64,000 nucleotides of DNA from NCBI GenBank assembly GCA_009760885.1, contig CM019701.1, forward strand, positions 12,235,963 to 12,299,962. Direction: 5' to 3'. Shown in pieces: positions 1 through 64,000 of this stretch. A program made the position numbers and the translations under genes. The first letter of the stretch is position 1, and each line of letters begins with the position of its first letter. Origin of the DNA: Achatina immaculata. Its lineage: Eukaryota; Mollusca; Gastropoda; Stylommatophora; Achatinidae. The notes beneath the pieces were generated by a model, which did no database searches, was not told where the DNA came from, and saw only the letters and a program-made list of their open reading frames with translations.

Positions 1-115
1 GCAGATATGAAGGGGGTAGTGCTATTTTAGAACATGACAGATATGGAGGGGGCAGTGCTATTTTAGAACATGGCAGATATGGAAGGGGAAATGCTATCGT
101 AGAACATGACAGATA
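1..115. repeat. 36-bp tandem repeat, about 3 copies, cut by the window edge
   Basis: CAGATATG recurs at steps of 36 bp (positions 2, 38, 74), and each unit contains GCTATTTTAGAACATG or a variant. Confidence 0.85.
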
Positions 116-217
116 CAGTTTTATGTATGTATTATACCCTGATATAGTCATCCTTGGTAGGTGGAACGTACTGACACGTATGCCTTTAGGAAAGAGACTG
201 TGAATGTCTAGGGGTAT

Positions 218-530
218 TTGGACAAGGTTACCAGACCCCTAGTTATCCCCCAAATGAGGGAGCTTGAGGCGAAGTTATGCACGAGAAGGCACCTTGCCAT
301 TGTATGTAGAGAGTTGAATGTCAACAATATCATGAGTCTTCCCCGACCTTCTCATTCTCCTGACCTTAAACCAAGTGAACAAGCTGGACAACCCAGACAC
401 TTCCTGTCTTGGAGACTGGCTCAGTGGATGGCTATTTCCCAGAATGACTTTAGCAGCTTTATTGCATCAGTCTGAGGTCGTGTTGAAACGTGCACGGAGG
501 ATGTCAGAGGTCACACTCGATGGTGATAAC
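218..530 (+). pseudogene. Tc1/mariner-type transposase C-terminal remnant
   Basis: The reading LPRPSHSPDLKPSEQ resembles the SPDLxPIEhxW motif holding the last catalytic acid of Tc1-type transposases. After an in-frame stop the frame continues GRVETCTEDVRGHTRW, the usual C-terminal signature. The part between the two is degraded. Terminal repeats were not found. Confidence 0.6.
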
Positions 531-649
531 AACAGGTCTGTCATTTGAAAATTCTTTCATCATCAAGTTTTAATTTTGACAGTAAATTTATTTTCAAGTA
601 GACTTTAAATACTTATCTTTATTTCAATATGAATTATCACAGAACAAAT

Positions 650-940
650 TGTGATTGACTGTTACATTAATTCCCATCAACCCACGCCATCTTTACCCCT
701 ATCTAGGGCACAGGTCATCAACCAGGGCTCTCCATTAACTTCTGTCCTGGGCTGTTTCTTCTATCCTTCTTCAGGTGTAGTCCATCTTTCTGATCTCTGC
801 TTCCAGACTCCTTGGCCAGGCGTTTCTAGGTATTCCTTGCTTCCTCTTACCTTGGGGATTCCAGGTGAGAGACTGCCTGGTTGTGCTAGTGGTGGGCTTT
901 CCAAATGTGTGTCCTTATCCATCTCCATTAATCGATAAAT
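650..940 (-). mobile_element. degraded non-LTR retrotransposon 3' fragment
   Basis: The minus-strand translation has a DKDTHLESP...IPKVRG pattern resembling the [16 protein letters not shown] C-terminal tail of endonuclease/reverse-transcriptase elements found at 8455-8900. It is heavily mutated. The assignment is by resemblance to the other copy in this window. Confidence 0.35.
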
Positions 941-974
941 AGGTCTACACATCAGGTGGTGCAGGTTCCAGTTC

Positions 975-1170
975 CAGCAGTGGGGATTTTCTTCCTGGTA
1001 AAACCACACCCCGGGTAGCAGAGAAATCTGGGAAGGTAAATACAGCCATGCGTGACAATGACCACGTCAGACTTTCACTTGCTGATGGTCTTGGAAATAC
1101 GGGCCTAACACCCTATTCCCGATATGGCTTAAAGGCACGAAAACGGGGATTGCACATTTGTTTTTAAATC
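975..1170 (+). mobile_element. SINE body fragment, same family as 57.5, 58.9 and 60.2 kb
   Basis: It shares CAGAGAAATCTGGGAA, GTCAGACTTTCA, GTCTTGGAAAT and CCTAACAC blocks in the same order as the three SINEs around 57.5-60.5 kb. The tRNA-like head is missing or decayed. Confidence 0.7.
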
Positions 1171-1830
1171 TCATATAAATTGAATGTTGGTGGGAATTAT
1201 TTTACTGGATTTTATTTTTGTATGATTTATAAATGTTATGCTGAACTTTTTGTGGGGAGTATATACAGACATAGCAGTACTGTATCCAGTCACTTTCCAT
1301 AGCTTTAAGATGAGCTATAAAATATTTATGCTCCGCGCGGTCACATTACCTTATCTTTCTCAAAATAAGTGTCTGAATGTGTCACAAAACAGGGATTAAA
1401 TAGTTAGCCACGGATTCATATTTCACTGCCCAGCTCCCTGTTGTAGTAAAGCGGTGGGGAGTTGTTCAAATTCCTCAGGCGTATTAATTCCAGCTGCCTG
1501 TAAGGTGACTTCCGCTCATAAAATGAGTTCGATGTTCTGTCTTCTGCAAATAAGAATGAACTGCTGACAATCTTAGCGCCAGCACTGGCATACTGCCTAA
1601 ATATGAACAAATTATATACATATATTTTCAAACTTCGTTAGTACAATCATATACTTGTATTAACTCTTTCACTATCAGATAAAAAGGCACAAGACCACAC
1701 ATACAATATTGTGTAAGAGAGCAGAGGCGAGTAAGGTCAGAATGGGAGAGAAAAGGGAGATAAGCTAGATCCAGAAATTACAATACAAGCTGTAGAAGAT
1801 AACGCGTTGTGACAGTAGCTTGCGTGGATA
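1170..1830. other. flanking DNA without recognised features
   Basis: AT-rich unique-looking sequence. Short ORFs on both strands have no recognisable motif. Confidence 0.6.
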
Positions 1831-1833
1831 GGG

Positions 1834-1836
<3 letters not shown>

Positions 1837-1882
<46 letters not shown>
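1837..1882. repeat. (GA)n microsatellite
   Basis: Uninterrupted GA dinucleotides. Confidence 0.97.
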
Positions 1883-1885
<3 letters not shown>

Positions 1886-2152
1886 CTAAAGGTACTTTTG
1901 GTCTTGGCGGACAGTTTTAGCACAGGCAGATGTTTATGGAGCACCTCTAGCACCATTAATCTTACCTTGCTTCACCTGGGCATTTAGTATAGAGACAAGT
2001 GTCTCTGTTGTTACACTCAACCTCCTCTTTTTGTCTATTGACTTTGCTGACGCGTTCCTGAGAAGGATGTGATGTGTATTTCTGAAGTCCTCCAAGGAGA
2101 TGAGTGGGGTCAAGAACGTGGCCATCAACTATTTTAAGGTTTCTCGCTCCAT

Positions 2153-2158
2153 TTTATT
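2153..2158 (-). promoter_or_regulatory. candidate poly(A) signal AATAAA for the receptor gene
   Basis: This is the first AATAAA on the minus strand after the stop codon; it would give a 3' UTR of about 0.95 kb including the 44-bp array. There is no other support. Confidence 0.25.
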
Positions 2159-2279
2159 TTCTTTCTGTCTATGTTTGTGCAGTCTAGCTCTGCGCTGTTA
2201 ACCTTTGACTCCTCCAAGCCAGCCACATGCAGAGTTTTGACAGAGAGAAAACTAGCGTCGAGAAGGTAAGAAGACGATA

Positions 2280-2530
2280 TGGGAAGACTGAGAAGATTGT
2301 GTGGGAAGATTGTTTGGGAAGACTACGGGAAGATTGTGTGAGGAGACCGCGGGAAGATTGTGTGAGAAGACCGCGGGAAGATTCTGCGGGAAGACTGTGA
2401 GAAGATTGTGTTGGAAGACTGTGGGAAGATTGTTTGGGAAGATTGTGTGGGAAGACTGTAGGAAGATTGTGTTGGAAGACTGTGGGAAGATTGTTTGGGA
2501 AGATTGTGTGGGAAGACTGTAGGAAAATAG
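2280..2530. repeat. degenerate 12/24-bp GGAAGATTGTGT-type minisatellite
   Basis: GGGAAGATTGT and GGAAGACTG alternate throughout. ORFs on both strands here are products of the repeat. It lies in the presumed 3' UTR or 3' flank of the receptor gene. Confidence 0.85.
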
Positions 2531-2612
2531 ACATAGATAAAAAGAAGAATAGTGTGATATTAAAAATTAATGGCTTCATAAAGAGAAAAATAAAAGAGAA
2601 GAAGCATAAGGC

Positions 2613-3093
2613 ATGATCAGAGTTACCTCCTCTCTGACACAAGCTAGAACTAACCTATGGTCAGAGTTACCTCCTCTCTGACACAAGCTAGAACTAACCT
2701 ATGGTCAGAGTTACCTCCTCTCTGAAACAAGCTAGAACTAACCTATGGTCAGAGTTACCTCTTCTCTGATACAAGCTAGAACTAACCTGTGGTCAGAATT
2801 ACCTCTTCTCTGACACAAGCTAGAACTAACCCATGGTCAGAGTTACCTCCTCTCTGACACAAGCTAGAACTAACCTATGGTCAGAGTTACCTCCTCTCTG
2901 AAACAAGCTAGAACTAACCTATGGTCAGAGTTACCTCTTCTCTGATACAAGCTAAAACTAACCTGTGGTCAGAATTACCTCTTCTCTGACACAAGCTAGA
3001 ACTAACCTATGGTCAGAGTTATCTCCTCTCTGACACAAGCTAGAACTAACCTATGGTCAGAGTTACCTCCTCTCTGACACAAGCTAGAACTAA
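2613..3093. repeat. 44-bp minisatellite abutting the receptor stop codon, about 11 copies
   Basis: The unit contains GGTCAGAGTTACCTCCTCTC and AAGCTAGAACTAACCTAT at a strict 44-bp step. The last unit runs straight into the final exon: on the minus strand each unit repeats ATAGGTTAG, the bases around the stop codon. Confidence 0.93.
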
Positions 3094-3263
3094 CCTATGT
3101 AGCTATGTTTTGTCTCCGTAGTGAAGGAGTGAATGAATGATTTCCGAAAGCGATTGGCCCGTTTTCGGATGTTACCTAGGAAGGGCGCAGTTGACAGAGT
3201 GTAGATGACCGGGTTTGTGGCTGAGTTTAGAGGCAATATGAAGACAGCTATCCAGGCGTATAC
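3090..3263 (-). CDS. exon X: transmembrane helix 7, C-terminal tail and stop
   Basis: This 174-bp terminal exon starts after CTTGCAG. It encodes [20 protein letters not shown] then [20 protein letters not shown] and [17 protein letters not shown], then TAG. NPVIY is the class A NPxxY motif. The cytoplasmic tail is short (about 35 residues), basic then Ser/Thr-rich. A 44-bp minisatellite begins at the stop codon. Confidence 0.96.
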   Translation of the reverse strand, partial: VYAWIAVFILPLNSATNPVIYTLSTAPFLGNIRKRANRFRKSFIHSFTTETKHSYIG

Positions 3264-6200
3264 CTGCAAGTTTAATGGCGGATAACAAGGTATTAGTTAT
3301 CTGAGATAAGACAAAATATATATCATATTTCGACTTTATGCTTTCATCAGAAAAAAGATATGAAATAATATTGGAAGTAAAGATTAAACTTAAAAAATGC
3401 TTTACATATTTTCAAAATATTGGAGCTAGTATGAAATGAGTGTGGTGAAACATATAATCTGAAGGTGGAGACATTTTACAAGTTGATGTGTAAGAAACAA
3501 GATTGGCATGTGGAACTCATAATCTGAAGGTGGAGACATTTTACAAGTTGATGTGTAAGAAACAAGATTGGCATGTGGAACTCATAATCTGAAGGTGGAG
3601 ACAGTTTACAAGTTGATGTTTAAGAATAAAAAAAATGACATGCATGTTTTTGTTCTTGTGTATTTTCTTGTAAACAAGAAAGCTGTCAAGCTCCGATCAT
3701 TGACGATGTGAGCAGTCTTCTCTTCTGCTCAGAGACGATGACTGGCAACATTTCCTCAGGTCACAAAAAAATGGAATAATGTCATCCAGGTAAGCTGGAA
3801 CTGTAAGTTTCTCATAACGCTCCACGAGGACGGAAATATGAAGAAGTAATGAGAGAAAATACGTAAAGTCAGATTAGGGGGAGAATCTACAACGTAACAT
3901 TAAAGACAACACGAGGGAGAGCTAAAGGATCGAGACACAACAAATAAAAATGACGGCAAGAAGATGCTACAAAAATGATGTAGCCAGTGGTAAGAAGAAA
4001 CAAATGTTTTAGCACAGAAACTACAAAGGTTGCGTGACAGACACCATCATTCTTGTCTTCAGAAAAAACTGGAGCACCCCAGGCAGATTCAGTCAGTGAT
4101 GGTAGGAGAACATCTATAGAGCAGGGGATCTCTACCAAGGCTATTCAGGTGATGGTAGGAGAACATCTATAGTGCGGGATATCTCTAACATAAGGCTACT
4201 CAGGTGATGGTAAGGAAAATCTGTAGAGAAGGAGATCTCTAACATAAGGCTACTCAGGTGATGGTAGGAGAATATCTATAGATCGGGAGATCTCTAACAT
4301 AAGGCTACTATGGTGATGATAAGAAAATCTATAGAGAAGGAGATCTCTAACACAAGACCACTGTGGTGATGGTAGGAGAACATCTATAAAACGGGAGATC
4401 TCCAACACATCGTGGTGATGATAGCAGAGCATCTATAGAGTCTATCTATCTATTGCCCTACGGATCATGCTTTCCCACAACTCCCTGTACCGAGTGCTGA
4501 GTACAAGTTCTGCCGGCTGTCTCTGTCCGTGCATTCTGTTAGTCCGTTCGGCATCATTTCTCTCTCTCTCTCTCTCTGTCTACCTCGATCTCTTTTGCCC
4601 TCTTTTTTTCCTGTTGTCATGCTGTATACCAGCTTGCCTCGCCGTAGATGTGTCGTATGAATTTGAATTATCTTTCTCTGACTTTTGTTATCGCTTGCCT
4701 CATCTCTCCAGCCCCTCTCAGAATGTTTCATTTGATTTCTTTGCTGTCTGCGGTGTTCTTAGCATTATTCTAAGGAACCACATTTCACTGACCTCCATTT
4801 GGATCTATAGCCCCCCCCCCCCCCCACCTGGGAACAATTGTGTTAAGAACACACTTATCTTAACAGTCTTTGTGAAACAGGGAACATAGAACACACTTAT
4901 CTTAACTAACAGTCTTTGTGAGACAGGGAACATAGAACACACTTATCTTAACAGTCTTTGTGAGACAGGGAACATAGAACACACTTATCTTAACAGTCTT
5001 TGTGAGACAGGGAACATAGAACACATTTATCTTAACAGTCTTTGTGAGACAGGGAACATAGAACACACTTATCTTAACAGTCTTTGTGAGACAGGGAACA
5101 TAGATCTGATTGCTTAAAAAATCTGACCTACTTCTGTAGCCCAGAAACCTGTACCAAACAACATTAATTGTTATTTTTATAAAATGTAATATCCGGTTGG
5201 TGGACGGGTGGGGACATGGAGATCGCCGGCGGGGATGAGGAAAATCTGATTTAAAACAAATGAAACCAGGACGTAACAATCCTGTGGGTCTCTATAACAA
5301 TGGCTATTAGAATGAGGTAAACAAAACAGAGCCAGCAGACTATATGTGGTGGGGGTATGGATATCATTGAAGTACTCATCGGATTCCTCATCCCAAAGTC
5401 GGAGTGTCTCTGGAACTGTCTCAAAGCCGTTGGGTCTGATGTGGAGAAGGGGCTCAAGTACAGCCACCAGAGACTGGAAAACAAAGTTTTGGCCAGGCCA
5501 GCCTACACCACTGTCTTCATGGCAGTCCGAGCAAGACCACAGTCTGCCCTAGCAAGGAAAGGAGCTGAAGTCGGAGGTACCCAGCCATAAGGCGCGTAGC
5601 AAAAATCAGGGTACCACGTATTATCGCTAAATGCGTACGAAGAAGAAGAAGAAGGAGGAGGAGGAGGAAGAGGAGAATATACAGAGGAGGAGGAGGAGGA
5701 AGAGAAGAATATACAGAGGAGGAGGAGGAGGAGGAAGAGGAGAATATACAGAGGAGGAGGAGGAGGAGGAAGAGGAGAATATACAAAGGAGGATATCTCC
5801 AACATGAGACCATCGTGATGATTGTAGTAAGAGAGTGTAACCACCACTCAAGACCATAGTTGATGAGTAGGAGAAAAGAGGTGGGTGCCAGTAGCAACTT
5901 GTGTCAGTGTGTGTGTGTGTGGGGGGGGGGGTGGGAGGCTGGGTGATGGGATGAGATCGTACTTAGATATTCAGTCCTTTTTTAAAACTTACTTCAGAGA
6001 CACGGAGAGCATTTTCCCCTGCAAATTTCAATTATTCTACAGCTTTCAAGACTCAAAAAAAAATTGCACCCATTCCTAAAATGTTCACAGACTGAATTCA
6101 ACCTTAGATTAATCAACCTCCTGTCTCTGATTGAATTCAGCCTTAGATTAATCAACCTCCCATCTCTGACTGAATTCAGCCTTAATCAACCTCCCGTCTC

Positions 6201-8395
6201 TGACTGAATTCAGCCTTAGATTAATCAAACTCCAGTCTCTGACTGAATTCAGCCTTAGATTAATCAACCTCCCATCTTTGACTGAATTCAGCCTTAGATT
6301 AATCAACCTCCCATCCCTGACTGAATTCAGCCTTAGATTAATCAACCTGCCTTCTCTGACTGGATTCAGCCTTAGATTAATCAACCTCCCGTCTCTGACT
6401 GAATTCAGCATTAGATTAATCAACCTCCCATCTTTGACTGAATTCAGCCTTAGATTAATCAACCTCCCATCCCCGACTGGATTCAGCCTTAGATTAATCA
6501 ACCTCCCGTCTCTGACTGGATTCAGCCTTAGATTAATCAACCTCCCGTCTCTGACTGAATTCAGCCTTAGATTAATCAACCTCCCGTCTCTGACTGAATT
6601 CAACATTAGATTAATCAACCTCCCGTCTCTGACAGTAGTGGGCCTGCAGGTAAGGCAGTAGTTGTTACCTGTATATCTGTTCTAGCACCTGCCAGTGAGA
6701 CGAAGCCGAGAATGATGATCGGAACCCAGCAGCAGAAGTCTGTCATGACAATTAAGGTCATACGACGCGCCATGGCGTTGTCTGTTTTACTCTCGGCAGT
6801 CCTGTAAGTGACGTATGTCAGAACTGACTTTTCTTGTTTCTTACTTATAAGATCATGTATTAAATTCAATTTTCTAACTTTAATATAGCAATGAGAATAT
6901 AAAGAAGGATGTGTTAGAATTTAATATTTAAAAGAATTAGGACTGACAAATAAGATGCAATTTATAGCAGGTATAACGTTTTATAGAAAAGAACAAAGTT
7001 TCAGAATTGTTATCATATACAAGCAAACGGAACACCCAACGTGCAGACAGTACCTCACTGCGCTTCTAGTCTTCTTGGCCACAGTGAACATCCATAGGTA
7101 AGAAACGGTAATGAGCAGGAAAGATGTGAAATTTAGCACCAGGAACACCCCGACAGAGTACTCCCAGCCCGAGGGGCGGTCTGGTGTCACGTGCAGAGCC
7201 AGACAAACACCGGACCGTCTGTAGAAACCCTGGAGATGAATACATAGATTTATCTCGCTGTGGTGTTCTCTGACCTGGCTGTAACAAAGCGGCTATAGGA
7301 AGACGTATAAATGACACTTTTCGTTTTAGAATACAATTTTTCTCAGTCAGTCAGTCAGTTGCATGTCCTTTGCAGAACTTTGGCTCCCTAACAGCTCTCC
7401 TGTACGCCTCTCGGTTGTAAGCAAGATGGCCTGCTGCTGAAGCATCCATTTGCAGATTATCAACGATGTCTTGCAGCCATCTTCGGCTTAGTCTTCCTCT
7501 CTTTCTTTTTCCCATTATGTATCCTTTCAAATCGGTCTTCTCTAAATTCTCATGACGTGTAATGAGTCAAAAAATTTCAGTTTTCTCTGTTTAATCTTCC
7601 TCATTAGCCAACTTTCTTCAATATTAAGTATATATTTTAAAGATATATTTGTTCTTTTTTGTGCTCATGATATCTGAAGAATTCTTCTGTAGCATTTACA
7701 ATCAAAGGCATTTATGTGTTTTTCAGCTGTTTTATTAAGTGTCCAGGTCTCACAGGCATATGTTGCGATGGGAAAGATGCATGCCCTTAAAATCTTATTT
7801 TTGTAGTTTGTTTTTTTTTGTCCTCTCCACAGATTCTTTAGTTTTGTTTTTACTTTTTTTGAAGAGCGATAGATGTCCTCCTTTTAATTTCCCTCAATGT
7901 ATCTCCATTACTAGCTAGTAATGAACCAAGATATTCAAAACTCTCCACCTCTTCCAATTTTTCCTCATTGATACACTTTTCAAAAACAATTAATTAATCT
8001 AAATCATCTGAAATATGTTTATTTTAGAGTTTTACAAAAAACAAAAATTCTCTGACAGGGGAGATTTCTACCTCGAAATAGCCAATTCCTGCGAGAGGCA
8101 GCGTTGCCAACAGGAAAACCAGGAACCAGATAAATCCCATAACAATGACAGCCTGTTTGAGGCCCAAGCGGGTTCTTCTGAGTGGGAAGAGGATGCAGAG
8201 CAGACGGTCCAGGGTGATCGTGGTCAATGTCAGGACTGACAGCTCTAGAAAAGAAACATAAGAAGGAATTATTTCTTAACTTTAAGTGCATAAATTCAGT
8301 CACTTGTTTTAGATTATTTCCCTCATCTCATGGAGTTCAGTTCACATGACCACTTCGGGGTAACCACCACCACCACCACCACCACCACCACCACC

Positions 8396-8457
<62 letters not shown>

Positions 8458-10987
8458 ATCCTTTCACTCCCTTGAGAGCATAGGCCACGGATAAAGGATC
8501 TCCAGTTATCCCTGTTCTTGGAATTATTCTCTGCTTCCTTCCATGTGTTTCCCTTGTCTCTGAGCACTGTCATAATTTCTCTTCTCCAAGTAAGTCTAGG
8601 TCTTCCTCTTTTTCTATTTCCTTGAGGATTCCATGTCAGTGCCTGTCTTGCTATGCTGGTATCGGTTTCCTCGGAGTGTGGACAATCCACCTCCACTTCC
8701 TTGACATGATTTCTAGATTCATATGTTCTTGTCCTGCCTTTTCCCAGACCTCCTCTTTCCTGATCTTGCCCTGCCATTGAATGTTTAAAATCCTCCTAAA
8801 ACAGTAGTTCATGAATGTTTGTATCCTCTGTTGTATTGTCATGGTCATAACCATAATAAGCATAATATTAGATTTGTTTGTTTCGGCTGTCCGGCTCTGC
8901 TCTGGTCGGTCCAAAGTATGTGCTCAGAGAAGGTCAGGCTGAGAGCAGCGTCTTAAGAAGGTGTTGGTGGAGCCAAGAACCAGTCAAAAACACACTGGCC
9001 TACCGAAGACGAGCTGTGTCATAAAAGGCCGCAGCCGGGTCAAGTCATGGTCACGTGATAGGTCTCTGTCATTCATTCACTTCATTTCTTCAGAGGGTTA
9101 AACTTTCGTCATGCTTGCAAATGAGTTATTACTTCGCCTTTTCTTTAATGAACAAGTGTAGCAGTATGGGAGATTATTTTTTTTCTCTACAGAAAGGGCA
9201 TTTCTCCCCTTATGAGTCTTTATTTTTAACGTTCAAAAGGTCATGTGATCTGTGAATCCCGTGACTGAGAATTGTGGGAGAAAGCCTGAATGATTTAGTC
9301 TTCGTCTGGATGTGTGCATGTGTTGACGCTTTGTGTGATGTCTCTATGGAGTATATGGACGTTATATCTGTTCTGGACTTTTGTTAATATGAATGGACTC
9401 GCTACACGGCAGGGGTAACCTGTCGGCAGTCAGAGTATTGTATTCTCCATCAGCATTATCATCAGTTAAAGTCAGCAGGAAAAAAAATGTAAGTCTTTTC
9501 TATTCTTTTGTTCATGCAGAAAGTGCTACAGGAGAACTATCCACAAACTTCAGGGCAGAACTAATGGCCATCCTGAAGGCTGCAGAAACTCTGGAGGAAC
9601 GAACGATCCAGGGACACAAACACAGCCTTCGTGCGTGACAGCCAGGCAGCCCTCAGTGATGAAGCCGAGGACAGCCTAACAAGGGAGGTAATAGAGAAAT
9701 TAAATCATCCCTCTGTGACAAACAGTGGATCCACGCACACTCTGGCATTGCAGGAAACGAAACAGCTGATAGACTAGCAAAAGAAGGCAACAACAACAAT
9801 AACAACAATAACAACAACAACAACAACAATAAAGAGCAATTCAGGCACAGAACATCGCAAAAGAAAATGAAAACACTAGTTAAAAGGAAATACCTGGAGG
9901 CAGAGGACAAACACCAGATACACACATGACACTTTACTAAGACTAAACAAACCATAAACCACAATCTTTAGGCTATGAACCGTACACTGCGACTCAGAGC
10001 TCGTCTCTGCAAGATAAAGGCTGCACCAACAGCCCAGTGCATGTGCAAAAGCGGCCCCCAGACTCATGAACCAGTACTAATAACCTGCACTATATATAGG
10101 TACCTCATAGCCCAGCTATGGCCCCAAGAGAGAAGCATGGAGGAATAACTCTTCTGTTCCCATGAAGACCTCCTGCTGACTTTCATGGAGGCAACCGGAC
10201 TCCTTGTTTAGAAAGCCGAACACACGAAACTGAACGCAGAAGAAGAAGAAGAACTTGTAATTATAAAGGTCTAAAACATGATCTCACCACTTGAAAATGT
10301 CGAGACGAATCCAGCGAACTGACACAAACTACTCTCTCTCCAGCTCTCATCATGGATAATGTACACGCCCCTGTAATGAGTATCGACGGCTGCGATGATG
10401 AGGAGGTAGACCCCCATTAGGAAGTCACCTATGGCCAGGTTGGTGATCAAGAATGAGTGCACCTGCACAAGTAAACAGATACTAGGACACATAAAGAGTT
10501 TGCTCCCTTGTTATACGTGATCAGTGGCTAGTACAAAGATTTGACAATAAAAAAAAAAAAACGAACGTGTTTGTCACATACAGCTTCTCTTCAGATCATT
10601 GGTCCTTGACCTTTTATTTTTTGTCTGTTGATCCCTTTCCAGCCTGAGAACAGCTGTGGACTCACATTCCTACTTCGGAGCAGCTATGGACCCCATTTTC
10701 TGGCATGATTACAGCTGAGGGTCCCATTTACGGTATCAGAACAGCTGTTGACCCCATTTTCAGCTTGAGAACAGTTGTGGACCCCTTTCTAGCCTGGGGA
10801 CAACTGTGGACCCCATTTCCAGCCTGGTAACAGCTGTGGACCCCGTTTTCACCCTGGAGACAGCTGTGGACCCCATTTTCACCCTGGAGACAGCTGTGGA
10901 CCCTTTCCAGCCTGGGGACAGCTGTGGACCCCTTTCCAGTCTGGGGACAGCTGTGGACACCTTTCCAGCTTGAGAACAGCTATGAAG

Positions 10988-11042
<55 letters not shown>

Positions 11043-14000
11043 AAAAGTAAAGCAATAAATAGAGACTAGATGTTACTAATTTAAAAACAAATCTAGCAGT
11101 CCATCTACTGGTCCTTAATTAGGTCCATGGAGCCCAGGTTAAGAACCACTAGTGTAAAGGGAGTTTACTTGTACAGTTAACAAGTAAATCCTTCGACAGT
11201 TACTGCCCTTGTGTTTACAAATTAGATATATGTGTGTCACTTATCTTGAAATCACATACAAAGTGGCAACACCGGATCTTCATACAATCCTTTTTACTAA
11301 TCTTCATAGAGTCCTTCTTACTTTGCCTCCTCTTAAGTCTCGGACACGCCAAACGATGACCAAGAAGTTGCCACACAGAGCAATGATGCCTAGAACCCAG
11401 ATACTGACACGCAACACGTAGTTGGACATAAGATCCTCGCAGGAAGAGAACTCGTCAGGTTTAGGCAAGCAGTCAACCGTGTCGGGTGTCAGACAGCAGA
11501 ACCTGTAGCTGTCAGTTACTCTGTAAAAGAAAACAAATTCTTCGTGTCAGAAGCTGGACACCTTTGTCGTCAACATGATCACATCAAGGCAAAAATGTAC
11601 TCAACATCAGGGGAAGCAATTAACTGAGTCAAGGGAAACGATCATTAAAAAGAGAGAAATTGGCTGATCAAGTCAAGGGGAGGAAATGTAAAGAATCAAA
11701 TCGTACTCTTCTTCTGTCAGCTATCATTCAGTCGCTGTTATTCAGCGTCAGTATAGCACTTGTATTACAAACATACAAAATACTGAATAAGGACTGAATA
11801 CTACTTCATATACAGATAGTCCTCGTTTTCCGAGGGGATTTTATTTCGATGGTCGCGTTGGAAAACGAAAATTGACGTAAATCGAATATCATAAGATTGT
11901 GCGTATCTAGTACTTATTGCCAGTAGACAGTCATCGTATATCAAAGTGTACATGAAGGGTTTTGATTTTACTGACAGTGCTTTATTTAAGATTTTGTAGT
12001 CAACATTAAGTAGTGAGATGGGTCTCTAGTTTGTTATCCGAGCTTTGTCGGACACGAAGACCAAGAATGCAGCAGCAACAACAGAAACATTAGCACGCGT
12101 ACATACTTTCTCAGAGATTTCGCTAAGTACGCCCATGATAAGAACAGCTGAACAGCAATCCTGTTCTTAGACGAGGAAAAAGCCTTTGACAGAGTGTCCT
12201 ATTCCTTCCTTCACAAAACTCTCCTCAGTAGCAATGAGGGGAGCTACTTCAGAGACTGGATTACGATTATATAATCCTCACCACAAAGTCAGATCCTATT
12301 CAACCGCACCTTAACAAACACATCTAACTAGATCTGTCCAGGAAGGGGTGCCCTCTGTCCCCACTTCTGTACGTGTTAACTTTGGAGCCACTCTTGGAAA
12401 AGATCAGACACGACAGTCTCATCACGGGAACTTTCATCCCTGGGGCAGGAGAGAAGGAGTTGATCGCTCACGCGGACGACACGGTCTTCTTTCCTACAAA
12501 CATCTCCTCAATAAATCACATTTTAGACACTTTCAAAGAATTCGAGAAGGCATTGGCGCTAAAATAAACATGCTAAAGTCACAAATCTTGGGTCTGGGGA
12601 AATGGACCAATAAGTCAGATTTCCCTTTCAACCTAACACACGTTAACAGCATGAACATATATGGGATACTCTACACAGCAATACCATTACAAACAAACAA
12701 AACTGGATGGACAAACATTAACAATAGATTTAAATCATACAAAACAACAACAACGATCTTGGGTAGGATCGTAATAGCCAACATTTCGCCACATCTTAAC
12801 TGATCTACATCTTCCCCCTGCCCTCAATAGCATTCAAAGAAATCAACAAACTAGTCAGAAAATTCATATTTAGGAACACAAGATTCAACAAAAAGCACTA
12901 ATGCAAGACAAGAAACCAGGCGGCATCATACTAAAAAACATTACAACAAAAATACAAGCACTAAGAATCAAATACCCAGGAAGCGTTATCAACGAGTCAC
13001 AAAAACGCGCACTAGCGGACTATTATGTAGGACTTAGACTATCCAACCTTTGTAGAATCATCAATACACAGCCTTACTATTTTGGAACACAGCCCCCTCT
13101 TCTACAGACATGTATACAAAACTTAACAAAACACAAACACTTAATACAGAAGAAAACTTCTGATTTTTGCAGACAACTAGTCACGGAACAAGAACCACGG
13201 CTACAATTTACGAGTTTTATAACTCCTAAGTTATGTAGGGAAAACAAACAATAAAACGGAAGATCACATATTTTTAGATGCAAAATAATATCACGAATGT
13301 TAAAACTTCTTACAAGTAGAATAGAAACAGAAACAAAACAATATCACGAATGTTAAAACTTCTCACAAGTAGAATAGAAACAGAAATAAAACAATATCAC
13401 GAATGTTAAAACTTCTTACAAGTAGAATAGAAACAGAAATAAAACAATATCACGAATGTTAAAACTTCTCACAAGTAGACTAGAAACAGAAACAAAACAA
13501 TATCACGAATGTTAAAACTTCTCACAAGTAGAATAGAAACAGAAACAAAACAATATCACGAATGTTAAAACTTCTTACAAGTAGAATAGAAACAGAAACA
13601 AAACAATATCACGAATGTTAAAACTTCTCACAAGTAGAATAGAAACAGAAATAAAACAATATCACGAATGTTAAAACTTCTCACAAGTAGAATAGAAACA
13701 GAAACAAAACAATATCACGAATGTTAAATCTTCTTACAAGTAGAATAGAAACAGAAATAAAACAATATCACGAATGTTAAAACTTCTCACAAGTAGAATA
13801 GAAACAGAAACAAAACAATATCACGAATGTTAAAACTTCTCACAAGTAGAATAGAAACAAAAATAAAACAATATCACGAATGTTAAAACTTCTCACAAGT
13901 AGAATAGAAACAGAAACAAAACAATATCACGAATGTTAAAACTTCTCACACGTAGAATAGAAACAGAAACAAAACAATATCACGAATGTTAAAACTTCTC

Positions 14001-17000
14001 ACAAGTAGAATAGAAACAGAAATAAAACAATATCACGAATGTTAAAACTTCTCACAAGTAGAATAGAAACAGAAATAAAACAATAGCACGAATGTTAAAA
14101 CTTCTCACAAGTAGAATAGAAACAGAAATAAAACAATATCACGAATGTTAAATCTTCTCACAAGTAGAATAGAAACAGAAAAAAACAATATCACGAATGT
14201 TAAAACTTCTCACAAGTAGAATAGAAACAGAAATAAAACAATATCACGAATGTTAAATCTTCTCACAAGTAGAATAGAAACAGAAATAAAACAATATCAC
14301 GAATGTTAAAACTTCTCACAAGTAGAATAGAAACAGAAACAAAACAATATCACGAATGTTAAAACTTCTTACAAGTAGAATAGAAACAGAAACAAAACAA
14401 TATCACGAATGTTAAAACTTCTCACAAGTAGAATAGAAACAGAAATAAAACAATATCACGAATGTTAAAACTTCTCACAAGTAGAATAGAAACAGAAACA
14501 AAACAATATCACGAATGTTAAATCTTCTTACAAGTAGAATAGAAACAGAAATAAAACAATATCACGAATGTTAAAACTTCTCACAAGTAGAATAGAAACA
14601 GAAATAAAACAATATCACGAATGTTAAAACTTCTCACAAGTAGAATAGAAACAGAAACAAAACAATATCACGAATGTTAAAACTTCTCACACGTAGAATA
14701 GAAACAGAAACAAAACAATATCACGAATGTTAAAACTTCTCACAAGTAGAATAGAAACAGAAATAAAACAATGTCACGAATGTTAAAACTTCTCACAAGT
14801 AGAATAGAAACAGAAATAAAACAATAGCACGAATGTTAAAACTTCTCACAAGTAGAATAGAAACAGAAATAAAACAATATCACGAATGTTAAATCTTCTC
14901 ACAAGTAGAATAGAAACAGAAATAAAACAATATCACGAATGTTAAAACTTCTCACAAGTAGAATAGAAACAGAAATAAAACAATATCACGAATGTTAAAT
15001 CTTCTCACAAGTAGAATAGAAACAGAAATAAAACAATATCACGAATGTTAAAACTTCTCACAAGTAGAATAGAAACAGAAACAAAACAATATCACGAATG
15101 TTAAAACTTCTTACAAGTAGAATAGAAACAGAAACAAAACAATATCACGAATGTTAAAACTTCTCACAAGTAGAATAGAAACAGAAATAAAACAATATCA
15201 CGAATGTTAAAACTTCTCACAAGTAGAATAGAAACAGAAACAAAACAATATCACGAATGTTAAATCTTCTTACAAGTAGAATAGAAACAGAAATAAAACA
15301 ATATCACGAATGTTAAAACTTCTCACAAGTAGAATAGAAACAGAAATAAAACAATATCACGAATGTTAAAACTTCTCACAAGTAGAATAGAAACAGAAAC
15401 AAAACAATATCACGAATGTTAAAACTTCTTACAAGTAGAATAGAAACAGAAATAAAACAATATCACGAATGTTAAAACTTCTCACAAGTAGAATAGAAAC
15501 AGAAATAAAACAATATCACGAATGTTAAAACTTTTCACAAGTAGAATAGAAACAGAAATAAAACAATATCACGAATGTTAAAACTTCTTACAAGTAGAAT
15601 AGAAACAGAAACAAAACAATATCACGAATGTTAAAACTTCTCACAAGTAGAATAGAAACAGAAACAAAACAATATCACCAGCACTAAAACTTCTCATAAA
15701 TAAAATAGAAACAGAAACGAAGAAGAAAACAAAAATAGCAATCATGCTAAACACAATCCCCAACACAGCAAAAGACACAAATGATCAGTTTTGCTGTCTG
15801 ATTTTAGATGTCTCGTATGAGCTTGTAGAAATAAAGGAAGATACGACGAAAGAATATTTACTGATAGCAGCGTTGTGTTTATTTTGGAACAAAACTTGAA
15901 GAAATTGTACCCTAAACATCCCCCCCCCATAAAAATGAAACCTTAATATTACCGCAAAACTACGACATGGCACGAGTGTTTATCACGCTACGCGTCTGTT
16001 TCAGATACAAATCCTTTGGGCCCTTCTGGGGCAAATCCTGTCAAATTATTCTTTACTCTGAAGCATCTTATGGTTTTATTTATCCGACAGTAAAAGATAA
16101 AAGAACATTATCTCTCTGGTATCCTTTCATCTTATCTCTTTCCAGGTCACGCCAACCTCCCAGAAGGAGCAGCGATAGCCATCAGTCATGATGACTTTCA
16201 TCCACCTAAATCTGCTCAAATATTTGTAACAATGATGTAATGTGTAAATCCATGCTACAAGAACTTAATATTGAAGAAGGCTGGCTAGTAAAGAGGGTTA
16301 AACAGAGAAAACGTAAATATTTTGGACACATATTAAACGTCATGATAATCTAGAGAAAACCGTCTTGGAAGGGTACAAAATGGGAAAAAGAAAGAGAGGA
16401 AGACCAAGATGAAGATGGCTGCAAGACATAGTTGATGATCTGCAAATGAATGCACTAGCAGCAGGCCATTTTGCTCACAACCGAGAGGCCTACAGGAGTG
16501 CTGTTAGGGAGGCAAACTTCCGCAAGGGACATGCAAATGAGAGAATGAATGATGTAATGTGTGTGTGTGTGTGTGTGTGTGCGCGCGCATGCACGATTTT
16601 TTTTCAGATACACTCCCATCAAAATTGTATCTCATTAGTATACACCTTATTCAAGACAGTATGTTTATTTCAAATACATTTAACGTGTAACCACACACAC
16701 ATATATATATATATGTACATATATGTACAATTCCATGTAAAGCCCTCCAAGTAACATATTAAAAATTTGTTGAAAATTCTCACATCATCATCATCATCAT
16801 GTGCCGTGCCGACTGGCGTTGGCTATTATGCTTCTCCAGAGTACGCGATCCTTCATGCAGGCCATCAGCTCAGTTGGTGATCTCCTCTCACACCATCTCG
16901 TCAGACTGTCCAGTATCATTTCTCTTGGTCTTCCTCTTGATCTTCTTCCTTCTATTTTTCCTGTTATAATATTTTCAATGCCCCCTCTTCTCATTGCATG

Positions 17001-20000
17001 TCCTATGAAAGTACATTGTCTCTCTCTTATCTTTTTGACAAGGTTTTTTGTCTCTCCAGCTCTTCTCATACATTCTTCATTAGTTATTTTTGCTGTCCAG
17101 GGGATTCGCAACATTCTTCTAATAAACCACATTTCTGCTGCTTCCAGTGATTTTTGTGCAGACTTGCCTATTGTCCATGATTCACTTCCATATAACAAGA
17201 TAGGTTCAATATAGCATTTTAGTACTCGTTTTCTAATTCTCACATGATTTTAAAAAAAAATCAGTAGACAACCATGTTTAAATCATAGAAATAAACTAGA
17301 CCGACCTTATAACTTGTAAATAAATTTGAAAACAAATTGTTTTACATTAAATAGTTACTGTACATATTAAATACATATTATTTCTCACTCGACACTTGCT
17401 GTGAGGAATACATCACATCAGTGCAAAGCAAAACATGTATTATCTTCATGCAGGGACAAATAATTGATGACATCTGAGAAAACAAATTAGGCAGCTGAAA
17501 TATTTATCAATGAGGAAAATTTGGAAGAGGTGAAGAGTTTTTAATATCTTTGATCATTCAGTCGGTCATTCATTCATTTGCGGAACTTTGTCTCCCTAAC
17601 AGCACTCCTGTAGGCCTCTCGGTTGTAACAAGATGATCTTATTTTTGTAGTTATGTCTGTTCCTCTCCACAGATTCTTTAGTTGTTTTACTTTTTGAAGA
17701 GCGATAGATTTTTAAGGGCATGCATCTTTCCCATCGCAACATATGCCTGTGAGACTGGACACTTAATAAAACATGTGAGAAACACATAAAAGCCTTTGAA
17801 TGTAAATCCTACAGAATAATTCTTCAAGTACCATGGACGCAGAAAAGAGCAGATATATCCATACTACAAGAACTTAGTACTGAAGAAGGCTGGCGAGTAA
17901 ATAGGACTAAACAGAGAAAACTTTAGTATTTTTGGACATATTAAATGCATTTAGAATTTAGAGAAGACCGTATTGGAAGGGTACATAATAGGAGAAATAA
18001 AGAGAGGAAGACCAAGGCGAAGAAGGCTACAAGACATTGTTAAAGATCTGCGAAGGATATATCTCGAGCAGGGCATCTTGCTTACAACCGAGAGGCCTAC
18101 AGAAGAGCTGTTAGGAAGGAAACGTTCTACAAGGGACATGCTAATGACTGACTGACTGAGTGACTGACTGATGGTGGAAAGACGGGTCGTCATAAACAGG
18201 ATGTCCGAAAGCCGGGACTTTTCTGTATCCATACACTCAACGACTGATGCAAATAAAAGACCAGATTATAGTTCACACTTTCACACATTGATCTCAGCCA
18301 GCCTGATAAACAAAAGCGGGTAAAAGAATTTTTATCTACCCTGTCAGCATATATTTGATTGGTAAGAAAATATGGCTATGTTGAAAAAAGATTTCTTAAG
18401 GGGCTATAAATCAAAGTCATTCTTTGAGAATATATTACAGGTTATTAGTTTCAGGTATTATGGAAGAGTATTCCAGAAGTGAGCAGCAGAGAAAGCAAAG
18501 CTTACAATGCATTTTTTTGTAGAAAGGCCATAAAACTATAATCCTTCACATAATCAGCGTAATATATAATTACAATATATTCATATACGAACGTTTCGTC
18601 TTAGAAGCGTATTGTAGTTGAACTAAATACCGTATTTAACATAAAAAATGTAATACTTACAACGTGCTTAACCGAGGTAGTCCAAGAAACACATTTTCCC
18701 CAATATCTTTAATTTTGTTTCTGGAGAGATCTCTACAAGATGAGACAAAATGTTGGGATATTCAAGGTAGTAAATACCAATGTTTCTTTTAGTTTTATTT
18801 TTTTAATCAAAACTTTCTGGGAACATTCCCATATACAATGGCTGACAGAATACTTGTACTCCTTCACCAATTTTACCTTAATTTTAAAAAAGGCAACATT
18901 TGCCCGAACCATTTACAATGTCAAAATCATGTTTCCTCCTCCTCCTACTCTTCCTCATTCCCCCCCCCCCCCACACCAAGTCTGGCAATTACAACACATT
19001 ATCTTACATCTTAGATCCTTCCCGTGCTGTTAAACGTCACATAGGGCCCGCATGGTAGTTCGACAAAATGTCCTGTCTTCAGCGAGTTTTTCAATATCAT
19101 CAAGGGATGTTATGCCCACTGACCTGGTTTCTCTTAACAATGTCCTCTTTAGAATTTCACGTGGTCAACACTTTATACCAAACAACAATACTGAGCGAAA
19201 ATCTCTTATTGGACTGGTCTGTCCACTGAGAAGGGGGTCCTAGCCAGTGCATCCCATCGGGGGCCCCGATGACTCCCTCTGAAAACAAATTAGGCAGCTG
19301 AAATATTTATCAATGAGGAAAATTTGGAAGAGGTGAAGAGTTTTTAATATCTTTGATCATTCAGTCGGTCATTCATTCATTTGCGGAACTTTGTCTCCCT
19401 AACAGCACTCCTGTAGGCCTCTCGGTTGTAACAAGATGATCTTATTTTTGTAGTTATGTCTGTTCCTCTCCACAGATTCTTTAGTTGTTTTACTTTTTGA
19501 AGAGCGATAGATTTTTAAGGGCATGCATCTTTCCCATCGCAACATATGCCTGTGAGACTGGACACTTAATAAAACATGTGAGAAACACATAAAAGCCTTT
19601 GAATGTAAATCCTACAGAATAATTCTTCAAGTACCATGGACGCAGAAAAGAGCAGATATATCCATACTACAAGAACTTAGTACTGAAGAAGGCTGGCGAG
19701 TAAATAGGACTAAACAGAGAAAACTTTAGTATTTTTGGACATATTAAATGCATTTAGAATTTAGAGAAGACCGTATTGGAAGGGTACATAATAGGAGAAA
19801 TAAAGAGAGGAAGACCAAGGCGAAGAAGGCTACAAGACATTGTTAAAGATCTGCGAAGGATATATCTCGAGCAGGGCATCTTGCTTACAACCGAGAGGCC
19901 TACAGAAGAGCTGTTAGGAAGGAAACGTTCTACAAGGGACATGCTAATGACTGACTGACTGAGTGACTGACTGATGGTGGAAAGACGGGTCGTCATAAAC

Positions 20001-23000
20001 AGGATGTCCGAAAGCCGGGACTTTTCTGTATCCATACACTCAACGACTGATGCAAATAAAAGACCAGATTATAGTTCACACTTTCACACATTGATCTCAG
20101 CCAGCCTGATAAACAAAAGCGGGTAAAAGAATTTTTATCTACCCTGTCAGCATATATTTGATTGGTAAGAAAATATGGCTATGTTGAAAAAAGATTTCTT
20201 AAGGGGCTATAAATCAAAGTCATTCTTTGAGAATATATTACAGGTTATTAGTTTCAGGTATTATGGAAGAGTATTCCAGAAGTGAGCAGCAGAGAAAGCA
20301 AAGCTTACAATGCATTTTTTTGTAGAAAGGCCATAAAACTATAATCCTTCACATAATCAGCGTAATATATAATTACAATATATTCATATACGAACGTTTC
20401 GTCTTAGAAGCGTATTGTAGTTGAACTAAATACCGTATTTAACATAAAAAATGTAATACTTACAACGTGCTTAACCGAGGTAGTCCAAGAAACACATTTT
20501 CCCCAATATCTTTAATTTTGTTTCTGGAGAGATCTCTACAAGATGAGACAAAATGTTGGGATATTCAAGGTAGTAAATACCAATGTTTCTTTTAGTTTTA
20601 TTTTTTTAATCAAAACTTTCTGGGAACATTCCCATATACAATGGCTGACAGAATACTTGTACTCCTTCACCAATTTTACCTTAATTTTAAAAAAGGCAAC
20701 ATTTGCCCGAACCATTTACAATGTCAAAATCATGTTTCCTCCTCCTCCTACTCTTCCTCATTCCCCCCCCCCCCCACACCAAGTCTGGCAATTACAACAC
20801 ATTATCTTACATCTTAGATCCTTCCCGTGCTGTTAAACGTCACATAGGGCCCGCATGGTAGTTCGACAAAATGTCCTGTCTTCAGCGAGTTTTTCAATAT
20901 CATCAAGGGATGTTATGCCCACTGACCTGGTTTCTCTTAACAATGTCCTCTTTAGAATTTCACGTGGTCAACACTTTATACCAAACAACAATACTGAGCG
21001 AAAATCTCTTATTGGACTGGTCTGTCCACTGAGAAGGGGGTCCTAGCCAGTGCATCCCATCGGGGGCCCCGATGACTCCCTCTGATTAAAAGGGGGCGTG
21101 GATAGCTTAACCTGTTGTAAGGAGGCTTTGTAGTAGATGAAAACAGAATGGCTTTCTAACAGAGTAAACAGGAGGGAAGAGAGAGGGGGAGAGAGGGGAG
21201 GGAGAGAGAGAGGGAGAGGGAGAGAGAGACAGAGAGAGGGAGAGAGAGGGAGAGCGAGGCACAGAGAGAGGCAGAGAGAGGGACAGAGAGAGGGACAGAG
21301 AGACAGAGAGAGGGACAGAGAGAGAGGGGCAGAGAGAGGGAGAGAGAGAGAGGGGCAGAGAGAGGGAGAGAGAGAGAGCGAGACACAGAGAGAGACAGAG
21401 ACAGAGAGTTTTGAACTATCCTACACAATTTCTCTCTGGGCGCGTTAACAATGTCAGTTCGATCCAGTGGCTGTCCATCTGTGACGATGACAGAGCCAGG
21501 CAACCTGTCAGTTCTATCATTTCCCTGGATGCCCGTGTCCCAGAGACACAGATAAAGGTGTCTCTGCGAATTTCTGATAAGACTCAAGCCATCCTCTGTG
21601 GTCCTTACTTGAAGCAAGTTTGACCATCCCTGGTCTAGTTGCTATATTCACCCCTGATCTAGTTATTATGTTCACCCCTAATTAAGTTATTATGTTCACC
21701 CCTGATCTAGTTATTATGTTCACCCCCTGATCTAGTTATTATGTTCACCCCCTGATCTAGTTATTATGTTCACCCCCTGATCTAGTTATTATGTTCACCC
21801 CCTGATCTAGTTATTATGTTCACCCCCTGATCTAGTTATTATGTTCACCCCCTGATCTAGTTATTATGTTCACCCCCTGATCTAGTTATTATGTTCACCC
21901 CCTGATCTAGTTATTACGTTCACCCCCTGATCTAGTTATTATGTTCACCCCCTGATCTAGTTATTATGTTCACCCCCTGATCTAGTTATTATGTTCACCC
22001 CCTGATCTAGTTATTATGTTCACCCCCTGATCTAGTTATTACGTTCACCCCCTGATCTAGTTATTATGCTCACCCCTGATCTAGTTATTAAGTTTGGAAA
22101 TGTTACATACATGGACACAACATTAACCAGCGTGTTGAAGGCTCCATTTTCTATGGCTGTGATTCTGTTTCCAGACAAGTCCCTGTAGACAGAGACAGAA
22201 AAGAGACAAGTGAGGTTTTATCTCGTGCAGTTTAGTCATTTAAATTACCTAAAGGATGCGGATAGTCAGAAAAATATGAAGACCATCGAAGAATATAAAA
22301 TAAAGCTGTGGAATAAAGTATGTAAAGTAAAGGCAACTCTATTATGTCATGGATGCCCTCATGGGATATGGTGTTAGTGTCCGTGTTTCCTTGACTAGTC
22401 GGCACACTGGAACAGTGGTTCTCATACTCTTACAGAATTTTGGCACGCTTGACAACGTAAGTTTCTGTCACGGCTCACCGGCGTAAATGATGCGTAAATG
22501 TGTGCTATTTTACTGTTTATATTACGTCGAGTTAGGCGTAATTTCAACGAATTTGATTTTTGTTTTTGTGTAAGTCTCTGGTTTACTTCCGGCAGACCAG
22601 TGTGCTGGGGCATATCCTTTGAAAAACGCTGCACTAGATGGTGATGTGGTCAGCATCAAGCCTAGCTGCCTTTCTTTTCCAAGCTGCAGAAGAAGCTGGA
22701 CATACCTTTCCATAACTGAGGGACAGGTACACCTTCGGTCTGATTCGTGTGGAATAAAATAAAGCTAATAATCGTGCAGGGGCTCTATCGTTCCAGTCAT
22801 CTTGTCTCCACAGAAGCAGTTAATGGAAGTAAAGCTAAAAGGTAAATCCCACTGTCCATGTCATTAAGGTACTTTTGGGTGTCCGGTGTTCGCGTCGTAT
22901 CTACGAGACCATCGGCACATGAAAGCGTGACGTAGCCAGCATAACGTCTGGCCGCATCTATCTGCCCAGATTTCTCTCATTCTTAGAGGCAAGTAATGAA

Positions 23001-26000
23001 AGTAACAGGCGTAACACCAGCAGTAGTGCTGGAGGCAAGAGTATTCACTGTAAATGTAATAATGTAGAGGTATTACCAGCAACAGCAAAGTAGTAGTAGA
23101 AGTAGCAGTCAGGGTGACAGCAGTAGTAACACAATTATCAGATGTAATTACATTAATCATTGTTGTACTCGCGATTTAATCATTGTTATACTCGCGACTT
23201 ATTCATCACCTTGTAGTAATAGTAACATTTTCAACTGTTATGAGTTTCTACTGTGTACTTACAGGGTGGCATTCAATTTATATTGTGTACTTACAGAGTA
23301 GCAATCTGTCTAAGACCTTTGAAAATATTTTTGTACAGGTAGGTCAATCTTTGGTTGCTTAAATCTCTGTTAAAAAGAAAAGAGAATCATTTTAAAAAGA
23401 ACTACAAAACTAAACTAGCGAAAGTAGCAACTAGTAGTCTCGAAGTATATTTAGCAATTTTTGTTTGTTTGCTTGTGAGAATGCCTTCATCGTCTTCTTC
23501 TTCTTTGTCATTTGCTCAGACACTAATGCCATCATTTCTTGTAAATGCTACAGTTTGTCTCTACTTTCGCCACCACCACCACCACCACCACCACCACCAC
23601 CACCACCACCACCATCACCGCCACCACCACCATGACTATCACCACCATCACCATCACCACCATCACCATCACCACCATCACCACCACCACCATCACCACC
23701 ACCACCACCATCACAACCATCACCATCACCACCACCACCACTATCACCACCACCACCACCACCACCACCACCACCACCATCATCAACACCACCACCACCA
23801 TCACCATCACCACCACCACCATCACCATCACCACCACTATCACCATCACCACCACTATCACCATCACCATCACCATCATCACCATCACCACCACCATCAC
23901 CACCATCACCATCACCAACACCGTCACCACCACCACCACCATCACCATCACCACCTTCACCACCACCATCACCACCATCACCACCACCACCACCATCACC
24001 ACCATCATCATCACCACCACCATCACCACCACCACCATCACCACCACCACCACCACCACCACAATCACCTCCACCACCACCACCACCACCACCATCACCA
24101 CCACCACCATTACCATCACCACCATCACCACCACCACCATCACCACCACCACCATCACCACCATCATCATCACCACCACCATCACCACCACCATCACCAC
24201 CACCACCACCACCACCATCACCACCACCACCATTACCATCACCACCATCACCACCACCACCATCACCACCATCACCACCACCATTACCATCATCATCATC
24301 ATCATAATCATCATCATCATACATTTTCTCTTCTGTAGAGAGTTGAGCTCTTAGTGGGTTGTGTAGCTGACATCACTGGAGGACATGTTGGGCTGTTCAT
24401 GTCTCTCTCATCACAGACACAACGTCTATTGAGACCATTTTATTGTCTCAATTTATGATGGTATGTATGATGTAGACAAAGAATATTACAATGCCATAAC
24501 AATTGGAAGTTATGAAATATCAGAGATTAGATATGCTGATGATACGGTGTCCACAACACAAAAAGGAATGGAAAAACTAATTATGTCAGTCCGTAAGAAC
24601 AGCGAAGAGCAGAATCTCTATCTTAATGCGAAGAAAACTAAATTGATGACAACTGACAAAACAAACAAGGCAGCTGAAATATATACCAATGAGGGAAAAT
24701 TGGAAGAAGTGGAGAGTTTTGAATATCTTGGATCACTACTAACTAATAATGGAGATACAGTGAGAGAAATTAAAAGGAGGACATCTATCGCTCTTCAGAA
24801 AGTAAAACAACTAAAGAATCTGTGGAGAGGAACAGACAGAACTACAAAAATAAGATTTTTAAGGGCATGCATCTTTCCCATCGCAACATATGCCCGTGAG
24901 ACGTGGACACTTAACAAAACAGCTGAGAAACACATAAATGCCTTTGAATGTAAATGCTGCAGAAGAGTTCTCCAAATATCGTGGACAGAAAAAAGAACAA
25001 ATATATCTATACTACAAGAGCTTAATATTGAAGAAGGCTGGCTAGTAAAAAGGATTAAAGAGAGAAAACTTAAAATATTTTGGACACATTAAACGACATG
25101 ATAATTTAGAGAAGACCGTATTGGAAGGATACATAATGGGAAAAAGAAAAAGAGGAAGACCAAAACTAAGATGGCTGCAAGACATCGTTGACGATCTGGA
25201 AATGGATGCAGCAGCAGCAGGCCATCTTGCTCACAACCGGGAGGCCTACAGGAGTGCTGTTTGGGAGGCAAAGTTCCGCAAGGGACATGCAAATGAATGA
25301 ATGAATATGATGTCTCAGTTTGTGTTATAGATGATGTCACAGTTTGTGGTGCTACAGGTGATGACTTAGCATGCATATGCCTGTACTCTTGTAGATTATA
25401 ACTTGATCTTGGAAACATCCTGGACTGGACAAAGAAGGATAAAAAGTCCAGCGGACACAAACAAAAACATCCGCATACGACGAAACAAAGAACAAACTAA
25501 AAGCTGTGGATAAAGAAAAATATATAAAAGCAGCTTTTAGATGCAAAACATTTACTTTTATTGGTATTACAGAGACAAGGACTTCCATTTTTTAAATGTT
25601 TTCCAGCAAATAAAAAGTTTAATCATATTACTTGTATGTTGGATTATTACTGTTAGTTTCTATATTCTCCTCTTTCCTCATTGGTTTTTTTTCTAAACTT
25701 CATTTCACCTGAAAGTCATATCCAGTTTTACCGCGGTTATCGTGACATCGCTATTCGTTTCACATTACAGGCCTTAAAACCCCCCTAAAGAATAACAACA
25801 GCTATTATCAGAAGTTTAGAGACATTTTCTAAAGATTTCTGTCTTCAGATTTTTACGTGCTCATTTGTATGTCTCCTAGATAACCCTAGACTTTTATTTT
25901 GTTTCGTTGCCTTGTTTTGGTTCTATTATTTCAAGATTTATAGCGCGCAAGAGCCCACGTGGGGGAATCCTGTCACACAAAACAACAAAATAATGAAAGG

Positions 26001-26949
26001 GATTCCCATGGCTTGTCTGGAGCTAATTCACTGAAGTGTCCTAAGCAAGTGATATAATGCCAGGGGCTAGCTATCTTAAACAATAGCGAGGGAACTATTT
26101 CTTTCCTTCCTTGTCTCTTATAAAATGTTCCTGCTAGTGGCAGTCATACTAGAGCGAGGGAACTATTTCTTTCCTTCCTTGTCTCTTATAAAATGTTCCT
26201 GCTAGTGGCAGTCATACTAGAGCGAGGGAACTATTTCTTTCCTTCCTTGTCTCTTATAAAATGTTCCTGCTAGTGGCAGTCATACTAGAGCGAGGAAACT
26301 ATTTCTTTCCTTCCTTGTCTCTTATAAAATGTTCCTGCTAGTAGCAGTCATACTAGAGCGAGGGAACTATTTCTTTCCTTCCTTGTCTCTTATAAAATGT
26401 TCCTGCTAGTAGCAGTCATTTATTCATGAACGCAAAGCTCCATGGACGCCTGGGGTATCACGCACCAGAAGAACATGTTATAAATTGAGAAGGACCCTTC
26501 GATAATCCCAAACAAAGTACCTCAAGAGAAAAAAAAACCCTCTGAGATTCGAACTCAATAAATGCACAACCGTAAGTGAAACCTAGCTGTGTAAAAAGCG
26601 ACTGCTCTACCAGTTCAAAGTAACCCCTAGATGAGCGTGACCTGCGAGTTTCGAGATTGTTTTATGCGCAAACGTGTTTTATCTACACATGTGTTTTATC
26701 TACAAACATAAACTCACAGTCCACTAAGATGCAGCAAGGCCATGAATGTGTCCACTTCTATGACGCTGAGTATGTTGCCACTCAGGTGTCTGTGAAGAAG
26801 ATAAGGAGAGGAAGACCTAGATATTTGAGATGATGATGACGATGATTATGATGATGATAATGATACTGATGATGATAATGATACTGATGATGATGATGAT
26901 GATGATAATGATGATGATGATAATGATGATGACGATTATGATGATGATA

Positions 26950-27036
<87 letters not shown>

Positions 27037-27509
27037 ATGATGATGATGATGACGACGACGACGAAAGAGTATTCATACCAGTTCATATGCTTTCAAAGTT
27101 AACAAAAATATTATTAATAGAAGGCATAAGATATATATTGATAACATTATCTTAAGAACATACTGAACTGAGTGTGAGATATAGAACCAGACAAAATTTT
27201 AAAAGCAAATACTGCACATCTCATGATACGTTAGCCGAAAATCCAGTAATAATAAATCATAAATGATAATTTGTGATTCCATACATCGCCAACGCCAATC
27301 ACTAACACACTAATAGTGCAAATGAAGAAGCTCACAACTGTCTCAGCAGGGAGAGCCGTATGAAGGTCCCATTTCTGAGAACTGTCAGGTTATTATCCCC
27401 GAGATGTCTGAAAAAGTCAGAAATGCAGAGGATCTTCTTGGAGCAGCAGGTAAAAGCAATAGAATCTAATACCATAATTTTCTACGTTTGTACGACTGTA
27501 GCCTCTATT

Positions 27510-27607
<98 letters not shown>

Positions 27608-29210
27608 CTAGGTAACAGGGAGAAGTATGAGGGCGTCTTTATGTAGACTGCTTCACATCTTTAGACAGGCTTGGCTTACGTGGCGGGGTAGTTGTATTGA
27701 GTAGAAGTCAGAAACGTTTCACAGGACTCTAAGTAATTACTGCATTTTGGTCAGAAAGAAGATGTTGATTCTGTTTTCGCCGTGAGGTAAACTTTAAATG
27801 CTAGGAGAAGTAACTAATTTACATTTAAACAGAATTTTTAAATTTCTTTTCTCGTCATTTTTAATAGATTGCTGATAGTAGTGTCATAATGACATAAACT
27901 TTCTTGTTCATGGAGATTACAGACTGATGTAGATAAGAGATTCTTAAGACTGAGTCCTAGACGAAATCTAACCTTCCCCTCCCTCCCCCCCCCCTTTTTT
28001 TTATCCTCAGAGGTCCACAGAAGAGATCCACAGACTTGTAAATATGTTGGATCAGTTATTTAAACTTATCATCATCTAGTTTAGAGATTCACGGACTTGT
28101 AAATATATTGGATCAGTTATTTAAACTTATCATCTAGTTTAGAGATTCACGGACTTGTAAATATATTGGATCAGTTATTTAAACTTATCATCTAGTTTAG
28201 AGATTCACGGACTTGTAAATATATTGGATCAGTTATTTAAACTTAGCATTGTCTACGTTCCATTTATTGGTTTATTTTTAGTGAGGGGTACAAGGTTATT
28301 ATCAAGGCTGAAAGAGGGTCAAGAGCCAAGAAAAGGCAAAGAATCACCGACCTAGATGAAGCTATATATGTATGTAATATAAGGTGCTATAGAAAGATAG
28401 ATGTATGTTTGTGATTTAGGATGCCATGGAAAGATATATGTATGTCTGTGATATAGGGTGCTACAGAAAGATAGATGTATGTATGTGATATAGTGTGGTA
28501 TAGGAAAATTGATGTATGTCTGTGATATAGAGTGGTATAGAAAGATTGATGTGTGTCTGTGATATAGAGTGCTATAGAAAGATAGATGTAGAGTCTAAAG
28601 AAAGATATATGTATGATATAGACTTCTATAGAAATATTGATGTGTGTCTGTGATATAGGGTGCTATAGAAAGATATATGTATGTCTGTGATATAGAGTGC
28701 TATAGAAAGATATATGTATGTCTGTGATATAGAGTGCTGTAGAAAGATAGATATATGATATAGAGTGCTATAAAAAGATAGATGTATGGTATAGACTTTT
28801 ATAGAAAGAAAGATCTGTGTCTGTAATATAGGGTGTTTAGAAAGATAGATGTATGTCTGTGATGTAGAGTTCTATAGAAAGACAGATGTACGCCTGTGAT
28901 TTAGAGTGCTGTAGAAGATAGATGTATGTCTGTGATATAGGGTGTTATAGAGAGATAGATGTATGTCTGTGATAATCGACTTTAAACTGTTCAATAATAT
29001 GTTCTCAAATTTCATATTTCTAGTTCCTTTGAGCTACTGTTTGTCATAGTCATTTTTCTTCTGTGACAGATAAAAGGGATGGCGACTGCAGTAAAACTGG
29101 TTTAAATAAATAAGGTAGACATCTCTGTCTACCTCATTTTTCTTCTAATTTTTTCTAAATTTCTTTTTTTCCCTCTCCTCATTCTTTCTTTCTTTCTTTC
29201 TTTCCTTCCC

Positions 29211-29245
<35 letters not shown>

Positions 29246-29637
29246 AACATAGCCATCATCTCATTTACATGAACCCGAATTTTCTAATCACTGTTAGCGT
29301 TATCATCATCAGAAGTCAGGCTACCTATTTCAAACCACATTATCAACATTTCCTGCCACACAAGTTACATCGTTTGGTATTCTAGTACACTATTGCCTTC
29401 TCTGCTCTACCTCATCTCTCTTTTCCTAATTCTGTAGAAAATAGACAGAACACAGACATACAGATATGATTTAAGTCATACGTTACCACTTACAAGAAGG
29501 CCAACTGCCACATTGTGTCAAAAACATGGACCGGGATTTCCGATAGCGAGTTATTGCTCAGATCTCTGCGTCAACAAAAACAAATAAAAGCAGATATAAA
29601 AACAACACACAACAAACAGAAGAGATAGGGTGATATA

Positions 29638-29693
<56 letters not shown>

Positions 29694-31199
29694 ACACACA
29701 TACATACATATTAACCCTTAACAAACAGAATAGATCGACTGATACATAACAACAACAACAACAACAAACAGAAGAGATAAATTGAAATATTTTTCTTTTT
29801 ATATAAAATCTTAACTAGTAGAAACTAATCTTTTCATTAATCAATGGTGACAAATTCCAAAGCTCTGGAGAGATTCTGGGATTTCAGCCATACAGAGTGA
29901 GCGCATTAGGACAGTAAATTAAACTACAAATATCTTCTACTTCTTCTTCTTCTTTTTTCCTTCTTCTTCCTTTTCTTCTTCTTCTTTTTTCATTCTTCTT
30001 CTTCTTCTTTTTTCCTTCTTCTTCTTCTTCTTCTTCTTGAGCTTTCGCAGCCATTAAGGCTCATTGCTGCAGATAAATTTCGCCTCCATTCCTCTCTATT
30101 CATAATCTTCTCTCTCCAGCTGGTGACACCAATTTCTTTTATATCATCTTTTATGTTCTCTTTCCATCTCTGTCTTGATCTACCTCTTAGTCTTGTTTCC
30201 CTCATCTCTTGTGCATACATACTTTTCTTTTGTCTGTTCTCTTCCACTCTTTATAAATGGCCCAACCAGCGTAGTCTGTTCAGTTTCAAGACATTTATAA
30301 TTCGTTGGGATTTAAATAAGCTGTTCAGTTCAGTGTTCTTTCTAGCTCTCCATTCTCCACTGCTGGTATCCTTTATGGGCCCAAAGATTCTTTTTTAGGA
30401 TCTTGTTCTCAAAGATCTGCAATTGTTGTTCATCTTTCTTTGTTGTACTCCATGTTTCTGATCCATACATGACGGCTGGTCTCATTATAGTTTTGTAGAC
30501 TGTTATTTTGGTGTTTTGAGACATGATTTTGGATTTTAACAGGTGTTGCAAGGCAAAGTATACTTTATTCCCTATGTGTGCTCTGATTTTAATTTCCTTC
30601 CTTACTGTGTTGCTTCTGTTGAAGGTTGTGTCTAGATATTTGTATGTTTCTGGTTTCCTAATAATCATCTCTCCAACATTTATATAATCGTGATCATTCT
30701 GCCTCTGGTCTCTGTCTTATCTTGACTAATGGTCAAGCCCAGTTTTAGTGCCACATCTGTCAGGTGTATGCAGGTATTGATGATTTCTTACATAGTTTCC
30801 CCCACTAATCGATGTCATCAGCGTATCCTAGTACTGTATCTTGTTCGTCTGTATGGCTTTCTTTTTTCACCCTTTCTGATTACCTTTTCTAGTACTAGGT
30901 TGAATAGTTGTTGGCAGAAATGCAGATGAAGCCATTGACAGCAGTTATTGAGGAAATACGCTGGCGATGGTTGGGACATGTGCTCCGGATAACTGACAAC
31001 TCACTACCAAAAATAGCACTAAGATGGACACCACAGGGGAACAGAAGTAAGGGTAGACCAAAAGAGACATGGAGAAGAACAACAGAAAGAATGTTGAGAA
31101 TAGAGGACTCACCTGGGCAAGAGCAGAAAAAAAGGCGAAGGACAGGCTTTTGTGGAAAACCTTTGCGGAAGCCCCATGTGCCCTGGGCACTTACGGTTC

Positions 31200-31278
<79 letters not shown>

Positions 31279-34200
31279 AAGAGAGAGAGGTTGAATAGTA
31301 ATGGATATAATGTATCACCTCTTTTTAAACCAGTTCTTATATAGAAGGGTTCTGACTTTCTTCCTTTATATATTACCATATTTTATATATCCTCCATGAA
31401 CATTTTGGTCAGATTGATTAATTTTTTAGGTATCTCAAATTCTCTACATCATCTATGGAGAAATACACTAAAGTTGCCTGATAAGGACAAGGTAATCAAC
31501 AGACAAGCTGTTTTTCTCGAAGCTGAACACGTCAGGTACTCACTTCTGAGTCAGCTGATGAATGCGTGTTACATGCAGCGAATACACAGCTTTACAGATG
31601 ATAAGACAAGTCGGTCATTATCAATTGGCATGTCTGCCTCGCTTTACAAATAATTTGTTTTACTGATTGGACTCAGAATACATGAATTAATAGGCTGATA
31701 GATAAACCTTTTAACTGTATTAGGCTTGCAGATAAAGTTTAGTTTTGTGCTATCCTTACAGATTTTCGGATACATCATGTTACCTCATTGAGTTTATTTA
31801 TACGTAACTTTATCCTAGTACATTTACAGTTACGTGACTTTATCCTAGTGCACTTACAGATACGTGACTTTATCCTAGTACACTTACATATATATGACTT
31901 TATCCTAGTGCACTTACAGATACGTGACTTTATCCTAGTGCACTTACAGATACGTGACTTTATCCTAGTACACTTACATATATATGACTTTATCCTAGCG
32001 CACTTACAGATACGTGACTTTACCCTAGTGCACTTACAGATACGTGACTTTATCGTAGTATACTTACAGATACGTGACTTTATCGTAGTACACTTACATA
32101 TATATGACTTTATCCTAGTGCACTTACAGATACGTGACTTTACCCTAGTGCACTTACAGATACGTGACTTTATCCTAGTACACTTACATATATATGACTT
32201 TATCCTAGTACACTTACATATATATGACTTTATCCTAGTGCACTTACAGATACGTGACTTTATCGTAGTATACTTACAGATACGTGACTTTGTCGTAGTA
32301 TACTCATAGATACGTGACTTTATCCTAGTGCACTTACAGATACGTGACTTTATCCTAGTGCACTTACAGATACGTGACTTTATCCTAGTACACTTACATA
32401 TATATGACTTTATCCTAGTGCACTTATAGATACGTGACTTTACCCTAGTGCACTTACAGATACGTGACTTTGTCGTAGTATACTCACAGATACGTGACTT
32501 TATCGTAGTATACTTACAGATACGTGACTTTATCGTAGTATACTCACAGATACGTGACTTTATCGTAGTATACTCACAGATACGTGACTTTACCCTAGTG
32601 CACTTACAGATACGTGACTTTGTCGTAGTATACTCACAGATACGTGACTTTATCGTAGTATACTTACAGATACGTGACTTTATCGTAGTATACTCACAGA
32701 TACGTGACTTTATCGTAGTATACTCACAGATACGTGACTTTATCGTAGTACTGCTTGGAAAAAGTCGTATTTGTCAGATTCAACATGTTGCCTCGAAAAC
32801 GTCTGAAAAAAATGTACAGTTAAACATGACATTAAAATGTCAGACTTTCACTTAAAATGGTAGGACGACAATCTTGTCAAACTTTCTTTCAAAGTGGTAC
32901 TGTGGAAATCTTGTTAAACTTTCATTCAAAGTGGTATGGCGGCAATCTTGTTAATTTTCATTCAGAGTGGTAGGGCGGCAATCTTGTTAACTTTCATTCA
33001 GAGTGTTAGGACGGCAATCTTGTTAAACTTTCATTCAAAGTGGTAGGACGTCAATCGTGTAAAACTTTGATTCAGAGTGGTAGGACGGCAATCTTGTCAA
33101 ACTTTGATTCAGAGTAGTAGGACGCCAATCTTGTCAAACTTTGATTCAGAGTAGTAGGACGGCAATCTTGTCAAACTTTGATTCAGAGTAGTAGGACGGC
33201 AATCTTGTCAAACTTTGATTCAGAGTGGTGGGACGGCAATCTTTCTTGTTAAACTGTAGCAGATAACACAGTTACATGATTAACATTACGGCTACATTTT
33301 CCGCTTCATCATCATCATCATTATCAGTTGCTGTTCTGGTAGACGTTGTACATCTTGCTCCTTTACAGTTCTCCGTCCTCAGTATTACTGTGCCAATGTG
33401 ATAAGATCGTCCATGGTTTTTTTCCGTTTCTTCCTGTGCCTCTCTCTCACATTTACTTTCCTGTTGTTATAATGTTTTCAAGCTGTCCCCTTCTCATTAT
33501 AATGTCAGTTGCTTAAGGATTTGTCGAATTATCTTCCCTTTCTTACACCTGCTTGTGTTAGATATTCCCTACTTGTCGTCTCAGCTGTCCATGGGACTCA
33601 ACGTTTTTCTGAAAAACCACGTCTCTGATGCCTCTGGTAATCTTTGCTTTGATCTGTTTATTGGCCGTGACTCACTTTATTAGAGTGGGGCAGACTGAAG
33701 TTTTATACTGCACATGTTTCAAATATCCAATTGATATGTAAACATGTTTCAAATATCCAAGTGATTTGTAAACATGTTTCAAATATCCAAGTGATTTGTA
33801 AACATGTTTCAAATATCCAAATGATTTGTAAACATGTTTCAAATATCCAAGCGAGTTGTATATAGTCAATCATTTGCATGCCCCTTGCGGAACTTTGGCT
33901 CCCTAACAGCACTCCTGTAGGCCTCTCGGTTGTGAGCAGATGCCCTGCTGCTGATGCATTCATTTCCAGATCATCAACTATGTCTTACAACTATCTTCGC
34001 CTTTGTAAACATGTTTCATATAACCAAATGATATGTAAACATGTTTCAAATATCTAAGCGAATTGTAAACATGTTTCAAATATCCAAGTTATTTGTCAAC
34101 ATGTTTCAAATATCTAAGCGATCTGTAAACATGTTTCAAATATCTAAGCGATCTGTAAACATGTTTCAAATATCTAAGCGATCTGTAAACATGTTTCAAA

Positions 34201-37200
34201 TATCTAAGCGATCTGTAAACATGTTTCAAATATCTAAGCGATCTGTAAACATGTTTCAAATATCTAAGCGATCTGTAAACATGTTTCAAATATCTAAGCG
34301 ATCTGTAAACATGTTTCAAATGTCTAAGCGATCTGTAAACATGTTTCAAATAAATAAGCTATCTGTAAACATGTTTCAAATATCTAAGCTATCTGTAAAC
34401 ATGTTTCAAATATCTAAGCTATCTGTAAACATGTTTTAAATATCTAAGCTATCTGTAAACATGTTTCAAATATCTAAGCTATCTGTAAACATGTTTCAAA
34501 TATCCAAGTGTAGTGTCAAAGCCAACGTTGGAAGTTCCACAAACATCAACACCTGTCCTCTTATAAGCTGTCTTCTAAGATAATAAGTTCTCAATTATAA
34601 TTATATTATGTGCATGAAATAACATTAAGAATAGCAGCTGCTGTACAATAAAAATATGAAAAAAATAGCAGTTAATGTGACATGACAATTTGGATAACAA
34701 TAGAATATATAGTTTACAATATGGCGAAGATGAAAGGCTACAGGAGACAGGGAAAGACAAACATCTTATTTAAAAGATTGTTGTTAGTGATCTCCACGTG
34801 ACTGTACTTCCTCATTTCTTTGATGTAGATGTCTGTTCAGCGACCTTCACCTAACTGTACTCCTTCATTTCTTTGTTGTAGATGTCTGTTCAGCGACCTT
34901 CACCTAACTGTACTCCTTCATTTCTTTGTTGTAGATGTCTGTTCAGCGACCTTCACCTAACTGTACTCCTTCATTTCTTTGTTGTAGATGTCTGTTCAGC
35001 GACCTTCACCTAACTGTACTCCCTCGTTTCTTTGTTGTAGATGTCTGTTCAGCGACCTTCACCTAACTGTACTCCCTCATTTCTTTGTTGTAGATGTCTG
35101 TTCAGCGACCTTCACCTAACTGTACTCCCTCGTTTCTTTGTTGTAGATGTCTGTTCAGCGACCTTCACCTAACTGTACTCCCTCATTTCTTTGTTGTAGA
35201 TGTCTGTTCAGCGACCTTCACCTAACTGTACTCCCTCGTTTCTTTGTTGTAGATGTCTGTTCAGCGACCTTCACCTAACTGTACTCCCTCATTTCTTTGT
35301 TGTAGATGTCTGTTCAGCGACCTTCACGTAACTGTACTCCTTCATTTCTTTGTTGTAGATGTCTGTTCAGCGACCATCACGTGAATGTACTCCTTCATTT
35401 CTTTGTCGCAGATGTTGCAGTAAAGATCTTGAAATCAAGAAAAATAATTGCAGGTGTTGGTAAACTTATGGTGGCTTTACTAACTTTGTGGCTCTGATCT
35501 GCCAGAAATGTATCTACAGGTAGTTATGGATGACCTTGACTACTGTATCATTTTTTGAAACAGCAATCTACGAGCACGTGATCTCCGCGTGATTCATTTT
35601 CCATTAAGGATAATAAATCCCTGGAAACATTGAAAGTTTTAGGCCACGTCTCAGCTGTCGTAGCAGTTTGAGAGGGCGCTCTGGCTTCCAAGTCTGTTAG
35701 GTTCCCTGGTTTTTTGTTTTCTCGCTTTCTTGTCTCATTTTCCTTCTTTTTTCCATTGAGTTTTTGTGGTGATTGCCAGTTTCAGTAACTTCTAATCTTC
35801 TGTGGCATATTCAGAAATTTACTTGTATTTCCAAGCTGCACAACCAGTCCCCCTTATATTACTGATTATATTGAGACACACAGCTCTGTGCAGTCAGATA
35901 ACAAAGATACCTATACAATATTAGACAATGGGAATAACCATGCAGCAGGAAATAATGGGGAAAGTTTATGTTTAACCCAAGAATTGGAATATCTGACTAT
36001 GGAGCAGCAGCAAATGCCTGGACACAACATGGGTTTACCTACAACTTGGAAAAATGTTCCATCTCCATGAGTGTAGGGACTGCCACAAGTAGGCGAAGTT
36101 CACAGTTCATGACGTCGTCTTTACAATAACAGTTCGGTGACTCGACGGGGCACGCATATCCTGGAGATGGCGGTTTGTGGAGAAAGAGGGAGTAGGACTT
36201 TTGTCAGAGAATTTTAAAAATTAAGATAGGCAGATCAGTAACTAGGCAAAAATGGATGGATGGATAAATTTATGGATGGTAATCGGATGGGCAATGGATG
36301 GATGGATGGATGAGTGGGTTGTTGAGTATATGGATGGATAGATCGATGGTTGGATGGGAATATGGATGGTTGAGTGGAAGAGTGGGCTGTTGTGTAAATG
36401 GAAGGAAGGATGGTTGGATGAATGGATGGATGGATGGATGGATAAAACACAGAGAAAAACATAAAAGACATCGCCGTCAAGGAATGTATAAACTATATAT
36501 GTTTTTACTATGTGTTTATATTAATTTAACAATTTAAGCAGCTAAAATATTATTATCCATATGTTATTGACAAACTCTGGGCTTTACAAATATGCAAGCA
36601 AATGAAAGTTTTAAACAGCTGTATTTCTATAGAAAGATGAATATTTAAAAATTTCAACAGCTTTATCTCTTAAGTAAATTAAGATTGTCCTGCGATAAAC
36701 AGTACAGATCTCGTAATCGCTGGTCAAAGGGAGGTAACAAAGAAATTTATGAGGATAATCTCACCACAGTTGTCCTCGTCTGATTGTGTGGGGACGCAGT
36801 CAATGACACCGTCACAGATTCTGCTAACATTGATACAGTAACCTCCCCTACATTTATATTCTCCGTCACGGCAGGCATGTATGGCTAAGGACAGGACAGC
36901 GTGGATGTGGAAGTTAAATGATAAAAGTCAAGTGGTCATTTAAAATGTATGAACCTTTGTTTTTTGTTTTTTTTTGAGGTTAAAAAAAAGGTAAAAGTAA
37001 TCCTCTCATGCCTTAGAGGCACATAGGGATATGATGTTAGTGCCCATATTTTCCTTGACCTGTCAGCACACTAGAGGGTGATGTGGTTAGTATCACACCA
37101 GGCCGCCTTTCCTTCCCCCAACTCCAGAAGAAGTCGGGTACCCATTTCTACAGCTGGGTGACTGGGGTGCCTCCGGCCGGATTCGAACCCCCGACCTTCG

Positions 37201-40200
37201 TCATGAGAGACCAGTGCACTAACCACTTCGCCACTCAGACACCCTTGTTTTTTTTTTAAACAGCAACAATATTTGTAGGGTAATATCTTCTTTTTCTTTT
37301 TCTTTCTTAAAACGAAAGTAGGAACAGCTTTACTGTTTAATCATCACACAGTGATAACCTTTCGGTTCATATCTTAACTGCACACAAGCATACAGGATAA
37401 AGAAACAGGCAAAGAAGATAACATGAAAATTCACATGAATGATAGGAAATGAATAAGAACTGCAAAAAAAAAAAAAAATAGCAGAAAAAGCTGGAAAAGG
37501 AGGGGGTGCAGGGCACTTAGCAGTGACTTGCAAGAAACTGTGTCTGGGAGTGTTTTGTGGGGTTAAGCTGTAAGCAGGAACATTACCACAGTGTTCTAGT
37601 TAATTAATAAAGCTGTTTCTACTTTTGTTTTAAATGTGTTGAACATTTTTGTTATCACAGCTTTACTGCGGTGGCTTCGTGTATATTTATATATACTGTC
37701 TATTACCTAAAAACTATTCGTGTGTTCCAAAATATTTGGAACAATAGCCTCCTTGGTAGTTCATTCGTTTGCATGTCCCTTGCGGAACTTTGCCTCCTAA
37801 ACAGCACTCCTGTAGGCCTCTCGGTTGTGAGCAAGATGTCCTGCTGCTGATGCATCAGTTTGCAGATCATCACCGATGTCTTGCAGCCATCTTCGCCTTG
37901 GTATTCCTCTCTTTCTTTTTCCCATTATGTATCCTTCCTGGTGTAATCTTTAGATTATCATGACGTTTAATGTGTCCAAAATATTTAAGTTTTCTCTCTT
38001 TAATCTTCTTTACTAGCCAGCCTTCTTCAATATTATGTTCTTGTAGTATAGATATATTTGTTCTTTTTTGTGTCCATGATATTTGAAGAACTCTTCTGTA
38101 CCATTTACATTCAAAGGCATTTACGTGTTTCTCAGCTGTTTTGTTAAGTGTCCAGGTCTCACAGGCATATGTTGTGATGGGAAAGATGCATGCCCTTACA
38201 AATCTTATTTTTGTAGTTCTGTCTGTTCCTCTCCACAAATTCGTTATGATAGTTCATAGAAGTCTTTAAAATTATACATCGTGATAGACTGATTTTCCAT
38301 ACTTTCTGAACTGACAATTTCTGGAGATTGAACTTCATATTCAAAATCGATGGAGATATAAAATATGTATAACTTCATATATCACATGTACGGAACACAC
38401 AGTAAGCTGCTCCCAATCCGACTCGATATTATACCTCAATATTTTCACCGTAACGTCTGCATAAAAAACCTCAACCATCTCGCAGATCCAATGAGAAAGA
38501 AGAAGAAGAAGAATATCAGTTTCGTCAGCATGCCAGAATAACAACAAAATAGCAACTATTCAAACACAGCTACAACATCAACAACTTGAACCTACAACAG
38601 TTGAACAGGTGAGAGTTGTCAGAACAACCCAGGCGAGAGTTACTGCGGTCATCGTAACACACCATCCCCAGGTCAACACACTGGCCGTTGTTACAGGTAA
38701 ACTCGTCCACCCTGCAGGCTCGGCGCTCTGTAATTACAGAAGATGATGTTGATGTGGTTGTGATGATTAGGATGTACTTGTTGTTGATGTTCATCTTAAA
38801 CATAAAAGTCAGGACGATCTTGTTTCTCATTTCTGTGTAGCTCTCTCTCTCTCTCTCTCTCTTTCTCTCAGTAAGACATGCAGCACGTATTACAAATAAG
38901 GACAACCATCTTGATATTCTACCCCTCAAGAAGAGATTCTTTTCAACAAGGCCAAGTTAATTCATAAAGTTCCATCGCACAATGCTCCGCCCTATCTGTG
39001 GTCGTTGTTCAAATCCAACCCAAAACACAGTCAACGATTAAGTAATTGTGTTCTTCCAAATCCGAGGCTTGACGTCTTTAAGAAAAACTTCTCTTACTCA
39101 GCTGCCCACCTTTGGAATGCCCTACCAATTCACGTAAAACTTATAAGTAGTATTTGTTCTTATAACTTTAAACTTTGTCAACATCTGTTTGATATGGACT
39201 ATATGCCTCCTTAAGCATAGTTTAAAGTAGTTTAAAGTATGTCTTAAGTGTTTATTTTTTTAATACTGCTTTTCTATAAATTTGTTAGATTTGAATACAT
39301 GTAAGAATGTAAGTTTATTTCATGTTGTTGCATAAATTAGAGTGTAGAGTGTATGGACATGAGATAAGTTTATTATTTATTTATGTAATCATTTAATGTG
39401 TAGTCATGATTATTATTCTCATTAACAAATGCTGAATGACTGTGACTGAGTGAAAGCTGTATGATGAAGAGCAGAATGTCAGACGGGCCTGCGTGCCCAA
39501 TTCTTAGCCCTTTGAAAATAAAGTATGTTCGTTACTTCTCTCTTTCTCTTTCTCTCTCTGTCTCTCTCTCTCTCTCTCTATACCAGTATATGGGAGGCAA
39601 TCGTGTATATTATTGTTTGGGGACAAATAGTGCCCTTGGCTTGCAGGCATTTTTGTACATCCGGGTTAGCCATCTTGTACTTCCGGGGTCACATGTCTAG
39701 AAGCTTCGAGAACGGCTACGAGCGACGGCAGAATTTTTTTTTGGGCCGAGTGAGTGAGTGTTCGTCTGACTGTGATCTAGAGCAGCGGTGTGTGGTTGGT
39801 TGTGGGCATCATGTATTCTGGTTGTGTGTGGTTGGTTGTGGGCATCATGTATTCTGGTTGTGTGTGGTTGGTTGTGGGCATCATGTAGTCTGGTTGTGTG
39901 TAATTGGTTGTGGGCATCATGTATTCTGGTTGTGTGTGGTTGGTTGTGGGCATCATGTATTTAGGTTGTGTGTATTTGGTTATCGGCGTCATGTATTCTG
40001 GTTGTGTAATTGGTTGTGGGCATCATGTATTCTGGTTGTGTGTAGTTGGTTGTGGGCATCATGTATTCTGGTTGTGTGTAGTTGGTTGTGGGCATCATGT
40101 ATTCTGGTTGTGTGTAGTTGGTTGTGGACATCATATATTCTGGTTGTGTGTAGTTGGTTGTGGGCATCATGTATTCTGGTTGTGTTTAGTTGGTTGTGGA

Positions 40201-43200
40201 CATCATATATTCTGGTTGTGTTTAGTTGGTTGTGGGCATCATGTAGTCTGGTTGTGTGTAGTTGGTTGTGGATATCATGTAGTCTTGTTATGTATGGTTG
40301 GTTGTGGGCATCATGTAGTCTGGTTGTGAGTAGTTGGTTGTGGGCATCATGTAGTCTGGTTGTGTTTAGTTGGTTGTGGGCATCATGTAGTCTGGTTGTG
40401 TTTAGTTGGTTGTGGGCATCATGTAGTCTGGTTGTGTGTAGTTGGTTGTGGACATCATGTAGTCTTGTTGTGTGTGGTTGGTTGTGGGCATCATGTAGTC
40501 TGGTTGTGTTTAGTTGGTTGTGGGCATCATGTAGTCTGGTTGTGTGTAGTTGGTTGTGGGCATCATGTAGTCTGGTTGTGTGTAGTTGGTTGTGGGCATC
40601 ATGTAGTCTTGTTGTGTGTGGTTGGTTGTGAGTATCATGTAGTCTGGTTGGTAAAAATGTCTTGTTGGTATTGTCAGTAGGTCTGCTAGTTTGGTAAGTA
40701 TGTGGAATTGCCATGTGGCAGGGGAACTTGCCGGCGTTTCATCGTTCTTTGGGAACCATTTCTTTCCATTTCATCCACTCCACTTGTTAAATGTCTTATT
40801 GAACGTTCACCCAGCTCTTGCCTGGTTGTTGCAGAGCTCTGGTTGTGTCTGAGAGCAGAAGACAGTGTTTAACTACTTCAGGTTAAATTTCAGACGGAGA
40901 ATTGGAGGATGTTCAAGAAAAGTTTATCAAATTGGTGATCAGTTTGCTGTAGTTAATAGCAAGACAGATACCATTTGAGTTGGTGTTTACAGAGTGAAGT
41001 TACTATTATCTCTCTCTCTTTCTATCCTCTTTCTCTCTCCTCTCTCTCTCCTCTCTCTCTCTCTTTCTCTCTGAACAGGAATACCAGAATGAAGGAGAGC
41101 AAATATTGCTGACATCCAGGATCATTCCTGCACATTTTCATGCATGGGGGGCTGTGGTGGGGAGAGCGCCATCAGTGGCGGAGTGGTCAGAGCACTATCT
41201 ATCACGGTGAGTGTCGGGGGTTCGAATCCGACTGGAGGCTTCTCAGTCAGCTGTAGAAATGGGTACAAGACTTATTCTGGAGTTGGAGAAGGACAAGTGT
41301 CCAGGTGAGAAGCTGACCAAATCACTTCCTAATGTGACCCAGAAGTCAAGAAAGACGACACTTTCTTCTCCACGTGTCTCCATGACGTAGTAGGGACCAG
41401 CACATACCTTTTTCTGAACTGGCCTGCTAGATTTCCAGGCGTCAAGTACCTGGGCTTTTCTTTGGAGCTCATCGTCAGAGTCGAGTTGGTTGATGAGTTC
41501 ATCGTCAGAGTCGAGTTGGTTGATGAGCTCATCGTCAGAGTCGAGTTGGTTGATGAACTCATCGTCAGAGTCGAGTTGGTTGATCAACTCATCGTCAGAG
41601 TCGAGTTGGTTGATCAACTCATCGTCAGAGTCGAGTTGGTTGATGAACTCATCGTCAGAGTCGAGTTGGTTGATGAACTTATCGTCAGAGTCGAGTTGGT
41701 ACACCATGGATGGACAAGCGCACGTTCTCCTCAACTGTTGCCCAGATTAGCCAGAAAGGGAAACGTCTGCGCGGAAATCATGCAGGACGACGCATGTGAA
41801 GGCAGTTTCTCATGGCACTGGATTTTAATCTACAGATAGTTTCAGGCCCTTGTTTTGGCTATTTGCACAGTTTCCATTGCGCCAGGTTTCTGCTTACAGA
41901 TTTTTTTGCACACACACACACACAGGAGCGATTGACTCGTGGCTGGCTCTAGCTTTCATTGTTTAATATGTGCCCACAAAGCTGCCATCATCGTTCTCTT
42001 ATTTCTGTGACAAGTTTCCTTTGTTTCTTAGCTCTTACTTTGTTCTTTCGGCTGTCTATTCTGTTTTCATCTTCGTCCTCAAAAGTCACATCTCTGTCGA
42101 CTCTGACAGTCTGTCTACGTTTTTGTGTATGGTCCATGATTCGCTGACATAGTATGAGATTGCATTGACACAGCTTTGTAAAAATTGCTTTCTGATGTAC
42201 ACGGACAGATGTCCGGCGGACTAGCCAGTCAGTTTTATTTATCAAAATAGCCATATTTTTTCCTTCTTCTCTTTTTACCTGTTGTAGATCATACATGTAA
42301 GTTAAGCTTTTCTTTCCTCTTATTCGCCATTTATATTATTGTAAAAATAAAACAAAAAGTCCGAACTGTGATGTTCTGTTAATGAACACAGATGTTGCCA
42401 CCTTGTATAACAGCCTAGAAAGGTACAGGTTCTTCTTATATAATGTGTAAATGATGCAGTCAAGTCTAATGTTGTAGGTAGCGGTCAAAAACAACAACAA
42501 AAAAAATAAGCACAAAACGACAGTGCTCAGTGCAGGTCACAATAAAAGTGCACTTGTCTGAGTGCGGACAGACTAACAGAAAGATGTTTCGACTTTAAAA
42601 TATTTTCCCTGATAGGTGTCTCTGAACTGGACTCTATTTTAACGTTTCTTTGTAAACCCTGGGAGGGGGGTCTTTTAAGAGGAAAAAGGAGAGAGAGGGA
42701 GAGAGAGAGAGGGGGGGGGGAGTAAGAGATAGAGAATGAGAGAGATAAACTGCATTTCAAGACAACACAAATCACAGATTGTCTAGCTATGATCTCTACC
42801 CGTGCCCATCTCATGTTGTGTAAGTTTTGTGTAACTGTGATGTAAATCTCGATGTAATATGCGTAGAGATGCAAACTGTGTTTGATGTTAAGTTCTGTGG
42901 AAGTGTTAAGTGTTGTGGTGATGCATGTATTCGATTTGTAACTGACTGATTATTGAATACGCTATGTTTTAATCTTTATCATCATTCACACTTTTTTTAT
43001 TATTACAAGTATGATTTTATATGTTCATTGAAATAAACATTGATTGCCATGATTTTCATTCATACTGATTATCGCATGTTTCATGAATAATGATATTTAT
43101 ATGTATGTTTTTGGTATGCCATTTATTCACATTGATTATACGCCTTGCTGTCACACTGATTATTATGTGTGTATGCCAAGTGCAGCTGTTGAGTTCGAGA

Positions 43201-46200
43201 TTTTCACGTCTCATTGTTGTGAAGTATCAACAATTTGTGAGTACTAGAAGACTGAGTGCTAATTGCACATTTTGTTCCTCTTGTCGGGGTCTGTGTTAAG
43301 GACACAGTGAGTTGAGTTCACGGCTGAGATATCGCAGGCCGGTTACATGTTCATTATTGCATATTATCGTCAGGAGGCCTGTGTTATTTTAGCGCTGAAT
43401 CTTCATCCACATTGATTCGTTTATCGTTGCTCTCTCATATCACTGATGAATGTTTCTTGTCGTATGCTGGTTGTCGTTACCAATTGTGGCTTATGTTGTG
43501 GTTTTGTTATGATTGATGTCTAGTCTGGTGATTAAACTTATGCATTACTTGATTATAGACTTATTGATTTATATTGCACATGTTATATTTGTTGAGTATG
43601 TTGAGTGTCTGATGCTACAGTAGTATTCATTACATTAAGGGAAGGGGAATCTGATGCTACAGAAGTATTCACTACATTAAGGGAAGGGGAATCTGATGCT
43701 ACAGTAGTATTCATTACATTAAGGGAAGGGGAATCTGATGCTACAAAAGTATTCATTACATTAAGGGAAGGGGAATCTGATGCTACAAAAGTATTCACTA
43801 CATTAAGGGAAGGGGAATCTGATGCTACAGAAGTATTCACTACATTAAGGGAAGGGGAATCTGGGTAACGTAGTGAGAGTGACAGAATTACTCCTCTAAC
43901 TACAGCTGTACATAGTAAAGGGGACTGTTTTGGTCTGTTATTCATTTTCCCACATTTACTTTGGTCACACTTGATATCTTGTAACTTGCAAGCAATCAAG
44001 CTTTCCATACCTCAGTGATACAAGAGAATAGCCAAGAAAGAAACAAGAGAAGCGGGTAAAGATGAAGAGAGAAAGAAAAAACCATCTACAGCGACACAAG
44101 ATGATGATGAAAACGGACAACATATCTTACCACAACCACGTTCGTCGCTTCCGTCGGGACAGTCCCTGAAGTGATCGCACCAGAAACCTTCCTGCAGGCA
44201 CTGACCTGACCGGCACTTCCTGGTGCCAGCTGGGCAGTCAAACTCATCTACGTGATGTAAACCAGACTCCAGACAAATTTTGAAGATTAAAAATCGATGA
44301 AAAGCGATAATGAGGATAATGTGATTGGTATGATGATGCTTACGTTGGAGGTAACGACACTGATTACGGAGATAACGTCGAAAATGAGGAAGATGTTGAT
44401 ACTAATTCTTACATCTTACACTCTTCCCGTGCTGTCAGACGTCACACAGGGCTCTCACTGTGTCTCACCATGAGTCTCTATTCTTGGCGAGCTTCTCAAT
44501 CTTATCAAGGGATTTGATGCCAATCATTTCTGCTTCTCTTGTCAGTGTTCTCTTTAGGCTCTCTCGAAGTCGCCCTCTTTTTTCTTTTTCCAGATGTTTC
44601 CCATTTGATGGCTTGCTTTGTGATTCTCTGATTGGTACTTCTCATCATGTGACCTTCATATTCCCTCTTTTCTTGATCACTGCTGAGAATTTTTGTAGCA
44701 TGCTCAATTTTCTTATCTTTGCTTTAGTCTTAAATTCATTCCGTTGTATACAGATTATTTTTCTTAAACATTTTTTTCCAATGCATCCAATTTACTCTGC
44801 ATTTCTTAGGTAGTTTTTCAGCTTTGGTATGCATACATAAGGATGAATATTACATTTGAGTTGATTACTCTAAGCTTTACTCTTGTGTTTAGGAGTTTTG
44901 ATTTTCATATTTTCTTTCAATTCGTAAAGGCCAATGTTGCCTTTTTTATTTCTAACTTCTTTTTTCATGTTCTCTTCCTGGTCTGTGTTACTTCTGAGAT
45001 AAATAAAATGGTTTACTTCTTCTATTGCTGTTCCTCCAAGATAAACTGATACTTTCTTTCTGTCTTGCCTGGCCAGATTCTTTATTATTTTTGTCTCTTC
45101 ATTGTTGATCTTAACTCCTGCTATGCCAGTCGTTGAATGCCGGGTATCTGTTTTTGTTTTCCTGGCATCGTTCCGTGGAAATGCGGAAATGACACTAATT
45201 ACGACTATGATAATTATGGTGGAATGATAGTTGGATGCTGATACTGATGGTGTATGCTGATAATGATAGTGGATGCTGATAATGATAGTTGGATGCTGAT
45301 AATGATAGTGGATGCTGATAATGATAGTTGGATGCTGATAATGATAGTGCATGCTGATAATGATAGTGGATGCTGATAATGATAGTGTATGCTGATAATG
45401 ATAGTTGGATGCTGATAATGATAGTGTATGCTGATAATGATAGTTGGATGCTGATAATGATAGTTGGATGCTGATAATGATAGTGGATGCTGATAATGAT
45501 AGTTGGATGCTGATAATGATAGTGGATGCTGATAATGATAGTTGGATGCTGATAATGATAGTGCATGCTGATAATGATAGTGGATGCTGATAATGATAGT
45601 GTATGCTGATAATGATAGTTGGATGCTGATACTGATGGTTCATGCTGATAATGATAGTGGATGCTGATAATGATAGTGGATGCTGATAATGATAGTGGAT
45701 GCTGATAACGATGAAGATGACAAGATAGCGCATGCGCTTCTTGGGCCCGATGAAAGCCATTTTACTATTAACTCTTTCATACCAAAACAACATTATCAGA
45801 GTTGGTGATCTTGATTTACGTGAAAGTAAAAGTAAAGGTCTGAGTCTGAATAAAAAGAAGACTGAAGTGATGGTCATCTCAAAGAAAAGAATAACACCAA
45901 AATGTAGCATTACCATCTATGGCACAGAACTGAAACAAGTTGATAGATGTAAGTACTTAGGAACGATTATAACAGCTGGTGGGAAATGTCACAACGAAAT
46001 AAAAAGCAGACGTACCCAGGCCAAGTCAGCATTCAACAAACATCTTGTGCAACAGATCCATATTAATGGAAACAAGATTCTGAGTACTTAAATGTTACAT
46101 CGAGCCAATTTTGTTTTATGGATGTGAAGCACTGTCTATGAATAAGAGAGTACAGCAAGAAATTTAGGCCATGGAAATGTGGTTCATAAGAAGGATGTTG

Positions 46201-47842
46201 AAGGTACCATGGACAGCCAAGAAAACCAACGAAGAAGTCTTAAGAGAGGCTGGAGTTAAAAGGCAAATTACAGCAAAGATCAGAGACAGACAAGCGAGAT
46301 TTGTAGAACATTTTCTGAGAAGAGGAAAATTGGAACACACTGTGGCGAGTAGAAAAATTGAGGGAAGAAGAGACAGAGGAAGACAGAGAGAGAAAAGTTA
46401 CTGGATGGGCTGTCAGTGTGGCTAGGAAGAAAGTCACCGGCGGATCTCATAATCAAGTCTAAAGACAGGGAGTTGTGGAGAGAAGTGATCGCCTACGTCA
46501 CGCGGCACGGCACTTGATTGGTTGATATCTTGCAAACCTGCTAAGGCTAAGTGCCCTAAGTAAATATTTAGGCAAAGTAATACAATTACAAGCAGCACAT
46601 TTCTTACATAGCCTACATTTTCGAATTATAGAGTAACTTCTTTCTTGTTTCTTTCTACCAAAATTTTTCATCAAAATTTATTCTGACAGAGCAGGGAAAT
46701 TAATGAGGACTAAAAACTTTAAACAACTTGGGGAGGGTTAAAGATGGCGGCGATGATAAATCAGCGATGAAAATGATGTGGAGGATGAATCTCAAAATAC
46801 TATACAAATATAAAAGAAATAAAAAAAGACAAAATCCCTGTTTTCAAGCCATGAAGGGATATTGGGGATATAAAGTTAGGCACCTACTTCCAAGACCATC
46901 GGCACCTGAAAGTGTGATATAGCCAGTACCAAGCATGGCGCAGTTACCTTCCCAGATTTCTCTGGTACCCATTTTCAGAGGTTGGGTTGATCACGGGGCT
47001 TTTCTTGGTGAGATGGTCACTCAGTCAGTCATTTGCATGTCCGTTGTGGAACTTTGCCTCCCTAAAAGCTCTCCTGTAGGCCTCTTGGTTGTAAGCAAGA
47101 TGCCCTGCTGCTGATGCCTCCATTTGCAGATCATCAACGATGTCTTGCAGCCATGTTGGCCTTGGTCTTCCACTCTTTCTTTTTCCTACTATCATTCCAA
47201 AACGGTATTCTCTAAATTTTCATAACGTTTAAAATATCCAAAATATTTAAGTTTTCTCTCTTTAATCTTCTTCACCAGCCAACCTTATTTAATATTATGT
47301 TTTTGTTGTATGGATATATTTCTTCTTTTTTGTGTCCATGATATTTGAAGAAGTCTTTTGTAGCATTTACATTCAAAGGCATTTATGTGTTTCTCAGCTG
47401 TTTTGTTAAGTGTCCAGGTCTCACTGGCATATGTTGCGATGGGAAAGATGCATGCCCTTAAAAAATTTTATTTTTGTACTATTTTGGTGAGATGGTACCA
47501 GGAAAAAAAATGCCGACTGATGGGACTTGAACCCAAGACACCGGAGTAGTAGACTGAACGATGAAGGAAATACCGCATTAGCTACTGGCCAGAAATTATC
47601 TACGAGTTAGTTAAAAGAATTAGTGCATAATAAAAGTAACTACACATTACCACAGTCCATCTCATCCGACCAGTCGTTACAGTCGTGAGCGATGTTACAC
47701 CTGCCAGCCGCAGGGACGCACTGGCTGTTGTTACAGGTAAACTGGCCATCAGAGCAGGGTGGGAAATCTGTTCACATTGAAGGGATGGGGTTGAGGTGGT
47801 GTTAGAGGGGTGGCTTTATTTGTCCAGTTTTCATTTCCTCTT

Positions 47843-47880
<38 letters not shown>

Positions 47881-50800
47881 ACAACAACATTGTAGAAACA
47901 TATCTGCCTTTAATAACAAATTTTAAGTCATATACAGTTGAAATCGTTACACATTTTCAACACTACAATTACCATCAGTACACATGTTCAACAATACAAT
48001 TACCATCAGTACACATTTTCAACACCAGAATTACCGTCATTACACATTTTTACACACTGCAATTACCATCATTGCACATTTTCAACACCATAATTACCAT
48101 CATTCTAAATGTTCAACATTACAATCAACATTATTACCACACCCGTTACTACAGTTACCAGCTCCATCAGTTAAAATGACCACAATGGCGATCATCACTG
48201 CACGTACCACAACTGCCAGCACAATTTATTACATTCAATGTTATCATCATCACCAGTGCATCCTGCGCACACAATACACGCAAAGACAGTGTAACTACAT
48301 ATAATAATCATCATCATCATGTGGTCATTTCACCAAGTAAGGTTGGTCGTTCTCTTCTACTTCATCTTCAGTCTCCCTGGAAATGTTAGCCGACATTCTT
48401 TGCAGCCGATGCAGTGGAGATGTTGAGGGCTAGCATGGTGTCGGTTTGGGAGCGGATCATGGCGGTTTTTTTTTCAGTCCCTACGCGCAGATGAAAAGCA
48501 GGAGTTGTGCAATACTTCTTTAGCAGACTCCGCCATGTCGTGGAGTACGGCGATCCCTGCTCTGTTAGAAAGACTGGGCCTGTTACTGGGAGTACCAACA
48601 AAGAGGTGGGACAGGGTCTTAGCCAGCTGAGGGTCACTAACCACGAGGCTGGGATGGCAGCTGTGGGTCTTTGATTGGCAAATTTGGACAACGCCTTCGT
48701 CCCAGTTGGCTGAAAATTCCTGTCTTGTTGGTCTTTCACGGCCCGTTTTCCCGTCTTTCATAGCCCGTATTCCAGTCTTTTATAGCCCGTCTTCCCGTCT
48801 TTCATAGCCCGTCTTGTTGGTCTTTCATAGCCCGTCTTGTTAGTCTTTCATAGCCCGTCTTGTTAGTCTTTCATAGCCCGTCTTGTTGGTCTTTCATAGC
48901 CCGTCTTGTTAGTCTTTCATAGCCCGTCTTGTTAGTCTTTCATAGCCCGTCTTGTTAGTCTTTCATAGCCCGTCTTGTTGGTCTTTCATAGCCCGTCTTG
49001 TTAGTCTTTCATAGCCCGTCTTGTTAGTCTTTCATAGCCCGTCTTGTTAGTCTTTCATAGCCCGTCTTGTTAGTCTTTCATAGCTCGTCTTCTAGTCTTT
49101 CATAGTCCTTCTTCCAGTCTTTCATAGTCCTTCTTCCAGTCTTTCATAGTCCTTCTTCCAGTCTTTCATAGCTCGTCTTGTTAGTCTTTCATAGCCCGTC
49201 TTGTTAGTCTTTCATAGCTCGTCTTGTTAGTCTTTCATAGCCCGTCTTCTAGTCTTTCATAGTCCTTCTTCCAGTCTTTCATAGCCCGTCTTCTAGTCTT
49301 TCATAGTCCTTCTTCCAGTCTTTCATAGCTCGTCTTCTAGTCTTTCATAGCTCGTCTTCTAGTCATTCATAGCTCGTCTTCTAGTCTTTCATAGCTCGTC
49401 TTCTAGTCATTCATAGCTCGTCTTCTAGTCTTTCATAGCTCGTCTTCTAGTCATTCATAGCTCGTCTTCTAGTCTTTCATAGTCCTTCTTCCAGTCTTTC
49501 ATAGCCCGTCTTGTTAGTCTTTCATAGCTCGTCTTCTAGTCTTTCATAGTCCTTCTTCCAGTCTTTCATAGCTCGTCTTCTAGTCTTTCATAGCTCGTCT
49601 TCTAGTCTTTCATAGCTCGTCTTCTAGTCTTTCATAGTCCTTCTTCCAGTCTTTCATAGCTCGTCTTCTAGTCTTTCATAGCTCGTCTTCTAGTCTTTCA
49701 TAGCTCGTCTTCTAGTCTTTCATAGCTCGTCTTCTAGTCTTTCATAGTCCTTCTTCCAGTCTTTCATAGCTCGTCTTCTAGTCTTTCATAGCTCGTCTTC
49801 TAGTCTTTCATAGCTCGTCTTCTAGTCTTTCATAGCTCGTCTTCTAGTCTTTCATAGTCCTTCTTCCAGTCTTTCATAGCTCGTCTTCTAGTCTTTCATA
49901 GCTCGTCTTCTAGTCATTCATAGCTCGTCTTCTAGTCTTTCATAGTCCTTCTTCCAGTCTTTCATAGCTCGTCTTCTAGTCTTTCATAGCTCGTCTTCTA
50001 GTCTTTCATAGCTCGTCTTCTAGTCTTTCATAGTCCTTCATTCCAGTCTTTCATAGCTCGTCTTCTAGTCTTTCATAGCTCGTCTTCTAGTCTTTCATAG
50101 CTCGTCTTCTAGTCTTTCATAGTCCTTCTTCCAGTCTTTCATAGCTCGTCTTCTAGTCTTTCATAGCTCGTCTTCTAGTCTTTCATAGCTCGTCTTCTAG
50201 TCTTTCATAGCTCGTCTTCCAGTCTTTCATAGCTCGTCTTCTAGTCTTTCATAGCTCGTCTTCTAGTCTTTCATAGCTCGTCTCCTAGTCTTTCATAGTC
50301 CTTCTTCCAGTCTTTCATAGCTCGTCTTCTAGTCTTTCATAGCTCGTCTTCTAGTCTTTCATAGCTCGTCTTCTAGTCTTTCATAGTCCTTCTTCCAGTC
50401 TTTCATAGCTCGTCTTCTAGTCTTTCATAGCTCGTCTTCCAGTCTTTCATAGCTCGTCTTCCAGTCTTTCATAGCTCGTCTTCTAGTCTTTCATAGCTCG
50501 TCTTCCAGTCTTTCATAGCTCGTCTTCTAGTCTTTCATAGCTCGTCTTCCAGTCTTTCATAGCTCGTCTTCCAGTCTTTCATAGCTCGTCTTCCCGCGCT
50601 GCTTCCTGCCGGTCTCGTAGTTTCGTTCTTTCATCCATATCAGTGGTTCTCAACCTTTCTTTGGCTGTGAAACCCCTTGCCCGATTCGAGAACAGCTGTA
50701 AATACCTATTCAAAAATAAACCAATAAACTGAACCAGACCATTTGTTGGTCAGTGGACCAGAAGTATCCTTCCCTGAGCCACTGGGAGTCCACCAACCCC

Positions 50801-53800
50801 AAAAATCATTCCCTGAACACCCTTGGACTCCATCGATCCCAAAAAGTCCTTCCGTTAGCCCCAAGTGAATCCACTGACCTCAGGTTAAGAAGCACAGATT
50901 TACATCGTTGTCGTCTCCTTTCTCGTCTTTTCCTACAGCGGAGTTTTCAGTCTATCCTTCACCACTGCTCCTTTCAGATGCCCATATACCACAAAACATA
51001 ATTATCACATATCACACACAGGGGATTCACATAACAACACAACATTACCACATTCTGCTTCGTCCTCCCCGTTCAGGCAGTCCGCGTAGTAGTCACACAA
51101 AAGACGGTCTGGAATACAGCGACCTTCCGGGCAGAAGAAAAACTTCTTCTTGCCACTGCCTTCTAATGCGCTGCAGTTTTTGTGTGTTGCTGTAGATGAC
51201 GGATACACGGATAAAAGAGACGACTGGTGGGATAAAACTGGTTTCAGTAATAAGGGCAGACGGAAGTGTATGGTTCTAGTAATAAAGGCTGACAGAGGTG
51301 CATAGTTCTAGAAATAAAGGCAGACAGAGGTGTATGGTTCTATTAATAAAGGCAGAAAGAGGTTTATGGTTTTAGCAATAAAGGCAAATAGATGTGGATG
51401 GTTCAGTTTTATACAAAGAAAGAAAGAGTGGGGAATGTGAGCAGAAACAAGAGTGATAGAAAATAAAATAAGAATGTATAAATGAAGAACATACAACAAT
51501 ACAATATTTCGGCAAAAGCCCTTTTCAAAGGTCACTTACAAAAACAACAAAACAGGTAAAAACACGAAAATGAAATGAAATCTTAAACTTAACAATATTT
51601 GTATATGCGCCTTGCAAGAAGACAGATACAAAATATCATATGTGGTACCAGGATATGACATGTTGAAAGAATATGTGGTAACAGGATATGACATGTTGGA
51701 AGAATATGTGGTAACAGGATATGACATGTTCAAAGAATATGTGGTAGCAGGATATGACATGTTCAAAGAATATGTGATAACAGTATGTGACGTGTTGAAA
51801 GAATATGTGATAACAGTATTTGACGTGTTGAAAGAACATATGATAACAGTATTTGACGTGTTGAAAGAACATGTGATAACAGTATCTGATGTGTTGAAAG
51901 AACATGTAATAACAGTATCTGATGTGTTGAAAGAACATGTGATAACAGTATCTGATGTGTTGAAAGAACATGTGATAACAGTATCTGATGTGTTGAAAGA
52001 ACATGTGATAACAGTATCTGATGTGTTGAAAGAACATGTGATAACAGTATTTGACGTGTTGAAAGAACATGTGATAACAGTATCTGATGTGTTGAAAGAA
52101 CATGTGATAACAGTATCTGATGTGTTGAAAGAACATGTGATAACAGTATCTGATGTGTTGAAAGAACATGTGATAATAGTATTTGACGTGTTGAAAGAAC
52201 ATGTGATAACAGTATTTGACGTGCTGAGACAATGTACGCTAGAGCAAGGTGATAGAGAATATAACAAAAGACTGTGACATTAATTGAAAATGTGTAAAAT
52301 TAGAATGTGACATTTAGAGAGATTACACTGTCATAGACTATTACATTGTCAGAAGGGAGATTAGTCCATTTTTTTGTGTAATCTAGTCCATTTGTTTGTG
52401 TAATGGGAGAAAGAAGATTTGCTCCTTGTGGACTGACAGAATCACAGAGAGAGGACTTTTTCTTTGCCAAAGGCTGACAGATTAACATAGACAAGATTTT
52501 CTCTTTGTCAAAGGCTGACAATTCACAATCTTGGTCAGGAAAAACTTTCTGAGATGCTGCTAGACTCCGTTCTATTCAGATTCCATCCGATTCGGAACAT
52601 AGGCTCGGGACAGTGCAAAGTGAAGTAATAGAAGGCTCAGAAGTCACTTGGTAAAGAAACTATTAATTCCTCGCAATGGGCACTTTGCTCGAGTTACAAA
52701 CAGAAAAATAATCTGTAATCAGAGACTGGCATCCACACATTTCGGGCATTCCCATACTTGCTCCGCCTTCCGTTCCAACACCCAGTGAAGCGTGCGCCTG
52801 CTGATAGAGCCAGTTGTGTGAACATCAAACAGCAACAAAATATTTACACAGATCTCGACAAAACATTTACACAGAAGAGCAAAATATGGTCAAATAGAAT
52901 GAATAATTAGGAACATCATCGGGATTGCAGACAAATGATTGAAGAGTATTCGAACGACAGAGACCATAAATTACTCGAAATTAACGATACGCAAAAACTG
53001 AATTATAATTCGATACCATCCAGTAGATTATTTAACTTACTGCAGGAGAATTCGTCCAGACTGTTGGGTGAATCCTTACAGTCATTGTTCATATCGCATA
53101 CTCGATCCTTGCTTATACATCGAGCAGCGTGGTTCTTGGTACGACACAGGAATTTCTCTTCCGCGATACAACCTTGTGTGACTGAAATAATGTGCAGATA
53201 AGAATATAATAGCAGGAGGTAAAAATGGCAGCTTACAAATACGTAGCACTCGGTCGAACTCGCCAGGGACAAGCTTAAAATAAACTGCGCCAAAACTAAT
53301 ATCTGACCTTGATATTTGGATAGTGATGAGAACGTGAAAGACTGGCGAAGTACTAAGTGAGATGGAGAGAAAGTCTACGCAAAGAATTTATATCATTCGA
53401 AAATGAAATGAAATGAAGATCAAATGTGAATACAACAGATGAAACAGATATAAATAGAACTGTGCAGAGTGGGAGACTGGGGCGCCAAATCGTGGGGTGG
53501 ATGGCGCATATTTTTGTGGCTAAAAGTAAAAGATTCCACTTTTAACATCTGTAAAGTGGAATGTGGAATCTTTTCAAGCGTGACAATGTTTCTTCTTATT
53601 CTTCTTCGTTCGCTTCCACCACCAAGACCGCCCCATGATCCTCCTGAATTTACTCTGGTGGTCCTTGATAGGTCCCGTGGTTCCCCTGTGGTCCCCGAAA
53701 GGATCACACGAGATCCCCGAGAGGACCACAAGAGGTTCAGAGTATCGCAGGGCTTGAGTCTGTATTCTTGGTGGTCTCAGAAGCGGGATTGCGTGACACT

Positions 53801-56800
53801 GTGGTTTTCGTTTCACCAGTTTAATCTAGAGTTGTACTTTCTCACCGGAAAACCTCGACGTGTTTTGGATATTAGTATATCCCCGCCGGGTGAGAGATGG
53901 TAGCCCATCCGGGCTAGAGTTGGACTTTCTCACCGGAAAACCTCGGCGTGTTTTGAGATACGCCTGTATCCCCGCCGGGTGAGAGGTGGTTGCCCATCCA
54001 GTCCAGCGTTGGACTTTCTCACTGGAAAACCTCAGCGTGATCAGGATACGCATACATCCCCGCCGGGTGAGAGGTGATTGCCTATCTAGACTGCCCTGGT
54101 CCAGTGTCTCCGACTTCAGCATTTTGTGGTCTTGGCTGCTACCTTTCCTAGTTGTGACCAGGAGGGAGCTTTTGTCTAGGAGGACGAATCCTCGCCATTA
54201 GAAAGTTTCACCCCTGGGTTGAACCGATTTAGGCATATTATCCCAGTATGGACGTGTGTAGGACATGACCGACCTCTAGAGCGGAGGTGCCGTGACATGC
54301 GTAGTCATCAAGTTTCACCCCTGTTTAAGCCGGTTTAGGCATATTTCACCAGTATGGCTGTATGTCTGACGTGGCCGGCCTAAAGAGCTGAGGTGCCGTG
54401 GTATGAGTAGTTCTCGCCGCGACACCAATGGACATCGACTAAGCTTCATTTTACCCTTTCCATCACATTTTCACATCGGCGCCCCACGGCAACCCTAATT
54501 TCGTTTTCGCATTTTCTTCATTGGCCGGAAGGAGTTTCACTCCACGCGCGGCATCCGAAGAATCTCGCCAGCAATGTCTTAACCTCTGGGTTAAGCCGGT
54601 TCAGGCATTTCGCCCAATATGAGTGTACATAGGACGTGACCGACCTCCTGACCAGAGGTGCCGTGATTTGACTACTGTTTACTTCACTTAATCTTTTCCT
54701 TCACCTTTTCCACAGTGGTGGCGCTCGGAAACCCCATTCGCACCTTTCTTCACTGGCCGAGAGGAGCCCCACTCCAGGCACGGCAGCTGAAGAATCTTGC
54801 CAGCAGCGGTAGATGAGCTACCAAATATGACTCTCATCTACCCGAAGCGTCTGGATTTCAGGCGCCAGATATTCGCCTTCGCCCTTTCTCCTCTCAGTTT
54901 GAACAGTTCTGCCACAAGAAGGCCAAGAGCTGGACTTGACTGTCAGAGACTGTTTGAGACGTACGCCATTGGAGTGGAGAATGTATCCCCCACCCAGCCT
55001 CCGGCTATAACAGTACTTAGAACCATATGGCAGGATCAACCAGATAGCTTTCTTCACCGAACCTTAGTCGGATATCTGCCAACAGACCGACGGGGCAAGG
55101 GAGACAGAGCTCTGCTCAGAGTGGATCCCTTTCGACCCCGGCGGCGTTTCATTTCCTCTAACCACCGGCGACAGCGGCGGCCAGCTCTCTTTGCTCTAAC
55201 GAACGAGAAGAAAGCCCGGCACCGACAACCAACGCACATTACATACTGCAGACCCGATATTCTTTGCGAGAGATGGGCCAAATTCTTGACCATCGGTTGA
55301 CAAAACCGTAGTACATCACAGACGCTTTAGCACAAACCTGGCTGGCTAGCCGAATATAGGCTTCGCTCGACGGACAAACCACTCGCTTCTGAATCCAAAA
55401 ACCTTAACTTTCGCCGTCCGGGAAGGGAGCGAAAGCCTGTCTCCCCACGCACGGAACTCGAGAGCTCTTTTTCGTCAAAAGAACGGTCGGCCTGCGCAAC
55501 AGCAACCCGCACTGTGTAGCTCGGCACGGCTCTGCGCGGCTGACTGACAATGTTTCATTTCATTTTCTGTGTCCGCCATTAAGCCAAGTAGCAACATCAC
55601 CTGCGAGCACCTGTAAGTACCTTTTAGCACCTGTGGTGATAATATCTGGTTAAATTCTGTCTCAGAGATGTCACGAAGTGTAACAGAGATGTCGCTGAGT
55701 GCAATAGAGATGTCACCGAGTGTCACAGAGATGTCACCGAATGTCAAATAAATGTCAACGAGTGTAACAGAGATGTCACTGAGTGTCACAGAGATGCACC
55801 CGAGTGTCACAGAGATGTCACTGAGTTAAATCAGATGTCACCGACCAAGTGTAACAGAGATGTCACCAAGTGTCATAGAAATGTCACCAGGTTTAACAGA
55901 GATGTCATAAAGTGTAACAGAAATGTCACCAAGTGTAACAGGTATGTCACCAAGTGTAACAGAGATATCATCAAGTGTAACAGAGTTGTCAACAACTGTC
56001 ACAGAGATGCCAACAATTGTAACAGAACAGAGATGTCACTGAATGTAGTAGAGATGTCACCACGTATCACGGAGATGTCACAAAGTGTAACAGAGATTCA
56101 ACAAGTTAACATAGATGTCACAGAGTGTCATAGAGATGTCATCAAGTGTAACAGAGATGTAACCGAGTACCACAGAGATGTCACCGAGTGTCACAGAACA
56201 GAGATGTCATCGAGTGTAGCAGAGATGTCACCAAATATCACAGAGATGTCACCAAGTCACAGAGATGTCACAGAGTGTCACAGAAATGTCATCGAGTGTC
56301 ATCGAGATATGCCATTATTAACATTCTGTATACCCCGGCCGCCCCGCCGCCTGGAAGGATGAGCTGACATCTAAAACCATCAGACGAATAATTATGATAT
56401 ACAAGCTCCGTCAATTAAGTAATGAGACTAATTATATAAACCATAAAATAAACAACAGTTGAAGATATAACCTGTATTTTATTCAAAGTAAGCCCCTTGT
56501 GCATTGACAGCGAGTGGCACGATCTAACAAACACTGGAACGACCTCTGCAGTTCTTCTGCCCTTAAACTCGATGTCACAGCCATGTGGATGTCATCAGTA
56601 TCGTCAAAGCAGCGTCCTTTCAATGGTAACTTTAATTTTGGGAATAGAAAATAATCGTAGGGAGACAAATTTGGGGAATAGGTTGGATAGCTGAGAACTC
56701 ACACTTGTTTTTGGGCCAAAAATTCCTGTACAACTGCCGCCCAGTGAGCCGGTGCATTATCATGAAGAAAAAAAAAACTGCCAGGTGTTGAATACTCAGG

Positions 56801-59800
56801 TCGGACTCAGAGAATCCTTTTCAATTGGCGTTTTAAAATACTTAAATAAACGTTGGCAGTGACAGTTCTCCCTCTCTTATAAATTCTTTGTGAATAACTC
56901 CTTTGCTGTCATAGAAGCACACCAACACTTTCTTCACTTTTGACTTTTCAGGAATTTTTTTTTGCCTTTTGGTGACGACGAAGATTTCCACTGAGCACTT
57001 TGGCGTTTATTTGTGGGATCATAGCGGAAAATCCTTGTTTCATCTTCTGCAACAATCAAGTTTAAAAATTGTTTATTTCTACGATATGTTTCTCTGACTT
57101 CTGCAATGAGTTCCCCATTACGAACAGAAATTGGGCGTCCATGTCTAGTTGCATTTGTCATCGTTTCCACACCAGTCTTGATCGTGAATACGACCTGAAT
57201 ATATGTGCACGAGATAAACAATTATCCACATAAATTTGACGCATTAATTCAATTGTCTCAAGGGCACTTTTTCAAAGTTTTAAACAGAATTTATTGCTAG
57301 CTTTTTGCTCTATGCTGATTACGTAACAATGCACCTCTAACTGGGTAAACAAAATGGCGACCTGTTTGTCGTCTGCTTATCGGGCCGCGATGAAAAGTTG
57401 CCAGATCATAGAAGACGGTTGCCTCTTTCGATTCTATGCTGTGCTTCATAGATGGCATTTATGTTTTGGCCATAATAAAAGCTTTCTCATTACTTAATTG
57501 TCTGACCTTGTATACCGGATTTTTCTTACTAATCTGGTGGTACCGGTACCGGGTTCAAGTCCCAGAGTGGGGATCGTTATCTTCTGGTACCCCCATACGT
57601 AAAGGGGCCAGGGGCCCGCCCAGCCTCAACAAATGGCTACCCCGAAATCTGGGAAAGTAAATGCGGCCAGGAGTGATACTGACCTCATCAGACTTTCAGG
57701 TACCGAAGGTCTTGGAAATTCGGACCTAACACTATATCTTGTGTATACGAGGCATGGAAACTGGATTTTATCTTTTTTTTTTTGTTGTTGTTTACCTATC
57801 GGATTATTTTATCTTGAATTTCTGTTTTCAAGCTACTCTCCTTACATTTCTGTTATTTCTCTCGTTCATTCTTTTTTGCCCCCATAACTTCTCTCATTAT
57901 CCGTCTCTCCTCAGCTTTTTATCTTTTATCATTCACATTCATTCCCCATATCCTTGATGGCCCCATTATCTGTTTTAACTGTAGCGCACGGATAGTTTCT
58001 GGTACCCCGGTCTAGGGAAATAAATTTCACACCATCCCCCCTACACCCCACCTAACATCCAACCTCCGCCCCACTTAACAGCCGCCCTCCGCCCCACCTA
58101 ACATCCCCCTCCAGCCCACCTAACATCGGCCCTCCACCCCACCTAACATCCGCCCTCCACCCCACCAAACATCCCCCCTCCACCCCACCTAACATCGGCC
58201 CTCTACCCCACCTAACATCGGTCCTCCACCCCACCTAACATCCGCCCTCCACCCCACCTAACATCCGCCCTCCACCCCACCTAACATCCGCCCTCCACCC
58301 CACCTAACATCCCCCTCCACCCCACATAACATCCAGATAGAACAGTGCACCCTTAGATGAGGGTGGTTGGACGTCACTTCCTTATTACTTTTTTTCATTT
58401 GCATGACCTTGTTCTTCTTACCGCAATTATCCTCGTCCTCGCATGAAAGGCAGTCACACTCTCCGTCGCACACGTTCCCGGCGTTGATGCACTGACTGTT
58501 GGGACAGCGGAACTGGTCGTTTCGGCACTGGTCGGCACCTGCATGGGAACGTACAGCAAGTGTCTAATGAAGGTGTCGTCCTCAGATACAGAAGTTGTTT
58601 CATCACCATCATCATCATCATCATCATGTCATGCTGATATTTTATGATGGTCAAGCAAGTCTTTAAATATTTCCACTTACAGATTGCCTACTTTTCTTCT
58701 CTTGTGCCACTTCGTCAGCCAGTTCAGATTCTTGTTCGTGTCTCTTCTAGTTCTGTGTCGGTTTATTTTCCAGTGGTCATGAGAATCTATGGTATGCTAC
58801 CTCTAATCAACATAAAAAGGGATTTTATTGGATGTTTTCTCCTTGCATGGCCTGGTTAGCTGAGCGTTTTCCTAATCCGGTAGTACCTGGTTCAGTCCCA
58901 GTAGTTGGATTTTTTTTCTGGTATACACCAAAAATAAAAATAAAAAAGAAAAGGCCCTAGGGTCGATCCGGCCTCTAAAAATGGGCATCAGAGAAATCTG
59001 GGAAAGTAAATGCGGCCAGGAGTGATACTGACCTCATCAGACTTTCAGGTACCGAAGGTCTTGGAAATTCGGACCTAACACTATATCTTGTGTATACGAG
59101 GCATGGAAACTGGATTTTATCTTTTTTTTTTTGTTGTTGTTTACCTATCGGATTATTTTATCTTGAATTTCTGTTTTCAAGCTACTCTCCTTACATTTCT
59201 GTTATTTCTCTCGTTCATTCTTTTTTGCCCCCATAACTTCTCTCATTATCCGTCTCTCCTCAGCTTTTTATCTTTTATCATTCACATTCATTCCCCATAT
59301 CCTTGATGGCCCCATTATCTGTTTTAACTGTAGCGCACGGATAGTTTCTGGTACCCCGGTCTAGGGAAATAAATTTCACACCATCCCCCCTACACCCCAC
59401 CTAACATCCAACCTCCGCCCCACTTAACAGCCGCCCTCCGCCCCACCTAACATCCCCCTCCAGCCCACCTAACATCGGCCCTCCACCCCACCTAACATCC
59501 GCCCTCCACCCCACCAAACATCCCCCCTCCACCCCACCTAACATCGGCCCTCTACCCCACCTAACATCGGTCCTCCACCCCACCTAACATCCGCCCTCCA
59601 CCCCACCTAACATCCGCCCTCCACCCCACCTAACATCCGCCCTCCACCCCACCTAACATCCCCCTCCACCCCACATAACATCCAGATAGAACAGTGCACC
59701 CTTAGATGAGGGTGGTTGGACGTCACTTCCTTATTACTTTTTTTCATTTGCATGACCTTGTTCTTCTTACCGCAATTATCCTCGTCCTCGCATGAAAGGC

Positions 59801-62767: not shown

Positions 62768-62874
62768 CTGTGGAGACAAGACGTCCATTAAGTGAATCTG
62801 GCCCAGGGGAGGGCCATAGATGATTTAATTATAGCTTTATAAATTAAAATAGTGTAGGTCTTCATCTATTGCGT

Positions 62875-63480
62875 TTGAGGGAGAGGGAGAGAGAGGGAGG
62901 GAAACAGAAAAAAAGAAGAGAGATGAGAGAGTGAGAGAGAGATAAAGATAGAGAATTAAGAAATGAAAATCGAGATAAAAAAGACAAGAGAAAAAGCACT
63001 TAGCAACTGAAATAAAACTTTAGACAAATGAAAGAAGGTGGAAGAGATTTGATGGCGTAGAAAAAAGATACGAAGGACAAGTGGGCTGGTCCCAACAGAG
63101 AAAAAGAAGATAACGATTTTTAAAAAAAGTACCCATGGGGTGGGGTGGGACTATGAGACAGTGTAGAAATGGCGAATATCGAATAGGAAATGTAAAATTA
63201 AAAGGCTCAAAAACTGCCGTGAGACAGAGAGAAATTTCGCTCGTGTCTTATCTGTCTCTACACAAGACAAGTCTGGACTATAAGATGAAAGAAATCCCAA
63301 GACCACACAAGCAGATATACAACAGACATACCTGCCATTTTTTTTTTTTTGTCAGTGGTGATATCCGGAAAGGAAACGAGGTCACGACACTTCGATTTGT
63401 GTTTTAGACCAGACAGGCATCGATGGCTTCGCTATCAAACACCTTTTTTTTAAGGAGGGGGGAGGGGATGGAGAGACATC
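62875..63480. other. intron segment, GA-rich at left
   Basis: GAGAGGGAGAGAGA-type sequence at 62877-62950; nothing else is recognised. No further LDLa exon was found up to the window end. Confidence 0.5.
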
Positions 63481-63494
63481 TAAGTTGATTAATG

Positions 63495-63565
63495 CACTGT
63501 TCTCTCGTGGCTATACGGCAGCTCATCTTATCGTAGTCCTCGGTTCAAGTCCCTATATTTTTCTT
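63495..63565 (+). mobile_element. tRNA-derived SINE head
   Basis: TGGCTATACGGCAGCTC followed by CGGTTCAAGTCCCTA, in A-box and B-box-like positions. Confidence 0.45.
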
Positions 63566-63764
63566 TCTCTCACAAAGTGCTTTGTCTATGATTCCTTCCA
63601 GTACTGATCAAACATTTATGTGTTCTGTCCCTTTACCGTGTGAAAGTCTCCCCGTTTCCTACTTGTAGGAATATGTATCTCAAGGCAGACATACCACTGC
63701 TTCATTAATTCTTTGATGCCTCTAGAAAGAAAAATCTTCTGACTGACTCTGTGGCTAGCTATGC

Positions 63765-64000
63765 CACACTTCTTCATACTGGAACTTCTTCACGCCTTTG
63801 TGCCTTTTTGAGGGGTCCAAACAAATGATAATCACATGGTGGAAGGTCAGATGAATATGTGAGATATGGAAGACACTCCAAATGCAGATCAGTAATTTGT
63901 TGTGTTATTGCGCATGCTGTATGACGTAGCGCGCTCTCCTCCTGGAGAACTGGACAAATAGAGGCTTTGGCCTTGCCGCAGTTTTTCAAATGTTTCTTAA
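63765..64000 (-). pseudogene. mariner-type transposase fragment, cut by window end
   Basis: The minus frame (open at 63774-63989) reads ITQQITDLHLECLPYLTYSS, DLPPCDYHLFGPLKKAQRRE. The PYxxYSxDLxPxDYHLFGPLK block holds the last catalytic Asp of mariner transposases. This is a different subfamily from the element at 56.4-57.5 kb. The rest lies beyond 64000. Confidence 0.75.

What the first reader, a model, noticed from the sequence alone, without database searches (positions are those of the whole stretch)
31786..32802. About 32 tandem copies of a 5' splice site: a 30-bp minisatellite grown out of an LRR exon boundary
On the minus strand the unit is the last 17 bases of LRR exon K (coding YDKVTYL) plus GTAAGT or GTGAGT. 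The genuine donor is the first unit, followed by some 31 more exon-end/donor pairs spaced 30 bp. Such an array could act as a sink for U1 snRNP or allow a ladder of alternative donors. In-frame TAA after each donor means that use of later sites would truncate the receptor.
Basis: partly seen in the sequence, partly recalled or inferred. Interest (0 to 1): 0.8.

Follow-up and report, generated by a model that had tools for sequence, protein, structure and literature searches.

The report
Splice-donor minisatellite grown from an exon
In a land-snail-like genome the end of one receptor-gene exon, together with its splice signal, has been copied about 32 times in a row, and the same thing has happened at a few other exons nearby, which makes these genes natural tests of how cells pick one correct splice site among many near-identical ones.

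Summary
On the minus strand, 32 head-to-tail 30-bp units (32750-31791) begin inside exon K (32802-32728). The founder unit is the last 23 exon bases plus 7 intron bases; 28 of 32 units keep GTRAGT. Exon K is the first LRR of a GRL101-type receptor. Its end (YDKV/ITYL) is shared by Lymnaea, Physella, Candidula and Bradybaena, so the exon founded the array. Only unit 1 can give full-length receptor; use of a later donor retains a stop, which is the donor itself read in phase 2.

It is not unique. Exon-end donor arrays also occur in the neighbouring DENND3 gene (32 bp, about 116 units, about 100 donors), at two more exons of the same receptor (50 bp x10, 44 bp x11) and at one exon of its duplicate copy (29 bp x3). 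The duplicate's exon K has none. Of 63 acceptors tested, none has one.

Best reading: ordinary tandem-duplication turnover in minisatellite-rich introns (22% of local DNA), tolerated at donors because the first copy stays next to the exon; the other copies are decoys. A U1 sink or donor ladder is untested. A human precedent exists (IFI6/G1P3). No RNA data were available.

The parts
32728..32802 (-). Exon K: first leucine-rich repeat of a GRL101-type receptor, 75 nt, phase 2-2, (L)[24 protein letters not shown](L)
   Evidence: AG/GT boundaries and phase; aligned with homologues
31791..32750 (-). 32 x 30-bp array; founder unit = last 23 nt of exon K + 7 nt of intron; 28 of 32 units with GTRAGT
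32721..32727 (-). Genuine donor GTGAGTA (unit 1), the one that keeps the reading frame open
32838..33243 (-). Unrelated 37-bp x 11 array ending 36 nt upstream of the exon K acceptor
36043..36160 (-). Preceding exon (LRRNT), phase 1-2
29494..29565 (-). Following exon L (second LRR, 72 nt)
3095..3263 (-). Seventh-transmembrane exon; its end CATAG with donor GTTAGT recurs in the adjacent array
   Evidence: the end given was wrong and was corrected here
2613..3099 (-). 44-bp x 11 array with 11 GTTAGT donor-like sites at 44-nt steps
11276..11322 (-). 24-bp x 2 duplication starting at the donor of the first-transmembrane exon (GTAAGA / GTAAAA); possible nascent case, junction match only 11 of 16
23255..23300 (-). 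Donor of the fifth LRR exon (23295) with one further copy 32 nt downstream; possible nascent case
21628..22094 (-). 25-bp x 19 array starting 17 nt inside the intron after the sixth LRR exon; not seeded by the exon end (junction match 8 of 16)

Best explanation
The last 23 bases of exon K and its 5' splice site are the founder unit of a minisatellite. A short tandem duplication spanning the exon-intron junction was followed by expansion and partial homogenisation into 32 units. Because the duplicated tract extends downstream, the exon-proximal copy still sits at the right distance from the acceptor and the coding sequence is intact, so the change is nearly neutral. Splicing uses donor 1 (inferred from frame and conservation, and from exon definition); the other 27 intact donors are decoys that are normally ignored, and their use gives a premature stop. 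The same process has acted at other donors of this genome. Acceptors are spared because extra AGs or disruption of the branch point and pyrimidine tract are not tolerated there. Shown: anatomy, origin from the exon, recurrence. Inferred: donor 1 use, near-neutrality, reason for the asymmetry.
For: Exon end YDK(V/I)TYL in 4 of 4 other pulmonate proteins that cover it: Lymnaea P0002, Physella P0003, Candidula P0025, Bradybaena P0001; Bulinus P0006 and Bradybaena P0010 do not cover it, and more distant homologues in that alignment differ (for example DRLSYL in P0004). Units 2, 4, 7 and 9 are identical to the exon unit; distal units are derived, 18 of units 2-31 having TAC->TAG. The duplicate gene on C9 has exon K with no exon-end array. 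Second exon-end array in DENND3, identified by PF25570 and by homology of the exon end. Junction 16-mer re-found in the adjacent array: exon K 16/16, DENND3 16/16, 88-kb LDLa exon 15/16, TM7 13/16; of 4337 unrelated donor-array pairs none reaches 14 and 0.12% reach 13. Fifth case in the duplicate gene, 29 bp x 3. Two or more extra junction copies: donors 5 of 68, acceptors 0 of 63, exon interiors 0 of 65.
Against: No RNA data, so donor 1 use is not shown. Donors are not more often touched by arrays than uniform placement predicts (8 of 55 against 10.6), and random intron positions have two or more copies more often (210 of 1050), so those tests do not support a donor hotspot. GTRAGT is not clearly enriched among the 104 local array units (7 against 4.2 +- 2.1 in shuffles). 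Donor versus acceptor for the strictest count alone is p = 0.059. Neutrality itself was not tested.
Confidence: 0.8

Rival explanations
1. Regulatory donor array: the decoys lower receptor output by competing for U1 and sending part of the transcripts to stop-containing mRNA, and array length tunes expression.
For: 28 of 32 donors intact; 22 of the 31 downstream units have GTAAGT where the genuine donor has GTGAGT. The later donors computed (2, 3, 5, 32) give an early stop. A human minisatellite is reported to supply alternative donors (passage in PMC4526556).
Against: Recurrence at unrelated exons and genes with different units argues for a general process. By inspection, donor positions are no more conserved than other unit positions (no formal test). 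The duplicate gene lacks it at this exon.
Confidence: 0.12
2. The exon captured the array: the repeat was intronic first and the exon end was replaced by a unit.
For: The exon unit and units 2, 4, 7, 9 are identical, as expected from conversion either way.
Against: YDK(V/I)TYL ends this exon in four other pulmonate proteins, and the array-free duplicate exon ends KQYYDKITFL.
Confidence: 0.02
3. 5' splice sites are mutational hotspots for tandem duplication, for example through co-transcriptional or replication effects specific to donors, rather than just tolerated places.
For: Exon-facing array edges fall in the donor window (10 nt of exon, 20 of intron) 5 times against 0.83 expected, P 0.001; acceptors 0 against 0.85 (arrays of two or more copies; with four or more copies 3 against 0.59, P 0.02). 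Arrays lie within 100 nt of 14 of 55 donors against 3 of 53 acceptors. AGGTAAGT triples: 3433 matches genome-wide against 1685 for the mirrored word, 22 against 6 distinct loci in the first 68.6 Mb of contig C1 (p 0.0037).
Against: Total array coverage at donors is not above uniform placement; unit motif not clearly enriched in 104 local arrays; the mirrored word is an imperfect background control and some matches are simple repeats; selection against acceptor-side arrays gives the same asymmetry.
Confidence: 0.2

Closest known systems
IFI6 (G1P3, 6-16) minisatellite, human; Turri, Cuin and Porter 1995, Nucleic Acids Res 23:1854
   Same: [quoted passage not shown] A later paper states that two downstream repeat units are used as donors, giving three mRNA species (passage in PMC4526556).
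   Different: The primary paper was not held, so unit size and array length there were not checked. Here the units are 29-50 bp, later donors give stops or frame shifts in the cases computed, up to about 100 donors lie in a row, and several exons of two genes are affected.
[quoted passage not shown] PMC2891723)
   Same: Tandem duplication of a splice-like junction in a gene (passages).
   Different: There one duplication of exonic sequence makes a new intron; here an existing donor is multiplied many times and no intron is gained.
Competing tandem 5' splice sites (for example DOK7 intron 4; PMC5585400)
   Same: Donors compete for one acceptor; SRSF1 and hnRNP A1 activate intron-proximal and intron-distal sites respectively (passages).
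   Different: There two sites 11 nt apart; here 28 to about 100 near-identical sites.

Membership tests
Minisatellite | Head-to-tail array of about 10-100-bp units | tested here: met
   30 bp x 31.7 copies, 89% matches
Donor-supplying minisatellite (IFI6 type) | Units carry the genuine exon end and donor | tested here: met
   Unit 1 is the exon end; 28 of 32 units GTRAGT
Donor-supplying minisatellite (IFI6 type) | More than one unit is used as donor in mRNA | not testable with these tools
   No transcript data held
GRL101-type (LDLa-LRR) G-protein-coupled receptor gene | LDLa repeats, LRRs and rhodopsin-type 7TM in one protein | tested here: met
   PF00057 8.7e-36, PF13855 2.7e-30, PF00001 7.9e-30 on the spliced model; homologues named GRL101-like
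DENND3 gene (neighbouring case) | DENND3 TPR domain and homology along the protein | tested here: met
   PF25570 8.7e-19; 28 tblastn matches of Bradybaena P0121 in order
Regulatory poison-splicing element | Conservation of the element or of its donors under selection | tested here: inconclusive
   By inspection donor positions are not specially conserved within the array; array absent from the duplicate exon; DNA of other species was not available

The most novel reading that the evidence does not exclude
Exon-end donor minisatellites are a recurrent class in this snail genome, possibly hundreds of loci, in which 5' splice sites seed tandem arrays. The spliceosome there must routinely pick the most upstream of dozens of near-identical donors, although the competitors all lie nearer the 3' splice site. 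That would make these genes a natural experiment on exon definition and 5' splice-site choice.
Probability: 0.5. Interest if true: 0.78.

Novelty: new variant of a known kind. Interest (0 to 1): 0.62.

Why it matters
How one 5' splice site is chosen among equal candidates is usually studied with a few competing sites (recalled, not surveyed here). In this genome series of 3, 11, 28 and about 100 donors stand behind single exons, with a clear readout: only the first gives the conserved protein. RNA-seq of the species could show at once whether exon-proximal choice is strict and how it changes with copy number. The donor-versus-acceptor asymmetry also suggests which splice signals tolerate repeat growth, and so how minisatellites can enter coding genes.

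Tried and rejected
Chance or composition: rejected, the exon-type unit occurs only in this array. Exon captured from the array: rejected by shared exon ends. A general donor signature of all local minisatellites: not supported. RNA structure hiding the later donors: predicted accessibility is near zero for units 1-31 alike. Donor-specific conservation within the array: none seen by inspection. The 57-bp array after the 74-kb LDLa exon as an exon-seeded case: not significant, 10 of 16. Single extra copies at DENND3 donors -51137 and -21075: weak, the second probably chance. A Bradybaena N-terminal gene model ending at exon K: one search, only Candidula P0025 returned. In one search, 12 of 68 donors, 2 of 63 acceptors and 3 of 65 exon interiors had at least one copy; I set aside four donors and both acceptors as the 1349-bp segmental duplication or a 951-nt resemblance between two neighbouring donors, leaving 8 donors against 0 acceptors (p 0.0065), of which the two DENND3 single copies are weak; the three interiors were not inspected. 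In one search three donor coordinates were 1-4 nt off (corrected), and its edge test reaches only 10 nt into exons, so exon K and DENND3 do not count in it. With all TRF rows instead of the best non-overlapping ones, one DENND3 acceptor has an array 13 nt away. The AGGTGAGT pattern test and the relaxed unit search did not complete. Passages of PMC8724738 and PMC1877881 were seen and not used.

Full report
What is there. The window is G000:C19:12235963-12299962 of a 1.65-Gb genome. Its minus strand carries most of a receptor gene with LDLa exons (phase 1-1), an LRRNT exon, 72-nt LRR exons (phase 2-2) and 7TM exons. In the window 23 exon matches were placed, two of them duplicates; all 23 acceptor sides read AG and 22 ends read GT, and the end of the TM7 exon, first misplaced at a stop codon, was corrected to a GT at 3095. 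With the flanks I count 29 exons, from about 88.4 kb down to 1.4 kb. The spliced model matches Ldl_recept_a, LRR_8 and 7tm_1. Its best relatives are gastropod proteins: Bradybaena 71%, Lymnaea 63%, Physella (named GRL101-like) 60%. This is therefore a land-snail-like gastropod; the species is not given.

The array. Exon K is 32802-32728. Thirty-two 30-bp units run from 32750 to 31791; the first has 23 exon bases and 7 intron bases. GTAAGT occurs in 22 units and GTGAGT in 6; the other four are ATAAGT, ATGAGT, GTAAAT and a degenerate end. Units 2, 4, 7 and 9 match the exon unit exactly and distal ones are derived; 18 of units 2-31 turn the second TAC into TAG. Units 2-6 and 7-11 are near-duplicate blocks, so expansion has included multi-unit steps.

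Reading frame. Exon K ends in phase 2, so GTRAGT reads xxG-TRA: the donor itself is the stop. Donors 2, 3, 5 and 32, the ones computed, leave the same first stop, and since unit 1 precedes every later donor this holds for all. Only donor 1 gives receptor. The stop comes automatically with a phase-2 consensus donor and is no sign of a special design.

Direction of origin. The exon end reads YYDKVTYL in Lymnaea and Physella, CYDKVTYL in Candidula and NYDKITYL in Bradybaena P0001; more distant homologues differ. A second GRL101 copy of the same genome (C9:13.79-13.82 Mb; L039-L041) has KQYYDKITFL at this exon and no exon-end array; only a 32-bp x 2.8 array begins about 12 nt inside its intron. 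The exon came first. Bradybaena also has two DENND3/GRL101 pairs by gene number and contig length, BsWGS_14120/14121 and 24236/24239, which fits the genome duplication reported for Stylommatophora (start of the abstract of PMC12328838 in a search listing).

It is not alone. In 264 kb (window plus 100 kb on each side) there are 104 arrays of 15-120-bp units with four or more copies, 22% of the DNA. I then asked which arrays touch exons. The neighbouring gene, DENND3, has an exon ending ...ISIPDCDL|N, with the IPD.DL core shared by most gastropod rows of the alignment, whose last 22 bases plus GTAAGTTATT are the first unit of a 32-bp x 116 array (L014:3487-7201); 99 GTRAGT were counted there, 102 with a looser motif. 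The first LDLa exon found (end at window coordinate 88254, in L021) runs into a 50-bp x 10 array with 8 donor-like sites, some units reading ATAAGT instead. The TM7 exon (end 3095) runs into a 44-bp x 11 array with 11 GTTAGT sites; that donor is supported by the homologous reading HSYVEDRT in P0010. In the C9 copy the LRR6 exon end TTAATGTTAAATTTAT|GTAAGTAGAATGT is present three times in tandem.

Tests. The junction 16-mer is found again in the adjacent array at 16, 16, 15 and 13 of 16 positions for exon K, DENND3, the 88-kb exon and TM7; of 4337 unrelated donor-array pairs none reaches 14 and 0.12% reach 13. A 24-mer copy test over 68 donors, 63 acceptors and 65 exon interiors of the three gene copies gave two or more extra copies at 5, 0 and 0; Fisher p is 0.059 for donors against acceptors and 0.0046 against acceptors plus interiors. 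Arrays of two or more copies lie within -10..+20 of 8 of 55 donors and 0 of 53 acceptors, p 0.006; one acceptor has an array at 13 nt if all TRF rows are used. Of the 8, three begin 14-18 nt inside the intron and are not exon-seeded. Within 100 nt the counts are 14 of 55 and 3 of 53. DENND3 boundaries were placed by a heuristic around tblastn hits and several are uncertain; two acceptors could not be placed.

Results for and against a hotspot. Uniform placement of the arrays would touch 10.6 donors and 10.4 acceptors on average: donors are not enriched, acceptors are strongly depleted. Random intron positions have two or more copies in 210 of 1050 cases. GTRAGT is not clearly enriched among all unit consensuses. 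For a hotspot: exon-facing edges pile up at donors (5 against 0.83), and genome-wide AGGTAAGT triples number 3433 against 1685 for the mirrored word, 22 against 6 distinct loci in the first 68.6 Mb of C1, the stretch that both capped listings cover (p 0.0037). The 22 loci correspond to about 32 per 100 Mb, so several hundred genome-wide by extrapolation; none of them was checked for lying at an exon, at least one is a simple repeat, and the mirrored word is an imperfect control.

How it works. A tandem duplication across a donor leaves the first copy where it was: same exon, same distance from the acceptor. A duplication across an acceptor puts new AGs upstream of the true one and disturbs the branch-point region. 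So repeats can grow into exons from the donor side more easily. This is inference from general splicing knowledge. With 28 or about 100 near-identical donors behind one exon, all nearer the next acceptor, productive splicing needs strict use of the exon-proximal site. [quoted passage not shown] In the one case of this kind that I found, IFI6, two downstream units are used besides the first (PMC4526556, passage). Donor use here was not observed.

Known or new. The kind is known from IFI6 (Turri et al. 1995, seen only as a citation and through later papers). Recurrence at several exons and genes of one genome, donor counts up to about 100, and donor-only placement did not appear in the listings of my searches; the library holds open-licence papers only.

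Noticed in passing
window 18661-18732 and 20464-20535; 58422-58538 and 59771-59887: Two exons of the receptor gene are present twice in near-identical segmental copies (about 1.8 kb apart for an LRR exon, 1349 bp for an LDLa exon): recent exon duplication or assembly artefact.
   Followed up: partly
window 13282-15717: A 53-bp x 46 array; on the minus strand its units read CTTGTGAGAAG or CTTGTAAGAAG, donor-like but not tied to a known exon end.
   Followed up: no
L040 about 2681-2911 (duplicate gene, fifth LRR exon): A decayed array of TTGTAAGTAGTAATCTCCAC-like units starts at the donor; looks like an old exon-end donor array, not counted.
   Followed up: partly
P0010 (Bradybaena BsWGS_14121): The syntenic Bradybaena gene model starts at an internal Met in exon L and lacks exon K and everything upstream; a repeat at the same place could have broken the gene prediction.
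   Followed up: partly
264 kb around the window: About 22% of the DNA is minisatellite (104 arrays of four or more copies); 14% of DENND3 and 26% of GRL101 intron bases.
   Followed up: yes
window 16800-17249, 30342-30716, 37870-38253, 45729-46091: Open frames on both strands that look like reverse-transcriptase fragments of retroelements (impression from reading only, no search).
   Followed up: no
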